This document shows, piece by piece, positions 1 to 64,000 of a DNA stretch of 64,000 bases. Each line of letters starts with the position of its first letter. Position 1 is the first letter of the stretch. Origin of the DNA: Candidatus Nitrosotalea sp. TS (GTDB lineage Archaea; Thermoproteota; Nitrososphaeria; Nitrososphaerales; Nitrosopumilaceae); contig NZ_RCMB01000007.1 in assembly GCF_011319465.1 (NCBI RefSeq), positions 124,001 through 188,000 of the forward strand, written 5' to 3'. A program made the position numbers and the translations under genes. The notes below the pieces were generated by a model. That model had not been told where the DNA came from and ran no database searches. It was given only the letters and a program-made list of their open reading frames with translations.

Positions 1-387
1 GAGATTCGAATTACCAAAATTTCGTCAACAGTTTTCAAATTCATAGCTCTAGGTTTTGTTTTTGCAGTACCTGCAACATATGCGATATCATTACAATTGC
101 TTGGAGGAATATTGATTGCTCAAATATTGCCTGCAGTTATTTGTGGATTGTATGTCAAGTCGTTGAGAAAAACTCCTCTCATTATAGGTCTGCTTGTCGG
201 CATAGGTTCTGGGATTTACATGTTAGAAGCTGCAAATAATTTTGGAGCGCTAACTGCATCACTTTTCAACACAGGTTTTGGCTCAATCTACATTGCCGTA
301 ATATCACTTGCCATCAATCTAGCAATATCATTTGGCGGAAGCTATGCAGTAAATAAGGTGCAGGCGTCAAAAACGGAAAAAAATTAA
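1..387 (+). CDS. Sodium:solute symporter (SSS family), C-terminal part
   Basis: The 5' end lies outside the window; frame 1 is open from base 1 to TAA at 385-387. About 128 residues are visible, forming three to four hydrophobic helices with short polar loops. The motif LLGGILIAQILPAVICGLY, followed by a basic loop, resembles the last helices of SSS-family sodium-coupled transporters for monocarboxylates or proline. The substrate cannot be told from this end. Family assignment is from recognition of the helix pattern; the sodium-site residues lie upstream. Confidence 0.65.
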   Translation, partial: EIRITKISSTVFKFIALGFVFAVPATYAISLQLLGGILIAQILPAVICGLYVKSLRKTPLIIGLLVGIGSGIYMLEAANNFGALTASLFNTGFGSIYIAVISLAINLAISFGGSYAVNKVQASKTEKN

Positions 388-445
388 GACCTGATATATG
401 GTCCAGATATTAAAAACACAGCAAGATAGAAACTATTTCTTGGAA

Positions 446-1006
446 CTACTCGTATTCCATCAGTTTCTTCTCTTCTAGAAGAGTGTGCAGATTGTGAACT
501 GCCCTATATACTTCAGTCTCTTTCTTTGTACCAGTACAGACTAGCTTACCAGAAGCAAAGATTAGAACAACAGATCTTGGATCAAGCATTCGGTGTATTA
601 GTCCGGGGAATTGCTCTGGTTCATACATACTTCTTGGAAGACTTCGTGCTGCTCTTTCAAGGTGTACTTTACCACCAAGGCTTACAGACGCAACTATGTT
701 TTGAATTGTTATCTCAGGATCCTTTTTGATTTTTATCTTTCCCTTTCGGAGTTTCTGAACCACTGTATTTACTGCATTAATAGCTGCATCTTCAGATTTA
801 GAACCAGTGCAGACCATCTTACCTGAGCTGAAAATTAGTGTTGCAGTCTTTGGCGATTTTAATCTAAAGACCAGTCCTGGGAATTGCTCTGGATGATATT
901 CTACATCGGGAAATGTTTTTGTTATTTCAACGAGGTCGATTTTTTGATCGACGGAAGCAGAGGCAACAACGTTTACGATATCTACGATCGGTTTTGTTTG
1001 CGGCAC
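446..1006 (-). CDS. tbp: TATA-box binding protein
   Basis: TBP binds the TATA box and, with TFB, recruits archaeal RNA polymerase. The 186 residues form the usual saddle of two direct repeats. Repeat 1 carries PEQFPGLVFR and SSGKMVCTG; repeat 2 carries PEQFPGLIHR and ASGKLVCTG, with the DNA-intercalating Phe residues present in both. Length matches archaeal TBPs and no frame break is seen. The start is GTG at 1006, supported by a TATA box centred 27 nt upstream, which implies a leaderless mRNA. Confidence 0.97.
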   Translation of the reverse strand: MPQTKPIVDIVNVVASASVDQKIDLVEITKTFPDVEYHPEQFPGLVFRLKSPKTATLIFSSGKMVCTGSKSEDAAINAVNTVVQKLRKGKIKIKKDPEITIQNIVASVSLGGKVHLERAARSLPRSMYEPEQFPGLIHRMLDPRSVVLIFASGKLVCTGTKKETEVYRAVHNLHTLLEEKKLMEYE

Positions 1007-1027
1007 TTATAAGGGTAAAATTTAGTA

Positions 1028-1038
1028 CCATATATACC
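1028..1038 (-). promoter_or_regulatory. TATA box of tbp
   Basis: On the minus strand the sequence reads GGTATATATGG, centred about 27 nt before the GTG of tbp. In archaea transcription starts some 25 nt downstream of the box, so the mRNA would begin at or next to the start codon. Direct sequence match plus inference. Confidence 0.6.
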
Positions 1039-1118
1039 AATTACATCCTCTACGCAGGAAAAATCGAAAAAAATGCCCATATGATACAATAGGGATCAAA
1101 CTGCAACAGCCCAAATCT

Positions 1119-1454
1119 CTAGTATGAGGCGCACGAGATCGTTCCACTGATCTTTTTGACATCTGTATCTTTTGATATTTCGTAAATGGTGTTAAGGGTC
1201 ATCAGCCCGACAACTCTTAGCTTGCAATCATCTTCTTTTGCCATTTCGAATCCATATTTTTCAAGCCCAAACCTCTTTTTGTCCAAATCCACTACATGAG
1301 CATATTCAACGACAATCTCTGCATGAGGTTCAATATCGGTGAATTTTCTCTCATAATACATCGCTTGCATGGCAAGTTCAGGTTCAATTTTTTGCAGTCT
1401 GTTCTTTATGTCTTCTAGGAACTCGTCGTATTCTGCCTCAATTAGTTGAGACAT
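1119..1454 (-). CDS. Conserved hypothetical protein, 111 aa
   Basis: A soluble, acidic 111-residue protein with a helical N-terminal half (MSQLIEAEYDEF...) and a mixed C-terminal half. No signal peptide, membrane segment or metal motif is seen and I do not recognise the family. Start ATG at 1454; an AT-rich promoter-like stretch lies upstream. Neighbours are tbp, on the same strand, and a divergent small gene. The clean frame and normal codon use support a real gene. Confidence 0.6.
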   Translation of the reverse strand: MSQLIEAEYDEFLEDIKNRLQKIEPELAMQAMYYERKFTDIEPHAEIVVEYAHVVDLDKKRFGLEKYGFEMAKEDDCKLRVVGLMTLNTIYEISKDTDVKKISGTISCASY

Positions 1455-1617
1455 GATATCAATACGTCAAAATCTTATTTAAATTTGCCAATAATACCAA
1501 ACTTTGGTTAAATATGTGTGAGTGTTTTTCTCACAGATACACATGCAAAAATGTGCGCCATACAACTAGAATGATCTTATTGAATTATATTCTGCGGTAA
1601 AAAAGTTCTCAAAATAA

Positions 1618-1974
1618 ATGAATTTTGGAAAAATATTTGACCGCAAAAAAGCTGATAACTCTAGTAAAAATCTAGAAGAGATTAACAGGATAAAAGAAGA
1701 GATAGAGAAAGAAGACAAGATATTTGAAAATGAATTGCCCTCAAAATACACTTTATTGCAAAAATTTGGTATGTCTGACCTGAAAACATTATGCAATGAA
1801 TTGCTAGGAAGTGGACCAGTAGTAGAGGAATACGAGGATCCTAAAACAGGAAATAAAAAAATGCTTCCTCAATACAAGGAAGATTTCATACATTTCATCA
1901 TAGACGAATTAAGATTGTCTGAAATAAAGGAATATGCAATAAAAAATAAAATCGCGCCTGATGACCTTAAATAA
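1618..1974 (+). CDS. Hypothetical protein, 118 aa
   Basis: A charged, soluble protein with a Lys/Glu-rich N-terminal helix over residues 1-45 that could be a coiled coil. The C-terminal part is helical and contains LCNELLGSGPVVEEYEDPKTG. No known domain is recognised. Start ATG at 1618 and end TAA at 1974. It is divergent from the gene at 1119-1454 and convergent with the propeller gene at 1999-3469. Confidence 0.6.
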   Translation: MNFGKIFDRKKADNSSKNLEEINRIKEEIEKEDKIFENELPSKYTLLQKFGMSDLKTLCNELLGSGPVVEEYEDPKTGNKKMLPQYKEDFIHFIIDELRLSEIKEYAIKNKIAPDDLK

Positions 1975-1998
1975 TGACAGTAATTTTGCTACAGAATT

Positions 1999-3469
1999 TT
2001 AGCTGTTTGGAACAACAAGATCAAGAAAGATAGTCTTTGTTACAATTCCATTAGATACGCTAACCCCTAGCGTATAGTTACCTGGAGGAGCAGAATAATT
2101 TCGCAGGAGTAATTGTGCGTCATGACTAGAAGAAAGATCAAGAGTGTCAGGTGACAATTTTACGTCGAGATTTTCAAAACCAGCATTTGAAGCCATTGAA
2201 CTTGATGCATTCAAAAATACGCGATTTGCACTGTAAGGACTCTGTCCATCAACTTTTAGATTCACAGATGTCTCTTGTGATGCGTCAGAACTGAGAACAA
2301 CTTTGCTTGTGTCAGAAGATATGGAAAAAGGCAGTTGCACGTGACCATCAATTCTTGCGATTTTGTTAGTGTTCCATTCTGAAAACCACAGTATCATGTT
2401 GTCAGCAGGATCAGTGGCGATGTTGAGAGGATATGTCAGATACCCATCTGCAGGTCTAGAGGGGATATCGTACTCTATCATGGTTTTGTTTACAGTATCA
2501 AAGTACGCAACCTTGTTTCCCTCATGCTCATTGAACCACAGATCTTTACCGTCATTTATTCCCCGTATCCAAAATGGAAGTGTCGTTGCATGATACACAT
2601 TTTGTGAAGTTGGATATCGCATAACCTGATCATTTCCAAATTGGTATTCAGTAAGAAAACTTGTACCATGCTCTGTCAGCCAGATAGAGTCATCAGTTAC
2701 GAGAAGATCTGTAGGAGATGAAAATTGGGTCTGGTTATTTATTGGAATTTCCTTTACTTTTGTGATTCCAGTTACAACTCCGTTTTCACGGTCTATGTTA
2801 AATTCAATAATCTTTTGAGTGGTTATTTCTGCGACCCATACTGAGTTGTCTTTTAGATACAGCCCGGCAGGAGCAGTGCCATTGCCAAGATAAAATGCAG
2901 ATACCTTGTAGCCAGTTTGGGTGTCGGCACTTTTTTGTACAACACATAAAGAATCACCGCTAAGTGTTGTAAACCACACATTCCCAGTGTTTGCATCTGC
3001 CTTCATCTGAAATGCAGAACCTGCATCTGATGAAATGGAGTGAAAAGTATCGTTTGTAGGATCAAAACGCCATAGTGATTTTGTTCCAAGCGGAGAAAAC
3101 CATCATGATTCCATCTTTATCTTGAACTATAGTCCAAACCATAGTGGTGTTCTGTCCTGGATTAAAATACTGGGAGTTTCCGTCCTGTATCTCATAATTT
3201 TTTAGCTGTCCCGATTTTTGATCAAAACTGTAAAGCATGTCAGACTTTGATGATGTGACCCATACTGTTCCTGTTTTATCTACAATTAGGCCATTAGGTC
3301 CAGAATTATCAGGCAGTGAGTATTCTTGCAGGTATGGATTTTGGCTCAGAGTTGGAGTCAAGACAGATTCTGAAGGCTCAGATGCAGTCGGTTTTTGAGA
3401 TACAAACCAAGCTGCCGCAAAACCAACCAGTACTATTCCTATAATTACACCCATCTTTTTAGATATCAA
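1999..3469 (-). CDS. Membrane-anchored Vgb-like beta-propeller protein (one frame break)
   Basis: An N-terminal hydrophobic anchor (residues about 7-24) is followed by propeller blades of the virginiamycin B lyase/NHL type, with repeated motifs such as GTVWVTSSKSDMLYSFD, NVWFTTLSGDSL, DLWFNEHEGNKVAYFD and LWFSEWNTNKIARID. A C-terminal Ig-like domain of about 110 residues follows. Such propellers act outside the cell, often in binding; enzymatic lyase activity is not implied. The frame is lost near 3105, where an extra A separates DGIM from WFSP; beyond it the blade pattern continues at once in the other frame. Probably one intact gene with a sequencing error. Confidence 0.75.
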
Positions 3470-3580
3470 ATACGCTCTCTCTGAAATTTAGGTCCTAGTT
3501 TCTTTATTAGTGTCGCGAAGATTCCTGCCTAGTTAGAACCACGACCAAATATAATATACCAAAACTGCCTAATCCACACA

Positions 3581-4096
3581 ATGCAAAAAAAATACCTGCT
3601 TTTAGTGGTTTATTTCAGCTTCTTTGCAGGTCTTGTAACTTATGAAATAATGCATCCATCTTTTAGCACAGACGCTGCAAAAGTTGGCAACTATGAAGTC
3701 CAGGTATCTACAACACCTTCAGTCCCCAACGTAGGAGGTGACACAAAGATTCACTTTCTTGTGCTAGACCAAAATGGTAACCAAGTCGATAAAATCAGGA
3801 TGGGTTTGAAGGTATACTATAACGACAACTTGATGAAAGAATTTCCTCCAGATGATTATCCAGGATCATCAGACATTGATTACACATTCCAAGAGCCAGG
3901 AAATCACGTATTCAGAGCCGAGATCTTGGATCCTAGTACCGGAAATGTAGGAGTATACGAATTCAACATAACCACGCTTAGCCTGTATGCATCAATTTTT
4001 GTAGTCCTAGTTATTGTAGGAGTTGGCGGAGCTGGCGGCATAGTCATAGCAATAATGATCTTTGCCAAACGAACACGGCCAAGCTCAAGATATTAA
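3581..4096 (+). CDS. Secreted or membrane protein with Ig-like domain and C-terminal helix
   Basis: An N-terminal signal or anchor helix (residues 5-22) is followed by a beta-rich extracellular domain of about 110 residues, then a long hydrophobic helix (about residues 136-160, very rich in Val, Ile and Gly) and a basic tail KRTRPSSRY. This is type I topology with the domain outside. The domain resembles YtkA/FixH-like or CopC-like Ig folds, but no metal ligands are evident. Function unknown. Confidence 0.6.
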   Translation: MQKKYLLLVVYFSFFAGLVTYEIMHPSFSTDAAKVGNYEVQVSTTPSVPNVGGDTKIHFLVLDQNGNQVDKIRMGLKVYYNDNLMKEFPPDDYPGSSDIDYTFQEPGNHVFRAEILDPSTGNVGVYEFNITTLSLYASIFVVLVIVGVGGAGGIVIAIMIFAKRTRPSSRY

Positions 4097-4103
4097 TCAA
4101 AAG

Positions 4104-4196
4104 GCGTGACCCATAAATGCAGGACACTTGGAGATTACCTCCCTTTGAACAGCGCCTTTGCGCTTGGTTCGCATGTTAGTTCCTGCAGGGCCACGC
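4104..4196 (-). ncRNA. Candidate structured RNA, three-way hairpin
   Basis: Nested complementary segments are visible: 4104-4112 with 4188-4196 (9 positions), 4118-4124 with 4181-4187 (7 bp, perfect), and inside them 4130-4133/4139-4142, 4147-4150/4067-style arm GAAC/GTTC at 4167-4170, and GCGC/GCGC at 4152-4155/4160-4163. Read on the minus strand, the single non-Watson-Crick position in the outer stem becomes G-U, which favours that strand. A second hairpin, AAGCCA/TGGCTT, follows at about 4211-4229. I do not recognise the class; it lacks 5S, RNase P and SRP signatures. Confidence 0.4.
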
Positions 4197-4422
4197 TATG
4201 TCAAGCCATTTTTTGTGGCTTTGTGAACATACCATATGATGAATTTCATAATATTTAAGAATTTATTTAAAAAATCTCAGATTAAATTTTAATTATTTTG
4301 TTTATTGTTGATATAATGTTATTTTTATCTATAAATTACTAAATTCACCATAAGATCCAAGCAGATAGACCAAGTGCTAGCAAATTAAGATTCACTCAAG
4401 CATTGTCCAGAACCTAGAATAT

Positions 4423-4587
4423 CTAAAAAGACCAACCCAAGCCAGATATGAAAAAGATTAGCGATAACGCAAAGAGAAAATAAAGATCTCTTCTGCGATG
4501 CGCAAGATCCATGTTAAGAAAGATAAACGCACCCATACCAATCAATCCAAAAAACAGGAGCAGCCTCCCAAGTCGCTTCCAATTCAA
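4423..4587 (-). CDS. Possible small membrane protein, 54 aa
   Basis: An open frame starting at TTG 4587 encodes 54 residues with two hydrophobic helices separated by a charged loop (NMDLAHRRRDL), ending GLGWSF. This hairpin topology is typical of small membrane proteins. There is no ATG in the frame, so the start is uncertain and the frame extends a little further upstream. It lies in an otherwise gene-free stretch between 4097 and 4680. Low confidence. Confidence 0.3.
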   Translation of the reverse strand: MNWKRLGRLLLFFGLIGMGAFIFLNMDLAHRRRDLYFLFALSLIFFISGLGWSF

Positions 4588-4680
4588 GTATAGAACGAAT
4601 AGTACTTGAGATATAAAATGGATCTGGCTTCAAACTTGAGGCCAATCACTAGAAAGTGAATTTAGGAAATAACTTTACAA

Positions 4681-5136
4681 TTACAGAATTCCGCATTTTG
4701 CATAGTATTGCTGATGATATTCTTCTGCCTTGTAGAATTCTGGTGCAGGTAATATCTCAGTTACAATTTTTTTCCCAGGTTTTTCCAAGTTTTGGAGTTG
4801 TTCTTTTGATTGCTTTGCGGTTTTTTCTTGATCTTGGTCATGATAGAAGATGGCCGACCTATACTGAGTACCCACATCAGGACCTTGTCTGTTCAGTGAC
4901 GTAGGATCATGACAATGCCAAAAAGCATTGAGAATCTGGTCATACGATACAACAGAAGGGTCAAACTCAACCTGAACTACTTCTGCATGTCCGGTTTGGT
5001 CCGAACAGACATCCTCATATGTTGGATTACTTAGGTTGCCACCCATGTATCCTACAGCTGTTGATGTTACACCTTTTATCTTTCGGAATTCATGTTCAAC
5101 ACACCAAAAGCATCCAGCCCCAAAAGTAGCCTTCAT
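4681..5136 (-). CDS. msrA: Peptide methionine sulfoxide reductase MsrA
   Basis: MsrA reduces the S-form of methionine sulfoxide in proteins. The 151 residues begin with the catalytic GCFWC motif (nucleophile Cys9 and Cys12), followed by GYMGG, TGHAEVV and YRSAIFYHD, all characteristic of the family; length is normal. It has no signal peptide of its own. Its ATG at 5134-5136 overlaps the stop of the upstream secreted-protein gene (ATGA), so it is probably translated from the same mRNA as that gene and marR. Confidence 0.95.
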
Positions 5137-6444
5137 AGACAGATACTCATGACTGCAGAATTAAATCCTATCGGAATGAACGGATAAAATAATGCCGCAA
5201 CTTCGTTATCGGTAATTTTTCCTTCAGACCACGAGCAAATACCTGATTTATCAATTGATGAAGTTTGGTCCTGTGATGGAGGCATGGTAATCATTTTATT
5301 TGAATCAAGAAATTGAATTGCTGCCCCAAAGTCACTGTCTTGTATGGTACCATTACACCAAAAGCCTGCCAGATTTTTTACCCAATAAGGTATAGACGTG
5401 CTTTCTTGTTCACAGTTACAGGAAATGATTTTAGAACAGAGTTGCCTTCAGGGCTTATTGCAGAACAAGTAACTGTTGTTGTACCAATAGGAAAGAGAGA
5501 ACCCGATGACGGATAACAAACAGGACCCACTAGCCCTTGTAGCACAGTAGAGTTTAGAAAATTCACACTGGTTCCATATGTATTTGTAGTTTGTACCGTT
5601 ATGCTGCGAGGTACAGAAACACTTGGTGCCATCACGGGTGCAGTGTTTTGATAGTTTGCAGTTCCAATCGTTACAAATATGCTAGACTCGGACGGAATTT
5701 GTTGGGAGTTATCTCCAAATGTAAATTCCAAAGTAGAGCCAAGCTCAACTGGAAAGCCGTCAATTTGGCGAGGTATCTTAAAGGTAGCCGCAAAAGTGTC
5801 GGTGTTTGGTCCAGTTTCCCTTAGAGTGCCAGTGCTTGTATGAAATGCAGAATCTGCAAGTGTGGTGCTCACCCCTCCCATGTGGACTTGAATCAAGTTT
5901 AATGGTATGTCATCTGGAACTTGGGAATCCAAATTATAATTTGGCGCATAAATCTGAAGTGTGAAATATCGTCCAATGTTTACACTTTGTTCAGAAGGCT
6001 GACCTGCTAGGACTTGATTGTATGGATGATGGAATAGAGCTTAGAACCACAGATTGTGTTATTGTTTGGGGATTTCCATTGTTATCTGTAGGCTGGTGAT
6101 ATGTCATAAGGACCACATCGCCGTTTTGTAGCGGTCGCCCATTGACAGAAGATGGTAAAGTGAGTTGGAGGTAGAATTGCCCAGTATCAATACCAGTCTC
6201 TATCCATGCTAGAAGGGCCAGATATTGGAGTTCCGTCAATAGTAAAATCAACCAAACCTGCTGTCGATAAAGTCATGACCCCTCTATGATCTGTGACCAA
6301 ATTTTCGTCGTTGATATAGAAAGATAAAACTGCTCCCGGAGTGGCAGATTGCGCATAACAAAGTGAGATGGGCAGCAAAAGCAATGATATTGCAAGATAT
6401 TTCATCACAGAATTTACAACAACATCGGCATAATTATATCTCAT
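5133..6444 (-). CDS. Secreted protein with HYR-like domain and C-terminal Trp modules (three frame breaks)
   Basis: Read through three frame breaks (near 6215, 6015 and 5395), this is one secreted protein. It has a signal peptide ([20 protein letters not shown]), two beta domains, an HYR-like domain ([22 protein letters not shown]) and then [20 protein letters not shown], the Trp module seen in three other secreted proteins of this window, plus a second degenerate copy. Its first ATG overlaps the marR stop and its TGA at 5133-5135 overlaps the msrA start. This end-to-end coupling argues that it is a single real gene and the breaks are sequence errors. Confidence 0.7.
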
Positions 6445-6905
6445 GACGATTCAGATTTGGGCTTGCTGGTGAATTTGTCTGCGTTTTCAATGATCTTCTT
6501 CAACTTGGGGCGCATCGATTCCAGATCTCCCTTTGACAGTCCCTTGTACAGTGTCTTTCTCAATTGAAGGATAATTTCCACAATAGAATCAACAACAGAT
6601 TCAGATTTTTTTGTAAGATACAGTCTGTTGTGCCTCCTGTCTTTTGGGTCCAGCTTTCGTTCAAGCAGTCCGTTTTCTTCCATTTTATCTATTACAGGCA
6701 CAAGAGTACTGCTGTCAACATAGATCCTATCAGCAAGTTCTCTTTGGCTAAGCCCGTCAAACGAGTTTAGTGCTAAAATAATCTTCCACTGACTAGATGT
6801 CAGCCTTAATTTGTTTTTGATCTCACATTCTGCAGCACTTTCCATTGATTTTGATGTAAGGAAGATCAACGTTCCAATGCTGTCTTTTAGGTCTAATTTT
6901 CGCAT
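6441..6905 (-). CDS. MarR-family transcriptional regulator
   Basis: A 154-residue winged helix-turn-helix protein. The recognition region LSQRELADRIYVDSSTLVPVIDKMEENGLLERK and the wing DPKDRRHNRLYLT are typical of MarR. Cys27 lies in the N-terminal helix, roughly where the sensing Cys of OhrR-type MarR proteins sits, so redox sensing is possible (inference). It heads an operon with the secreted protein and msrA. Two identical palindromes just upstream are likely autoregulatory operators. Confidence 0.88.
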   Translation of the reverse strand: MRKLDLKDSIGTLIFLTSKSMESAAECEIKNKLRLTSSQWKIILALNSFDGLSQRELADRIYVDSSTLVPVIDKMEENGLLERKLDPKDRRHNRLYLTKKSESVVDSIVEIILQLRKTLYKGLSKGDLESMRPKLKKIIENADKFTSKPKSESS

Positions 6906-6923
6906 GTTTTATGTTATATTAGG

Positions 6924-6948
6924 TTGTATACAAATCATTTGTATACAA
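6924..6948. promoter_or_regulatory. Twin palindromic operator, probably for the MarR regulator
   Basis: Two exact copies of the palindrome TTGTATACAA lie at 6924-6933 and 6939-6948, centres 15 bp apart, in the divergent space between marR (start 6905) and the plus-strand gene at 6982. They would overlap the basal promoter elements of marR and flank the TATA box of the other gene. The sequence is certain; the binding protein is inferred. Confidence 0.65.
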
Positions 6949-6952
6949 ATAG

Positions 6953-6960
6953 ATTATATA
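6953..6960 (+). promoter_or_regulatory. TATA box for a leaderless plus-strand transcript
   Basis: The A/T-only stretch ATTATATA is centred about 26 nt before ATG 6982, the spacing expected for a leaderless archaeal mRNA. It lies directly next to the second TTGTATACAA palindrome. Confidence 0.5.
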
Positions 6961-6981
6961 TCATAAAGCGAAACATAAGTC

Positions 6982-7119
6982 ATGGCAGAACAAAAAAACC
7001 CAAGTCACTTCACTGCTGTAATGGTCACAATAATCGCTTTACGATATATCAACATGCACAATATCACGCATGCAAGTGCCACAATACAGGCAGATGAAGC
7101 AGGATATGCCACAACTTAG
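6982..7119 (+). CDS. Possible small leaderless ORF, 45 aa
   Basis: ATG 6982 lies at the expected transcription start after the TATA box at 6953-6960, which is the main support. The peptide starts MAEQKNPSHFTAVMVTIIAL and has one short hydrophobic stretch. Its end overlaps the start region of the next gene in another frame. It could be a real leader peptide, or the true N-terminus of the next gene separated from it by an indel. Confidence 0.3.
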   Translation: MAEQKNPSHFTAVMVTIIALRYINMHNITHASATIQADEAGYATT

Positions 7120-7651
7120 ACTATTCTATAGATCGAAAAATTTTATCTTCAGTTGGATAGCATTTGTCATAATAGTTCCAAGCATGCCATTATCGTATGC
7201 TGACCGCGTAATTGACGTTCAAACAGTAGCAAACGTAAATGAGCAATCGTTACTTGCAACCATATCGAATGTGCAAAATTATCCACAAATCTTCCCCGAT
7301 AATGTGAAATCGGTCAAGGTACTAGACAACAAAACAAACTTGGTAGACATGAACGCAGGTGTAAATGGAGTTTTCTTTGATACCCAAGCAATATACCAGC
7401 AATTGCCAAACGGCACATACACTGTACAGGTAGTATCAGGAGATCTCAAAGGTACTACAATGACAACTGAGCTTGACAAAACATGGGGTTTTGATGGCGC
7501 ACCAGGAATGGGAACTGTGGCAAACATTAGTTTGGATTTGAAGACGTCGGGATTTCTTTCGTGGATGCTAAGTTTTGTTCCTGACAGTTCGCTCAACTAT
7601 GCCCTTCAGAACGGAATTAGCAAATTTGTAGACTATGCAGAACAGAACTAG
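7106..7651 (+). CDS. Secreted SRPBCC (polyketide cyclase/COQ10-like) protein
   Basis: After a basic N-terminus and a signal helix (FIFSWIAFVIIVPSMPLSYA) comes a domain of about 145 residues. It begins VIDVQTVANVNEQSLLATISNVQNYPQIFPD, the pattern of START/SRPBCC lipid-binding folds, in which a helix follows the first strand. The family binds hydrophobic ligands; here it would act outside the membrane. ATG 7106 is chosen because it places the signal helix near the N-terminus; ATG 7070 is also in frame. The gene is divergent from marR and may share its operator. Confidence 0.65.
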   Translation: MPQLRLFYRSKNFIFSWIAFVIIVPSMPLSYADRVIDVQTVANVNEQSLLATISNVQNYPQIFPDNVKSVKVLDNKTNLVDMNAGVNGVFFDTQAIYQQLPNGTYTVQVVSGDLKGTTMTTELDKTWGFDGAPGMGTVANISLDLKTSGFLSWMLSFVPDSSLNYALQNGISKFVDYAEQN

Positions 7652-7679
7652 TCTTAGAGAATCCTTTCCGATATTGACA

Positions 7680-8180
7680 TCAGTTGGTTTTGTGTAGTTT
7701 TGGTTTTAACTTGGAGTTTTTCTTTAGTAATTCCAAAGCAAGAGCCTTGTTGTTCAGGGCAATGTCGTATTTTTTATCAATTTTTAGAGCAGAGTTGAAA
7801 CACTTTATGGCATCCTTTAGCATGCCAAGCTCCCCAAGTGACAGTCCCTTGTATGCTATTGCCATGGCGTATCGCGGTTGGATCTTAAGAACCCGGTCAT
7901 AGCAGTCAATTGCATCATGATGCTTTCCTAGAGTATGAAGTGCAGAGCCCTTGTTTACAAGCGCATCCACATTATTGATGTCTACCTCAATGGCTGCGTT
8001 GTAACACTTGATTGATTGTTTGACTTTACCTATGTTCTGAAGTGTGACACCCTTGTTTATCAGGGCAGTCACATTATGAGGTTCCTTGTATAAGACAAGA
8101 TCATAATATTCTAGGGCAAGCGTATACTCGCCTTCTTCACACAATTCATAGGCCTCGTTTAGAAGAGATGAGTTTCTCAT
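7680..8180 (-). CDS. TPR-repeat protein
   Basis: The 166 residues consist almost entirely of four tetratricopeptide repeats of 34 residues, with the usual pattern ALEYYDLVLYKEPHNVTALI, IKCYNAAIEVDINNVDALV and IDCYDRVLKIQPRYAMAIA, and a basic tail KKNSKLKPKLHKTN. TPR proteins are scaffolds for protein-protein contacts; the partner is unknown. It has no signal peptide, so it is cytoplasmic. Two larger TPR proteins lie at 52.6-53.9 and 55.8-56.5 kb. Confidence 0.88.
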   Translation of the reverse strand: MRNSSLLNEAYELCEEGEYTLALEYYDLVLYKEPHNVTALINKGVTLQNIGKVKQSIKCYNAAIEVDINNVDALVNKGSALHTLGKHHDAIDCYDRVLKIQPRYAMAIAYKGLSLGELGMLKDAIKCFNSALKIDKKYDIALNNKALALELLKKNSKLKPKLHKTN

Positions 8181-8446
8181 CTTTTCGTACTATAAAACCT
8201 CATGATATTATTCTTTTAGTAGAAGACATGTTTGTTCTCAGTCAACAATTAGCTTTGCCCCAAGATAGAAAAATAATACTTGCAATGTCAATTGTGTTAA
8301 TTTTCTCTCATACTATTCATTCACGATCTAGCTGATTTCCACATGTGGAAGAGCATGTGTTCGTAAAATGAGCCAATTTAACAAACCAATGAATCGAGGG
8401 TCTGAATTCACAACAGTCTTTAAGGGATTTTTAGTGCGAGATTCTA

Positions 8447-9077
8447 ATGCCTACGATAGTCTTTGATTTTGACGGTACCATAGCAGATACCATGTCAGTA
8501 GTGATAAAAATAGCCAACAAATTTGCCGAGCAGTTATGGATATCGTAAGATACCTCTAAGCGATCTTCCAAAACTTAGAGAAAAAAAGCCCAGCGAGGTG
8601 CTAAAGCACTTGGGGATTTCAATCTTTAAGCTGCCTATAGTTGTAAGAAAAATAAGATTTGAGATGAACAAAGAGATAGTCCATCTGCAGGCCGCAGTGG
8701 GGATTAGAGATGCACTTGTGAATCTAAGAGAAAATGGATGTGTGCTTGGCATACTTACTACTAATTCAAGAGAAAACGTCATGGAGTTTTTAAAAAATAA
8801 TGATTTACAGTTGTTTGATTTTGTATATACTGGAAGGGCAATGTATGGCAAGAGCAGATTACTCAAGAAATTAATGAAGGAGAAAACAATTCCTCACAAA
8901 GATCCAATTTACGTCGGAGACGAGATAAGAGATATCGAGGCTGCAAAAAAAGCAGGCGTCAGAGTCATTGGAGTTTCATGGGGATACAACACAAGGACTG
9001 CACTTCAAAAGGCAAATCCTGATTACATTGTAGAAAAACCAGAAGAGCTTCAAGATATTATTTTAAACAATAGCTGA
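8447..9077 (+). CDS. HAD-superfamily phosphatase, phosphoglycolate phosphatase-like (one frame break)
   Basis: Starts MPTIVFDFDGTIADT, which holds the HAD nucleophile motif DxD. Motif II (GILTTNS), a motif III Lys region (KSRLLKKL) and motif IV (YVGDEIRDIEAAKKAG) follow, with a small helical cap. This architecture fits phosphoglycolate phosphatase-type HAD hydrolases, about 210 aa. An extra T near 8533 breaks the frame after KFAEQ; it resumes with YGYRKIPLSDLP. All catalytic motifs survive, so a sequencing error is likely. The substrate is not certain. Confidence 0.85.
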
Positions 9078-9107
9078 TTGTAGACCTAAGGTTTTTAGAG
9101 ACACCAA

Positions 9108-9326
9108 GTGTATCATGCAATTAAATTGAGTGCAGACGTTACAGACGAAGAAAAAAAGGCACTTACTCCAGACTCTGGATTTAACCTGTGTGGTATTGAT
9201 TACTTTGAATCATTTGGTAGGAGACTCTACCTGATAAAACACTATGATAAATATCAAGATGCGCTCAATGCAAAAAAAGAAAGAGAGAATCCTAATGAAT
9301 ATCTCATAGTCTACAAAGGATCTTAA
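9108..9326 (+). CDS. Hypothetical protein, 72 aa
   Basis: A small soluble protein with an alternating charged pattern and a central GFNLCGIDYFESFGRRLYL. It has a single Cys and no membrane segment. It follows the HAD phosphatase by 30 bp on the same strand and may share its transcript. Start GTG 9108 or an internal codon. Family not recognised. Confidence 0.5.
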   Translation: MYHAIKLSADVTDEEKKALTPDSGFNLCGIDYFESFGRRLYLIKHYDKYQDALNAKKERENPNEYLIVYKGS

Positions 9327-9398
9327 TTTCGAAGAGCATGACATTGATCATGATGTCAATGAATTCATTTAATACCAAATAATTCAAACTGTGATTTC

Positions 9399-9689
9399 AT
9401 GCCATTGAGTCCTGAATTTAAAAAATATTTAGAAGAAACAATTCATGGCATAATAATTGGAATTCCAACATTGAAAAAAGAATATCCAAAGTTCAAAAAT
9501 GACTGGAAGTTTAGCAGTGAATTTGATTTTCTTTACGGCTGTATCGTAGGTCAGATACTTGGCAGCAGTCTTACTGCCTTCAAGATGATACATAACAGGG
9601 AAGCCAAAACGGATGAAATTTTATCAATTGGAGAACTAATCGAATCATATTTTCCACTGATTCGAGACGAGATACAAAACGCATCTTGA
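9399..9689 (+). CDS. Hypothetical protein, 96 aa
   Basis: A mixed helical protein with a moderately hydrophobic centre (FLYGCIVGQILGSSLTAFKM) and no signal peptide. A TATA-like stretch TTTAATAC at 9369-9376 lies about 26 nt before ATG 9399, suggesting a leaderless transcript. An imperfect palindrome (CATTGA/TCAATG) sits just upstream at about 9342-9361. Function unknown. Confidence 0.6.
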   Translation: MPLSPEFKKYLEETIHGIIIGIPTLKKEYPKFKNDWKFSSEFDFLYGCIVGQILGSSLTAFKMIHNREAKTDEILSIGELIESYFPLIRDEIQNAS

Positions 9690-9725
9690 CTTGTACTTGT
9701 AATCTTTTGTGCTGTTATTATAATA

Positions 9726-9989
9726 TCATTTTCCTTTGGCAGACTTTGGCTTTTCGTATGTTTTTTTGAAAATCCTAATTGCTTCAAGATGCGAACAGTT
9801 TGCTTTCAGGCCTTTACCATGATGAAATTTGTAAAAATTCTTGAATCCCTCACACTCACAAGTCTCGGATGTTACAAAATAGGATTTCGCAGGATCACTT
9901 GAGGACTTGACCTGATAGAGATCATCTTCCACTTTAACTACGCCGTCTTTAGCTAAAGCCTTTGCCTTTTTGATAGTATTTGCGCTCAT
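9726..9989 (-). CDS. SWIM zinc-finger protein, 87 aa
   Basis: Contains CECEGFKNFYKFHHG...ANCSHLEA, the CxCx(n)CxH arrangement of SWIM zinc fingers, in the second half. The first half is a basic helix and a short beta unit (KVEDDLYQVKSSSDPAKSYFV). SWIM domains bind DNA or proteins. It is a stand-alone small version and its partner is unknown. Confidence 0.8.
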   Translation of the reverse strand: MSANTIKKAKALAKDGVVKVEDDLYQVKSSSDPAKSYFVTSETCECEGFKNFYKFHHGKGLKANCSHLEAIRIFKKTYEKPKSAKGK

Positions 9990-10040
9990 AGTTTAGCAAT
10001 TAGAGCCGTGTTTTAAAAAGTACTTGAAAAATACAGAGTA

Positions 10041-10271
10041 TTAACACTGTGCAAGAAGTATCAATGTAGAGCGAACTCCGTCAATGCGCCGGATTTTTTC
10101 AGAGACGGTAGTGTTGATTTCATCAATTGTCTTAGATTCTATTTCCGCCACTATGTCATAATGGCCTTCAGTGCCTCGCGCTTCAATTACTCTGTCTATT
10201 GCCTTTAGTTCTTCGAGTACTTGTTCTTCTTGTCCGTAGTCACATGCGATCATAACATATGCAGTTGGCAT
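10041..10271 (-). CDS. Stand-alone Lrp/AsnC RAM-domain protein
   Basis: A 76-residue ligand-binding (RAM) domain without any helix-turn-helix, starting MPTAYVMIACDYGQEEQVL and containing GTEGHYDIVAEIESKTIDE and RRIDGVRSTLIL. Such single-domain proteins form ring oligomers and may sense amino acids or modulate full-length Lrp regulators. Start ATG 10271. It is one of four such genes in this window (also at 12.4, 26.5 and 60.8 kb). Confidence 0.88.
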   Translation of the reverse strand: MPTAYVMIACDYGQEEQVLEELKAIDRVIEARGTEGHYDIVAEIESKTIDEINTTVSEKIRRIDGVRSTLILLAQC

Positions 10272-10406
10272 AATATCTATACAGCATCATGATATTTCAA
10301 TAAACCTACACAAACAGAGACAATATAGAAAAATACAACAAACGCAATTTTCCCGATTCACAACATTTAATCTTGTGACAATGACATTATCGTTGAGAAG
10401 CATATT

Positions 10407-10598
10407 ATGAAACAGGATGATGAATCTGAAGTTCTAAAAGGAATGTTTGAGGAGATAATGAAAATTGTTCGTCAAAAACAGATCAAGATGGAATCCATTG
10501 TGCAAAGAGCTACAGAACAGGATATGATCTCTCAGGATTCATTTAACAGAATTTACAAAATACTCAGCGATTACGGCAAGAAAAAACAGTGGATGTAA
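10407..10598 (+). CDS. Hypothetical helical protein, 63 aa
   Basis: A short, highly charged, all-helical peptide with heptad-like spacing (MFEEIMKIVRQKQIKMESIV), ending KKKQWM. No known domain is recognised. It has its own upstream AT-rich region and is convergent with the HTH gene that ends at 10606. It could be a small DNA- or protein-binding factor; the function is unknown. Confidence 0.5.
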   Translation: MKQDDESEVLKGMFEEIMKIVRQKQIKMESIVQRATEQDMISQDSFNRIYKILSDYGKKKQWM

Positions 10599-10605
10599 TG
10601 CAGTA

Positions 10606-11058
10606 TCAGGATTCAGGCCAGTTGGCGCCGCATGAATAACATATGCTTCTTACACCATTGTATCTCTCATCATAGTACACACCACAGTTCAAAGATTCGC
10701 ATCCCAGACAATTAACAAGGTTGTCAGAATCAAAGACAATGGTCTGCGAAGGAAATTTGTGATTTAAAAGCACCATTATTGGATGCGCCTTGCTCTTGTA
10801 AACTGCATATTTTCTTCCATCTACTATTACAGAAGTATAGACTTGAATGAGATCACATTTCTTTAGATTTTTGATCTTTTTGTACGCCAATGCTAACGAG
10901 ATCTTGCATTCTTTGCTTATGTCAAGTGCAGACTTTGGCGAATCAGTCAGCGATTCCAGTATTTTTCTAGAATATTTATCGCCAAGAATCTTGAAGATGG
11001 CATTAACGGTGGACTCGTCTTCTACTGTTTTTCCTCTGAGTATCAATTTCATATTCAT
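10606..11058 (-). CDS. HTH transcriptional regulator with C-terminal Cys-rich end
   Basis: An ArsR-like winged helix occupies residues 18-95 (LGDKYSRKILESLTDSPKSALDISKECKISLALAYKKIKNL). The C-terminal 45 residues contain five Cys (CLGC, NCGV, CYSCGANW) that could form a zinc site. It has no transmembrane segment. The related regulator at 45222-45554 has the same layout of HTH followed by a Cys-containing tail. The target is unknown. An unexplained structured stretch lies just upstream at 11141-11300. Confidence 0.75.
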   Translation of the reverse strand: MNMKLILRGKTVEDESTVNAIFKILGDKYSRKILESLTDSPKSALDISKECKISLALAYKKIKNLKKCDLIQVYTSVIVDGRKYAVYKSKAHPIMVLLNHKFPSQTIVFDSDNLVNCLGCESLNCGVYYDERYNGVRSICYSCGANWPES

Positions 11059-11140
11059 GATATACCACGTTCCAGCAAATCGCTGTTTGACTATGGTTTT
11101 AAGACTCTGAAATAAAAAGAAATCTGTAACAGCAGTTAGA

Positions 11141-11300
11141 GCACCTATGAAAAGGCAGAGGCGTTTTTGCCCCAGGGTGCAACTACCTGTCGGCTACAGC
11201 ATACCAGGCAAGAGGGGATGGGTTGCAAGCTAGTCAAAAAAATCTTGGAGAGGAGCCTTTGGTAGGAATCCCCTCCAATGCGAAGGCCGCTTGCCTGCCA
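11141..11300 (+). ncRNA. Candidate structured RNA with alternative stems
   Basis: No gene occupies 11059-11538. Within it, 11206-11212 pairs perfectly with 11290-11296 and 11212-11219 with 11268-11275 (8 bp). Smaller stems at 11187-11190/11196-11199 and GCACC/GGGTGC (11141-11145 with 11175-11180) precede them. A competing helix, 11245-11253 with 11270-11278, excludes the 8-bp one. This GC-rich block stands out from AT-rich surroundings. It lacks the conserved RNase P and SRP motifs; the class and the strand are undecided. Confidence 0.4.
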
Positions 11301-11538
11301 AACGACTGACTAAGAGACACTGTTCCAATGCAAAAAAAGATCGTTTGGGTAAACCTTCTGCATAACATTACACAAAATGGCATATAGAAGTCCCTCACAA
11401 TTAGAGCTTAATTTTCATAATCTTAGCTGATTTGTCAGAATACTAGCTTTTTGTCTGACATATTTTTTGTCACAATTTTTGTCGTTATCAGGTACAATTC
11501 AGATACAAAAACTCCAGACATGCAGTCACAGTTTCATG

Positions 11539-11898
11539 TTAAGACTTTTTATCTTCTGAATTATCATGATCGTGGTTTGAGTTGGGCTCGGTGGACAGGA
11601 TGAGTAGACCATCGTCTAAGAAGAGAGTAATCAATTTCACTTTTTCCTTGGATGTTATCATCCAGTTGGTCTTGCCAAGTGCTTCATTGAACATGTCCTC
11701 CCATGAGGCTTTGACTGACGCTTGATAATGAGCCATACTGCTCAGTTCTTCATCAAGCAGAGGCGCAGCATCTGGGCTTCTAGCAAAGGATATCAATTTT
11801 CTGTCTTTTATTCTCCCTACAAAGCGAACAGATCTATCTAGACCTAAGATCTGCATGCATGAATCCATCTGCTTGAAGCTTTGTGTCAATTTCAACAT
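11539..11898 (-). CDS. DUF6659-like (roadblock-like) protein
   Basis: About 120 residues. Its central motif LDRSVRFVGRIKDRKLISFAR matches the paralogues at 30.2, 57.9, 58.5 and 58.9 kb (pattern IRF-x-G/T-I-x-x-x-G-K), followed by a helix and a hydrophobic strand (KVKLITLFLDDGLLILST). The fold appears to be the small roadblock/longin-like type common in Nitrososphaerota. The tail is His/Asp-rich (NSNHDHDNSEDKKS). ATG 11898 is taken as the start. Function unknown. Confidence 0.6.
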   Translation of the reverse strand: MLKLTQSFKQMDSCMQILGLDRSVRFVGRIKDRKLISFARSPDAAPLLDEELSSMAHYQASVKASWEDMFNEALGKTNWMITSKEKVKLITLFLDDGLLILSTEPNSNHDHDNSEDKKS

Positions 11899-12103
11899 GA
11901 ACGATACCAAAAAGGAGATTTAATCCTATGTATGACTGTGATTAATACATATACGATCGCAGTAGATTTTGAAATTTCATTATTAAAAATTGAAAAAAAG
12001 TACAAAAAATCTTGGCAAGATAATCAAGTCTGGAATCTAATTTAACTAATATTTGTAACATGCAGATTCAGGAATGCAGTTACAGATCATGAGGTTTTCA
12101 AAT

Positions 12104-12316
12104 TTATGTCCATGATTTCGGGTCTTTTTTCCAGATACGAACGCCATCAACGAAGACCTGCTTTTCTTCTTCAAACACGGTATGCCACCTACCATCATGA
12201 GGAAACATGGTATTCATCTCATGTACTTTCTCATTAGTGGGCGGAGTATTCATTAGTGCACCCCATCGCATATTTTCAATTTTTGGCATTATTTCATTGA
12301 TGTCACGCATAACCAT
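12104..12316 (-). CDS. Hypothetical protein, 70 aa
   Basis: A small soluble protein with MRWGALMNTPPTNEKVHEM and a terminal WHTVFEEEKQVFVDGVRIW segment that looks like two beta strands. It is Trp-rich for its size (four Trp). No family is recognised. Start ATG 12316 or 12310. The frame is clean and it stands alone between the DUF6659-like and RAM genes. Confidence 0.55.
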   Translation of the reverse strand: MVMRDINEIMPKIENMRWGALMNTPPTNEKVHEMNTMFPHDGRWHTVFEEEKQVFVDGVRIWKKDPKSWT

Positions 12317-12379
12317 TCCATTAGCAGGCGTCTTTTATTTGCTTTTTTTAAAAATCATGATCTAGGAGAAATACAAGAG

Positions 12380-12631
12380 TTAGATTTCTTGCTCTTCGTT
12401 GACCAGCATTGTAATGGTGGAGACGATCTTGTTCACTCTTCTTATTTTACCAAGCATGTTTCTTACGTCTTCCATATTTCCACACTCTATTTTGGCAATT
12501 ATATCATACACCCCATAAACTCCTTGAATCTCATACTTGACAGACTGGCCAGTCATGATTTCATTTATTTTCGATATTATCTCGACTTCGGAATTTGGCT
12601 GGCTATTTAGTAGAATGTATGCAGTTGGCAT
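12380..12631 (-). CDS. Stand-alone Lrp/AsnC RAM-domain protein
   Basis: A RAM domain of about 83 residues: MPTAYILLNSQPNSEVEII, then QGVYGVYDIIAKIECGNMED and a final ITMLVNEEQEI. No DNA-binding domain is present. ATG 12631 is preferred over the preceding GTG because it matches the MPTAY start of the paralogue at 10271. Two palindromes lie upstream at 12647-12667 and 12728-12743. Confidence 0.85.
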   Translation of the reverse strand: MPTAYILLNSQPNSEVEIISKINEIMTGQSVKYEIQGVYGVYDIIAKIECGNMEDVRNMLGKIRRVNKIVSTITMLVNEEQEI

Positions 12632-12646
12632 CACAGTATTTAGGAA

Positions 12647-12667
12647 TCCATACTATTTCAGTATGGA
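12647..12667. promoter_or_regulatory. Palindrome upstream of a RAM gene
   Basis: TCCATACT and AGTATGGA form a perfect 8-bp inverted repeat with a 5-bp spacer, 16 bp before the RAM gene start at 12631. It could be a regulator binding site or a hairpin in the leader. Confidence 0.4.
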
Positions 12668-12727
12668 CCCATTACAAACCCACATACAATTTTTCACATA
12701 ACCAAGATAACAGAGTAAAACATCTAG

Positions 12728-12743
12728 TCCCCTAACTAGGGGA
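12728..12743. repeat. Short perfect palindrome
   Basis: TCCCCTA and TAGGGGA, separated by two bases, form a 16-bp palindrome in the 270-bp gap between the RAM gene and the zinc-ribbon gene. The GC-rich block stands out locally. Function unknown; an operator or hairpin is possible. Confidence 0.3.
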
Positions 12744-12908
12744 TTCACTGGCTATGAACATACACGCCAATGTTTCTTTCTTTGGTTTGTTGTCTGTGAT
12801 ATAATACGTGATCACGAAATAAAAGACTATCCAACAGGCAAAGTAATCTATTTGTAATTTCAATTTCTACACAGTGAGCTTTATTACTTTGGCTGACGAA
12901 TAATACAC

Positions 12909-13040
12909 ATGAGAAAAGAATTCTGCCACGTTTGTAAAGAAGGCGGCAAACAATGCGTCGATGTCGATACCAAGGGTGAAGTGTACCTCAAAATGTTTGA
13001 GGTAAAATGCTCAAAATGCGGGGCTCCTTTGGCAGTCTGA
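12909..13040 (+). CDS. Small zinc-ribbon protein, 43 aa
   Basis: Encodes MRKEFCHVCKEGG...KCSKCGAPLAV with two CxxC knuckles about 25 residues apart, a zinc-ribbon pattern. ATG at 12909 and TGA at 13038-13040. It is 72 bp upstream of psmB on the same strand and could share a promoter region. The role is unknown; such small zinc ribbons often bind nucleic acid or other proteins. Confidence 0.6.
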   Translation: MRKEFCHVCKEGGKQCVDVDTKGEVYLKMFEVKCSKCGAPLAV

Positions 13041-13112
13041 TATCATCCATATTTTTGTGACTAGGTTCAGGAGATTACCAGTCAATTAATTCCCTACTGC
13101 CGTATAGATGTC

Positions 13113-13688
13113 ATGACAACAATCGTAGGAATCAAGACAAGAGATGGAGTAGTCTTGGGCTCAGACAAAAGAGCAAGCAAAGGATTCTTCATCGGATCAA
13201 AGATAGTCCAAAAGATTGCAAAAATAGATGAGACGTTAGCAGTGGCAATCGCAGGTCAGCTCTCTGACGCAGAATACATAATCAAGGTAGCAAAGGCCGA
13301 GAGAAGATTGATGGAACTTCGAAGAGGATTTCCTCTAACTGTAAAAGAGTCTACCAGATTGATTGCAAATCTAGCATATTCTGGCTTGAGAAATTATCAG
13401 CCATATTATGTAGAGTTGCTTGTGGCAGGAGTAGACCAACATGGCGCGCACGTATATGCAGCTGACATGAGTGGTGCCATAACAGCAGAAGACTTTGCCT
13501 CATCAGGCTCTGGTTCTCCCATTGCATACGGAGTGCTTGAAAGCTTGTACAACAAGGAGATCAAAAATGAGCAAGCAAAGGAGATTGCCACGCGAGCTGT
13601 TGCCGCTGCAATGGAGCGAGACCCAGGCTCTGGCAACGGAATAGATGTGTTGGCAATACCAATGATAACAAGGGAGGTTGCTGCATAA
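13113..13688 (+). CDS. psmB: Proteasome beta subunit
   Basis: The proteolytic subunit of the 20S proteasome. The protein begins M-TTIVGIKTRDGVVLGSDKRAS with no propeptide, so removal of Met would expose Thr1. With that numbering, Asp17 and Lys33 fall exactly where the catalytic triad requires, and SGSGSP and GNGIDVLAI are also present. It should be active. The 191 residues match a mature beta subunit. The TAA is directly followed by the ATG of psmA, so the two are co-transcribed. Confidence 0.95.
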   Translation: MTTIVGIKTRDGVVLGSDKRASKGFFIGSKIVQKIAKIDETLAVAIAGQLSDAEYIIKVAKAERRLMELRRGFPLTVKESTRLIANLAYSGLRNYQPYYVELLVAGVDQHGAHVYAADMSGAITAEDFASSGSGSPIAYGVLESLYNKEIKNEQAKEIATRAVAAAMERDPGSGNGIDVLAIPMITREVAA

Positions 13689-14363
13689 ATGTCAGAATCT
13701 AGTCCAAACTCTGGAAGGTTTCCATTCTATGGGCCTCAGGGCAGACTTGTTCTGGTGGACAGCGCGCTTGAAGCAGTAAGTCGCGGGTCAACAACTATTG
13801 GAATCAGGACTCCAAAGTTTGCCATACTTTCAAGCCAGATAAAACCAACGCACCCATTGATAGAGCCATCTGAGAAAATATTCTCAATTGATTATCACGT
13901 AGGTGCCACGGGTTCAGGATACATTGGAGACATCTTGCAGCTAATTGACACCCTAAGACTAGAAGCTCAGAAACACAAATTGACGTATGAGAGCCCGATA
14001 GATACAGATTCTCTGGCAAAACATCTCAGCACTTACCTACACAACTATACAACGTATGCTGTAAGACCACAGGCTGCTTCAATCATACTGGCTGGCGCAG
14101 ACGAGACTGGAGTACAGATGTACCAAGTTGACCCAAGTGGTACTTTCTTTAGAGGCTCTGGTTTTGCCATAGGTCAGGCAGCTGACATGGCGCTGGATGT
14201 AGTGACAAAGGAGTACAGTGCGGATTTGACCCAGCAGCAGGCCATAGATCTATCAAAGAAGGCAATAGAGAAAGCGCTCGGTGAGAAACCAATTGTTGAG
14301 ACAGGCATTGTTCTTGCAGGCGAAAATACGTTCCACAAGATTCCCTTTGAGAAGGGAAACTAA
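13689..14363 (+). CDS. psmA: Proteasome alpha subunit, divergent
   Basis: Alpha-type fold with GRLVLVDSALEAVSRGSTTIGI, IEPSEKIFSIDYHVGATGSG and a matching C-terminal helix region, 224 residues. Alpha subunits form the gated outer rings of the 20S particle. The N-terminus (MSESSPNSGRFPFYGPQGRL) lacks the conserved YDR gating motif that normally precedes the PDGRL segment. It therefore looks like a divergent paralogue rather than the main alpha; a canonical psmA is not in this window. It starts immediately after psmB. Confidence 0.85.
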   Translation: MSESSPNSGRFPFYGPQGRLVLVDSALEAVSRGSTTIGIRTPKFAILSSQIKPTHPLIEPSEKIFSIDYHVGATGSGYIGDILQLIDTLRLEAQKHKLTYESPIDTDSLAKHLSTYLHNYTTYAVRPQAASIILAGADETGVQMYQVDPSGTFFRGSGFAIGQAADMALDVVTKEYSADLTQQQAIDLSKKAIEKALGEKPIVETGIVLAGENTFHKIPFEKGN

Positions 14364-14381
14364 CTTTTTTATTTTTTTAGA
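14341..14381 (+). terminator. Terminator at the end of psmBA
   Basis: TTCCCTT/AAGGGAA, a perfect 7-bp inverted repeat with a 4-nt loop at 14341-14358, overlaps the last codons of psmA. It is followed by U-rich sequence at 14366-14380. In archaea the U-tract is the main termination signal; the hairpin may help or be coincidental. Confidence 0.5.
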
Positions 14382-14407
14382 TATACGGTATTCACAGAGT
14401 CGTATTT

Positions 14408-15043
14408 TCAGTTATATTGATTGAAAGAATCCAAACTATTCCTTCCGCTAGGTTTTGTCTTCTGGAATACTTTGGTTATTTGCTCAAATATGTGATATGC
14501 ACTTACCATGGCTTCTGCCTTGCTTTTGTCTCCTATGGCATTGCTCTCTACTACTGCGTATCTTGATACAATCTTGAGATTGACTTGGAACTTGTCACCG
14601 TTGGCCCATTGTAGCACATATCCTCCGTCTCCATCTATCAATCCCATCCATCTCAAATTACCAAACCATTTTCCGACAAGCTTGTTTACAATTTCTTCAA
14701 CCTCAACAGTGCTTGGAATGTACAGCTGAAGTACCTGGACAAATTGAATGTGTTGTTTTGATATTTTCCTAGACAAGTTCTCAAGATCCAACCTAGACCT
14801 CTTGACTAGAATTGATCTTAGGTTCTTACTTGGCCTATAACCAGCCTCGCTTTTCTCTACAAGACCGGAATTTTCCAATCTATGCAGAGATCTTGATAGA
14901 CTTTGCTGGTGCATTCCCAGTTTTCTTGCCAAGCCATTGAAAGTGTACTGATTATCAGCTAAATCATTATCTTGGTTTAATATCGACAAAACTTTCTTGT
15001 CATTTGCTTGAAAGTCATCAAGCGATATTCCAGTACGAGTCAT
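14408..15043 (-). CDS. Winged-helix transcriptional regulator
   Basis: A MarR-like winged helix at residues 15-75 (YTFNGLARKLGMHQQSLSRSLHRLENSGLVEKSEAGYRPS) is joined to a C-terminal domain of about 120 residues with LRWMGLIDGDGGYVLQWANGDKFQVNLKI, which looks like a beta-rich sensor. No membrane segment is present. ATG 15043 is preferred to the preceding TTG. A short acidic ORF overlaps the start in another frame. The target is unknown; convergent psmA lies downstream. Confidence 0.7.
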   Translation of the reverse strand: MTRTGISLDDFQANDKKVLSILNQDNDLADNQYTFNGLARKLGMHQQSLSRSLHRLENSGLVEKSEAGYRPSKNLRSILVKRSRLDLENLSRKISKQHIQFVQVLQLYIPSTVEVEEIVNKLVGKWFGNLRWMGLIDGDGGYVLQWANGDKFQVNLKIVSRYAVVESNAIGDKSKAEAMVSAYHIFEQITKVFQKTKPSGRNSLDSFNQYN

Positions 15044-15134
15044 CAATTATGAGTTGCACTATCTTGTCATCTAGTGTTATTTCTTTTTCCTCCTTTTTTT
15101 CCTCGATCTCAGTCTTGATTTCTTTGTTTTCCAT
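15018..15134 (-). CDS. Possible small acidic/basic ORF, 38 aa
   Basis: ATG 15134 opens a very charged peptide (MENKEIKTEIEEKKEEKEIT...) that ends at TGA 15018, overlapping the start of the regulator by 26 bp. It may be a translationally coupled leader peptide, or the true N-terminus of the regulator split off by an indel. The evidence is limited to the ATG and the biased composition. Confidence 0.25.
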   Translation of the reverse strand: MENKEIKTEIEEKKEEKEITLDDKIVQLIIDDSYWNIA

Positions 15135-15182
15135 TTTTTCTATCCCATAATGAGCTTGCTACTTATTTAAGGATAGGCGACA

Positions 15183-15440
15183 TTATCGCGCTATCTCTTC
15201 CTGTCTTGTCACCATATTGGTCAAAGATTTGTACAGTATGTTTAGTCTATTTTTTCTTGACCTTGCATTTCTTGAGCTTAGTCTTAATTTATTATTGCAA
15301 CACGGACAGCGATACAGAGGATATGAATTTACATCAATGAAGACACCGCACACAGAGCACGGTCTCTGTCCTGCCACGAATCTGAATCCGTCAGATGGTC
15401 TTTTTGCTGCAAACCTATTGCATATTCCTTTACATCTCAA
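15183..15440 (-). CDS. Zinc-ribbon protein, 85 aa
   Basis: Contains CxxxC near the N-terminus and then RPCSVCGVFID...YPLYRCPCCNNKLRLSSR, which gives two CxxC pairs suited to zinc binding. The rest is strongly basic (ARSRKNRLNILYKSL), compatible with nucleic-acid binding. It starts at TTG 15440. I recognise the general type as a conserved small Nitrososphaerota protein but no defined function. Confidence 0.65.
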   Translation of the reverse strand: MRCKGICNRFAAKRPSDGFRFVAGQRPCSVCGVFIDVNSYPLYRCPCCNNKLRLSSRNARSRKNRLNILYKSLTNMVTRQEEIAR

Positions 15441-15590
15441 AAATTATCAATTCTCCTTTTGACAGGTACAAAAATGCACATAACTTTGATTTGATACGAC
15501 ATTGATAAAGTGACTAATATCCAATAAACCTAGTCACAGGTACTGCATACACCAATGGATTGGCCAAATATGTTATCATCACTAATAGAT

Positions 15591-16388
15591 CTAATTCTTG
15601 TTTCTAGTTGCAAAAGCATATCCAAATGATGTTGATACTATTGCAACAGCCAAGACAGGGCCTGTAAATTCTGGCATGACAGAGGATTTTGTCAATATTT
15701 CATACGAAGCAACGAATGCAACTATCATTGCTGCACCACTCAAAGCGTATGACATGTATCTAAATCCACGAGTATTGAATATCCTTGAAAATGCAGAACG
15801 AAGTATTACACTGTCAAAAGTATCAATTGGAATCATGCCCAGAGCAAAGAATCCTGCCAATATCAATGCGGATTGGACACCTGTAGTAGCTGATGCCACC
15901 GCAGATAACGAAATGGCTGAAATTTGCGTTGCAGTATCAAATCCAAGGCCAAATACCAGACCAGTTACAAGTGCAGACCCGACAGGACCTAGCATTCCTG
16001 TTTTGCTGAGAATTTTGCTTGCAAGTATCGCAGAGCCGCTTTTCCCCCATTTCTTCATGGAGTAGATGTTAATTGTTCCTATTACACCCAAGGCGATAGC
16101 CCCTATCACTCCGCCCCAAAAGGCCAGATTACCAGTACTAGTCATGCTGCCAATGACATAGATTATGAAAACCATTTCTGCCAATACGGATATCATATGG
16201 CCTGCACTGAATCCTGCACCTACCCATCTCGATCTCTTGATTGCATTATGTAGTCGAACCAGGTTATCAATAGCCGTAATATGATCAACGTCAAGAGCAT
16301 GACGCATGCCAAGCAAAATCATTGTTGGAAGTGATACAGCGATAAACGGCCACATGTCTACCAAATTAGATTTTCCCCATCTCAGCAA
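15591..16388 (-). CDS. Nickel/cobalt permease, NiCoT/NicO-like
   Basis: A polytopic membrane protein of 265 residues. The metal-site motif RHALDVDHITAIDN in an early helix and the second signature GLGFDTATQ are hallmarks of high-affinity nickel transporters. Such permeases bring Ni(II) across the cytoplasmic membrane, for example for urease. No metallochaperone or urease gene lies in the window. The frame is intact. Downstream of a run of copper-related surface genes on the same strand, but with its own 140-bp upstream gap. Confidence 0.9.
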   Translation of the reverse strand: MLRWGKSNLVDMWPFIAVSLPTMILLGMRHALDVDHITAIDNLVRLHNAIKRSRWVGAGFSAGHMISVLAEMVFIIYVIGSMTSTGNLAFWGGVIGAIALGVIGTINIYSMKKWGKSGSAILASKILSKTGMLGPVGSALVTGLVFGLGFDTATQISAISLSAVASATTGVQSALILAGFFALGMIPIDTFDSVILRSAFSRIFNTRGFRYMSYALSGAAMIVAFVASYEILTKSSVMPEFTGPVLAVAIVSTSFGYAFATRNKN

Positions 16389-16532
16389 GTGATATGGATG
16401 TATGTTTTTAAATTTTGATGATTCCAGATTAATTGTGAAACAGACAGAAACTGTAGATCAATACATTTTTGACACAATTCCCAAATAGATTCCAACAATT
16501 TTAGATTAGATTTTAGTTTTCAACAGTGAGAA

Positions 16533-17372
16533 TCAATTACAAACAGGATTATTTTTACAATGAAGATTGGCACCGGTAAGAATGGCGCTGCCCAAATCTG
16601 CACTGCTCAAATCTACACCGTCGAAATTGGCATTAGTTAGATTCGCATAAGCAAAGCCAGTATCTTGGAGACTTGCTCCCCTAAAGTCAGCCCCTGAGAG
16701 GTCCGAGTTCATAAACAAGACACGGTCCAGGTTAGCATTTTTTAGTATTATTCCATGAAAGGTTGCCCATCTCATAGTACTGTCGTGAAGTATGGTTCCA
16801 GTCAGATTTGCATTATTCATTGTTACAAAGTTAAAGTCAGAAAACTGCGCATCAGTTGATACCATGCTAGCACCTGAAAGATTGGCACTTGAAAAATCAG
16901 TGTTTGCCATCTCTGCGTTATTGAGATTGGCACCGTTTAGGTTTGCCTCAACCAGATCTGCTTTGAAAAGATTAGCATGTGAAAGATTTGTTCCTTGAAG
17001 ATTTGAGCTATCAAGATGGGCGTGACTCAAATATTCGCCCGAATGATCACACCCATGCCAGTCCACAAGGGGGTAATTGTTGTCATTACAATTTTTAGAC
17101 TGTGAAATTACGCTAGGAGATGCAGTGGTAGTTTGGTTTACTGATACAGTTTCCTTGGATGAAAGACTTGTAATAAGATTATGGATTTCCTGCATGAATT
17201 GCTGGTCATTTATGTTACCTGAAAGCCAAATGCTTGCATTGTCTCTGAACCATTGAGGTATCTGCTGTCCAGTATCAGCACTTGCATAATTATGAGATGA
17301 TGTCAAGTTGAACAATAAGATAGTGACAAGAGCATAAACTACTGTAAGCATTGAGATTCTTTTTGGTGTCAT
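16533..17372 (-). CDS. Secreted pentapeptide-repeat protein with N-terminal Trp module
   Basis: Signal helix, then IPQWFRDNASIWLSGNINDQ, the Trp module found in several secreted proteins here, a Thr/Ser-rich linker, and about 28 pentapeptide repeats A(D/N)Lxx from residue 115 to the end (for example NLSHANLFKADLVEANLNG). Pentapeptide repeats form a right-handed quadrilateral beta-helix used in protein interaction. The terminal Cys pair (CKNNPVC) may form a disulfide. Frame intact. Extracellular role unknown. Confidence 0.82.
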   Translation of the reverse strand: MTPKRISMLTVVYALVTILLFNLTSSHNYASADTGQQIPQWFRDNASIWLSGNINDQQFMQEIHNLITSLSSKETVSVNQTTTASPSVISQSKNCNDNNYPLVDWHGCDHSGEYLSHAHLDSSNLQGTNLSHANLFKADLVEANLNGANLNNAEMANTDFSSANLSGASMVSTDAQFSDFNFVTMNNANLTGTILHDSTMRWATFHGIILKNANLDRVLFMNSDLSGADFRGASLQDTGFAYANLTNANFDGVDLSSADLGSAILTGANLHCKNNPVCN

Positions 17373-17545
17373 AAGCCTATATCTGAAAATATTTGGTCAA
17401 ATTAGATAATAAGGTACATGGTACATTTGATAGTTGTACCAAGATTGAAAATCCAAGACTGCGAATCAGGTACATGTTTTATCAAATGAATTTGGCGAAA
17501 ATATTGGTTGTGTGACATGTGTTTCTTTTTGTGCCCGGCCCAAAT

Positions 17546-18459
17546 TTACTTTCTTTGAAATATTCTTGACATGGCGATCACACCAATAAATGATATCATC
17601 ACAAGCAGTATTGGGATTGGAAACTCTGGTACGGCAGAAATATCAAATGCAGATATCAGGTTAGGATGAATTTGCAGATGTACTACCATCATAACATCCA
17701 TGCCAGTATCTCGCGCATCTATCTTCTGTTTGAGTTCATTGAGTGCAGTACCAACCTTGTCAAGATAAGGCGACGTATTTGATGGTGCAATAGATTGTAA
17801 ATTGCTAAACATGTTTTGAGCCGTACCCTGCTAGTGCTTGAGCACTTTGGTATGCAGCTACATTAACAATTGGAGTGCTTGTCGTTTTTGACATGCCGCC
17901 TCATGCCAGACATGCCATTTCCAGATGACGAACTATTCATATTCATGTTATCCATGTTGGTAAGATCAATTGTTGATCCTATTGCAGTACCATAATCCTT
18001 TAGGACTTCATTTATCACGTTAACTATTGCCAATGCCTGTACCGTAGAGTTATTTTGTGATGAGCTGCTAACTTCTTGGGATTCAGCTTGGTCCAAAAGT
18101 TGGCTTGTCTCATCTGCCTTTTGGTTTGCCATAGTAGGATCTGCGTTTTGTTGTCCTGCCATAGAATATAGGTTATCTATTGATGTCGATAACTGAGTAG
18201 CAAGAGTAGAGTTTGTTTGAGAGAGAACACCAATCTCGTTGTTTCCCCAGTACTCTTGACTTTTTGATAGGTGCCATTGAGATAACGTATTATTTGAAAT
18301 ATTATCTGCCATCAACTTTGATTCAACCTTGAACTCTTGAATTTGTGCAATCAAACTTGCGTCGGAATTTTGAACAAAGGTATGAGCAAATGCAGGATGA
18401 ACAACCATTGTACCGCTGAATATAATGACCATTAACGATACAACAAGGGTCCTTTTCAT
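17546..18459 (-). CDS. Met-rich secreted protein with PEF-type C-terminal anchor (two frame breaks)
   Basis: Signal peptide (MKRTLVVSLMVIIFSGTMVV) with mature start at about AHTFVQ, then a long helical region and a segment rich in Met, Asn and Ser (NMDNMNMNSSSSGNGMSGM). The tail is VPEFPIPILLVMISFIGVIAMSRIFQRK in outline: a PEF motif, a hydrophobic helix and basic residues, as used by archaeosortase-processed proteins. Extra bases near 17895 (A) and 17831 (G) break the frame. The Met/His content and position behind CopC-CopD suggest copper binding (inference). Confidence 0.65.
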
Positions 18460-18517
18460 ATCAACAGGTGCACCAGCATATCATTTTAAAATATTTTGGT
18501 ATATACGTCAAAGAGAA

Positions 18518-19247
18518 TCAGGTTTGATTTTTACGTGTTAGTGCTACAACTGCAATCACGATTCCTGCAACTCCAATTCCAATTCCCGTGATGCTTATCA
18601 TAAACAATGTGTCTGTAATGTTTTTTACCTCATCAAATGATTTTGCCACGTTTGCGTAACTCTGTGTAGCTATATTGGCGTCACTTGCTGCTTTGGTGAT
18701 CTCAGCAGATAATTGGTTTATGACTTGAGAGCTTACATTATTTTGTTCGGATCCTGAAGGTACTGTTACCGAAGACGAGGGTATTGATGATGGTGTAGAG
18801 CCAAGTGGTTGATAATATGCATCCTTATTCTCCACTTCATCAAGTGGAAATACTGCATTTACTGACTGTCCATCTATGGTGCCATTCACTATTACATTGT
18901 AAGAGCCAACCTTTGGTTGGGATCACCGTAGCGTCATACTCGTCTGGAGTGTCATCACTTGGGGTAAACTGTAATGTCTTTTGCAATCCGCCATATGTTA
19001 TCACTATAGTCATGTTGTCTAGCGCTGTTTCTTGTATTGGAGTTGTATTGTTGCCGCTTCCCTTGTCTACGAACACTTGTACAGTATTTGTGTCTCCAAT
19101 AAGAGGTGGCTCATTTGCAAGCCCTATCTTTACTGTCACGTCTCCAAAGTTTTTTGTTACATGTGCGCTGGCAGGGTGCACTGCAAAAGGGATTACAATA
19201 AGAGCTACAAGTATCGGGATCAACATGATGCTAAAATTTTTCTTCAT
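18518..19247 (-). CDS. Secreted YtkA/FixH-like protein with C-terminal membrane helix (one frame break)
   Basis: Signal peptide, then HVTKNFGDVTVKIGLANEPP and an Ig-like domain of the YtkA/FixH type, a Ser/Pro linker, an amphipathic helix region and a C-terminal helix (ISITGIGIGVAGIVIAVVAL) with a basic end. An extra C near 18913 (CCAACC instead of CCAAC) breaks the frame; the twin copy at 22348-22800 lacks it. ATG 19247 follows the TAA of the CopC-CopD gene with no gap, so both are on one transcript. Likely part of copper handling at the membrane (inference). Confidence 0.7.
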
Positions 19248-19289
19248 TTACAAATCGTCCTTCTTGTCATATAAAATATTTTGTGGTAC
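18822..19289 (-). repeat. Inverted repeat arm 1
   Basis: 468 bp that recur in opposite orientation at 22306-22772. I count two substitutions and one indel between the arms, about 99.4 percent identity. The arm spans the last 14 codons of the CopC-CopD gene and most of the following YtkA-like gene. Confidence 0.9.
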
Positions 19290-22231
19290 GACAGGCGAAT
19301 GCGAACCAGTATGGTAAGAGCCGTATCTTTTCACATCCCGTATGCTGTTTGTAAGATCTGTTGCTGTTTTGGTGTAGAAAAACGAGGATGCAACAACGAA
19401 TACTGCAATCAATGGAGCGGCAAATCCCGCATAGTTTAGAGGCGAGACAGGAATGATTGGAGCAACCAGATTACCTGCGCTGTTTGCAGATCCTGCACTG
19501 TTAACACTTGATGTGATCAAACCAAGCGCATGTGCTCTTTGTTCTGCAACCACTACTCCTTTATCCTGTAGCCACAAGCCACTGTGTGAATGAATTTTTT
19601 GACGGAATATCAATTTGAACATATTGACCTGTACTTGGGTCCACTACCGCAACTTTGTCATAGGTATGCTGTGCAATCCACAGGTGACCGTCAGCATCAA
19701 GTGTCATGCCATAAGGCAAATTGGAAGGATTTTGATCAAGTGGATATGATTTGAACATGCTAATCAAAGAGTCCAGAACAAGCAATCCATGACCTTCATG
19801 TTCTGTTACATACACTTGATCGTTTCTCGGATCTTCCAATATTGAAGTCAGATCGGATTGGGTTGCATTTATGTTCGGATCATGCTGTACGACATTACCA
19901 TTAGTAGGATCAACTTCTGCAATCTTACCACTGCCCCCTCTGCAATCCATATTTTGCCAGAGTCAGCGGCAGTTGTGATTCCAAGCGGCTCTGAGCCAGA
20001 AGGTAATGAAATTGTAGTAAACGATCCTGCTTGAGGATTAAATTTCAGTAATTGATCACCGTTTGCAACAATCAACCATATTTGTGATGTTTTATCTAAT
20101 GTCATACCCGATATGATTCCGCTGTTTGGAATCTTGTATTGCTTATCAGAGTTGTCGTCAGGATTATAATGACCTAGAATTTTTGTGATTGGATCAACAT
20201 ACCATATCATGCCGTCAGAATCAAGCACCATCCATGTTACAATATTGACGCCAGATAGCTTGTGTTCAGTGTATTTATGAGAAGTGAGATCAAATCCAAA
20301 TATTCTACCGCTGCCTATGGCAGAATCGCCAACCCAGACAATCTCTCTGTTTTTGTCATATACCGGATACAGTGGAAGTGAGGCATTTTGCGGCATATGG
20401 TATTCAGTGAGATTAAATGAAAGTTGGTTTAGTGCAGGTTTCAAGTAAAAATCGTAAGTAGTTGCAAGCTCTATGGAATTTGCTTGGGATTGAAATCCGT
20501 TTACCCCTATCTCCCAATTGCCTCCAATACTAAATGGAACATTTGCAGTAAAAGATCCGTTACTGATCTTCTGCATCTCTACATTTTGCAATGAAATTCC
20601 TTTATCAGTTTGCGTAGGTACCAATTCTACTGATTTCATATCCAGTTGCTTCATAGATGGATCAAGAAATGTTACTGTAAAATTATCAATTCCAAGGCCA
20701 AATGGGCTCAATGTCATCATTACCTTATTTCCATCAACGGTTTTTGTATCTGTGAATACATTGTTGTCCACATTGCCAAGTGGAGCCATGGCAAACACAT
20801 TTGGTATCGCATCTTGCTGAATTGGAAACTCATTCCCAGGGGTTCCAGAATTAGTAAGAACTGCAACCGAGGCAAGTAGTGCCATTCCAATAATAGCCTC
20901 AATCTTTGTGATGTTAAATGATAGCGATTCAACTGGACTGATCGTTGATGTTCCATTGGTTTTCACTAGTGTTCTTAAAAGATTTGATGCTTTTTTGTGA
21001 ATAACTAGTTGAGTGTAAGCTCCTATCGATAGCATGGCTGCAGCAAGCAATAGTTTTATGATCAGGATCTTACCATATGTAGACACAAGCGTAAGCGACA
21101 GATTGTTTTCAAGTATATACAGCAGGAATGGTCCGGTTATTGCTACGACTCCAAGCGAAGCCACGACAAGTATTGAAAACCTTGGAATTATGATAGAAAT
21201 TAATGAGAGATATGCTTCTTTGTTACTCAGTTGTTTTAGTACGGGAGATACTGCAAATGCGAGATAAAAGATACCCCCAATCCATAATGAGGCCACTACA
21301 TTATGTATAAAGTCAATCAATGTGGCATATACATATCCTGTAGCTGTACCATGACCAACCAAACTTGTAGTCAACAATGTACCAACGCCCATTCCAAAAA
21401 GTACCCATGTGGAATATTTTGTAACTTGCTTGCCTTTTCTCGTATCAAGATACACTGCAGCCGAGACTGCAAGAAGTCCTGCTGAAATAATTATACGAAC
21501 AATCATCATATTGCCAAACTTGGTAGATAATGCATCTCCAAGACCACCGCCGATAGCAAATGCTTCAGCTACTACCATTCCAAAATCTGACGCTACAAGC
21601 AATATCGAACCTATCAATGCCAATTTTATCATTCTCTTGTCAATCAGCGTCCTGCTCGTTGCAGTAGATGCATTTAGCCACGAGATCCTCGACACTGGTT
21701 TCCAGAGCCATAGTGTTGCCGATGCAGCACCTACAACCATCACCTGTGCCACAAGTGTAGGAAATCTAGCAATAGCCTCTGGTATTGAGATCTCAGTGAG
21801 ATATCAGATGACGATTGTGCAAGATTTTGTGATACTTTGGCATTTACTCCAAATACAATTCCAGGCGTAGTAACATGGCCGTCTGTTGCATCAAGTACCT
21901 TAGTGGATACGGTATAGATTCCATTTGGGAGTCCAGGTTGAAGTGTGATTTCAAGTCCAGTATGATCCGAGTTGGTATAATGCAAGTCATTATTTTGAAC
22001 TTGATTGCCATTTGGACCGGTAACTACGATCTTACTATACTTGATATCCACCGGATCGCTGAAAACAATGTCTATTGCAGATGGAACAGAAGATACGGAT
22101 TCATACGCATTTGGGGTGCTGCTTGAGATGAAGGCATGCTCGTATGACACAGGAATGGTCGAAATAGCCAGTATGCATGAAACGGATATTGATGCAAGTA
22201 AAATTATTTTCAAATTCTGAGGGTATTTCAT
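19248..22231 (-). CDS. CopC-CopD-beta-propeller fusion, copper-associated membrane protein (three frame breaks)
   Basis: Read through breaks near 21760, 19943 and 19580 it gives about 990 residues. These are a signal peptide and CopC domain (H-AFISSSTPNAYESVSS, DATDGHVTTPG), about eight CopD membrane helices (VVGAASATLWLWKPVSR, LIDFIHNVVASLWIGGIFYL), an extracellular beta region, a Vgb-like propeller (IWYVDPITKILGHY, HLWIAQHTYDKVAVVDP) and a final membrane helix. CopC binds copper outside and CopD is thought to import it. Ammonia oxidisers need much copper, so uptake is plausible. One break is in a G run (five, six expected). Confidence 0.75.
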
Positions 22232-22305
22232 CTAGTATTACATCATAATGGAGATTACATGTTATTTTAATCTACTAGTACAAGAACAAAATTTATTCGT
22301 CGTCT

Positions 22306-22772
22306 GTACCACAAAATATTTTATATGACAAGAAGGACGATTTGTAAATGAAGAAAAATTTTAGCATCATGTTGATCCCGATACTTGTAGCTCTTATTGT
22401 AATCCCTTTTGCAGTGCACCCTGCCAGCGCACATGTAACAAAAAACTTTGGAGACGTGACAGTAAAGATAGGGCTTGCAAATGAGCCACCTCTTATTGGA
22501 GACACAAATACTGTACAAGTGTTCGTAGACAAGGGAAGCGGCAACAATACCACTCCAATACAAGAAACAGCGCTAGACAACATGACTATAGTGATAACAT
22601 ATGGCGGATTGCAAAAGACATTACAGTTTACCCCAAGTGATGACACTCCAGACGAGTATGACGCTACGGTGATCCCAACAAAGGTTGGCTCTTACAATGT
22701 AATAGTGAATGGCACCATAGATGGGCAGTCAGTAAATGCAGTATTTCCACTTGATGAAGTGGAGAATAAGGA
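22306..22772 (+). repeat. Inverted repeat arm 2
   Basis: 467 bp matching arm 1 (18822-19289) in reverse orientation. It starts with the final 42 bp of the CopC-CopD reading frame, here without the rest of that gene, which shows this arm to be the derived copy. The arms enclose 3.0 kb. Confidence 0.9.
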
Positions 22773-22800
22773 CAAGTACTATTTCCCACCCTTATCATAA
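22348..22800 (+). CDS. Secreted YtkA/FixH-like protein, truncated duplicate
   Basis: Nearly identical to the first 138 residues of the gene at 18518-19247: signal peptide, HVTKNFGDVTVKIGLANEPP and the Ig-like domain. After ENKDKYY the sequence diverges and stops at FPPLS, so the linker, amphipathic helix and membrane anchor are missing and the product would be released. The frame is open, unlike the other copy. It is transcribed divergently from the CopC-CopD gene. Confidence 0.8.
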   Translation: MKKNFSIMLIPILVALIVIPFAVHPASAHVTKNFGDVTVKIGLANEPPLIGDTNTVQVFVDKGSGNNTTPIQETALDNMTIVITYGGLQKTLQFTPSDDTPDEYDATVIPTKVGSYNVIVNGTIDGQSVNAVFPLDEVENKDKYYFPPLS

Positions 22801-22975
22801 ACAGACAGAATGTCACTGAGATAAAAACTGATTCCAAATGTACATCAAGTTATTTTTAAAAATCAAAACAGTAAGATCAGGCATTTTTTATCCTGGTGCA
22901 AAAAGTCACCATTAGAGACTGCTAGTTCGTATGTTGTACCACTTGATTTAAATTTCATTTTGACTTATTTTGATT

Positions 22976-23369
22976 GTGTTCAGACCCCAAACTCTGATCG
23001 AGACCAAGTCTACACTGCTTAGTGTCATAATATTTGCACTTGTTGCCGCGTTATCAATTCCTGTCATATTACCACACATATTCCAGCAATTCGAGCTTTT
23101 CCACATACTTTTACACATTAGCGGAATAGGCTTTGCTTCATTTCTTACAATAGTTGCCGCAGTGGCATATCACAAGGTCAAGACCCGTAGGCTTCTTTTC
23201 ACCACTATCGCATTTGGCACTTTTATCTTGGCAGAAGTATTTTCCCTAATTGATGCAGCATGGGAATCAAAATATTATTTTTGGACTTTTTCATCAGCCG
23301 AGATAGGCCATCTAGTCATGTTCTTTCACTCTACTAATGTTTGCACTAAGTGTGTTTAGGAGAGATTGA
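22976..23369 (+). CDS. Membrane protein with four helices (one frame break)
   Basis: About 130 residues with four hydrophobic segments and HILLHISGIGFASFLTIVAA as the second. His residues at the membrane faces (FHILLH, GHLVMFF) could bind heme or metal, but no family is recognised. An extra C near 23320 breaks the last helix; restored, it ends LLMFALSVFRRD at TGA 23367. The stop overlaps the region before the regulator at 23372, suggesting one operon. Start GTG 22976. Confidence 0.5.
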
Positions 23370-23371
23370 AG

Positions 23372-23869
23372 ATGGATAGAGTTACGCAGATAATTTCAGT
23401 TATTGAGAAAAATCCAGGAATAAAATTCCGCGAGATAATGCGAGAGACGGGAATGAAAAATGGTGTTCTGGGATATTATGCAGACAAGCTAGAAAGAGAC
23501 GGGGCTGTAAAGATTGACAGAAGCCCTGGCCAGACAAGGTTCTATCCACCTGGAATAGCAGACGATGACATATCATTGATAAAGAATCTGAGGCAGGAGA
23601 CACCAAGACAGATTCTTGCATCTTTGCTACATCACAAAACTCTATCATTTAGCGAATTAGTTTTGAAAACACAAAAATCGCCAGCTACAGTTTCCTTATA
23701 CCTTGCACAAATAGCAAGAGACAATCTCATTGAAAGTAAACTTGTTGATTTCAAAAAAAGATATCATGTTAAAGACGTGGAAAAATTGCAAAAAATTATT
23801 GATAAATATCATCCAGGCCTGATTGAAAGATCGGCAGATCATCTAGCTGATACTTTTTCGTCACTTTAA
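23372..23869 (+). CDS. Transcriptional regulator with two winged helices
   Basis: Two consecutive winged-helix units: residues 5-60 (ISVIEKNPGIKFREIMRETGMKNGVLGYYADKLERDG) and 75-135 (ILASLLHHKTLSFSELVLKTQKSPATVSLYLAQIARDN). This tandem layout is common among archaeal membrane-gene regulators. It has no sensor domain, so it may respond through a partner such as the four-helix protein encoded just upstream. ATG 23372 is chosen; a TTG two codons upstream is possible. Confidence 0.78.
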   Translation: MDRVTQIISVIEKNPGIKFREIMRETGMKNGVLGYYADKLERDGAVKIDRSPGQTRFYPPGIADDDISLIKNLRQETPRQILASLLHHKTLSFSELVLKTQKSPATVSLYLAQIARDNLIESKLVDFKKRYHVKDVEKLQKIIDKYHPGLIERSADHLADTFSSL

Positions 23870-23920
23870 AAATATCAAAAATATTATTTTCAGTGTCAAA
23901 GATAAAGACAGATTCCAAGA

Positions 23921-25380
23921 ATGAAGATCAGAGTTTATTTAGAGTCCAGAGGAAGCCACGATAAGAGTAGATACGTAATGAAACCTGTATATTTTCTAGT
24001 TATTCTAGTCATCGCTGTTTCTCTTTTTCTTGTTTCAAAAGCACAGGGAGACGGGTTGGCCAGCGAGATTCTCCCCCCTTCCCTGATAGGAAACACAAAT
24101 GTTACCTTGTCCATTGGCTCCATCCCATTTTTAATTGACAATAATCACGCAGGTACTCAGCTAAATCTTGTATTGATGGATGCGTCAACCCAGCAGCCAA
24201 TACCTGATGCCACGCTTGCAATTTCTGCATTCAAGGGACAAGATGCAGTTTTTGGTCCACATATTCAAAAGTGACAGCGGGAATTTTGTTTTGAGTTTCT
24301 ACCCACAACAATCAGGCAATACAACATTTAACGAACAGGGCGGACTCCTTTCAGGAGTATTTGGTCAAGACAGCGGAAACTATGACGTCAAAGGTCCAGT
24401 CTTTGACACAGGCGGATTGTACAGGTTCAAAATTGAGGTAATCACTATGGGTGCATATGACAATCAAGTGAGCAAGTCGTATACTGCCGGTATATCAATA
24501 CCAGAGTATGACAATCTTACAATCAATGACCCCGGTTATGGAACACAGCAGATGCAGATCATAGCATATTATGATCGTCTGCACAATATCACATATGATC
24601 CAGTCACAAAATTTGTTAATTTCACCATGCCATTTGACTGGTCTACTCAAAACATAAGCCAGCTTACGGTAGTACACCAAGAAATAAGGATTCCAAGAAC
24701 TTTGGGAGATTTTGTGGTAACAAAATATGACGCCTATGTGAACAACATCAAGATACCTGACAAGTTGATATCAATAGATGATTATTCCATGGACGCATAC
24801 AGGATAGTGCACCTAATTTTATACAAGCCAGATGTTGAGAATCTTTTTTCAGAACAAAAAGATCCTGGCCAAGAGATGAATTTTGCAATCAAACCAAGTG
24901 ATGAAAATATTTTTCCAGTTGTCCAGTTCACAAGGAATGCACAGTACAAGATAGCACTAAGTTGGAATCCAGAAAAAATTCTAGAGGGTAACACTACACA
25001 GTTCAACTTTAAGGTTCTAGATCCATATGCTGCAAATAAAACAGTGAGCCCAATTTCCTATGATTTCTCAGTACTTGAGGGAAAAAACGGAGTGATATAT
25101 CACCAGATAGGAAAAACAACTGATTCAAGCGACGGGGATAACATCAATGTCGCGTTTCCATCAAACTACTACAGGGTCAATCACAATAGCATTTGAGAAC
25201 CTAAATGGAAGCAGTTTCTCGGCTACAGAATTCCCATCTACAGTGAACAGCCCCGATACAGCAACTAACCAGTCCACAGTGCCCGAGTTTCCATTAACTG
25301 CATTTGCGGTACTTGCAACTATGTTTGGATTTGGGGTCTTGCTTTCAAAAACAAGATTGTTCAAATCAAGGCAGATTTGA
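23921..25380 (+). CDS. Large secreted protein with PEF-type C-terminal sorting tail (two frame breaks)
   Basis: N-terminal signal helix (YFLVILVIAVSLFLVSKAQG), several beta-rich domains with many Asn/Thr (possible N-glycosylation sites), and the tail VPEFPLTAFAVLATMFGFGV plus a basic end. This is the pattern cut by archaeosortase-like enzymes to anchor surface proteins. Frame breaks near 24256 (before FKSDSGNF) and 25175 (before TGSITIAF) split an apparently single protein of about 485 residues. The middle beta regions are not assigned to a family. Confidence 0.62.
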
Positions 25381-25381
25381 T

Positions 25382-26328
25382 TTACCCTTTCATGCCATAT
25401 CCGACTAGTACAGAGTAGCATCCAAGACCACAGTCTTCGCAAATGGGTTTCATCGATTTGTCTTCTGCACTGCCTATACAGCAAGGCTCTTTTCCCTTCC
25501 CATATGGTCTACCGATAGTATGGCCCACGTAGGACAGTCTACAGGAGTAGTACCTTTTCCACCCCAGTTCTTTTTCATCAGTTCAAGCTGGCTGTCTGGA
25601 TTGATGATATAATCAGGATATTTTTCTCTCATTGCAATGATATCATCTACAACACGCGTTCTTTCCTCTCCAAATGGAAGCCACAGTGGATCGTTTTTCA
25701 TAAATGGCGTATGAAACTGGAATCCAATTTTATTTGAATAGTTGTGCCACTCTTCCATGACGTCCTTTACCGTCTTGTAGTTAAGAGAGTTTATGGTCAT
25801 TGTGATCCACATGTCCTTGTAGGCTAGCTTGCCATTTTTTTCCACATAATCAATAACATTGTGTCGTGTTTTATCCCAGGCACCGTTGCCGCGAATCTTG
25901 TCATGAATTTCTTTTGTTCCATCTATTGATATCCAATAGAAATACAGGTTGTCATATTTTTTCAACGGAATCGTTCCATTAGATACAATGCAGATTCGCT
26001 TTGGAAATTCTTTTATGAACAATTCAATTACATCTGGTCTCATAGTAGGCTCCCCTCCAACAAGCGTAATTATGAAAACATGGTTTTTCTTGAATTTTTC
26101 ATCAATTACCTTTTTCCATTGCTCTACGGTTAGCTCTTCATTTTCTTTTCTATTGAGCCACCAATAGCAATGAGTACAGTGTAGATTACACACGTTGATT
26201 ATATCTGCAGAGCCATATACTGGACTGCGTTTGTGAAATAACTTGTATCCTGCAAATTTAGTAAATATATGCACATAGCTTGGAGTCTCTTGAATTATCT
26301 GTCTTACTCCTCTACCCATTATTTCCAT
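25382..26328 (-). CDS. Radical SAM protein, HpnH/SPASM-like (one frame break)
   Basis: The 4Fe-4S motif CNLHCTHC (CxxxCxxC) near residue 47 is followed by LVGGEPTMRPD, the SAM-binding GGEP motif, and a half-barrel. A Cys-rich end (DCPTW, PCCIGS, ICEDCGLGC) suggests auxiliary cluster binding as in SPASM/twitch domains. A missing base near 25500 in a G/A run hides the last 40 residues, which resume as KEPCCIGSAEDKSMKP. The family acts on peptides, lipids or cofactors; substrate unknown. Confidence 0.8.
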
Positions 26329-26425
26329 TATACCCTAGATATGTCTCAGCACCTTATAAGATCTTTTTAATTGCAAAGTTTTAGAAATCTTGCGATAACA
26401 GTCTTTGTAAAATCTGTGCACGTGT

Positions 26426-26662
26426 TCAGTTAGAACATATCAGTGTAGTAGTGCATCGGATTTTATCAAGACTGCGAATTCTTGTAGTTATGGTGTGCTT
26501 GATCTCGTCTACTTTGGCAGACTGAATCTTGACTAGCACGTCATAGTTACCAAATACGCCTGTGACTTCCTTGACGCACTCTATTGGCTTTAATTTGTCT
26601 ATGACTGAACTCTCTGACCCCATCTCACAGTTAATCATCACATATGGCAGTTTCCAACCCAT
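26426..26662 (-). CDS. Stand-alone Lrp/AsnC RAM-domain protein
   Basis: A 78-residue RAM domain: PYVMINCEMGSESSVIDKL, TGVFGNYDVLVKIQSAKVDE and DKIRCTTTLICSN. No HTH is present. Start ATG 26662. It is a paralogue of the genes at 10.0, 12.4 and 60.8 kb, with the same GxxGxYD core. Confidence 0.86.
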   Translation of the reverse strand: MGWKLPYVMINCEMGSESSVIDKLKPIECVKEVTGVFGNYDVLVKIQSAKVDEIKHTITTRIRSLDKIRCTTTLICSN

Positions 26663-26728
26663 GATATTACGTGATTATAGTATATGAGATTTACATATTG
26701 CAAAGATCAAAAATAAAAAAGATGGGAG

Positions 26729-27526
26729 TTACTGTGCCCCAATTAAGAAAATGACATCAACCGTTGTTGTTATGTCTTGATTTGATGTAAGTATCGGTGT
26801 TTGTGCCATCATAGGTACAGCAGCACTCATCGCTGCCATGCGATATTCTGGAACTGGTGAAGGCATGTCAAACCCAGATAGGTTCACCATTTTCACACCA
26901 ATGATTTTCTGGCCAAGTGGGGCAAGCGCCTTTTCAGCCTTTGATTGTGCGTCCAAGACCGCCTGGGCGATTAGACCATTTTGAACACTCTGCTGTTTTG
27001 CAGGCGAAAGTGAGAACGATACACTGTCCACCCTATTTGCCCCTGCTCCAACTGCTACATCAAGTATCTTTCCTGCAAGACTCATTTTGGTTGTTTTAAT
27101 GAGTAATGTATTAGAAACCTTGTATCCGACAAGCTCGTTTTTGTATTCGTTGTATGGAGGATACGGGCCAGTCTGATTATAGACGGGGTCTATGGTAAAG
27201 CCGTTGGTGCCGGTTTCATTGCTTGCAATGCCAAGATTTTGTATTGCAGTAATTGTGGCATTCATTGCTTGAGCATTTTCACTCATTGCTTCTTGTGCTG
27301 TTTTTGCTTGTGTGTCAACTCCCAGCTGTATCATAACAAGATCTGGAGAGACCGACGCGGTAGCAGTTCCAGTCACAGAAGTAGTGTTTTGTTGTGGCGG
27401 GAAATAATACGGTGCTTGTTGCGCATATGCTTTATTGCTAGAGGTTTGCATGTCAGCGAAGACAGTTGTTGAGACAATTGCAATTGCGGCAAGTGCAGCC
27501 AGAATTATTGTGGTTTTATTTGTCAT
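26729..27526 (-). CDS. Secreted SIMPL-domain (DUF541) protein
   Basis: Signal peptide (residues 1-35, ending SNKAYAQQ) then a SIMPL domain: VTGTATASVSPDLVMIQLGV, YKVSNTLLIKTTKMSLAGKI, DSVSFSLS and the C-terminal TTTVDVIFLIGAQ. Length 265 is typical. The family is secreted or periplasmic in many prokaryotes and its biochemical function is unclear; some members relate to oxidative stress. Frame intact; monocistronic by spacing. Confidence 0.88.
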   Translation of the reverse strand: MTNKTTIILAALAAIAIVSTTVFADMQTSSNKAYAQQAPYYFPPQQNTTSVTGTATASVSPDLVMIQLGVDTQAKTAQEAMSENAQAMNATITAIQNLGIASNETGTNGFTIDPVYNQTGPYPPYNEYKNELVGYKVSNTLLIKTTKMSLAGKILDVAVGAGANRVDSVSFSLSPAKQQSVQNGLIAQAVLDAQSKAEKALAPLGQKIIGVKMVNLSGFDMPSPVPEYRMAAMSAAVPMMAQTPILTSNQDITTTVDVIFLIGAQ

Positions 27527-27655
27527 TAGTATCGTATTAGATGCTAGATCTTATAGGTTTTGATTAAATTTCACTTTAACTTAATTTTATATGAAAAAAT
27601 CATGTTAATCTGTATGATACACAAAAATTTTTATTTTTAGCGATACATCGAAAAA

Positions 27656-28390
27656 TTAATGTGTTGTTTTGATTTTTTTATTTTTCAATCTACTAGCTAG
27701 TTTTATTCCAAAAAACACGGCACAGAACATGACAGCTCCCCCAACCAATGCAAGCAATATCATCACCTGATCTCCTGAAAGAATAGACTGTTCAACAGGT
27801 GCCGGAGACGGTTGAATTGAGACAGATGAGTTCACTGCCCCGTTAATTGCAGCATGCATTGGAGTGGCCGACTGTAGCATGGTCTTTGCTGCCATTTGAG
27901 GAACATATGCAGACTCTGCCGGAGTTTGGTTTTTTTCAAATATGTATAGTCCTGATGCACCTATGACAAAAGCTGCCACGCTTGCCATATAGTGTCTGAG
28001 TTTCATCAGTACGGTATCTTTTTTTGAAACCTGTATGGCATCATCAGAAGGACTGTCAGGAGGAATTATCACAAGTGCAGTTTTTACTGGTCCATAGTAT
28101 TTCATTTGCTTATTTTTTTGGCTCATCTCAACCTTGTCTACTTTGATAAGACCTACACTCAAAAGCCGGTTTATGTGCCAGTTGACAAGAGGTAGTGAAA
28201 TCTCTAGTGTCTTTGCAAGTTCATTTGAGCTTGTAACGCCTTGCGATATTTTGCCAAAGATTGCACGACCTGTATCATTTGCCAGTTCTTCTCCTATTAT
28301 TTTTATTCGCTCATCGTCGGTACTAATCACTTCAATGTATTCTTCAGGTTTGACCGAGAGATCTGATTCTTTATCAGTACTGTCTGGCAT
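27656..28390 (-). CDS. Membrane-bound ArsR-like HTH regulator
   Basis: N-terminal winged helix (AIFGKISQGVTSSNELAKTLEISLPLVNWHINRLLSVGLIKVDKVE) followed by one helix (AAFVIGASGLYIF), an external Ala/Ser/Pro segment, and a second helix (MILLALVGGAVMFCAVFFGI) with a basic end. This topology places the DNA-binding domain inside and a loop of about 60 residues outside, so it may sense an external signal. ATG 28390 is preferred to an upstream TTG. Confidence 0.8.
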   Translation of the reverse strand: MPDSTDKESDLSVKPEEYIEVISTDDERIKIIGEELANDTGRAIFGKISQGVTSSNELAKTLEISLPLVNWHINRLLSVGLIKVDKVEMSQKNKQMKYYGPVKTALVIIPPDSPSDDAIQVSKKDTVLMKLRHYMASVAAFVIGASGLYIFEKNQTPAESAYVPQMAAKTMLQSATPMHAAINGAVNSSVSIQPSPAPVEQSILSGDQVMILLALVGGAVMFCAVFFGIKLASRLKNKKIKTTH

Positions 28391-28640
28391 CGTTTTTTCT
28401 TCCACAGTCCCTTTAAAATGCCTTGACAATATACTTCACGGACTCATTGTACGCAATTGTTATAATTTTCAAATGACTTGACCAATCCGTAGGAAAAGTC
28501 GATCTTTCAACTAGCTTGCAAAATTACTACTCTGGCACTTATGCCAGATCTTGCCAGTGTTTAAGACAGAATTCCAATTCGGAATCAGAAAAAGCAGTAT
28601 TGTTCCACAGTTTTTTTGTATTGTACCAACAAGCACAGGT

Positions 28641-28925
28641 ATGGGAAATAATTACGGAATGGAAAAAGTGCTAGTAGGTTTAGCCATAGAACATACCCTT
28701 TTGCAGATCGGCAAACCTGTCTTCGATAAGGTTGAAAATCAATTTCAAAGGAAATACCAACACTCCCTAATAGACGGCTATGACTATCCACAGTACCTAA
28801 ATGAGATCTTAAGAGAAGTTTTCGGCAAATCCCATTCAGACATAATAAAATCCATCGAAGAGTTCCTCGAAGAATTCAAGCATGATCAACCAATAGAGAC
28901 ATTCATCGAAAAAATAAAGCAATAA
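28641..28925 (+). CDS. NitrOD5-like (DUF3227-like) helical domain protein
   Basis: About 94 residues, MEKVLVGLAIEHTLLQIGKP, then YPQYLNEILREVFGKSHSDI and a final helix. The pattern aiehtLxxiGxxvxdxVexxF...yPxyLnxiLrxvFG resembles the output domain that I recall as NitrOD5 in Nitrososphaerota signalling proteins; the family name is from memory. ATG 28641 is chosen because the sequence upstream in frame is not conserved in character. It stands alone here, without a receiver domain. Confidence 0.5.
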   Translation: MGNNYGMEKVLVGLAIEHTLLQIGKPVFDKVENQFQRKYQHSLIDGYDYPQYLNEILREVFGKSHSDIIKSIEEFLEEFKHDQPIETFIEKIKQ

Positions 28926-28979
28926 GCAGGTACAAAAATCTAAAACATGCCCAGTTTTCAGGCAAGTTTGAAGGCAGTT

Positions 28980-29135
28980 TTACCTACCAGACATACTCCA
29001 CTTTTCTTCTTGATTCATCTTTAGTATTTTTTCAATTGAAATGTCGCTGTGGTCTTTGCTCAGATGTGTTGTATATTCAAGAAGGCTAGTGAATTTCTGC
29101 TTGCAGATAGGACAATCTTTCTCAAATCCAGTCAT
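28980..29135 (-). CDS. Small C2H2 zinc-finger protein, 51 aa
   Basis: Encodes MTGFEKDCPICKQKF, then LEYTTHLSKDH: a CxxC and HxxxxH pair with 12 residues between, the eukaryotic-type C2H2 finger, with the hydrophobic core residues in place (F, L). A charged helix follows. GTG 29141 is an alternative start. It is a probable nucleic-acid-binding protein; C2H2 fingers of this size occur in several archaea. Confidence 0.65.
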   Translation of the reverse strand: MTGFEKDCPICKQKFTSLLEYTTHLSKDHSDISIEKILKMNQEEKWSMSGR

Positions 29136-29141
29136 TGCCAC

Positions 29142-29530
29142 CTTGAAAATAGGAATTTTTCTATTTTAATGTATGCCAGATTATCACGTACATGATTTTT
29201 CAAACTTTTCTCATCATGGTAATCATTCAAGCATTTTCATTTATGCCAGTAGCAGCAAAGTCTCACTTGAATGGCATTATTTTAGGCGCAATTTTGAAAT
29301 TGCAGCAAGGATATTTTTCTGAATTATTTTGTCATACATGCTTGGTATAATATTGTTATAGTGGAGTTGCTTGATTTTAGATTCTTAATTTTTCCTGTAA
29401 CAATTATCTTTCCTTTTAATTTCTTGTGTAGTGCAAGTGCGTTCTTTGAGTTCTGGTCAGAAACCATATGCTATCACTCTAACACCTGTCTTCTAAGTCT
29501 TTTAATCATTCTTGCAAAATGGGACAGCTA
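29142..29530. other. Gene-poor stretch, 389 bp
   Basis: AT-rich with no convincing gene. A plus-strand frame of 45 codons from about 29218 and a hydrophobic frame running into 29531-29639 exist, but the latter overlaps the RHH gene and has atypical composition. No palindrome or tRNA-like fold was seen. Confidence 0.4.
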
Positions 29531-30088
29531 TTACCTATCGTCGTTGCACGCATATTTTTTATCAAGTCGATATATGATGGTATTTTCTGTTAAATCAAAT
29601 CTCACATTGCATTCAAGCTCCTTGAACGCAGCATCATAAAATGTCTTGAAATGTTTGGACCATTTTAGCCCCATATCATGACGCATGATAAACTTGATTT
29701 CATCCTTATCTTCCAATTGGGTAAAGCTAAAGCCGGCAGCCTTTGCCCTGCCGCGTAAAACAGATATCCATTCCCATACATCGTATTTTCCTTTCATTGC
29801 AAATAGCATATCTCTTGAAACATGTTTTCCTTTTTCCTCAGCAATGCCTAGAATTGTCTTATCATCGAGTTTATCAAACCAAGATGTGAGAAGCGCTTTT
29901 GGCACTGGCACCCACCCAGATTTTGATGCCACGATATCCCAATCTACGGCATGCGCCAAGAGTTGATTGACAAGCGCATTTAGGGTAATCCTCTCAAATG
30001 TGGCATGAGATTTTATCTTGTCAAGAACCTCCTTGTCTATCCTAAATGTTACTGTCTTGTTCTTCTCGATTGCAGATTCATCGTCCAT
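29531..30088 (-). CDS. Ribbon-helix-helix N-terminal protein of unknown function
   Basis: Residues 10-48 (KTVTFRIDKEVLDKIKSHATFERITLNALVNQLL) match a ribbon-helix-helix DNA-binding unit. The other 130 residues include WVPVPKALLTSWFDKLDDKT, a helical region and MRHDMGLKWSKHFKTFYDAAF, a mixed fold. The layout is conserved in style among Nitrososphaerota, but I know no function. It may be a transcription factor. ATG 30088. Confidence 0.7.
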   Translation of the reverse strand: MDDESAIEKNKTVTFRIDKEVLDKIKSHATFERITLNALVNQLLAHAVDWDIVASKSGWVPVPKALLTSWFDKLDDKTILGIAEEKGKHVSRDMLFAMKGKYDVWEWISVLRGRAKAAGFSFTQLEDKDEIKFIMRHDMGLKWSKHFKTFYDAAFKELECNVRFDLTENTIIYRLDKKYACNDDR

Positions 30089-30197
30089 GATACAGTTTTT
30101 GTTGCTTGCATACTGATTAATATTGCGAAACAGAGTTCATTTGGACTCATTTGTAATATAGCCAGACATGTCATTTTGGCGCCTGGCCAACTACAGG

Positions 30198-30599
30198 CTA
30201 GTGTCGGATTTCAGAAGCCACGATATTGTATTTGCCTAATTGATTTTTCATCATATCACGGAATTGTTTTGAATTGATCTTTTGAATCAAAGGCGTGCAA
30301 TCCATGCCCTTTTTTGCAATGGCAATTATTACATTTGAAAATATAGGTATTGATATAAATTTTAATTTGCTTCTTTCTGTCGCGATATAGTTAACAGTTC
30401 CCAATTCTTCGTCAAAATCAGCATACATAGAATGCTGCAGTCTTGTACCCATGCATAATATCTCCATCTTTTCTTTACTCAAATCAAGATTTTTTGGTGC
30501 TTGCTCTAGTATTCTACCTTGAGCATTTATGATTCCAATATACTCCAAATTGTATTTTAACAACGAATTGAGATGATCTGCTAAATCTTTCTCTTCCAT
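30198..30599 (-). CDS. DUF6659-like (roadblock-like) protein
   Basis: 133 residues: LKYNLEYIGIINAQGRILEQ, then MGTRLQHSMYADFDEELGTV, IATERSKLKFISIPIF and IIAIAKKGMDC. The same core order (I-x-GIIN-x-x-G, then M-x-TRLQ, L-G-x-V-x-Y, ER-x-K) recurs in the cluster at 58 kb. The fold is likely roadblock/longin-like. Function unknown. Start ATG 30599. Confidence 0.65.
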   Translation of the reverse strand: MEEKDLADHLNSLLKYNLEYIGIINAQGRILEQAPKNLDLSKEKMEILCMGTRLQHSMYADFDEELGTVNYIATERSKLKFISIPIFSNVIIAIAKKGMDCTPLIQKINSKQFRDMMKNQLGKYNIVASEIRH

Positions 30600-30704
30600 G
30601 TAATCACATGGTTGCTCTTATGCTAAAAAAGGAGAGCACTATTATGCACTAGAATGCAATACAAGAGATCCTAGAGAATAAAATCAAATGTCACAATCTC
30701 AATA

Positions 30705-32090
30705 TCATTCGACATGATGTTGTACTGTCAACTGGTCATAGAATCGCACTGACTTGATATTGACAAATTCCAACATGCCGTATCTTGACAATTCTCTTCC
30801 AAAACCACTTTGTTTTACTCCACCAAAAGGTATTCTTGGATCAGAGACAACAACGTTGTTTACTGCAACAAGTCCAGATTCAACCAATCGTGACAGCTTG
30901 TCAGCTTTGTCCAGATTCTGAGTCCAGATACTCCCACCTAGGCCAAATTGTGACTCGTTAGCAAGGCGTATTGCCTCCATCTCATCTTCCACTATAGTTA
31001 CTGGTGCAACTGGCCCAAATGCTTCCTCTTGTGCCATACGCATCTTTGGGGTAACATTACCAAGTATTGTAGGACTGTAGAAATACCCCTTGCCGTTCAT
31101 CCTCTTGCCGCCAGCTAGTACCTCAGCGCCTTTGTCTACGGCATCTTTTACAAGTTCTTCTATCTTTTCAAGGCCTGCAGAATTTACCATGGGTCCTATG
31201 TCAGTATCTTCAGATGTTGGGTCACCCACTTTGAGCTTCTCTGTTTTTTGAACAAATTTTTCAATGAATTCTTTAGCAAGATTCTTTGTAACAAAAAATC
31301 TTTTTGATGCAATACAGCTTTGTCCACAGTTGATAAAACGTCCCTTGACTGCTCCTGTAGATGCCTTTTCAGCATCAGCATCAGAACACACTATGAAAGG
31401 ATCGCTGCCGCCTAGTTCCAGCACACATTTTTTTATTTTAGATGTGGCCCGCTGTGCTACTTTGGAACCAGCCATATTACTACCAGTAAATGTCACAGCA
31501 TTAACAGAGTCTATGAGTTGTTCTGCCATCGTAGAATCAGCAATGGCAGTTTGGAAAACTCCCTCAGGTATACCAGCTTTTAGGAACATGTTTTCAATTT
31601 CTATGCCGCATTGCATTGTGGCACTAGCAGGTTTTAGAACAACGGTATTTCCTGCCATTAGTGAAGGAGCTGCAAACCTCAAAGCTTGCCAGTACGGAAA
31701 GTTCCATGGCATTATACTTCCAATTACCCCAATTGGTTCAAACGCAATGAAGCTCTTTCTAGCATCAGTGTTTATGGATTCATCGTGAAGAAAGGTTTCG
31801 CTGTTATCTGCATAAAACTCCATCACCCAAGCACACTTTTCAACTTCGGATAGTGATTCCTTGATTGCTTTGCCCATCTCTTTTGTAGCAGTGAGTGCCA
31901 ATTGTTGCTTGTTCTTTCGTAAAACATCAGCAAAAATATTGATAAAATCGGATCTTCTTTTAATATCCTTTTTCCAGTCAGAAAAAGCCTTTTTTGACTT
32001 TACAATTTTTTTATCCAGTTCCTCCTTTGTTATGACATTGTATTGTGCCAAAACTTCTTCCGTGGTAGGATTAATTGTCTTGATTACCAT
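30705..32090 (-). CDS. NAD(P)-dependent aldehyde dehydrogenase, succinate-semialdehyde type
   Basis: A 461-residue class I ALDH. Glu in LELGGSDPF and the nucleophile Cys in NCGQSCIASKR are both present, as are MPWNFPYWQ (NAD region) and the C-terminal PFGGVKQSGFGRE. It oxidises or reduces an aldehyde such as succinate semialdehyde, which would connect to the 3-hydroxypropionate/4-hydroxybutyrate cycle or to PHA-related C4 units; substrate specificity is inferred from family and context. ATG 32090 gives the normal N-terminus MVIKTINPTTEEVL. It lies next to the PHA cluster. Confidence 0.9.
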   Translation of the reverse strand: MVIKTINPTTEEVLAQYNVITKEELDKKIVKSKKAFSDWKKDIKRRSDFINIFADVLRKNKQQLALTATKEMGKAIKESLSEVEKCAWVMEFYADNSETFLHDESINTDARKSFIAFEPIGVIGSIMPWNFPYWQALRFAAPSLMAGNTVVLKPASATMQCGIEIENMFLKAGIPEGVFQTAIADSTMAEQLIDSVNAVTFTGSNMAGSKVAQRATSKIKKCVLELGGSDPFIVCSDADAEKASTGAVKGRFINCGQSCIASKRFFVTKNLAKEFIEKFVQKTEKLKVGDPTSEDTDIGPMVNSAGLEKIEELVKDAVDKGAEVLAGGKRMNGKGYFYSPTILGNVTPKMRMAQEEAFGPVAPVTIVEDEMEAIRLANESQFGLGGSIWTQNLDKADKLSRLVESGLVAVNNVVVSDPRIPFGGVKQSGFGRELSRYGMLEFVNIKSVRFYDQLTVQHHVE

Positions 32091-32197
32091 ATCAGAGTAA
32101 GATACGGGGTCGTATATAATCTTCCAACTACCTAGTTGCAAGTGAACAATTTGCAATTTTTGAAGCTTTTAATATTTTGGTCAATAACGCATAGCAT

Positions 32198-33297
32198 ATG
32201 CAATCGCTCTCTTCTCGCGAAAAACAAAACCTGCAATTTGAGACAGTCCTTGTCTTGCAGGGAGGAGGATCCCTTGGAGCCTACGAATGCGGTGTCTACA
32301 AGGCATTGCATAGACACGGAATCGAGTTTGATATAGTAGCAGGAACTTCCATTGGAGCAGTTAATGCGTCAATTATCACAGGAAGTAAAAGTGACGAACC
32401 AGCAAAGGCATTAGAAGAATTTTGGCTTGATCTGGCAGAAGGTGTAACTTCGCCTGGCTTACCTGACAATATACGACCATACTTTGCATCAATGTATTCT
32501 GCAGTTTTTGGAAATCCCAAAATGTTCTTTCCAAAATGGTTTATTCCCAGTGCAGATTATTTTATGCCATATTTTTGGCAGTACATGTACGACATCACCC
32601 CCCTCAAGAAGACACTAGATCAGTATGTCGATTTTCAAAAGATTCAGAGTCCTAAAAGACCAAGGCTCATAATAACATCTACAGATATCCAAAATGCAAA
32701 GCCCTCTGTTTTTGATAACAAATATGACCACATTGAAGCAGATCACGTACTTGCCAGTGCAGGATATCCATTTTACGGCATATCGTGGACCCAAAAAAGT
32801 GGAAAATATCTCTGGGATGGAACCCTTCTAAGTAATACACCTCTTCGCGAGGTGATAAATGCTTCACCAAAACTCGACAAGAATGTCTATGTCGTTGATC
32901 TATTTCCAAAAAATCAGCCCGAGATTCCAAATAACATGTTTGAGGTCTGGCACAGAGCAAGAGACATCATGCACACTGACAAGACAGAGAACAACATACA
33001 CATGTCAAAGACAATCACTCGCTACTTGAAATTAATACGAGAAATGCATGATATTCTTAGCTCTTCTACACTTGACGAAAAAGACAAATCCAAACTTCGC
33101 ATTGTTAGAACAGGAATATCACAAACTTGCCTCAGAACGAGGTAGCATCATAAATCAGATAGTAAGAATACAGCGTCACTGAGCATGTTCATTTTCTCTT
33201 AGAAGATGCAGATTTTTCAGTTGCCACAATAAAAGAATTAATAGAAAAAGGCGAAAAAGATGCAAAAGAAGCGCTTGTTACCAACAACGTAGAATAG
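32198..33297 (+). CDS. Patatin-like serine hydrolase, possible PHA depolymerase (two frame breaks)
   Basis: Patatin signature: oxyanion motif GGGSLGAYECG at residue 22, nucleophile Ser51 in GTSIGAVNAS, and the catalytic Asp in WDGTLLSNTP. Patatins cleave acyl esters. A patatin-like enzyme, PhaZh1, depolymerises PHA in Haloferax, so a similar role here is attractive given the neighbours. Breaks near 33113 (extra A) and 33176 (extra C) conceal a C-terminal region EYHKLASERGSIINQIVRIQ and then EHVHFLLEDADF; the catalytic part is unaffected. Confidence 0.82.
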
Positions 33298-33402
33298 CAA
33301 GCCATAAGACAAAAGCCAAAAAATCGACCAAAGACAATTTACACGTGGTCAAATGATTATAACGAAAAAGACTTATCATACATGCTTTCTCCCTACGTAT
33401 AG

Positions 33403-34200
33403 TTGCAAACCAAGTTTGCAGATGTTTGGGGGCATAAAGTAAGATACCTAGAGGAGGGCAAGTCAGGCAAAACGATCCTCCTCATACACGGATTAGGCGG
33501 TTCTGCAGAGAGATGGTTAAAAATCATCCCTAGCCTGAGTTCAAAATACAGGGTTATTGCACCAGATATGATTGGTTTTGGGCATAGCGACAAGCCGTCA
33601 TTGGATTACACAATAGAGTTTTTTGGCAAATTTCTATCTGCCTTTATTGATACACTGGATCTGAAAACAGCTATTCTTGTGGGCACGTCTCTTGGCGGTC
33701 AAATTGCAGCAGAATGTACCAATACCAACAGATCCATAGAGAAGCTAGTCCTTGTTGCCCCTTCCGGAGCCATGAAACGATCTACTGCAGCAGTTGACGC
33801 ATACATGATGGCGGCTCTTTATCCCAATAATTCAAGTGCCAGAATCGCGTTTGAAATGATGTCTAATTCAGGCACAGTTGACGAATTTACAGTATCCGAT
33901 TTTGTAAAAAGAATGTCCATTCCAAACGCAAAGCTTGCGTTTATCTCTTCAGTTCTAGGAATAAAGAACTCGAAGATAGATGAGAGTTTGCAGAAGATTA
34001 TGGTGCCCACATTATTGGTGTGGGGAAAAGAAGACAGAGTCATACCCATCGAATATGCAAAGCAATTTGTCTCCTCAATTAGAGATTGTAAATTCTTAGA
34101 ATTTGAGGACTGCGGCCACCTACCACATGTGGAAAAACCAGACATTTTCTCCGAGTCAATACTGGAATTCCTAGATTCAAGGCTCGTTGTGGCCAAGTAA
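33403..34200 (+). CDS. Alpha/beta hydrolase 1
   Basis: Complete 265-residue alpha/beta hydrolase: oxyanion HGLGGSAERW, nucleophile Ser96 in VGTSLGGQ, Asp in WGKEDRVIP and His in CGHLPHVEKP. Such enzymes cleave esters; the position next to patatin and phasin genes suggests hydrolysis of PHA oligomers (inference). It begins at TTG 33403 and ends 70 bp before the phasin gene. A paralogue is at 37521-38302. Confidence 0.88.
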   Translation: MQTKFADVWGHKVRYLEEGKSGKTILLIHGLGGSAERWLKIIPSLSSKYRVIAPDMIGFGHSDKPSLDYTIEFFGKFLSAFIDTLDLKTAILVGTSLGGQIAAECTNTNRSIEKLVLVAPSGAMKRSTAAVDAYMMAALYPNNSSARIAFEMMSNSGTVDEFTVSDFVKRMSIPNAKLAFISSVLGIKNSKIDESLQKIMVPTLLVWGKEDRVIPIEYAKQFVSSIRDCKFLEFEDCGHLPHVEKPDIFSESILEFLDSRLVVAK

Positions 34201-34218
34201 GAGTTAAATACCATTTGT

Positions 34219-34246
34219 TGGTAACTATTACCAATGACTGGTAATA
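34219..34246. promoter_or_regulatory. Operator-like repeat before the phasin/AbrB gene
   Basis: TATTACCA and TGGTAATA form a perfect 8-bp inverted repeat with 5-bp spacer (34226-34246), and a third half-site TGGTAA lies at 34219-34224. The stretch sits 10-40 bp downstream of a TATA-like TTAAATA (34204-34210) and before ATG 34271, where a repressor would block transcription. The AbrB-like product of the next gene is the obvious candidate (inference). Confidence 0.6.
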
Positions 34247-34270
34247 ACAACCAATACGATCCTGACTGAG

Positions 34271-34654
34271 ATGTTCCACGAATGGATACAAAGGAGTGGA
34301 AAGGCACAGATGGATTTCATGAAGACTTTTGGCGAGATGATGAGCAGAAACAACCAAGTCAATCCACTTGACACATTAAAAGAGATAACAAACAAGACTA
34401 CCAAAGCACAGTCCGATTTTGTCCAAAATTTTACAGATATGCAGTCAAAAGGCATGTACAACATGTTCAACCCTTCACAACTACTACCCTCGCTCCTATC
34501 ATGGGGTACTTTCAAAACATCAGTAGGAAGTAATGGTCGCATTTCGATACCGGAAGCAGAACGAGAGGCGCTTGGAATCAAGGAAGAAGACCTTGTGCAA
34601 GTAATCGTCATACCGGTCGAAAGGAGAAAACAAAAAGCGGAGGTGAAAGAATGA
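34271..34654 (+). CDS. Phasin-like protein with C-terminal AbrB domain
   Basis: The N-terminal 80 residues are amphipathic helix typical of PHA granule-associated proteins (MFHEWIQRSGKAQMDFMKTF, KEITNKTTKAQSDFVQNF). The C-terminal 45 residues (SVGSNGRISIPEAEREALGI, DLVQVIVIP) are an AbrB/SpoVT DNA-binding swapped-hairpin. This combines granule binding with DNA binding, the logic of PHA regulators such as PhaR. Its stop overlaps the next ATG (ATGA), giving a two-gene operon. Confidence 0.7.
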   Translation: MFHEWIQRSGKAQMDFMKTFGEMMSRNNQVNPLDTLKEITNKTTKAQSDFVQNFTDMQSKGMYNMFNPSQLLPSLLSWGTFKTSVGSNGRISIPEAEREALGIKEEDLVQVIVIPVERRKQKAEVKE

Positions 34655-35067
34655 GTAAGACAACAGAGACAAAAGAAATCTTTGCAGTGTACAAGCAGAA
34701 TGTTAACCGATGCTTTGATGAAGCAGAGAAAAATGTTGCACAGTGTTTACAAGCAGTAACTAACCTACAGCAAGAATATGCAACAGCATGTAAAAACACA
34801 ATCGAGAACGCAATATCAATGCAACAGGAATACGCTTCACGAACAGGTCTATCTACTAACGTACCATCAGCATACTTCAAAATAGTAAATGATGCAACAG
34901 AAGAGATAGTCAAGACAGGTTCCGTTCAGAGCAAAGCAGTGCTTGCAACAATTGATGCAATCAGACAAAATGTAAAGACATTCAACGACAATACAAAATC
35001 ATTTTCTGATATGAACGCAAACATACTGCAATCTTGGTTCTCAGCATGGACACCAACAAGAAATTAG
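34651..35067 (+). CDS. phaP: Phasin-like protein
   Basis: A 138-residue all-helical protein with regular amphipathic repeats (NRCFDEAEKNVAQCLQAVTN, MQQEYASRTGLS, ATIDAIRQNVKTFNDNTKSF), as in phasins that coat PHA granules. It is translationally coupled to the AbrB-fused phasin and ends convergent with phaC. Assignment rests on helical pattern and location, not on a strict motif. Confidence 0.65.
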   Translation: MSKTTETKEIFAVYKQNVNRCFDEAEKNVAQCLQAVTNLQQEYATACKNTIENAISMQQEYASRTGLSTNVPSAYFKIVNDATEEIVKTGSVQSKAVLATIDAIRQNVKTFNDNTKSFSDMNANILQSWFSAWTPTRN

Positions 35068-35096
35068 TTAGTAACTAACTATTTTTTTTATTTTTC
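35065..35096. terminator. Bidirectional terminator between phaP and phaC
   Basis: TAGTTA/TAACTA with a 5-nt loop at 35065-35081 overlaps the phaP stop and is followed by a T run at 35082-35089 on the plus strand. It serves the convergent ends of phaP and phaC; the dyad makes a weak hairpin in both directions. Confidence 0.5.
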
Positions 35097-36174
35097 AGAT
35101 CTTTCTTTTATCCATTGACCTAGTTCTGGCAGTACCTTTTTTTGAGAAAACGAGCTTGCTATCATGCCTACATGTCCTGTGGCATACATTCTCAATGTTT
35201 TGTCTTCGCTTGATACGGCATAGTGTATTGGCATACTACATTCTGGAGATACCAAATGATCTCCCACTGCCACCTGAGTAAATACAGGCATTGAGATGTT
35301 TTTGAGATTTATCTGTCTGCCAGATACATGCATCTGGTTTCTAATCAATAAATTGTCTTGATAGACATTCTTCACCCATTCCCTGAAAAGCTCGCCTGGT
35401 ATAGGAGGGGTGTCACTTAGCCATTTTTCTACGCGGATAAAGTTTTCAACATACTCTTTGTTGTGGATATTTTTAAAGAATTGAGCATATTTTTCAAGAC
35501 CTTGTTCAAAGGGTTTGAGAATAGAGAACACATAATACATGAATTCAGGCGGTACGTTGCCTACGATATCTGCCATCTTGTCCACATCCATGTGTTTTGC
35601 CAAGTTTGCTACTACTGTACTATCCCGACTGCCGTCAATTACCGGTGCCGTTAAAATCAAGTTTTTTATTTTTTCAGGATACAATGATGCATAAACTGTG
35701 GCCAGAGTTCCCCCCCGTACAGTATCCTTGCATTGAGACCTTGTCGACACCTGATTCGTTAAGAATAAAGTCTACACAATTGTCCATGTAACCGTTCACA
35801 TAGTCATCAAAACCCAGAAACCTATCCATAGTAGTTGGAGTCCCCCAATCTATTAGATATACATCCAAACCTTGTTCCAACATATTTTTAACCCAGCTTT
35901 TTTGCGGATGAATATCCAGTATATGATATCGATTTATCAAAGCATATGTGATCAGAAGAGGCGTTTTTACCTGTTTTTGTTGCGTAGAATTAAAATGCAA
36001 TAATCTCATTTTTCCTTCAGAATATACAACATCATACGGGGTCATTCCCAAGCTAATCTCATCTGGTGCGGCAACCAATTTTGGTGCGTCAAGAATATTT
36101 CGGTTCATTTGCAGGAACTCTTCCAATATTCTTGGATCTATCCTAAGTTCACTTTCCATTTTCATTTCCTCCAT
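35088..36174 (-). CDS. phaC: Poly(3-hydroxyalkanoate) synthase subunit PhaC (one frame break)
   Basis: PhaC polymerises hydroxyacyl-CoA into PHA. The lipase-like box GYCTGG carries the nucleophile Cys152, with VAVGDHLVSP (Asp) and ATGHVGM (His) downstream. About 360 residues fits class III, which needs PhaE, encoded just upstream with a 26-bp overlap. A run of seven G directly after the box (35709-35716) shifts the frame; with six G the protein continues GTLATVYASLYPEK. Either a homopolymer error or a real inactivating slip. Confidence 0.88.
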
Positions 36175-36727
36175 GATTAGCTATTTTTTCAAGTTTGGCA
36201 ACTCTTTTTCGCAATAAGTGTAATTCTTTGTACAGCTCGTCAATTTCTTTCTTTGTAGGCATGTTAACAGTCTCCAGCATAAGCGATGTCACATTATTCC
36301 AGTGTTTTGCAAGTTCAAGTTCGCTTGATACTAGTTTTCCAAAGTTTTCTGCAAATTCTAGAGAATCAAATAGTCTTGTAAAGTAATTTTCGAATATGTC
36401 TATCCAGATACGCTTGGTAGCATCAAGATGTTCAGTGTCTGTTGGAATCTCTGGCACTTTTTTGCTAAATTGTTTTTGTGCCTCATTCCACGTATCTGTG
36501 AGCTGTTTATAATATTCTCCAAGGCTTGTGTTAAATTCAGCCAGTTCTTGGTTGATTTCTATCATTTCTGCGCTAACCTTCTTGGCATTAACGCCTAGTT
36601 TCCTAAATGGTCCTGTGGACATGAGCGATTGCGGCCTACTTGACATCAAGGATATCAAATCCGTCCAAAATAGTGAGACGTGTTTGTAATATCCTAATGA
36701 TTTCTTATACTCTTCCGTAGAACTCAT
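36149..36727 (-). CDS. phaE: PHA synthase subunit PhaE
   Basis: 192 residues, mostly helical, with a proline-poor helical core and the C-terminal motif MPTKKEIDELYKELHLLRKRVAKLEK that is typical of PhaE-type partners of class III synthases. It stabilises and activates PhaC. It overlaps phaC by 26 bp and heads the operon. Some 215 bp of promoter-like AT-rich sequence separates it from the divergent gene at 36944. Confidence 0.8.
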   Translation of the reverse strand: MSSTEEYKKSLGYYKHVSLFWTDLISLMSSRPQSLMSTGPFRKLGVNAKKVSAEMIEINQELAEFNTSLGEYYKQLTDTWNEAQKQFSKKVPEIPTDTEHLDATKRIWIDIFENYFTRLFDSLEFAENFGKLVSSELELAKHWNNVTSLMLETVNMPTKKEIDELYKELHLLRKRVAKLEKIANHGGNENGK

Positions 36728-36943
36728 TAAGTGTATTAAGTAACATTCACATCTTATAGAGATTGCTACGCGGCATTGAGAGAAGGATCTCAGAACGTCT
36801 CATCGATATTAAATAATGATTAACAAAGTTAAGGAGTGGTTGTAATTGCAGATATTTGGCATAATAGATTTAACTGCGCAGTGCGAATCTTGATGTTTTG
36901 GACCTGCAAATCATTAAAAGATACCTAGTGTCACAGTAATACA

Positions 36944-37402
36944 ATGACGCAAAAAAGACCACAGCCTACAAAACCTGACACTGTAGAAAACAAGTCAACG
37001 ATTTCTGTTTGTGATATCATACACACTAATGCCAATAATGTAATTGAAAAGATGGAATCTCTTTTACCCATAAACATGCAGATGTATTCTGATTTTTATA
37101 CAGAATATTTACATTCTCTGCAAGATCTTTTTGGTGCATGTTACATAGCAGAAAATGAAATCTTGTCCAAGATGGGAATTGATCAGAAGACTCTACAATC
37201 CTTTGACACATATGCCAAAACAGTTGCCAGATCAACAATTTTTCAAATCGAAATGGCCAACAATATCCAAAAGACATATTTACAGACTCAGATATCGTCC
37301 ATCAAAACACTTGATGAATACATACGTCTTGCACTTGATTACTACTCAAGGATGCTTTCCAGATCTCTTGGTACTCCTTTTCAGAAAATTTCAAATCACT
37401 AA
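36944..37402 (+). CDS. Phasin-like, PHA-associated protein
   Basis: A 152-residue helical protein with a short disordered Lys/Thr/Pro N-terminus, then amphipathic helices (ANNVIEKMESLLPINMQMYS, TYAKTVARSTIFQIEMANNI). It resembles the two phasin-like neighbours in composition and length. It sits divergent from phaE with which it may share regulation. No catalytic motif. Confidence 0.55.
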   Translation: MTQKRPQPTKPDTVENKSTISVCDIIHTNANNVIEKMESLLPINMQMYSDFYTEYLHSLQDLFGACYIAENEILSKMGIDQKTLQSFDTYAKTVARSTIFQIEMANNIQKTYLQTQISSIKTLDEYIRLALDYYSRMLSRSLGTPFQKISNH

Positions 37403-37452
37403 GTTTTCTGTTTCGCAAGATAATATTTTAAATTACATCTAGACTCAATTAG

Positions 37453-37468
37453 TTGCCAAAATTGGCAA
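37453..37468. promoter_or_regulatory. Perfect 16-bp palindrome before alpha/beta hydrolase 2
   Basis: TTGCCAAAATTGGCAA reads the same on both strands, and lies 53 bp upstream of ATG 37521. It is a likely operator for the hydrolase gene. It resembles the TTACCA half-sites at 34219-34246 only in its CCA core. Confidence 0.5.
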
Positions 37469-37520
37469 ATAATATAGATTGACAAAAACTTATGTCGTGA
37501 TAAAATTGACCAAATCATAC

Positions 37521-38302
37521 ATGCAAGAAAGGCACGTCACAGTAAATGGAAATAAAATAAGGTATATCGAGGAAGGAGATTCTAAAAATACCATAGTTTT
37601 ACTTCACGGGTTAGGAGGCATGGCGGAGAGATGGTTTCCGTGGTGCCATTTCTGAGTAAAAAATATCGAGTGATCGCAGTGGATTTGATCGGATACGGTC
37701 AAAGCGATAAACCTCAAGTAGACTACACGCCAGAATTTTTCAGAGATTCCATACTTGGCCTTCTAGAAACTCTATCACTGGAGAAGGTATTCATGATTGG
37801 CACATCGCTTGGAGGTGAGATTGTAGCAGAGTGTGCGGCTACACAGAATTCGACAATTAAAAAAATTGTCATGGTGGCACCGGCTGGAATAATGAAGAAA
37901 TCCACTCCTGTTCTTGACGCATATACAATGGCCGCACTATATCCAAATCACGAATCGGTGAAAACTGCATATCAGATGATGATGGGAGAAAAGAAGGAAA
38001 TAAGTTCCCAATCAGTTGAGAACTTTATTTCAAATATGACTAGACCCAATTCCAAGATGGCGTTTCTTTCCACGCTTTTAGGAATGAAAAACTCTCCTGT
38101 CATAACAGAAAAACTAAAACTGATCAAGATACCGGCACTTCTCATATGGGGAGATGCTGACAAGATGATTCCAATAGAATATTCCAAAGAATTTGCAAGT
38201 TCCATTCCAGATTGTAATTTTGTGGTTATGAACGGATGCGGGCATACACCTTACGAAGAAAAACCCAATGAGTTTTCAAAGATAGTGCTTGACTTTTTGT
38301 AA
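37521..38302 (+). CDS. Alpha/beta hydrolase 2 (one frame break)
   Basis: Paralogue of the enzyme at 33403-34200: HGLGGMAERW, then Ser in IGTSLGGE, Asp in WGDADKMIP and His in CGHTPYEEKP. A missing T in a run near 37634 interrupts the frame between AERWF and SVVPFLSKKYRV. About 260 residues when restored. GTG 37497 is an alternative start. Its position behind a phasin gene again ties it to PHA metabolism. Confidence 0.82.
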
Positions 38303-38323
38303 GGTAGAGGAGCTGGATTTTTC

Positions 38324-38668
38324 ATGATAAAAATAAAAAGAGTTTATGAGGTATCGTCTGAAGAAGACGGTTTTAGAATTCTCATTGACAGACTGTGGCC
38401 TCGTGGACTATCAAAAGAATCTGCAAAGATAGATGCGTGGTTAAAGGACATAGCGCCTAGTGATGACCTCAGAAAATGGTTTTCCCACGATCCAAAAAAA
38501 TGGACAGATTTCAAGAAAAAATACCGTGAAGAGCTCAAGAGAAAAAGAGATACCGTTTCAATGATCAGGTCACTTGAAAAAGAAAAGAAGATCATAACAT
38601 TTCTCTACTCTGCAAAAAATAAAGAATACAACAATGCAGTTTTCCTACAGGAATATATGCAAAAATAG
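38324..38668 (+). CDS. DUF488 family protein (YeaO-like)
   Basis: A 114-residue protein beginning [20 protein letters not shown] with the conserved [16 protein letters not shown] and [16 protein letters not shown] motifs of the DUF488/YeaO group. Its biochemical role is not established. It lies 22 bp after hydrolase 2 on the same strand, probably co-transcribed. Frame intact. Confidence 0.88.
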
Positions 38669-38794
38669 AAGCAAAATCAAATACCATATTCCCCAAATGT
38701 GCCAATCCAAGACAAATCAATCACAAACAAAATAATTATTTTGTACTTGACACCTCACACAATATTCATGTATCACATCTATGGTTTCAGATAC

Positions 38795-38905
38795 ATGGAT
38801 AGTAAACAAGATGGTGAATTTCTTGACGAAGACCTAGAAGAAGGCGATAAAGACACAGAATATCTGGATGACGAATTCGAAGAAGATGACACAAAAAGCA
38901 AATGA
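38795..38905 (+). CDS. Small acidic protein, 36 aa
   Basis: MDSKQDGEFLDEDLEEGDKD...KSK: more than 40 percent Asp and Glu. ATG 38795 fits better than the long upstream extension (GTG 38699), which has a different composition. Such acidic peptides occur in many archaea with no known role. Supported only by the composition and an open frame. Confidence 0.4.
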   Translation: MDSKQDGEFLDEDLEEGDKDTEYLDDEFEEDDTKSK

Positions 38906-39010
38906 CGTATTGTTGTACATTAGAAACAATCCAAAACTTTACCAGAGGTACATTGGTTGAAGAATAATTTGTTACAATCACTTAAAAGATAGACCGGTTT
39001 CTACATTATA

Positions 39011-39262
39011 TTGAACGAGTCAGAATACAATTCCCAAATTGAGAAAATCTCAGTGATGATTACAGAGGACAACATGTCACTTGATGAACAAGATCCTATG
39101 AAACTTCAAAGGTATTATGATTTTGTGAGAAAACACTTCCATGTTGATGGTGAGCCCGCCATTCAACTAGTCAATGAAGCGTTCTTGTATCTGAAAATGA
39201 AAAAGTCTGATTCAATCGACCCTCTCCAACATGGAGATGAATTCGGAGCAGGCTTTAGCTAA
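39011..39262 (+). CDS. Hypothetical protein, 83 aa
   Basis: A soluble, helical, acidic protein (ITEDNMSLDEQDPMKLQRYY, EPAIQLVNEAFLYLKMKK). No Cys, no signal peptide. It starts at TTG 39011. No known family recognised; convergent with the surface-protein gene that ends at 39289. Confidence 0.5.
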   Translation: MNESEYNSQIEKISVMITEDNMSLDEQDPMKLQRYYDFVRKHFHVDGEPAIQLVNEAFLYLKMKKSDSIDPLQHGDEFGAGFS

Positions 39263-39288
39263 ATTAAGAGTATTCTTAAGATACCAAT

Positions 39289-39791
39289 CTACAAATCAAA
39301 CTTGTACTTGGTCTTTGAAGAAATTGCAATTATGATAAAATCGATACTGCAAGAACAATAAATGACAGAGAACCAAATTCTGGAAGAACTTGTGTTCCTA
39401 TCACTTCAATTCTTTCAGTGCCATTAGTGAATGCAATTGAGAGGGTTCTGTCAGTTCCAGTTTTGCTTTCATGATAGTTACTATAAGTATCATCCAAGAG
39501 AACGATGAACTGATCGTCATTTGCTCCTGCCTTTGCATCAATTAAGGTTCTAGGCAGATCGATGATCAGATTTCCATCACTTGTAGAATTTATTGAAATT
39601 ACAAGCGATGTCTCATGAGTATTAATCAACATGTCATTTACCGTTGCACCTGTCAGGGTATAGTTTACGTTGTAGGCTTGTCCACCTGCAGGGTTTTTTA
39701 TGACATAGGTATTCATCGATTGTGCAAAAGACGGCATGCCTGCCATAGAGATCATAAATACGGTCAAAATCAAATATGGTTTCCAGTGCAC
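39289..39791 (-). CDS. Secreted beta protein with PEFG C-terminal tail (one frame break)
   Basis: Signal peptide, then a domain of about 110 residues (YNVNYTLTGATVNDMLINTH, LIIDLPRTLIDAKAGANDDQ, RIEVIGTQVLPEFG) and a hydrophobic helix. The same domain occurs in the gene at 39949-40449 and in the C-terminal part of the gene at 61880-62821. A missing base near 39342 truncates the tail helix; restored it continues IAISSKTKYKFDL. Surface-anchored by an archaeosortase-like route (inference from the PEFG tail). Confidence 0.7.
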
Positions 39792-39948
39792 AAGAGGTTT
39801 GACATTGACTTGTATTTTTCCTTTGCGAGCGATTCGGCCTCAGATGTTATACCACAGTCAATTTTTCCAGTACATGAAAGTCATTGAGATCAAGCATTAA
39901 AGAACTTAAATTAGGTTCAAAGAAAACCAATCTTGAGCACGAATATTT

Positions 39949-40449
39949 TTGCAAAGTCGCATTTTCATATTAGTTTTGATAATTCTTGTAATTACAGTAG
40001 CTTGTTATCCAAAAATGTCATTTGAGCAAATACCTGCAAATAACACCATTAGTGTCAATAGTACTAGATTTGTGATTCCTCACATAATTACAAACGGAAC
40101 AATACTTGCAATAAATCTTGACAGCCAATCAAAATCAATGACGCTCACAATTAAAACCACAAATGCTGGAAGTCTTATCATTAGTTTGCCTAGAACCTTA
40201 ATTGATGCAAGAGATAATGGAAGTGACTCTCATTTTACAGTCTTGACAAACAAGCATGGAGTAAACTTCCAAGAACTTACAACTCAGAACTATCGGCAAC
40301 TGACAATACCATTTGCCAATAAAACTAGCACCATAGAGATAATCGGCACTCAAATCATTCCAGAGTTTGGAGGTCTTGTCACTTTGACACTTGTTTCCTC
40401 AGTTTTGCTGACCATTGCAATGGCTAGCAAGACAAAACTCAGATTTTGA
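39949..40449 (+). CDS. Secreted beta protein with PEFG C-terminal tail
   Basis: Paralogue of the preceding gene, divergently transcribed: signal helix (ILVLIILVITVACYPK), then ITNGTILAINLDSQSKSM, LIISLPRTLIDARDNGSDSH, IEIIGTQIIPEFGGL, a hydrophobic helix and SKTKLRF. The frame is intact, which confirms the tail lost from its neighbour. Start TTG 39949. Role at the cell surface unknown. Confidence 0.72.
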   Translation: MQSRIFILVLIILVITVACYPKMSFEQIPANNTISVNSTRFVIPHIITNGTILAINLDSQSKSMTLTIKTTNAGSLIISLPRTLIDARDNGSDSHFTVLTNKHGVNFQELTTQNYRQLTIPFANKTSTIEIIGTQIIPEFGGLVTLTLVSSVLLTIAMASKTKLRF

Positions 40450-40506
40450 TCTAAAGGCGTACATTGGTTAATTCAAGTTATTATAGTACTTTTTTGCCCT
40501 CTAGTA

Positions 40507-40773
40507 ATGAAAGAATTGCCTGATCCAGTACTGATAAAAAAATTAAAGGAGAAAATAAGCCAGAATGAGAGTCGTCTGCAAAAATTGATGGTAGAATCTG
40601 AGAACATTTGGGAAGAAACAGGATTAGATCCGAAAGACTCATCCTATCTCGTAGAAAAAACTATGCGTTTTGAGCTTGCACAAAAAAATATCTCGGTTAT
40701 ATTTTCTTCCTTTAGGGATTTAATTGAAAACTACAAAAGTCTTTGCCAAGAACTAGAAAAAATAGAGGAATAA
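40507..40773 (+). CDS. Coiled-coil protein, 88 aa
   Basis: A fully helical, charged protein: PDPVLIKKLKEKISQNESRL and a C-terminal FRDLIENYKSLCQELEKIEE with clear heptads. Its TAA shares one base with the ATG of the HD gene (TAATG), so the two are translationally coupled and may interact. No catalytic motif. Confidence 0.6.
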   Translation: MKELPDPVLIKKLKEKISQNESRLQKLMVESENIWEETGLDPKDSSYLVEKTMRFELAQKNISVIFSSFRDLIENYKSLCQELEKIEE

Positions 40774-41321
40774 TGCAAATAATAGAATCTGCCGAGCTAT
40801 TTGCCAAGGAAAGATATGTTGGCAGAACAAGAAACGATGATACTTCTTACTTGGATCATTTGAAAGGAGTAGTGAACAGACTGAAAAATATAGGAATGTC
40901 AGACCAAGAAGTACTTGCAGCAGCATGGCTACATGGCATCATAGAAGAAACCAATACAACTTTTGACGAAATTGATAAAAGATTTGGTAGTAGGATAGCA
41001 GTTCTTGTTCTTGCATCACACAAAGACAAAAATCTTCCAAGGGATAAGATAGAAAAACAGTACATCAAGCAATTAAAAGAGTCTCCCATTGAAGCGAAAA
41101 TAATTGAGCTTTGCAATATTTCAACAAATCTCAAAGATTTGAAAAACAGTACATGGTCCAAGACCAAAAAAATAAAGCAAATTAAAAAAAATCTATATTA
41201 TCTCAGTACAATAAAGTCCGAATTATCCAGTAACAAGATCCAGTATCCAGGCATTCAAAATATCATAAATGGTATAAATGAAGCTATTTCAACACATGGC
41301 CAAAGACCAATTGTGTTGTGA
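40773..41321 (+). CDS. HD-domain protein, RelA/SpoT-hydrolase-like but degenerate
   Basis: 182 residues with the fold of a (p)ppGpp hydrolase: ELFAKERYVGRTRNDDTSYLDHLKGVV, AAAWLHGIIEETNTTFDEID, FGSRIAVLVLASHKDKNLP and KIIELCNISTNLKDL. The diagnostic HD doublet reads His-Gly here and the LADRxxN motif reads LCNISTN, so metal binding and hydrolysis are doubtful. The intact-type relative is at 51701-52387. Likely binds a nucleotide or acts as regulator; uncertain. Confidence 0.7.
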   Translation: MQIIESAELFAKERYVGRTRNDDTSYLDHLKGVVNRLKNIGMSDQEVLAAAWLHGIIEETNTTFDEIDKRFGSRIAVLVLASHKDKNLPRDKIEKQYIKQLKESPIEAKIIELCNISTNLKDLKNSTWSKTKKIKQIKKNLYYLSTIKSELSSNKIQYPGIQNIINGINEAISTHGQRPIVL

Positions 41322-41378
41322 TTGGAAGTCGGATTTTTCACAAGAAGAGATATCAAGGAATGTTTCACAGTCATAATC

Positions 41379-41522
41379 ATGACAGAGGAAAAAAGGAAAA
41401 TAAAATCAAATACAGAAGATGAATATAACAAGGCCTTGGCCTTGGATGATCCAACAAAAATATCAAAAGAGGCTCAAGAGACATTAGCGCGAGAAGCAAT
41501 TAAAAAATTCAAGTCTTTATGA
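41379..41522 (+). CDS. Small hypothetical protein, 47 aa
   Basis: ATG 41379 opens MTEEKRKIKSNTEDEYNKAL..., a charged helical peptide ending AIKKFKSL. It follows the HD gene by about 57 bp on the same strand and a further open stretch lies upstream. No family known. Low-complexity composition is the only support beyond the open frame. Confidence 0.4.
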   Translation: MTEEKRKIKSNTEDEYNKALALDDPTKISKEAQETLAREAIKKFKSL

Positions 41523-41547
41523 TATATCCTATCGCTTTTATCTGGGA

Positions 41548-42111
41548 TTGAATACGCATCATTTATTGTCTGACAACTTGGCAAGTTCTGTTCAGCAGAT
41601 CATCATTCTTGGCAAAGGAGATCGCGGAAGATTAGAGTACATTCTCGAACTCTTAACAAAAGACAAAACTTTGCCCATATCGGATCAAAAGTATTTGGAA
41701 AGCATCATTCCTTTATACCTAGGCTCACAAGATGCAGAATCTCTACAAAAACGCATGGAGAATACTATAGATGCACTACATGGTGAGATTAGAATACTCA
41801 ATGAGAGACTTTCAAAGCTCGAAAGAAAAGGATTTGAGAAATATGTTGGTAAAAAGTCAGTATTTTTCTTTGCTACTGTGTTTGTTGGCTGGCATGTATT
41901 TCAGAGATACGTAATGTATTTTCTTGGACCATACTTGCCTTCTGGTGTAGAGCAATACATATTTCCATTAAACATGTTAGCAAATAATTTTAATGAAAAT
42001 CCTGTGATTTGGTTAGCTTTCATTTTTATGGCAACAGCGTGGCCATTTATCGGCGCGGTACATTTGGCAAAATTCATAAAATCACGCAAGAGTGCCTCTC
42101 CCATCAAATAA
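41548..42111 (+). CDS. Membrane protein with coiled coil
   Basis: 187 residues. The N-terminal cytoplasmic part is helical with a coiled coil (SLQKRMENTIDALHGEIRIL NERLSKLE, split here for length) and two membrane helices follow (SVFFFATVFVGWHVF, IWLAFIFMATAWPFIGAVHL), with a basic end. The start is TTG 41548. Family not recognised; a signalling or stress membrane protein is possible. Confidence 0.55.
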   Translation: MNTHHLLSDNLASSVQQIIILGKGDRGRLEYILELLTKDKTLPISDQKYLESIIPLYLGSQDAESLQKRMENTIDALHGEIRILNERLSKLERKGFEKYVGKKSVFFFATVFVGWHVFQRYVMYFLGPYLPSGVEQYIFPLNMLANNFNENPVIWLAFIFMATAWPFIGAVHLAKFIKSRKSASPIK

Positions 42112-42273
42112 GACAGAACCACTGCAACATACAAGAAACTGCAGGGTAAGTTAGAAGGATGGGGTTGGAATATCTAACATTATCCCACAGTTTCTGTGAA
42201 CTGTGCTGACAATCTGTTATTAAGAAGATAGCATTGAGTTGCAACTGGTTGCAATCTTCATTTTTGACCCATT

Positions 42274-43495
42274 TTAGAATTGAAAAAACCGCAATTTTGT
42301 CTTTGTTGAAATGATTATAATCGAAACCATCGAAAGAACAAGAATCGCAGATGCAATAGACCCAAATTCTGGCACAGAGGTTGTGGCAAATTCTAGCACT
42401 CGGTTGTTGTCAGTGTCTGCAACCCAAAGGTTACCACTGTTATCCACCTTTACGTCATATGGTTCAGTCAACATGTTGGCAGATGTACCCATATGCATTC
42501 CAGCAAAATCGGTTTGACCTAAGACAAGAGATGCGTTCATCCCGTTGCTAAATGGTGGAACATATTCCAATACTCTAGCATTGTTTCCGTCAGTGATCCA
42601 CAAGTTCCCTGATTTGTCAAAGATTATCCCATATGGAGTGTTCATGGAATTGTCCGTAACACCCAGAAAGTTTGTCGTAAAGGTGGTTTGCCCAAGTACT
42701 AATGTAGCAGATTGATCAGTAGAAAACGGATAAGAGAACTCTAGCGCCCTATTATTGAGACTATCAGTAACCCACATGTTACCTTTCTCATCAAATGCAA
42801 TAGCGCTTGGCAAGTTCAGCCTATTTGCAGTCATACCATCAGAATTGCTTGTGAGATCAGATTGTCCGATTACAAGCGACGCATTCATTTGATTTTCAAA
42901 TGGTGGAACATATTCCAATATTCTGTTGTTATAATAATCCACTGCCCACAAGTTTCCAGATTTATCAAATGCTAGTCCATATGGAGCAGCAAGTGAGCCT
43001 GCCGTTGTAGGGTACACTCCTTTGTCAAAACTTGGATAACCAATCACAAGAGACACTGCCTCACCATTTGTGAATGGTGTCTTAAATTCCACTATTCTGT
43101 TGTTATTGGTATCAGCAACCCACATATTTCCAGCATTATCAAATGTCATACCATATGGCTGATCAAGACCTGTTGCAGAGAGTGCAGGAGTAGTGGAAAC
43201 AAAATCACTTTGACCTATCACAAGAGTTGCTTTTTCCCCACTTGTAAATGGCGGAGTGAATTCTAGCAAGCGATTGAATCCAGTATCTGCAATCCAGAGA
43301 TTTCCCGATTTATCAAACGCAATGCCGTCTGGTAGAGTACAAGACACTTGATGTGGCGTTGTCATGAATTGTTCCTCCCGTATCAAAGTCATCATGTCCA
43401 ATAACCAGAGTTGCATTTTGACCCGTTGTAAATGCAGATGAGGAGGCAGGAACAAAAAGTAGAAGAAGTAAAAAATATTTCATCATAAAATCCAT
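42274..43495 (-). CDS. Secreted NHL-repeat propeller with PEFG tail (one frame break)
   Basis: Signal peptide, then six NHL-type repeats of about 57 residues with the pattern FDKSGNLWIADTGFNRLLEF and NNRIVEFKTPFTNGEAVSLV, followed by SVPEFGSIASAILVLSMVSI and a basic end. NHL propellers bind proteins or carbohydrates; here the protein is anchored at the surface through a PEFG tail. A base shift near 43340 separates the first blade from the rest. ATG 43495 is the start. The repeated units are close to each other, a sign of internal duplication. Confidence 0.75.
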
Positions 43496-43663
43496 TTGCT
43501 CAAATAGAATAAAAAGTCTGCTCAATTTTACACTTTTTTCAAACCAAAGATGAACAGTCTACACTATAGAGTTATTTCATGAAATGTAGTATAGCGCATA
43601 CCTTAAAAACAAAATCATTGTTGTGTCATACTTCTTATAGCAGATACCGGAAACTCTTTTAAA

Positions 43664-44548
43664 TTGAGATTAGTGTTTTGTTCCATTTTGTTAGGAGTTG
43701 TCCTAACTTTCTTAATGACAAATCCCGCATGGGCAGAGGGCAATGCTACACAGAGTGCATTAACTTCCATGTTTAATGAAGGAAACATTCAAACCAACAC
43801 CTACAATGATCCCACATACAGCTTTTCCATTTTGCCTCCACATGGATGGATTCCCGTAAGCCAGAGTAATCAGTCAGATTCGGCATTGGTAGAATTTGCA
43901 AATGAGAATCAAAATGGTGAAGCCACATTTGCAATTTACTTTTATCAAGGAAAGCCCATAGATGATGCGGTATTAGCGACCCCAGATAATCAGATTCTAG
44001 ATCTTGCCATTGCAAAGTTATTTGATACTTCAAAATATGTCGTTTATCAGAAAAATATTCAGAGATTTTCTGATGGCTTTGTGATTCAAGCAGTTGTTGC
44101 ACAGAATCAGACCACTACGCAGAATAGTCCAGTTACTGAAGAGTTTTCCTTTTGGCTAAAAGACGGTAGACAGTATTTTCTTGTCATGGTCTCATCGCAG
44201 AAGGGGTTTTATCAAAATGCTGCAGATTTTGAGAGATCAGTATACACGTTTTACGTAGGACCGCAACCTACCGCTAACACTCAGATTCCAGAATGGGTCA
44301 AAAACGATGCTAAGATGTGGTCAGAAGGCGCCATTAATGACCAGACATTTGCAAGCGGAATTCAATACATGATAAAAAATGGAATCATAGTTGTTCCGTC
44401 CACCGTTTCTAGTGCTAGCCAATCACAACAGATTCCGTCATGGATAAAGAACTCAGCAGGATGGTGGGCAAGTGGTCAGATATCAGACAACGATTTTGTG
44501 AAAGGAATTCAGTACCTTATCAATAATGGAATAATCAGTGTTGGATAA
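43664..44548 (+). CDS. Secreted PsbP-like protein with two Trp modules
   Basis: Signal helix, then a PsbP-like domain (YSFSILPPHGWIPVSQSNQS, VEFANENQNGEATFAIYF) of about 150 residues. Two copies of the Trp module follow (IPEWVKNDAKMWSEGAINDQ, IPSWIKNSAGWWASGQISDN), each ending GIQY(M/L)I-NNGII. Starts at TTG 43664. PsbP-like domains occur in many secreted archaeal proteins. Function unknown; the Trp modules are shared with the secreted Lon-like protease and others. Confidence 0.75.
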   Translation: MRLVFCSILLGVVLTFLMTNPAWAEGNATQSALTSMFNEGNIQTNTYNDPTYSFSILPPHGWIPVSQSNQSDSALVEFANENQNGEATFAIYFYQGKPIDDAVLATPDNQILDLAIAKLFDTSKYVVYQKNIQRFSDGFVIQAVVAQNQTTTQNSPVTEEFSFWLKDGRQYFLVMVSSQKGFYQNAADFERSVYTFYVGPQPTANTQIPEWVKNDAKMWSEGAINDQTFASGIQYMIKNGIIVVPSTVSSASQSQQIPSWIKNSAGWWASGQISDNDFVKGIQYLINNGIISVG

Positions 44549-44556
44549 TATTTGAG

Positions 44557-45126
44557 TCAGTTACTTGGTTTTGTTTTTTTCCTAAAGTCATTTACAGTTA
44601 TCAACGAACCTACTATCAACGTAATCATTCCTACAATAACTAGTCCAATTGCGGCAGGAATGACATAGCAGTTCATCCCACTAGCAGAATCACATGTTCC
44701 ACTAAGATATGGATCTTCTCCTAACACCACAGTGACATTTACTGGTTCATTTCCTAGATTTAGTATGTTAAAATAATAATTTCCTTGTTCCTGTGGTCTT
44801 TTTTCTATGATATGGTACACAAATCCATTTGTACTTTCCTTTTCAAATACTTCCCCATTGGGCTCTGTTACTTGTAATTTTATCAAACCCAATGCAGGTA
44901 CCGCATGAACTACTAGTACTGTGTGTTCAGTTAATTCATCCCAAGTAATTGTGGAATTAATCAATTTCCCCTGCAAAATTTCCCTATCTTCAATTATGTT
45001 ATGTTTGTCCTTCATCACGGATTCAACTGAATCATACGAGTTATCAAAAATGCCAGATCCTACAACAAGCAAGACTACTCCAATTGCTACAATCATCAAA
45101 CCGCGTAAAATGCGCAATTTTGCCAA
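44557..45126 (-). CDS. Membrane protein with extracellular beta domain
   Basis: N-terminal helix (LMIVAIGVVLLVVGSGIF), an external beta-rich domain of about 120 residues with VVHAVPALGLIKLQVTEPNG and YYFNILNLGNEPVNVTVVLG (emp24/GOLD-like pattern), a Cys pair (CDSASGMNC), a second helix (AAIGLVIVGMITLIVGSLIT) and a basic tail. TTG start. The GOLD-like comparison is by eye and not firm. Confidence 0.55.
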   Translation of the reverse strand: MAKLRILRGLMIVAIGVVLLVVGSGIFDNSYDSVESVMKDKHNIIEDREILQGKLINSTITWDELTEHTVLVVHAVPALGLIKLQVTEPNGEVFEKESTNGFVYHIIEKRPQEQGNYYFNILNLGNEPVNVTVVLGEDPYLSGTCDSASGMNCYVIPAAIGLVIVGMITLIVGSLITVNDFRKKTKPSN

Positions 45127-45221
45127 ATCGCAGTTACAAAATGAATCTGCCTAATAAGAAACTACCCTGTAATTTGGAGAAAGTTTGTTAAATTTAACAA
45201 GATGTAAAAAAATTGTAGCGT

Positions 45222-45554
45222 TCACTTCTTGGGCTCAATAAAAGAGGATATGTCTATGGTGGAACAAGCGCATTTGCAATATACGTTATTCTTACTTTTG
45301 AAGGTAAAGTGTTTTTTTCCACTTTTGTCTATCGAGCCAGACACTAGCAATAGTTTTTTGTCAGATAACCTCTTAACCTGTCGATATATTGTGGTCAAGG
45401 AAACATCACAATCCTTACTTAGCTGGTAGGCACTTTTTGGATAGATGGCAGAACGTAGAATGTGTTTTACACTTTCATCTGAAAGTATCTTCAATAGGTG
45501 CTCTGGAATTATTTCATCCTTTTGTTGATTTTCAGGTGTGTTGATCGTGTCCAT
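45222..45554 (-). CDS. ArsR-like HTH regulator with Cys tail
   Basis: A 110-residue protein with a winged helix (LLKILSDESVKHILRSAIYP, YQLSKDCDVSLTTIYRQVKR) and a C-terminal strand followed by CKCACS. The Cys cluster may bind a metal or zinc. ATG 45554 has AGGAGTG just upstream, a good ribosome site. Two GATTGCAAA repeats lie upstream of its promoter. It resembles the regulator at 10606-11058. Confidence 0.7.
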   Translation of the reverse strand: MDTINTPENQQKDEIIPEHLLKILSDESVKHILRSAIYPKSAYQLSKDCDVSLTTIYRQVKRLSDKKLLLVSGSIDKSGKKHFTFKSKNNVYCKCACSTIDISSFIEPKK

Positions 45555-45594
45555 ATTAAATTATCACACTCCTAAAGATAAACTTGATTTAAGC

Positions 45595-45614
45595 GATTGC
45601 AAATGATTGCAAAG
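45595..45614. promoter_or_regulatory. Tandem direct repeat upstream of the ArsR-like gene
   Basis: GATTGCAAAT followed directly by GATTGCAAAG, two ten-base repeats in phase with one helical turn, 40-60 bp before ATG 45554 and next to a TATA-like TTAAAT on the minus strand. Likely a regulator-binding site, possibly for the ArsR-like protein itself. Confidence 0.45.
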
Positions 45615-45629
45615 ACGCGATAAAATAAC

Positions 45630-46652
45630 TTATGACGAATTAAAGTATTTTAGCGCATCTTGGATTGTGTTTATCTCAATTACACGCATTCCATATTTAC
45701 TCTCCATTATTGGTGAGAGCGGTTTTTGTTCTGTAGTACATGTTTGATATGTTACAGGCCCTTCATTTTTTTCACTACAATTTTGAACAGAACTAACTGC
45801 TTGTCCTTGAGGTACAAGAAATATCTTTGCACCATATTGACCTGCGGCATCAGCCTTTACATCTGCTTCTCCTATTTGCCCTATAGTACCATCGGGTTGG
45901 ATTGTACCAGTCATCAGCACCTGATTGTTAATTTGTTTTCCAAGTAGTTCTGACACCAGCAATACGGTCATGGCGCCTCCTGCACTTCCACCATCAACAG
46001 CCTGCAAGTCTTGATTATTTCCAGAACTAACTGAGAAAATTACATCTTTTTTTGACAGATCTATTCCAGTGACGTTTTGTGCTACCATGACAGCAGTATG
46101 TGCAGAAGACTGGAAATCTACACCTGTTGGAATGGCAGTATTAACCAACACAAGTCCAGTTCCATCTCTAATCTCAACTGTAATTTTTAGTATCGACCCT
46201 TGATAACTCGTAGTTTCAAAAAATCCATCGCTTTCTATGACAGGGGTTACGGCCACAGCTGATATGGAAGCATTATTTTCACCAGAAGTAGAAGACTGCG
46301 CAGTTATGCTACGGACCTGTTGCAATAATAGATTGTATTTAGATTGCAGTGTATCATATCTAGTTTGGAGGTCGTTTATCTTCTGCAATAATTTCAGATT
46401 TTGTTGGTTATCAGACATGTTCAGAACACCCGACGAAGATTGAACTTGAGTATGCAACATACCATGGTCAATCAGATACTGAATAGCCATCAAAAAATCA
46501 GAGTCGCTGGTTTGGTTCTGTGACCACCATCGTGCAGTAGTTTTAATCCAGTTTGGTATTGACGACTCTTGGGCAAAAGCATTTATCGAATATCCCATAG
46601 CCACAAACGTTATCAAAACTAATGATAGTGTAATAATTGCGAGCTTTTTCAT
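45630..46652 (-). CDS. Secreted Lon-type (S16) protease with Trp module
   Basis: Signal peptide (MKKLAIITLSLVLITFVAMG), the Trp module IPNWIKTTARWWSQNQTSDS, a coiled coil (LLQKINDLQTRYDTLQSKYN), then an S16 domain. Ser223 lies in VDGGSAGGAM and Lys266 in EADVKADAAG; their spacing of 43 equals that of Ser679 and Lys722 in E. coli Lon. TGTIQPDGTIGQIG is also conserved. No ATPase domain is present, so degradation would be ATP-independent and outside the cell. ATG 46652 places the signal peptide at the N-terminus. Confidence 0.85.
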   Translation of the reverse strand: MKKLAIITLSLVLITFVAMGYSINAFAQESSIPNWIKTTARWWSQNQTSDSDFLMAIQYLIDHGMLHTQVQSSSGVLNMSDNQQNLKLLQKINDLQTRYDTLQSKYNLLLQQVRSITAQSSTSGENNASISAVAVTPVIESDGFFETTSYQGSILKITVEIRDGTGLVLVNTAIPTGVDFQSSAHTAVMVAQNVTGIDLSKKDVIFSVSSGNNQDLQAVDGGSAGGAMTVLLVSELLGKQINNQVLMTGTIQPDGTIGQIGEADVKADAAGQYGAKIFLVPQGQAVSSVQNCSEKNEGPVTYQTCTTEQKPLSPIMESKYGMRVIEINTIQDALKYFNSS

Positions 46653-46747
46653 AACTAGGTCGCGAGCTACTTGATAGGCCGGTTTTCTCAATTATAAATT
46701 TTAGCCAGATTCTCAAAGATTGCAGGATAACACTTCATGTTCATGAC

Positions 46748-47041
46748 TTATCCTTTGTTCTTCTTCATGTTGACAACAAAGGCAACTAATGAAGCTGCAT
46801 AGATTGCCCCATTGATACCATAGAACTTTATCCAGTGAAAACTAAGTTGTTGACCACAACTTTGTGCTCTTTCTTCAGACGAGCCTATCTTCACAGAATT
46901 AGATGAGAGTGGCTTGGTTATGTTACAATCAATATGTGTAAGTGTGCTATACCATACCAAAGAAAATGGAATCAATGCTGCATATATGGCAACAAGTATA
47001 ACCAATCTTAGTTTGATCGAGCGTTTGTTTTGTCTTATCAT
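46748..47041 (-). CDS. Two-helix membrane protein, 97 aa
   Basis: A basic N-terminus, helix 1 (LVILVAIYAALIPFSLVWY), an external loop of about 35 residues with two Cys (DCNIT, QSCGQQ) that could form a disulfide, then helix 2 (GINGAIYAASLVAFVVNM) and a Lys-rich end. No family known. Frame intact. Confidence 0.6.
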   Translation of the reverse strand: MIRQNKRSIKLRLVILVAIYAALIPFSLVWYSTLTHIDCNITKPLSSNSVKIGSSEERAQSCGQQLSFHWIKFYGINGAIYAASLVAFVVNMKKNKG

Positions 47042-47062
47042 ATCACGTACACTTGTGCTACC

Positions 47063-47458
47063 CTATTTCTTTTGAGATATCATATTAGAGTCATCGTTTG
47101 GCATCATGGTATAGGATATGGTTTTTCTAGCAATTACGCCTGGTAACTTTAATGTCATCTCGCGTAGTTTTTCCATATCACGTAGACCGGATTTATCTTT
47201 TGTTACATCCGGTGTATGCAAATTCTGTTCAATGTATCTTAAGATCCATTGAATTTGTCTTTCTACCTCTACTTGTAATTCCTTTTGATCCAAAATATTG
47301 TTCCAGAATTTATTAACTAGCACTTCAGCCTTGACACATAGTCTGCAGATTTGTATTACAGGACAGAAGATGCTAAATCCACCCATCGATAATCTTCTCA
47401 ATTCTCCACAACGAGGACATGTTTCTTGTCCGTGATCAAGAAAGTCAGACGGTTCCAT
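47063..47458 (-). CDS. Cys-rich hypothetical protein, 131 aa
   Basis: The N-terminal part has CPRCGELRRLSMGGFSIFCPVI and CRLC, a probable zinc site from CxxC, C and CxxC. The remainder is helical (DQKELQVEVERQIQWILRYI) with a basic, charged end. No membrane segment. Function unknown; possibly nucleic-acid binding. Confidence 0.6.
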   Translation of the reverse strand: MEPSDFLDHGQETCPRCGELRRLSMGGFSIFCPVIQICRLCVKAEVLVNKFWNNILDQKELQVEVERQIQWILRYIEQNLHTPDVTKDKSGLRDMEKLREMTLKLPGVIARKTISYTMMPNDDSNMISQKK

Positions 47459-47740
47459 CAGTGATATTCCTAAGACTTTCTTTTCATACTCTTATTTAAT
47501 CTGAACTATTGAAATTTATCAACTAGATTTTTTCCGGCAAATAGAAAAGCCTCAGATGATAAAAAGGTATAACATTTACAAAGAATTTGACATTGAGGCA
47601 AGTAGTTTCTCAATAATTTAGAATCAGCAAGGAATAGAATTTATTTTCTGTAGATAAGATCATCGAAGCGCAATTTCTCAGATATCAGATATAAGAATGA
47701 CCACAATAGATAAAATCAAAGTATGACTTCTTAAAATCAG

Positions 47741-48621
47741 ATGGATCCAATAAATACTGCCGTAATTGTCAAACTTGAACCCGATTTTTCAGAAGGAAAT
47801 GTAAGTTATAACCCAGATGGCACTCTTAATCGAGCTGAAACAAAAAACATACTAGGCCCGCATAGCGCCATCGCTGTTTCTGCAGCCTTTTATGCCAAGG
47901 TAAAGTATGGTGCCAAGATCTCAATAGGCTACGATGGGACCACCCATGGCAGAATCCATGCTACAGCATGCACAATTGATGTCTGATGCAGATGAGCTTT
48001 GCCTTTATAGCGATAGAGTCTTTGCAGGTGCCGATACACTGGCAACTGCCGAAGTACTCAAGGCAGGAGTGCAGAAAATGAATGGGAAGATGGATATTGT
48101 ATTTTCTGGGCACCGAGCCTCAGATGGTGAGACTGGACAAACAGGCCCCCAAACAGCATGGAAACTTGGAATGACATTTCTTGGACATGTAATAGACTAT
48201 GAAATAAATCTTGAAAGCAGAACAATCAGGGCCAAAAGACTTGTCAGAATGCAAGGAGTTTACGATGTAGTTGAAGAGATTGAAGCTCCACTTCCTGTTT
48301 TCATTGCAATAGATCCTTCATACAAACCCAAATTCAATACAGTATCACAACGATTAGCTTACGAGAAATACCAAAAGGAGGCAGGCGAGCGTGCTCAAAA
48401 CTTTAAGCAATATCTAAAAGTCTTCAATGCCAGCTCAGATAGAAGCGGATCCAAAACTTATTGGAATATCTGGCTCACCGACTATAGTATACAAGGTAGA
48501 ACGTATACCAAAAGGCAAGGCCGCAAGACAAGCCGAGATCATAGACGGTTCAAATCAAGAGCAGATCAGCAAACTTGTCGCAAGATTGCGGCAATCCCTA
48601 TCCACAGTGGTGATAAAATGA
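47741..48621 (+). CDS. etfB: Electron transfer flavoprotein beta subunit (two frame breaks)
   Basis: EtfB pairs with EtfA, binding AMP and helping hold FAD, to carry electrons from acyl-CoA dehydrogenases to a quinone reductase. Motifs KLEPDFSEGNVSYNPDGTLN, AYGAKISI-GTMGPPMAE, DRVFAGADTLATAEVL and HRASDGETGQTGP are typical of the beta subunit. Breaks near 47939 (extra T) and 48428 (extra A) split it into three frames that fit one 290-residue protein. Its TGA overlaps the etfA start. Confidence 0.85.
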
Positions 48622-49803
48622 CAGAAGGAGACTACAGACATGTGTACATTATAATAGAACACGAAGAGGGAACAATATTACAAGTAAGTCTTGAAATGCT
48701 CGGAGAAGCAAGAAGAATATTAGATAATTTCAACAAGAAATATTCATCTAAAGAAAAAGTTGTTGCGGTTTTATTGGGGTACAACATAAAAGACATGCCA
48801 AAAACTTTGATTCAACATGGAGCAGATGCTAGTAATTTGTGCAGACAATCCAGAATTGAGATATATCAGAAATACAATTTACACTAAGACAATATCCCAG
48901 ATTGCATTAGATAGAGATATTGCAGCAAAGATAGAACCAGAATACGCTTCACAGTTCAGGAGACCAAGATACATGTTCTTTGCTGCCGATAGCATAGGAA
49001 GACATCTTTCTGCAACAGTTTTGGCTCACCTAGATTCAGGTCTTGCATCAGATATCAACAAATTGGTTGTAGGGGATCTTCAGATTACTCACCAAAACAA
49101 GACAGGTGGAAAACCTCTCACTTATGAAAAAACACTTGAGATGTACAGACCAGACTTTTCTGGATTTTTGTGGACTACAATCCTTTGTCTAGATAATAAA
49201 AATCCAGCAATGCCAAAAGACTATCATCCACAAGCTTGTAGTATAATACCAGGAGTTTTTGAAACAATTCAGCCTGACCAGAATCGAGAGGGGAAGATAA
49301 TTGAGTATACACCAAAGTTTGACGAACAGGATCTGAAGGTAAAGGTTATAGACCGCAAAATAATCAAAAGCGAAATCGACTTTGATAGCCACAAGACAAT
49401 AGTAAGCTTTGGCCGAGGAGTCAAAGACTCACCTGAACAAAACATCAAGTTAATTGAACAACTAGCGGCAGAATTAGATGCGCAAATTGGAATCACCCTA
49501 CCTCTATCCAAAAAACCATTTTCTGTAAGCCAAACAGTCGATTCCACTTACCTAATACCAGACAGGGTGATAGGAACTAGCGGAAGAAAAGTCAATCCAA
49601 AATTGTACATAGCGGTTGGAATCAGCGGCGCCATGCAACACATCGCAGGCATGAAAGAGTCAGAGATAATCATTGCAATCAATCCAGACGAGAACGCATT
49701 AATCAAAGACGAGTGCGATGTCTTCATAAAAGGAAGAATGGAGGACGTCATTCCAATCCTCATAGAAGAGATAAAGAAGCAAAAGCAGGTAGTTCAAGCA
49801 TAG
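48618..49803 (+). CDS. etfA: Electron transfer flavoprotein alpha subunit (one frame break)
   Basis: EtfA binds FAD. N-terminal domain MTEGDYRHVYIIIEHEEGTI; the C-terminal FAD motif VIGTSGRKVNPKLYIAVGIS and GAMQHIAGMKESEIIIAIN are characteristic. About 395 residues. A break near 48832 (extra A) lies between HGADA and VICADNPELRY. ATG 48618 overlaps the etfB stop. Together with the following ETF oxidoreductase it forms a fixBACX-like module. Confidence 0.87.
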
Positions 49804-49814
49804 GGTGGAATGGG

Positions 49815-51682
49815 TTGGAAAAATATGATGTAGCTATCATCGGCGGAGGCTCGGCAGGACTTGCGGCACTGAAGCGACTGTCCACATTAGGAAAACAGGC
49901 AATTCTTTTTGAGGCAGGAAGTAAGACAGGAGCTAAAAATATCTCAGGCGGTATTCTCTATTCAAAAAAACCGAAAAAAGGAAAAGTGTACAATGTAGAA
50001 GACATATATGAAAATTTTCTACAGGATGCCCCTTTTGAGAGAAAGATAACAAAATACATTTTGCATGCAACTTCAAAAGACAAGATCTTCTCCATAGACT
50101 TGACTGCTGCCCACGAATATGAAGCAAATTTTGGTTGCTCTGTACTTATGAACAAACTAAACCAATGGTTTTCACAACAAGCAGGAGAAGCAGCTCAAAA
50201 ACATGGTGGAGGAATAATAACAGGAGTTCATGTCAGTGCCATAAGATGGGAAGACGGACGCACCATCATACAAACAGATGAGCTTGAAGAGATTGAGGTC
50301 AAGGCAATAATTGCAGCAGATGGTGTAAACTCTGAAATTGCTTACATGACTGGTGCACGACAAAAGTTTTCTCCAAATGAGCTCTACCAAGGAGTCAAGG
50401 TGGTTGCAAAATTACCTGAGGAAATTATTAACCAGAGGTTTTCAATAGGACAAGACGAAGGCGCCGCACATCTTTTTGCCGGAGATGTCACACTAAATCA
50501 CATAGGAGGAGGTTTTCTATACACTAATCGCGATACTTGTCATTGGGAGCTGTGTACCACTTGGACTCGCTTTTAGAAACACCAAACGAGCCTTATGAGC
50601 TTATAAACACATTGCTAAAAAATCCAATGATAAGTGAATTTGTCAAAGATGAGGTCCCAGTAAGAGCTGAGATAGACAAAGATGCTGCAAAAGAAGAACA
50701 GATGCGGGTTCGCTTTGCTGTAACAAAAATGATAAAGACATGGTCGGAGTTAAGGGATGTTTATTATTCCAAAAAGGAAAAAGAAAGACTAGTCAAAGAA
50801 GGAAAATACGGATCAGTTGATGAGATAGGAACCCAATTAGCGTCTCTTAGAGACCAGATGTCAACAAAATATGGCATCAAGTTTGAAACTGATTATGTCG
50901 AATTAGAGTATAGTGCAAAGCTGGTTCCAGATGGAAAGCGGTGCAGAATGGAAAAGCCTTACTTTAAAAACATATTATTTGTAGGAGACGCAGCTGGCAG
51001 GGGAATATTTGTAGGTCCTAGAATAGAGGGACTCAATGTAGGAATTGATGATGCAGTAAGAGCAGCAGATGCAGTTGCAAGAGCATTAGACAAAGGCGAT
51101 TTTACAGAAAAATATCTCGGCGAACACTATTCACAGTCAGTAGAAGAGAGCCCATATACTCATGACTTGAAAGCAATAGACAAAGACTATCTGAAGATAT
51201 TTCTTGACGCTGCAAAAGATGTTCCAAAGGATATCATCAGTTCAAAATACGGTCTAGTTGTAAAGATGATGTCAAGTGACACTTTGAGAAGCTTTGCGGT
51301 AGGGTTTGCTAATATTCTAGGATATGAAAAATTATTGCCAATCATCGAAACTGTTGATACATATGTCAAGGTGCCAACTGAGCTTGCAGAAAGACTTGGC
51401 AAGAGCATATCAGCATCTTATACTCCAACCATTCCATCCATTGCCCAAAGAGTTGCGAAATTAAAATTCAACGATGACAGTAGTTCTCACATCAAGGTAC
51501 TAAAACCCACCAGTGAATTCATGAAAAAAATGGTAACTTTGTGTCCCACAAGATGTTATCTCATGGAAAAAGATGGAGTGATGATACAACACGAAGGATG
51601 TGTTGAATGCGGTACTTGTTCAGAAGAGACAGACTGGAAACATCCTCATGGAGAGAAGGGAATCAATTATCAGTACGGATAG
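49815..51682 (+). CDS. ETF-quinone oxidoreductase, FixC with fused FixX ferredoxin (one frame break)
   Basis: Starts at TTG 49815 with a GGTGG ribosome site. N-terminal FAD motif YDVAIIGGGSAGLAALKRLS, then VGDAAGRGIFVGPRIEGLNV, and a C-terminal ferredoxin domain CPTRCYLMEKDGVMIQHEG plus CVECGTC, which gives four Cys for one 4Fe-4S cluster as in FixX or ETF-QO. About 620 residues when the break near 50545 (missing T before LSLGAVYHLDSLL) is repaired. It passes electrons from EtfAB to the membrane quinone pool. Confidence 0.9.
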
Positions 51683-51700
51683 ACAACATTATTTCAAACT

Positions 51701-52387
51701 TTATGCAGTTATTCTTGTTTTTTCTTTTTCAGTTTTTCTTAAATCTTCGTATGCTTCCCTAATTTCAGAATAAAAGTCGTCCATTCTTGGCTCAATGATA
51801 GTATAAGCAATGTAAAAGTCCTCGGCTTCTTTCATGTATCGAGATACTTTCTCGTGCCCAGGAACCTTTGAAATGAATCTCATGTTGTTTAACCTGTCTG
51901 CCAGCTTGATTACTTTTACATCATAATCAGATTTTGTTAAAACATTACAATATTCACGAAACCTCTCCAATTCGCGTTCTTTGTCAGTTAGTCCAGGGTA
52001 GATTTCCAATGGTTTTGTTTTCAGAGTCGAAGCTGCCCTGTAAACATACTCACCAAATCTATGACTGAAGTACGCATCAAAACCATATGATTTTGATGCA
52101 TGAAGATCCAAGATTCGCTCGTTGTCTTCCATCACGTCATGCAGTATTGCAGAAACTATCTGAATAGTAGTCATGGGTTTGTTGGCACGCTTGTAATGTC
52201 TGATTACGTTTATTGTTACTGGAAATATATGAGTCTCAAGAAATGACGATGCTCCATCTTCCCTTCGGACTCCAGAATGAACCTCCTCGGCCAAATGTAT
52301 GGCGCTTTCAATATAACTATCAATGTGGATTTTTGCTTCCTTTTCTATAAACAATAGAAAATCTTTCTTCCTAACAGACTCTGTCAT
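51701..52387 (-). CDS. RelA/SpoT-type HD phosphohydrolase
   Basis: A 228-residue HD protein with the metal and substrate motifs intact: LAEEVHSGVRREDG, SFLETHIFPVTINVIR, SAILHDVMEDNERI and KVIKLADRLNNMRFISK. This set matches (p)ppGpp pyrophosphohydrolases such as SpoT-H and MESH1. Archaea usually lack ppGpp synthesis, so another nucleotide may be the substrate. Cytoplasmic. Frame intact; convergent with the ETF operon. Confidence 0.85.
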   Translation of the reverse strand: MTESVRKKDFLLFIEKEAKIHIDSYIESAIHLAEEVHSGVRREDGASSFLETHIFPVTINVIRHYKRANKPMTTIQIVSAILHDVMEDNERILDLHASKSYGFDAYFSHRFGEYVYRAASTLKTKPLEIYPGLTDKERELERFREYCNVLTKSDYDVKVIKLADRLNNMRFISKVPGHEKVSRYMKEAEDFYIAYTIIEPRMDDFYSEIREAYEDLRKTEKEKTRITA

Positions 52388-52567
52388 GGATAATGTTTCA
52401 CTTGATCATTGAAAAATATGATCTTTTATGGTGCTGTGTAGTCCTCGTCAGTTATTCCTAGAAGACAACAGTGTGGCCTGATATTTTATACCTATTTTAG
52501 GCGTTATAGAAAAAAATCGATCAAAAGAGATTGCATTATTAGTCGGATTTACAGCATTATTGTAGGT

Positions 52568-53868
52568 TTGAAATTTCCCTCGTTGAATAGGTTCAAGTCT
52601 CCTGAGAGAACCTTTCCCACATTGGAAGAACTTGAGAAAAGCATAACAAGGTTCAGGGCAAAGGTTGACGAAAATATAGCAGAGTCCAAAGGAGACAAAT
52701 ATGTATTAAAATCCATTGCAAAAGAAAGCTTTCTTGCACTGCCTGCTCCCTTTGACTCAATTGCAAGCAGAATCTATGACAATTCACCAGGGACTGCAAA
52801 AGAAAGAACAGTATCCGTACTTTCATTTTTTAAGAATCTTCAGAGTATTGACGCAATTCAGTATAACACAATGTTGACTAGGATAGATGGAGCAATTTCA
52901 ATTAAAGATCAGCCACATTGGAATTCTGAAGACAATATAAAAAAAATTCAAGATATCATATCAAACAGCATTAAGAAAAACAATACTACAGAGATACGAA
53001 CAGAAGACAGTCAGACACAAAAACAACAAGAGATGGAAACTCAACCAAGTGCCATAGCTCCGTCTCCTCCACAAGATGAAAATTCCAAATTTGAAGAAAA
53101 TAGAACATACGTTGCAAAGATTTTGGCCGGAACAGGTCTGCCACTTGTGCTCAGATCAGAGCAAAACATGACAGTACAAGACGAGATAAAACAAGAAGTG
53201 TCATCGCTCCTAGAAGAGAATGACCAGATGAGAAAAAATCTTTTACAAGCAAGCAAGTCAATAATTGAAGAAGATGAATACCTACTCAGAATGGCCAACT
53301 TTTATCATTTAACAGGTAATTCTCAAAAAGCAATTGAAACGTACGAGTATATTCTCAAAAAAAATCCTACTAAAATGGCAGTACTAAACAACAAGGAGTG
53401 GTTTTAGATTCTACTGGAAAATATACTGAAGCATTAGAATGTTTTAACAAGGCGCTGGAACGCGTACCAGAAAATGTTCACGTTTTATCCAACAAAGGAA
53501 TTTCATTGTACAAGAGCGAGATGTATCAACAGGCAGTCGAGTGTTTTGATGCTGCATTAAAAATCGATGCCGACTATGTCAACGCCCTTACATTCAAAGG
53601 CCATTCGCTATACAAACTTGGACAAAATAATGAAGCACTTGACTTGTATAACAGAATCATTAGGCTTGATCATGGCAACTCCGAAGCATTGTACAATAAA
53701 GCATGTTTATGTTCCATAAAGGGTGATGAGTATGGAGCAATCACATCTCTTGAAAGAGCAATTCGTCTTGACTCTTCATGGAAAGAGGCAGCCTCCCAAG
53801 ATAAGGATCTTGGACGCTTGAAGAACAATTCTCGGTTCAAAGGCATTGTAAACTACGTATCAAACTAG
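52568..53868 (+). CDS. TPR-repeat protein with N-terminal helical domain (one frame break)
   Basis: The N-terminal 150 residues are helical with no known match, followed by a Gln/Pro-rich linker and then about six TPRs (NSQKAIETYEYILKKNPTKM, TEALECFNKALERVPENVHV, NEALDLYNRIIRLDHGNSEA). A missing base near 53395 (before GVVLDSTGKY) interrupts the TPR array; it continues regularly. About 430 residues in total. Cytoplasmic scaffold with unknown partner. Confidence 0.8.
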
Positions 53869-53944
53869 AATTCTGTAAGCAATATGTCAGATAGGTAAAT
53901 CATTTACAGATATTTTTTGTTATTTTTTCTCAAATCAAAAAAAA

Positions 53945-54097
53945 TCACGGATACGCGTTTGCTTTTTTTATGGATGAATACAAGTGTGCAATGGTTTCAG
54001 GAGATGGATGCAATTTCTCAAGCATTTCACGTTTGACTCCATAGTGCTCCAAAGCTTTCAACATTTCATCTACAGGTATCTTATCTACGTTTGGCAT
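53945..54097 (-). CDS. Small hypothetical protein, 50 aa
   Basis: ATG 54097 to TGA 53945 encodes MPNVDKIPVDEMLKALEHYG...KKANAYP, a helical, mildly basic protein. The Val-Asp-Glu-Met-Leu-Lys-Ala pattern with a C-terminal SSIKKAN suggests a compact helical bundle. It has no known match. It sits between the TPR gene and the gene at 54213. Confidence 0.45.
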   Translation of the reverse strand: MPNVDKIPVDEMLKALEHYGVKREMLEKLHPSPETIAHLYSSIKKANAYP

Positions 54098-54212
54098 CAA
54101 TTAGAATCTCAAAGACCGATAATATGACTCAATGTGAGGATTTTCACAGTACCTACTCAGCTTGTTTGATCAACTACCAAAAATAGACAATATGCCATCA
54201 GATAAGACAGAT

Positions 54213-54575
54213 TCAGAGAGTGTCTGTTCTCTTATAGATGGATTTGAAATCTTCTGCAATTCTATAAGCAATAGTTTGTAATTTTGTAACCTCTGTCATG
54301 TTTGTTTTTCCACGTGCTATCTGCCTCATCATTGTCATGCATTTGTGTACTTTGTTGTGCTCTGACGAGGTATGCTCGTCCGACCAAGCCTTAAAACAAT
54401 CATCAAAGTCTAGACAGAAATTCAGTATAACTTTTTCCCAGTCTTTTTTTGTTGCAGGGTAACCTATTGCTTCTGCAAGTTCTCGAAATTCGTTGCTCTT
54501 ATCAACGTAAAGCATCTTAAGTGCCTTATCTGCGTTCTTACGATCATAACCGTCAAGTGCGCTGGAGCCTTGCAT
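54213..54575 (-). CDS. Hypothetical protein, 120 aa
   Basis: A helical protein with ALDGYDRKNADKALKMLYVD and KKDWEKVILNFCLDFDDCFK, two Cys close together, and a C-terminal YRIAEDFKSIYKRTDTL. No signal peptide or membrane segment. Start ATG 54575. No family recognised; the composition suggests a soluble helical bundle. Confidence 0.55.
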   Translation of the reverse strand: MQGSSALDGYDRKNADKALKMLYVDKSNEFRELAEAIGYPATKKDWEKVILNFCLDFDDCFKAWSDEHTSSEHNKVHKCMTMMRQIARGKTNMTEVTKLQTIAYRIAEDFKSIYKRTDTL

Positions 54576-54714
54576 GCATCGATTTCATTACTTCTCCTAT
54601 TTTAATACATTAGATTCTATACGCATGTCTGCGTACAGCGTGTCATAACTATGAACGGGATTCGACAATTACCGATACGTTTGATTCAGGGTGTAGGTCT
54701 TGTCAATTAGTAAA

Positions 54715-55225
54715 ATGAGATTAGTTTGGAGTGGTGCGCTGGCATTAATTTTGACTGCTGTCATCATGCCAGCGTTCGCAGATGGATCTAATGTTTCAGT
54801 AAATATCACAGGAGGTAGTGAAGCAGGTCAAGGTTGTATTTCAGCCAAGAACTGCTATGATCCTGACACAATAACTGTGCCACCTAAGACAGTGATTTCG
54901 TGGACAAACATTGACAGTACCACACATACCGTAACAAGCGGGACACCGTCAGGGAACAATACTGGACAAGTGTTTGACAGCGGCACGATAGAGTCCGGGG
55001 GGAACATATTCTTTCATATTCATAAGCTCCGGTACGTATGATTATTTTTGTTCAATCCATCCTTGGATGACAGGAGAAATAATTGTGACATCGCCTCTTG
55101 CAACTAATTCATCAGGCAATAGTGCAGCTACACCAGAATTTGGTCCTTTGGTCATTCTTGTTTTTGTGATTGCCATATTTTCAACAATTTTTCTGACCAA
55201 AAATAGACTAATTTTCAGATTTTAG
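54715..55225 (+). CDS. Plastocyanin-like type 1 copper protein with PEFG tail (one frame break)
   Basis: Signal peptide, then a cupredoxin domain: His71 in DSTTHTVTSG and the C-terminal loop YDYFCSIHPWMTGEIIV, which provides the Cys, His and Met ligands of a blue copper site. After a Ser/Asn linker comes TPEFGPLVILVFVIAIFSTI and a basic end, so the protein is held at the surface. An extra base near 55019 splits it just before ISSGTYDYF. Such proteins carry electrons in the copper-based respiratory chain of ammonia oxidisers. ATG 54715. Confidence 0.88.
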
Positions 55226-55273
55226 AAGATCGTATCCAATTACGTGCCAACAATTATTGCAGTGTGTCTTATC

Positions 55274-55775
55274 CTATTGTTGAGAGCCACAATGCATGCA
55301 GAATTTCGCTTCGGATTGAAGCGGCAGATTGCACTTGTTGCAGACTCTCTCGTTAGAAGGTACTGGAGAAGCCCTCATTGTTGCATTAAGAGATTTGATC
55401 TTTTGGTTAAGCCATTCCCAAAAATTCTTTTCAAACTTGTGTGCTCTGTAAACTTCGGCACCTGCCACAATTGCACCAGCACCAAATGAAACTGCACTTG
55501 CAAGAAGTGCAGGAATTGCAATATCTCGTCCCCATGCCCCAGTCCTAAAAGTCAAGTCATAGTTATTACTTGATCCCGTTATCAATATCTCAACATCTCT
55601 TATGCTTCCAGTTGATGGCAGACATTGTTCCTCCCTTGTGAGCTTTTATGCTCCAATATCCTTCATGATTGTCCTCGTGAATTATCTGGAGTCCCAACTC
55701 TGTAAAATGTTGTTTGACGCCTGAAATTAATTCAGATACCTCAATGTTGCTTAATTGTACAACCTCTTCTTTCAT
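55274..55775 (-). CDS. Membrane-associated protein with C-terminal zinc ribbon (one frame break)
   Basis: N-terminal domain of about 60 residues (ELISGVKQHFTELGLQIIHE), then DVEILITGSSNNYDLTFRTG, a hydrophobic stretch (IPALLASAVSFGAGAIVAGA), a basic helix and a zinc ribbon CNKCNLPLQSEAKFCMHCGS at the end. A frame break near 55603 separates INWKHK from RDVEILITG. ATG 55775. Zinc-ribbon-tailed membrane proteins of this kind are common but uncharacterised in Nitrososphaerota. Confidence 0.65.
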
Positions 55776-55801
55776 CTTCGATATTTTGTAAAAATCTCTA
55801 T

Positions 55802-56506
55802 TTGATACTTGCTATTATTCCCAGACATGATGCATTTCAAATCTCATCCCATTCTAGAAAACGCATCTTTATCCATCATGAACCATTAAACCAATTATTG
55901 GACAAACCAATCAAGGTACCAGATGATGCCAAGTCTCTCCATAAGGACGGACTTGAATTCCAACAGTTTGGGAGACATGAGGAAGCAATATCTTGTTTTG
56001 ACAAGGCACTGGAGATAGAACCACATAATGCTGAATTTTTGTATGACAAGGCAATATCGCTTCAGACCATGCTTAGATTTGAGGATGCGATAAAATATTA
56101 TGACGCGGTATTGAAAATTGAATCAGATAGCTTTGCATCTCTAATCAACAAAGGACTTTGCCTGTCAACTCCAAGCATAAACCGACAGGAAGAGGCGTTG
56201 CTGTGTTTTGAAGAAGCGTTAGGAATAGATCCAGACGATCTTGGGGCATTGTCTTTGAAGGGTTATTCTCTTGATAGTTTGGGCAGATATAGGGAGGCCA
56301 TAGGATGCTTTGACAAAGTGTTAGAACAACAACCAAATGAGCTCAACATATCAGTAAACAAGGGTCTAGCTCTACTTCACCTAGGCAAGTACGACGAGGC
56401 AATTGCATATTTTGACAAGGTGCTCGAATATGAGCCTGACAACCTTTTTGCATCAGAGTGGAAAAAAGATGCAGAAAAGATGAGAGAAAAAGACTTGTTC
56501 TCTTAA
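55802..56506 (+). CDS. TPR-repeat protein
   Basis: 234 residues with about five TPRs from residue 45 (EEAISCFDKALEIEPHNAEF, EDAIKYYDAVLKIESDSFAS, EALLCFEEALGIDPDDLGAL, EAIGCFDKVLEQQPNELNIS, EAIAYFDKVLEYEPDNLFAS). The array ends in a charged helix. The start is TTG 55802; the first 40 residues (SRKRIFIHHEPLNQLLDKPI) are not TPR and the start is uncertain. Cytoplasmic scaffold, partner unknown. Confidence 0.82.
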   Translation: MILAIIPRHDAFQISSHSRKRIFIHHEPLNQLLDKPIKVPDDAKSLHKDGLEFQQFGRHEEAISCFDKALEIEPHNAEFLYDKAISLQTMLRFEDAIKYYDAVLKIESDSFASLINKGLCLSTPSINRQEEALLCFEEALGIDPDDLGALSLKGYSLDSLGRYREAIGCFDKVLEQQPNELNISVNKGLALLHLGKYDEAIAYFDKVLEYEPDNLFASEWKKDAEKMREKDLFS

Positions 56507-56540
56507 AATACGAGTAGAGACTGATCAGCCCATTACTAGA

Positions 56541-57323
56541 TTAATTTGGTGCAGTATAGCTCTGCCATGTTCCAGTTACGAAATTATTTAGCGTGTCATT
56601 TTCCAAATAATATGCTGACATGTAAACACTTTCTGGGAATAACCTGTATGTATTGTTATACTGTATGACTGTAACCACCGGTATAATTTGTTGATCTACT
56701 TTAAAGTCTTCAGGTGCCAAGTTGTACAAGTCACATGTTTTTAGGAATCTCATGTACTTGTTATCAAAGTCCACAAAGCAAGTAGTCTCAAGATTCCATT
56801 GAGCAACTTTGCCAAGAGATACAGTATAGTTTCCCGCAGATATTGGCAAGCCAGTTATCGTATTTGAGAGTGCAGTCGTAACATTTGCGGAGGTCTTCTT
56901 TGTAGTAGGATATGGATTTACAGTATATGTTGAGCTTGCAAGTGCTTTTACATATCCAGTTTTTGAAATAGTGACATCTATTTCATAAGTACCTGGAGTT
57001 GCCGGAATGGCAGACTGGTATCTAAAGTCCCCCTGATTGTCAGTAGTTGTCGTTACGGCTTCAGATCCAAACAAGATTAGCACTGTTGCATCAGCGACTG
57101 GCTTGTAGGCTTGATCCGTGACATTTCCCATTATTACCGGATAGTCCCCTTGCAATATGGGATTTGTTTTAGGTTCTACGTTAACAAGCATGTGGTAAGA
57201 GAGAGTAGAATGTGATACCTGTATGCTTGAAAAAGCAACTATGAAGACTACAAGTGCTACTGAAACTGATACTATTGGAATTCCTTTCAACTCTTGATAC
57301 TTTTTGCTTTTGTTGTTAATCAC
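56541..57323 (-). CDS. Secreted protein with carboxypeptidase-regulatory-like domain
   Basis: N-terminal anchor or signal helix (PIVSVSVALVVFIVAFSSIQ), then an Ig-like carboxypeptidase-regulatory domain (VIMGNVTDQAYKPVADATVL, TYEIDVTISKTGYVKALA) and a C-terminal domain of about 100 residues with three Cys (TTCFVDFDNKYMRFLKTCDL). GTG start at 57323. No PEFG tail, so it is anchored by the N-terminal helix or released. Function unknown. Confidence 0.62.
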   Translation of the reverse strand: MINNKSKKYQELKGIPIVSVSVALVVFIVAFSSIQVSHSTLSYHMLVNVEPKTNPILQGDYPVIMGNVTDQAYKPVADATVLILFGSEAVTTTTDNQGDFRYQSAIPATPGTYEIDVTISKTGYVKALASSTYTVNPYPTTKKTSANVTTALSNTITGLPISAGNYTVSLGKVAQWNLETTCFVDFDNKYMRFLKTCDLYNLAPEDFKVDQQIIPVVTVIQYNNTYRLFPESVYMSAYYLENDTLNNFVTGTWQSYTAPN

Positions 57324-57467
57324 TGAAATCTAACTTTTTTCTCCATTGGCTCAGAAATGTTTAAGGAAGTGTTTTCATCGCATGAACCAACAGTTTTACT
57401 GAAGCGCAATTTACATCCGTTTTTATTAGGATGGAATGTGACGGGGATCAAGATAGGAGGTGCAACG

Positions 57468-57770
57468 ATGAGTTATAACCAAGGCGGTTTTGGAGGAAGG
57501 TCTAACCGTGGATACGGCGGCCGAGGATTCGGAGGCGGTAACAGACGATTTGACGACAATAAACCAAAACCAGTAGAAACCGGAAAGGAATACGATGTTT
57601 CCGTAACGGAAATTAGCAGAAAAGGCGACGGTATCGCAAGAGTAGAAGGATTTGTGATATTTGTCAAAAACGGCAAGGTTGGTCAGAACACTAAAGTAAA
57701 GATTACTGAGGTAGGCCAGAGATTTGCTACTGCAGATATAGTAGAAGGTTCTCAGCCAGCAGCTGAATAA
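57468..57770 (+). CDS. TRAM-domain RNA-binding protein
   Basis: A Gly/Arg-rich N-terminus (GGFGGRSNRGYGGRGFGGGN) is followed by a TRAM domain (DVSVTEISRKGDGIARVEGF, VGQNTKVKITEVGQRFATAD). Small TRAM proteins bind RNA and act as chaperones in archaea; the RGG-like tail would add RNA affinity. ATG 57468 has GGAGGTG upstream (57456-57462), so it is preferred to the long upstream extension. A hairpin terminator follows. Confidence 0.88.
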   Translation: MSYNQGGFGGRSNRGYGGRGFGGGNRRFDDNKPKPVETGKEYDVSVTEISRKGDGIARVEGFVIFVKNGKVGQNTKVKITEVGQRFATADIVEGSQPAAE

Positions 57771-57779
57771 TCAAGATAC

Positions 57780-57822
57780 CTAGTTCAAGGAACTAGATTT
57801 CCAAACTTTTCTCACTTTTTAA
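57780..57822 (+). terminator. Terminator of the TRAM gene
   Basis: CTAGTTC/GAACTAG, a 7-bp stem with an AAG loop at 57780-57796, is followed by a pyrimidine- and T-rich stretch ending TTTTT near 57819. Position right after the TRAM stop supports transcription termination. Confidence 0.6.
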
Positions 57823-57933
57823 TTTCATTTCCTAAATAAACACATAGTTGGACATTGTTCCATGGAAACACAATTTTGTATTTCAAACATACATTTCAAG
57901 AATATAACAAATAAAATAAATTTTGATAAATGT

Positions 57934-58407
57934 TTACGGGAATCCTTCTGGGCTGTGAAGCATGTCTTGTTTCAATCTAAGAGCTCGGTATATGATTGGC
58001 GCATGATCTGCCTCCACATCGGTTGTAATGTAGAGTATATGATCAAAATCTAGCGGCATTGTGATTCGTTTTATCTTTTCATATTCTACTAGAGCATATT
58101 TTCCCCTACCAATCTTATCGGAAACTTCGTTACGTGATTTCCACGCATTTATGGCAAGCTGAAGAGACTTTTGACTTTCCTCAGGAGAGAGAAAATTCTC
58201 AACTCCTTCCCTATGACTGCTGTATAGTACTTTTCCGCCCATATCAAATATTGTAGCAAAGCGAATCTTTGGATCTATGGCCATTACCTTTTCAAACAGG
58301 GACTTGTAATCCGTGTCATATATCACACTTTGAGAATGATAAAGGTTACTGGAGAAATTTAGAAGATACAGAGACAATAGCCGGAGAGAACCGAAATCAG
58401 TCAACAT
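57934..58407 (-). CDS. DUF6659-like (roadblock-like) protein
   Basis: About 157 residues with a helical N-terminal extension, then LFEKVMAIDPKIRFATIFDM, VLYSSHREGVENFLSPEESQ and KIGRGKYALVEYEKIKRITM. It shares the core of the paralogues at 11.5, 30.2, 58.5 and 58.9 kb. ATG 58407. Function unknown; the fold is probably roadblock/longin-like, as used by regulators of small GTPases. Confidence 0.68.
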   Translation of the reverse strand: MLTDFGSLRLLSLYLLNFSSNLYHSQSVIYDTDYKSLFEKVMAIDPKIRFATIFDMGGKVLYSSHREGVENFLSPEESQKSLQLAINAWKSRNEVSDKIGRGKYALVEYEKIKRITMPLDFDHILYITTDVEADHAPIIYRALRLKQDMLHSPEGFP

Positions 58408-58492
58408 AACCATGAATTTCTGATACTAAAAACCGATCAGTGATTCTTGGAGGCTATTTTTCTGAATAGTTAAATATCAAACATTTAGAGTT

Positions 58493-58873
58493 GTGGTATT
58501 GAACAAAGTTGAAGCACAGGAAATTGCAGAGAGAATAAGCGACATTAGCCCCTATGTTAGGTTTGCAGGCATCATAAATAACAACGGCTGGTTAATCTCC
58601 CATGTAAGAAGAGCCGATTTGACGCCCCTGCTTAATACAAAAAATACAAAGAACAAGTTTTCCCATCTTGCAACCCAGAGAGGCATGGCAACGCAATTTA
58701 ACAAGCAACTTGGAAATGTAAAGTTTCTCTGGGAAGAACGTGAAAAAGTTCAGACGATTTCATTTACACTAGGCAAGAACACAGTATGGGTTTCAATTGA
58801 TAAAAATGTAGTTCGTTCAGAAGTTCTCAGGATAATAGACAACTGCCTACCCATTGTAAAACATTATCAATGA
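58493..58873 (+). CDS. DUF6659-like (roadblock-like) protein
   Basis: 126 residues: EIAERISDISPYVRFAGIIN, ISHVRRADLTPLLNTKNTKN, MATQFNKQLGNVKFLWEERE and VQTISFTLGKNTVWVSIDKN. The order of core motifs is the same as in the neighbours. GTG start at 58493. It is divergent from the gene at 57934-58407 and convergent with the one ending at 58878. Confidence 0.68.
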   Translation: MVLNKVEAQEIAERISDISPYVRFAGIINNNGWLISHVRRADLTPLLNTKNTKNKFSHLATQRGMATQFNKQLGNVKFLWEEREKVQTISFTLGKNTVWVSIDKNVVRSEVLRIIDNCLPIVKHYQ

Positions 58874-58877
58874 GTCC

Positions 58878-59255
58878 CTAATCAAGCATTTCCAGTATCT
58901 TCATTGAAATTTTGCCGTGATCTAAATCAGTATTTGCAGATACATACAGAATATCATGTTCGTTAATGGGAAAACTCATGATGATTACTTTATCTCTAAG
59001 CGACATTGCAAACCTGACCTTTCCTAATTGATTGTCAAACTCTTTTCTCATCCGTGCTCTCAGAGCAACCTCGGTAAAGAGCATCTCGTCATCTTTAGGA
59101 TCCTCAAGAGACTTTAGTCCTTCACGTAGTCCCCCTGAGAGGAGTTTTCCTCTCTCGTTTATTACTCCTACAAATCGTATAGATGAATTAAGATTTAGTA
59201 CCTTTTCGCATATAGAATCATAATCCAAAGATCTGTTGGTTGACAACTTGACCAA
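58878..59255 (-). CDS. DUF6659-like (roadblock-like) protein
   Basis: 125 residues: ICEKVLNLNSSIRFVGVINE, GKLLSGGLREGLKSLEDPKD, MRKEFDNQLGKVRFAMSLRD and VIIMSFPINEHDILYVSANT. It is the closest in layout to a canonical family member: strand-helix-strand with a basic MRK-x-F helix. ATG 59255. It is the third of three adjacent paralogues. Confidence 0.72.
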   Translation of the reverse strand: MVKLSTNRSLDYDSICEKVLNLNSSIRFVGVINERGKLLSGGLREGLKSLEDPKDDEMLFTEVALRARMRKEFDNQLGKVRFAMSLRDKVIIMSFPINEHDILYVSANTDLDHGKISMKILEMLD

Positions 59256-59333
59256 CTATACCCAGACATATGAAATAGATAATACCTTCGGTAATCAATT
59301 AAAAGTAAAAAATTGATTTAAGCGTATTTCAGC

Positions 59334-59474
59334 CTAAAATCTTCTTTGTGTACGATGTTTGGGTAAACATTCACGACAATACACTGGTTTTCCTTCAAGC
59401 GGTTTGAAAGGAACCTGTGTTTCTTTTTTGCAATCCGAGCATACTGCTGGATGCATTTCCCTGTCTGCTGACAT
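59334..59474 (-). CDS. Small zinc-binding protein (CxxC-x17-CxxC type), 46 aa
   Basis: Encodes MSADREMHPAVCSDCKKETQ, then KPVYCRECLPKH and a basic end. Two CxxC knuckles about 17 residues apart and the central VPFKPLEGKPVYC match a widespread small zinc-ribbon pattern in Nitrososphaerota. ATG 59474, TAG 59334. It may bind nucleic acid; function unknown. Confidence 0.65.
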   Translation of the reverse strand: MSADREMHPAVCSDCKKETQVPFKPLEGKPVYCRECLPKHRTQRRF

Positions 59475-59617
59475 GGTTTTCAGTAAAGACCAGTTACATA
59501 AGAACTCTAGCATTTTATGTAGTTGATATTCAAGTTAAAGCAGGTCTATTAGTTCTGACAAAATGCCGCCTATATGACATTTGGACTACCACAGCAACAT
59601 CAGATTAAGAGAATGAA

Positions 59618-59682
59618 ACTGTGGCAAGTCAAGACATGATAAGCGCACTATGGTCTGGCTTGACAGGCACTAATACCACAGT
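59618..59682. ncRNA. Possible hairpin RNA in a gene-free stretch
   Basis: No gene is seen in 59475-59802. ACTGTGG (59618-59624) pairs with CCACAGT (59676-59682), and inside it GTCAAG (59628-59633) with CTTGAC (59659-59664), leaving internal loops of 3 and 11 nt and a 25-nt apical loop. The shape loosely recalls guide RNAs, but no C/D or ACA box is convincing. Confidence 0.25.
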
Positions 59683-59802
59683 CTCTTTCAAATTATACAC
59701 TATGAAAAGATAAGAAGTTGTGCAAGTATTTTCTATAACAAAAAGATCAAAAAATTTGCCTAACGATAGGCAGGCTCTACGAATAACATCATGGACAAAA
59801 AT

Positions 59803-60777
59803 CTAGTAGTGAAATATAGTATCCCCAATAGTCTTTTTCCAGTCTGCACGAATTCCGGGTTTTCCCTTTAGGCGTTCTATGTAATTGAATGCCGAGAGTC
59901 CAGCAGTTGCCCCACCTGCGCATGCTGCCACAATCTGTTTGTACGGGATGTTGGTTGCATCACCTGCAGCAAATATTGCTGGATGTGCAGTAGCATTTCC
60001 TTCAGAGATCTCAATTTCTCCCTTTGTGTTAATTTTTACCAAATGTTTTACAAAATCCAAGTTTATCTTCGAGCCCATCTCAATGAACAAACCATCCACC
60101 TGAAGGGTTGTCTCCTTGCCCGAGTTGTCTAAAACCACAATTGATTGGAGAGTATTGTTGCCAGAGATGGCCTTGATTGAGGATTGTGGCACTAGTTGTA
60201 CATTCTCCTTCTTTTCAATAGATGCAATCATCTCTTTGTCTCCTCCCAATGCACCTCCTTTGTAAATCAGGTATACTTTTGATGCCATCCTTGAAAGCAA
60301 GATTCCAGATTCTAATAGATATCCGCCCACGCCTACAGTAGCTGTTACTCTACCTTGGTAAAATGGGGCATCACATTTTGTACAGTAATGAACACCTTTG
60401 TTTGAAAATGTCGATTCGTTTTCTACACCCAGATTGTTTGGAACTTTGCCAGGAGCAAGAACGATTGATTTTGAGATATATTCAGATCTGCTTGTCTTGA
60501 CTTTCATCCCAGATTCAGTCTCCTCAATCATTTGAACAGTATCGTAAACTATCTCGCCATTGAACGAAAGATATTGGCTTTCCAATGTTTTTGCAAGCAA
60601 CGGTCCACTTGACATTAACGTGCCAGGATAATTCTCAAGCTTTGGGATCAGGTTCATTTGTCCTCCAAGATCTTTTGATATTAGTAGACAGGATGTTTTT
60701 TGTCTTGCAACGAAAATTCCCGCACTCAATCCCGCAGGACCGCCGCCAATTACAATTATTTCGTATTCTTGAACCAA
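59803..60777 (-). CDS. Thioredoxin reductase-like flavoprotein with unusual donor site
   Basis: FAD motif IIVIGGGPAGLSAGIFVARQ, redox centre Cys132-Thr-Lys-Cys135 in GVHYCTKCDAP, and FAAGDATNIPYKQIVAACAG at the end, as in TrxR. The second nucleotide-binding motif is GVGGYLLESG instead of GGGxSAxEEA, and the Arg residues that bind the NADPH phosphate are replaced by KGGALGG. So it may use another donor. TTG 60777 lies next to the stop of the RAM gene, implying one operon. Confidence 0.87.
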   Translation of the reverse strand: MVQEYEIIVIGGGPAGLSAGIFVARQKTSCLLISKDLGGQMNLIPKLENYPGTLMSSGPLLAKTLESQYLSFNGEIVYDTVQMIEETESGMKVKTSRSEYISKSIVLAPGKVPNNLGVENESTFSNKGVHYCTKCDAPFYQGRVTATVGVGGYLLESGILLSRMASKVYLIYKGGALGGDKEMIASIEKKENVQLVPQSSIKAISGNNTLQSIVVLDNSGKETTLQVDGLFIEMGSKINLDFVKHLVKINTKGEIEISEGNATAHPAIFAAGDATNIPYKQIVAACAGGATAGLSAFNYIERLKGKPGIRADWKKTIGDTIFHY

Positions 60778-60778
60778 C

Positions 60779-61009
60779 TTAGTTAATAGAGATAAGGGAG
60801 GTGAGATTGTTTATACCGTCTATATTATGCAAGTCTACATCTATTGTTTGCTTAATTTCTTGCATGTTATTTGATTCAAGTACTATCAGAATATCATATA
60901 TGCCATAAGTGGTTTTTACGGATTTTACGGTAGGGAGTTTTTTTGCCTGTTCTATTATGTTTTTTTGTTTTTTATAATCTACGTTTAGTAGAACATACGC
61001 TTCGTTCAC
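60779..61009 (-). CDS. Stand-alone Lrp/AsnC RAM-domain protein
   Basis: A 76-residue RAM domain: AYVLLNVDYKKQKNIIEQAK, TTYGIYDILIVLESNNMQEI and DGINNLTSLISIN. Starts at GTG 61009. Its stop at 60779 lies next to the start of the thioredoxin reductase-like gene, so both share a transcript. This is the only one of the four RAM genes here with an evident enzyme partner. Confidence 0.84.
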   Translation of the reverse strand: MNEAYVLLNVDYKKQKNIIEQAKKLPTVKSVKTTYGIYDILIVLESNNMQEIKQTIDVDLHNIDGINNLTSLISIN

Positions 61010-61101
61010 ACATTATGCATCAATCCAATTGTAATAAAGTTTAAGGCGTTGGTTGTAGAGTATCATTTTTAACCAAACAGCCTATGCCAATGTTTTCTAT
61101 A

Positions 61102-61614
61102 CTAGGCGCTCTTGTTACTTACATTCTTTATGGCTTGAATGATTTTCTCTTGACGTTTTGATTCTAAGAGTATTGTTTGACCATTCTTGAATTCTAGTTT
61201 TATTCCACGTTTGCCCCCAAGAGAATATGCTTTTTTTGAAATTGCGCATCTGAGGCTTAGTTGATTTTCTTCTTTTCCCCTTTGTTCATAAGGTTCACAA
61301 TTTTTGAGATCTGCAAGTGAGATCTTTTTGAACGAAGACTGGAATGGGATGATCCTTATGTACAAGCCATCATCGCGCACTTGAATTCTAAGCTTGATCG
61401 TAAGAAGTAATACTGGTAAAATGAACCCAATTGCCAAGAAAACAGAGGATGCAACTACTACTGTAGTTGTTGGAACCCTATCGCCTGTCAACTCAAAAAG
61501 CGGTGGCAGTGCAAAGTAAACACTGCCAAAGGTAATACAAAGAACAACAAGCCATATCAAAGAATGCGAAAACGTTTGCGCTTCACGGTACAAAATGTTT
61601 TTCGGGCTTTCCAT
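61102..61614 (-). CDS. Membrane protein with cytoplasmic beta domain
   Basis: Two N-terminal helices (SLIWLVVLCITFGSVYFALP, VASSVFLAIGFILPVLLL), then a soluble domain of about 90 residues (RIQVRDDGLYIRIIPFQSSF, SLGGKRGIKLEFKNGQTILL) resembling the small PH-like domains of membrane proteins such as DUF6141. ATG 61614. Function unknown. Frame intact. Confidence 0.6.
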   Translation of the reverse strand: MESPKNILYREAQTFSHSLIWLVVLCITFGSVYFALPPLFELTGDRVPTTTVVVASSVFLAIGFILPVLLLTIKLRIQVRDDGLYIRIIPFQSSFKKISLADLKNCEPYEQRGKEENQLSLRCAISKKAYSLGGKRGIKLEFKNGQTILLESKRQEKIIQAIKNVSNKSA

Positions 61615-61693
61615 TTCATAATAGTTTGACTAGCCTGATTTATATCCTAAACCAGAATCTCGCACTCAAACCAGAGATATAGTATTTGAAACA

Positions 61694-61825
61694 TTACCTA
61701 CGCTGCATCTTTTGAAGTTTAGTTGTGATAGTGACTATTTTTGTTATAATTTCGTCGTTACTACCTTTTCCTTCCAGGAATTTACAGAGCCAAACGATTT
61801 CGTCATTTGTCAGTAAATTTTCCAC
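61694..61825 (-). CDS. Small hypothetical protein, 43 aa
   Basis: GTG 61825 to TAA 61694 encodes MENLLTNDEIVWLCKFLEGK...KMQRR, amphipathic helical with a basic end. It lies between two larger minus-strand genes. The amphipathic NDEIVWLCKFLEG helix is a plausible protein-binding segment; otherwise nothing is recognised. Confidence 0.4.
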   Translation of the reverse strand: MENLLTNDEIVWLCKFLEGKGSNDEIITKIVTITTKLQKMQRR

Positions 61826-61879
61826 GATTTTCTCTTTCTAGTGTAGTATATAGTGTTGTTGTAGATATCAGGTTTTAAC

Positions 61880-62821
61880 CTAATATCTTGGTAAGACTCT
61901 AAGCCCGGTCTTTTTTGAGATTGCAATTATCGATATGATTGCAATTGCAAGTACCATGGCTGCGATTGGGCCAAATTCTGGAATCGCAAATGTGCCGATT
62001 ATTTCTATTTGCTGTGTTCCATTCTTGAATGGAATTGCAAGTGTTCTATCTGTGTGTGTAGTCATGGTCTCATTTGCCATCATATTTTGTTGGCCGTCGT
62101 TTAGAACAACGAATTCAGTATCAGTACCGTTTGAGTTTGTTGCATCAATTACTGCCCTAGGCATTGTAATTGTCAACAAGCCATCACCTGTTGTCTGAAT
62201 TGACACTGTCAAAGACTTTGATGCTGAATCTGCCTTGATATCAAGAACTTTACCGTTTGTTATAGTGTAGCTTATTGAATAACTTGTACCATCAACTTGA
62301 ATAGTGCTTGGACCCGATGATCCTCCACCAGAACCTGAGAACTTGAATGACGTAGTTGCAGATCTGTCTGGACTGCCATATTGGACAGATATTGTATACG
62401 TTCCAGCAGATTGCCATAAAAGACCAGTAGCAATCACAGAAGTAGAAAAGGTCTTGTCTGTTCCCACTGTGATCTGGTCTACTTTGATTATGTTTCCAAC
62501 TGGGTTTCTTAGAATAAGTGTAAGAGGAGTGCTGTCACCCATATAATCTCGGGTAGTACCTGACACCGTTACCTTGTCCCCATCGTTATAAGATGACTTG
62601 TCAGTTGTTACGGTTACCGCAACAGATCCTGATGACGGAGTTCCAATAGCTGAACTTGCATTATTGAGCATGTAAGAAGGAAGACTGGATGGAGTGCCTT
62701 GTCGTGCCATAGTCGTATTAGTGATATTTTGTGAATTTGCCTGCTGCGCAAATGCTGGAACTGCTATGGCAGAACCAAGTATTACTAGAAGCAGCAAAAG
62801 TCCATCAAGTCGAATATTCAA
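61880..62821 (-). CDS. Secreted Ig-like protein with PEFG C-terminal tail
   Basis: Signal peptide (LLLLLVILGSAIAVPAFAQQ), a Thr/Ser-rich linker, an Ig-like domain (VTVTTDKSSYNDGDKVTVSG), a Gly/Ser hinge, then the beta domain also found at 39.3 and 39.9 kb (YSISYTITNGKVLDIKADSA, LLTITMPRAVIDATNSNGTD), IEIIGTFAIPEFGPIAAMVL and a basic end. 313 residues, intact. Surface-anchored structural or adhesive role is inferred. Confidence 0.76.
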   Translation of the reverse strand: MNIRLDGLLLLLVILGSAIAVPAFAQQANSQNITNTTMARQGTPSSLPSYMLNNASSAIGTPSSGSVAVTVTTDKSSYNDGDKVTVSGTTRDYMGDSTPLTLILRNPVGNIIKVDQITVGTDKTFSTSVIATGLLWQSAGTYTISVQYGSPDRSATTSFKFSGSGGGSSGPSTIQVDGTSYSISYTITNGKVLDIKADSASKSLTVSIQTTGDGLLTITMPRAVIDATNSNGTDTEFVVLNDGQQNMMANETMTTHTDRTLAIPFKNGTQQIEIIGTFAIPEFGPIAAMVLAIAIISIIAISKKTGLRVLPRY

Positions 62822-63260
62822 TAATTGCGAATCAATTTACCGTTATATAAGCAATTGTAAAAAAACTTTTAATTTATGGATCAGATGTATTTGGCAAGAT
62901 TTTACCAAAAGTATTTTGTTTCAATCTAGCCAAACCTGTCAATGATTGCATTTTACAGCCATTGATTGCTGCAAGTGACAAATGATCCAATTTGTACCAA
63001 ATGACAAAATCTTGGAAACAACATTCAGATGCATCGAAGAAAACCCTCGTACCAAAGCCATCTGCCTTGGTACTTTGTGTCTGGAACAGGGCTTTCTTCA
63101 GTACATCATACGCATCTCAGATATTTAAGAAAAGGTTACAGATTTTCAGTTTTCATAATTATTATCATGAAAATAAAATAAAGAGATACGAAGACAAACC
63201 AGTATTTTCAGGATCAAAGGCTTTATGTTTTAAAAATTACACTTGTCATCAAGACAGGTT
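62822..63260. other. Gene-free stretch, 439 bp
   Basis: AT-rich. A plus-strand frame from TTG 62992 is open for 90 codons but has unlikely composition and no ribosome site. No clear promoter, repeat or RNA fold was recognised. Confidence 0.4.
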
Positions 63261-63557
63261 TTAAGATGCGTCATCTTGGCGTATAAGCGAGTCAATTTTT
63301 CGGTGTAATTCAGTCATTGCATCAAGGGTTGATTCATGCTTATCATCAAAATCTGCTAATTTTTTCAGTATTGCATCATGGTTCTCCTCTAATTCTTTGA
63401 TTCTGTTCAGTATGTGATCCTGCGAATTCGAGGTCTTCTTCTGCCTGTCATATATCCACCAGCTTACTACGCCGCCTATTATTGCGCCTGCTATTATTCC
63501 CACATACGTAGAGGCGGCATTACTCATGTCAACACAGTCTTTTGAAAGCTCTGTCAT
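63261..63557 (-). CDS. Membrane-anchored coiled-coil protein
   Basis: A short N-terminus, one helix (TYVGIIAGAIIGGVVSWWIY) and a cytoplasmic coiled coil (ILNRIKELEENHDAILKKLA, ESTLDAMTELHRKIDSLI). ATG 63557 gives the usual short N-terminus; a longer start at 63590 is possible. No known family; such proteins often organise other membrane proteins. Confidence 0.55.
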   Translation of the reverse strand: MTELSKDCVDMSNAASTYVGIIAGAIIGGVVSWWIYDRQKKTSNSQDHILNRIKELEENHDAILKKLADFDDKHESTLDAMTELHRKIDSLIRQDDAS

Positions 63558-63717
63558 GCATCCCCAAATACTCAGCAAGATCAATAACATGTTACAACAA
63601 TAAGATCATCTAGACATGTTTTCATACTTTCTATGAGTATCAATTAACGAGATTGTAAAATTGATCAAATTCTTTTTTGTTGCAATATATCACGATATCA
63701 TTAGAGAAGGAGTGAAC

Positions 63718-64000
63718 CTAGTTTGGTTTCATCAAAATCTTACCAATAAAACTACCTTTTAGCATCTTGGTGTGTGCATCTACAGCATTTTCAAAAGTAT
63801 AGATTGAATCAATTATTGATTTTATCTTTCCTTGGGACATCCAGTACAAGCCATCTACAAGTTCTGCGCGAGTCCCCTGAGTGGAGCCCAAAACATTTAT
63901 GCCTTTGAAAAATATATGTCTGAGATCAGTCTGTACATCATACCCAGTTGTGGCACCAGTTGTGACCAGAGTTGCTCCGTATTTTAGCAATGTCAGCTCC
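63718..64000 (-). CDS. Zinc-type alcohol dehydrogenase (MDR family), C-terminal part
   Basis: The frame is open to the window edge on the minus strand, so the N-terminus lies beyond 64000. It shows LLKYGATLVTTGATTGYDVQ, HIFFKGINVLGSTQGTRAEL and a final GSFIGKILMKPN, the end of a medium-chain dehydrogenase/reductase. The catalytic zinc and Rossmann parts are outside. It may act as an alcohol dehydrogenase or enoyl reductase; not determinable from this part. Confidence 0.72.
   Translation of the reverse strand, partial: ELTLLKYGATLVTTGATTGYDVQTDLRHIFFKGINVLGSTQGTRAELVDGLYWMSQGKIKSIIDSIYTFENAVDAHTKMLKGSFIGKILMKPN

Follow-up and report, generated by a model that had tools for sequence, protein, structure and literature searches.

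Does the segment enclosed by two near-identical inverted repeats in a 64,000-nucleotide stretch of the Candidatus Nitrosotalea sp. TS genome (hereafter, the window) change its orientation and, if so, could such a change act as a copper switch, as a first-pass annotation of this DNA had suggested? Any answer has to accommodate the structure of the repeat and its genes, another contig of this genome in which the segment is joined to its surroundings in the opposite way, and the conspicuous variability of this locus among related archaea.

The inverted repeat and its genes

The blastn self-comparison of the window yields a single inverted pair, the two arms listed in Table 1, which align over 480 columns with 98.75% identity, 3 mismatches and 3 gap openings; a separate repeat search recovers the same arms as two ungapped pieces. 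The arms extend about 11 nt inward beyond a core of 468 and 467 nt, with weaker identity in the extension, and within this core the alignment agrees with the initial description of two substitutions and one indel. Exact inverted matches in the window reach a length of 245 nt, compared to 15-22 nt in 20 mononucleotide shuffles, so the repeat is real and far above chance expectation. No tRNA genes or known RNA families were detected in the window.

Table 1. Features of the locus (window coordinates)
Feature	Position	Strand	Remarks
Gene P, left neighbour	17546-18459	-	split in the window
Gene A, long (anchored) copy	18518-19247	-	ORFs 18840-19247 and 18518-18889
Arm 1	18822-19300	-	long gene A copy (signal peptide, main domain) and the terminal 53 nt of gene M
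Gene M	19248-22231	-	CopC - CopD - propeller - hydrophobic end; ORFs 21740-22231, 19869-21752, 19561-19950, 19248-19622
Unique stretch, CopC start to arm 2	22232-22294	.	
Candidate TATA element for gene M, TTAAAATA	within 22232-22294	-	judged by eye
Arm 2	22295-22772	+	second arm of the inverted repeat
Candidate TATA element, TTTATATG	22320, within arm 2		judged by eye
Gene A, short (released) copy	22348-22800	+	150 aa, ends KDKYYFPPLS-stop
R1, right border	22970-23359	+	conserved small protein; last residues frame-shifted here
R2, right border	23366-23869	+	winged-helix (HTH) protein; HTH_24 41.5 bits, cut-off 21.9

The gene between the arms, gene M, shows Pfam matches to CopC (52.3 bits, gathering threshold 23.3), CopD (36.4 bits, gathering threshold 32.1) and, for the propeller region, SGL (26.7 bits, cut-off 26). 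In the window, the enclosed CopC-CopD gene of the first-pass annotation consists of four overlapping ORFs rather than one. In the three relatives with ORFs listed (G029, G035 and G034), gene M is a single ORF of 976-989 aa, and in the window it looks as if it had been broken by sequencing errors. Its left neighbour, gene P, is likewise a single ORF in relatives, with 299 aa in G035 and 309 aa in G029. The final 12 codons of gene M fall within the repeat (the outer 11-12 nt of the gene M portion of arm 1 are weakly matched), and its stop codon abuts the start codon of the long gene A in arm 1 (TAAATG).

Gene A encodes a predicted secreted Ig-like protein, and its long copy consists of a signal peptide, an Ig-like domain, a coiled-coil-like stretch and a C-terminal hydrophobic helix (all but the domain assigned by eye). 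One extra base near 18912 splits this frame into two ORFs; because both gene A copies on the second contig, C2, are open over 242 aa, the extra base is probably a sequencing error. As initially described, arm 1 continues into a membrane anchor and arm 2 stops early, although the arm 1 gene is not a single frame here. Short forms are found repeatedly: comparison with relatives, advocated at the outset, reveals four, of other species, that end within 4 residues of the same place, two of these with an anchored second copy. Each arm does carry the main domain of gene A, but the YtkA/FixH label originally attached to it had to be dropped, as neither family is among the Pfam and NCBIfam matches of 24 A proteins at E values up to 0.05.

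What, then, could gene A be? Comparison of its sequence with solved structures yields no useful match (best E value 0.02). Its predicted model (mean pLDDT 84.7) has an Ig-like fold that resembles, weakly and alongside many other Ig domains, the copper proteins CrdA of Helicobacter pylori (9ll2 and 9ll4, Foldseek ranks 2 and 4) and CopC of Methylosinus trichosporium (5icu, rank 37), with TM-scores by query of 0.41-0.47 and identities of 16-18%; a yeast oligosaccharyltransferase chain ranks first, and filamin domains score alike. A28 and H29 are invariant in all 24 aligned A proteins; putative signal cleavage before the histidine would give a mature N-terminal His, through which the protein would perhaps bind copper. 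Presumably, gene A works together with gene M in copper handling. A search for viral carriage of gene A gave 8 pattern matches, with no relatives among them.

A second contig with the opposite junction

The opposite orientation of gene M comes from one contig of the same assembly, C2 (27.6 kb). Positions 1-16796 of C2 match window positions 2509-19300 at 97.3% identity and then enter gene M at its CopC end; in the window, by contrast, this left flank meets the opposite end of gene M. At the level of the assembly, gene M thus appears in both orientations within one species. The junction between CopC and the arm falls on the same base in the two haplotypes; in the window the right flank lies beyond it, in C2 the left. 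Furthermore, at the three sites where the window arms differ, the CopC-side arm of C2 carries the letters of the CopC-side arm of the window, and the C2 arm at the gene M end carries those of the window's M-end arm.

We believe that these observations are best explained by homologous recombination between the released and anchored paralogues of gene A having inverted gene M, with strains polymorphic for its orientation and gene conversion keeping the copies alike, and assign this explanation a probability of roughly 0.6. The two copies flank gene M in opposed orientation, conversion would keep them near-identical, exchange between the arms, presumably by ordinary, RadA-type recombination, would invert gene M relative to the flanks, and strains of one species would come to carry it in either orientation. 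In the window orientation gene M would run into the anchored A while the released A would be transcribed divergently from CopC; in the opposite one the two copies would swap roles. The geometry bears out the earlier claim that inversion would place either the anchored or the released gene A behind gene M, given that the stop codon of M abuts the start of A.

The main rival, a misassembly of C2, is in our estimation unlikely but has to be taken seriously. It holds that the window arrangement is fixed in all strains and that C2 joins the wrong end of gene M, running from one strain's left flank through the arm into that end and then back into the left flank of a different strain. Indeed, C2 contains two different haplotypes as an inverted duplication of 7.8 kb and is, for that reason, at least partly chimeric; the only right flank in the genome is that of the window, and the predicted fourth junction, from the M end through an arm to the right flank, was not found in the genome. 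A simple snap-back copy can be rejected because the two halves of C2 differ at 149 sites. Around the join of left flank, arm and CopC, C2 differs from the window over some 4 kb: at 17.9-18.7 kb the flank has 20 and 22 mismatches per 400 bp (about 5%), and gene M has 11-25 per 400 bp (3-6%) between the CopC end and about 19.9 kb, with more window-like sequence beyond both ends. A real strain with gene M flipped would be expected to show just such a single tract of divergence across the join, and the divergence on both sides of the arm argues against a misjoin. However, the divergence of the forward flank of C2 is confined to roughly 1.3 kb next to the arm, and the flank is again window-like farther out (2, 2 and 1 mismatches in the 400-bp intervals of 16.3-17.5 kb), which accords with a misjoin and makes the haplotypes a mosaic, near-identical at a distance and diverged beside the arm.

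The differences are mostly at third codon positions (third:first:second, 12:3:0, 22:4:0 and 59:16:9; the weakest ratio, in part of gene P, is 20:9:3) and therefore represent real strain variation. None of the 76 pairwise indels has a length divisible by three, suggestive of the read errors of a noisy long-read assembly; if the assembly is such, as the indels indicate without proving it, an arm of 480 bp is short compared to the reads, another point against a misjoin. In a 20-kb control stretch of the window's contig, no second haplotype contig was found. On balance, the forward half of C2 probably represents an actual strain faithfully.

Recombination, known systems and copper

If gene M does invert, is a dedicated recombinase involved? 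No match to the integrase and resolvase families PF00589 and PF00239 was found on the window's contig; elsewhere in this genome, which is 71% complete, there are two PF00589 matches (C6 and C15) and one PF00239 match (C24). With arms of about 480 bp and no such match on the contig, we do not consider the locus a site-specific inverton. A close parallel is with the hsdS inversions of Streptococcus pneumoniae, in which the repeats lie inside genes and an inversion determines which C-terminal part the expressed gene receives (PMC4948785); here, too, inverted copies inside genes surround a segment, with the arms in gene A. For hsdS, however, switching was demonstrated in culture, whereas the evidence here comes from the assembly; the linked tyrosine recombinase PsrA is reported to drive one inversion (IR1, 15 bp), and recA deletion is described as having no detectable effect (PMC4948785), in contrast to the long arms described here and a contig with no PF00589 or PF00239 match. 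Frequent DNA inversion in an archaeon is likewise on record for Thermococcus, but those events are described as large chromosomal inversions by a plasmid integrase of low sequence specificity, with segments down to 104 bp (PMC5495485), whereas the proposal here is that two copies of a single gene recombine locally. In Thermococcus kodakarensis, the length quoted for detected homologous recombination is 500 bp (PMC5495485); the longest identical tract of the arms, 245 nt, is shorter, which counts against inversion.

A strict phase-variable switch, the special case of inversion in which a single clone flips reversibly and the identity of the A gene behind gene M matters for copper, appears rather unlikely. 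It is suggested by the geometry of the locus, with the stop codon of M abutting the start codon of A, and by the recurrence of released and anchored copies in relatives; the genome encodes an archaeal AmoA, and CopC/D genes are reported among the most upregulated in copper-limited Nitrososphaera viennensis (PMC7785015). Against it, the evidence is at the strain level only, the contig lacks an integrase or resolvase match, and the candidate promoters, judged by eye, move with the repeat and with gene M; with TATA-like elements inside the repeat and inside the enclosed segment, flipping need not switch anything on or off. At up to 3 mismatches, the copper motif of N. viennensis has 2 matches in the window compared to 3.07 expected by chance, both away from the locus. 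The more elaborate notion of an archaeal switch, whereby cells would alternate between a tethered and a released copper carrier working with M, such that populations mix private and shared scavengers, is quite doubtful. Ammonia oxidation is said to depend strongly on copper, a metal that may be in short supply (PMC7785015), and a transporter gene whose inversion pairs it with either a released or an anchored partner would, if real, offer a handle on copper competition among strains. Gene M is a CopC-CopD fusion of the kind described for thaumarchaea, to which it adds the propeller region; the passages of that account on CopC/D mention no inverted or rearranging locus (PMC7785015), and none of the titles and abstract openings listed in searches of the open-licence literature described such a locus in ammonia-oxidizing archaea.

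Cassette replacement among relatives

In 33 relatives, the order of the outer genes is conserved wherever they are seen, and within the window's 12-species clade gene M occurs in both orientations, with at least five changes on the tree. Are all these changes inversions? This possibility is weakened by the finding that diverged classes of gene M largely follow the layout: between the window and the other species of the clade, the flanks are 75-92% identical and gene M, with the exception of G034 and G029, only 39-51%, and the gene M tree groups by cassette class, unlike the flank tree. Thus, the differences in orientation result in part from replacement of whole A-M cassettes. The same-class inversions that remain are G010 versus G018, G023 and G030, and C2 versus the window, G029 and G034. 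Repeated replacement of the locus by diverged cassettes between conserved flanks would be of the same interest for copper competition.

Such a replacement hot spot lends itself to a static scenario, in which a cassette replacement placed gene A on both sides of gene M, with conversion maintaining the similarity of the two copies and no inversion of M between the arms. The cassette-wise divergence and the discordant trees fit this scenario, but it leaves unexplained the junction of left flank, arm and CopC in C2, and we regard it as improbable. G034 and G029, which share the window's class of gene M, have a single gene A and a single orientation, which counts against inversion. The single A of these relatives, together with the error-rich assembly, could hint that the second arm is an artefact of strain mixing, present in no chromosome; however, arm 2 ends in a C-terminus of its own and is followed by a separate right flank that leads to R1, and the CopC-arm junction recurs at the same base in the second haplotype, making such an artefact exceedingly improbable.

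The positions of contig ends in relatives also speak for recombination between gene A copies. Among contigs included for a match to A, M or R2, 8 contig ends fell inside gene A, in 6 of 33 genomes (two of the six give two ends each), 2 inside gene M, which is four times longer, in 2 of 31 genomes, and 1 inside R2, in 1 of 31; breaks in gene A have other possible causes, such as low coverage or tandem copies. In G020, the contig with gene A starts within that gene, and gene M is missing. G031 has two tandem gene A copies with different signal peptides and main-domain DNA identical over about 368 nt, which reflects gene conversion or recent duplication.

The inverted repeat and its genes

The first-pass annotation described near-identical inverted repeats that enclose a CopC-CopD gene and carry an anchored and a released version of a second gene, and all of this is borne out. 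When the window is compared with itself, 18822-19300 and 22295-22772 match in opposite orientation over 480 columns at 98.75% identity, the sole repeat at E 1e-10, and the longest exact inverted match is 245 nt versus 15-22 nt in 20 mononucleotide shuffles. Between the arms lies a single gene, M, with CopC (52.3 bits) and CopD (36.4 bits) domains in a Pfam profile search and a propeller region that matches SGL at 26.7 bits, barely above the cut-off of 26, and Vgb_lyase under its cut-off. M occupies four ORFs in the window and is a single ORF of 978, 976 and 989 aa in the relatives G035, G029 and G034, respectively.

The released and anchored copies of A, the gene for a secreted Ig-like protein in the arms, form a pair as solid as the repeat itself. 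A encodes a signal peptide (judged by eye) and an Ig-like domain (mean pLDDT 84.7 in the predicted-structure model), to which the long form adds a coiled-coil-like stretch and a terminal hydrophobic helix, both recognized by eye. Judged from sequence, the short form is a kind and not an accident, because short copies ending at most 4 residues from the same place recur in four relatives: G017 (tail KDQYNFP-stop, 150 aa), G014, G002 and G031 (tail KDKYNFP-stop). The second A copy has a PEFG-type tail in G014 and G002 and is interrupted by a contig end in G031 and G017; NCBIfam TIGR04296 (PEFG-CTERM) was counted, without member names, in 2 of 24 A members. The tandem copies of G031 (locus L055, 1-903) differ in their signal peptides and are identical in DNA over ~368 nt, to the contig end. 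In G014 and G017, the anchor region is also found as a small stand-alone ORF (L056, 9017-9331; L087, 9640-9951) that looks as if it had its own signal peptide.

Residues A28 and H29 are invariant in all 24 aligned A proteins, and mature A would start with His provided that the signal is cleaved after that Ala; mature CopC likewise begins with His. In a structure search with the A model, Helicobacter pylori CrdA ranks 2 and 4 and Methylosinus CopC 37, rank 1 is an oligosaccharyltransferase chain, and filamin and other Ig domains are also among the matches; the likeness of the model to CrdA and CopC is suggestive only.

Both arms begin 53 nt ahead of the A start codon, with the outer 11-12 nt matching weakly. 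In arm 1, these 53 nt make up the end of M (...NILYDKKDDL, followed by TAAATG), and their counterpart in arm 2 is an orphan leader; given that this leader repeats the end of M, arm 2 has the look of a copy, or a converted partner, of the M-A junction. Candidate TATA-like elements, picked by eye, are TTTATATG in the leader common to both arms (22320 in arm 2) and TTAAAATA upstream of CopC, within the unique segment. Upon inversion, M would keep its candidate promoter and the A copy behind it would change, and gene conversion between the A copies would preserve the capacity for this exchange.

A probable second arrangement in the source genome

In the source assembly, G000 (1,540,195 bases in 24 contigs; 71% complete), the locus occurs a second time, on contig C2 (27,622 bases); no second copy of a 20-kb control stretch was found. 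C2 1-16796 matches window 2509-19300 at 97.3%, C2 16319-27622 matches window 22772 down to 11472 at 97.5%, and C2 19798-27622 is an inverted copy of C2 8968-16796 (97.7%, 149 mismatches); the order is left flank, arm, M from its CopC end, arm, left flank reversed. Over its whole length (1-27622), C2 consists of two strain haplotypes duplicated in inverted orientation about a single M copy. Searching the DNA of the genome with window 14000-32000 gave no further right flank, and the predicted fourth junction therefore does not appear.

The left flanks are three mosaic haplotypes, with 94 (C2-forward), 81 (window) and 45 (C2-reverse) lone-variant sites spread unevenly over 7.3 kb. Since mismatches fall mostly on third codon positions and none of the pairwise indels (39, 15 and 22, of which 13, 1 and 12 lie in runs of at least 3 equal bases) is a multiple of three, we conclude that real strains are represented in an error-rich assembly, probably one from long reads, as we infer the read type. 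Single-base indels split the reading frames of several genes, namely M, A, P (the left neighbour), R1 and R3 (right flank) in window 17546-25374 and the M, L5 and L7 copies (left-flank genes) on C2 (L009, L006); these splits are probably assembly errors that mislead ORF callers.

C2-forward resembles the window at 16.3-17.5 kb (2, 2 and 1 mismatches per 400 bp); beyond 17.5 kb it shows 12, 20, 22, 9 and 12 per 400, through the arm inclusive, and M from its CopC end down to ~19.9 kb shows 11-25, past which the second arm and the start of the reversed flank are again close to the window. A single diverged tract of ~4 kb spans the questioned join (left flank, arm, CopC), and all three places that distinguish the window's arms follow, on C2, the end of M and not the flank. 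Taken most simply, the tract derives from a flipped-M strain, with a crossover into window-like sequence at either end made by the assembler or by recombination between strains; the three places in the arms agree with this. As the tract runs through the join, we keep flipping of M between strains as the better reading of C2, at a probability of roughly 0.6.

Three integrase or resolvase genes are present in G000, on contigs C6, C15 and C24, and none was matched on the window's contig; together with arms of ~480 bp, the latter result makes ordinary homologous recombination the likely agent, and a distant integrase may act instead.

Orientation and cassette exchange in the genus

Among 37 genomes of the genus (G000 included), A is matched in 34, M in 33 and R2, the right-flank winged-helix gene, in 33, the M match of G020 being a propeller paralogue only and some R2 matches likewise paralogues only. 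The loci of all 33 relatives with A and of G041, from another genus, were compared between left-flank L6/L7 and right-flank R1-R4, which were reached unevenly (L6 in 28 of the 33, L7 in 20, R4 in 25). The layout A- P- M+ is found in 18 of the 33 and in the outgroup G041, and G033 shows A- P- only.

Layouts of A, P and M in the other 14 relatives
Genome	Layout	Remark
G029	P- A- M-	
G034	A- M-	without P
G030, G023, G018	P- A+ M+	
G005	P- M- A-	
G010	M- A- P+	two contigs
G017	P- A- A- M+	two contigs
G019	A- M+	left side cut
G014, G002	A- A- M+ P-	
G031, G016	P- adjoining R1	A and M on other contigs
G020	P- A-	at contig end; M not found

In G020, contigs begin inside A (L076, 1-480) and R2 (L077, 3-188), and M is absent from the assembly, listed as 97% complete.

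In a flank-protein tree, which was built by a quick method and has 8 weak inner branches out of 32, the window belongs to a clade of 12 (support 100) in which the orientation of M is plus in 6, minus in 5 and unknown in 1; this tree requires at least 5 changes of M orientation, counted without G020, G031, G016 and G033. Identity to the window's M reaches 64-72% in G034 and G029 only; elsewhere among the relatives compared it is 39-57% (39-51% for clade members), versus 75-92% for flanks within the clade. For G017, the values are 92% (flanks) and 43-48% (M). The M tree places G017 and G019 with G031, G014 and G002 of the other clade. With M far more diverged than the flanks and its grouping crossing clades, sequence comparison indicates that the A-M block has been exchanged between genomes and that most orientation differences accompany a change of cassette; the presence of one class (those five genomes) in two clades suggests transfer. 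The inversions within a class are those of G010 relative to G018/G023/G030, and of C2 relative to the window/G029/G034. Across loci L047-L089, the A-M cassette is repeatedly replaced between conserved flanks, L6 to R1 (a small conserved protein).

Contig ends and the copper setting

Contig ends of relatives fall inside A 8 times, in 6 of 33 genomes (tolerance 12 nt; a G016 end 20 nt away is uncounted), versus 2 in M, 1 in R2 and 16 over the 8.4 kb of the eight other genes together, further contigs having been searched with A, M and R2 only. Binomial values are 1e-4 against M+R2 and 5e-4 against all eight, on the assumption of independent ends, which holds only in part. In G010, two contig ends overlap exactly by 96 nt, as for an unresolved branch.

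The copper switch proposed in the first-pass annotation is, in the strict sense, an attractive possibility. A role of the locus in copper uptake would follow from CopC/CopD and from analogy to the copper-limitation response of Nitrososphaera viennensis, as outlined in PMC7785015. Archaeal AmoA is encoded in G000 (E 2.9e-107). Near the copper block lies a gene that, from its motif, we take to be Ni/Co-transporter-like (window 15591-16388), and its orientation and position differ among relatives.
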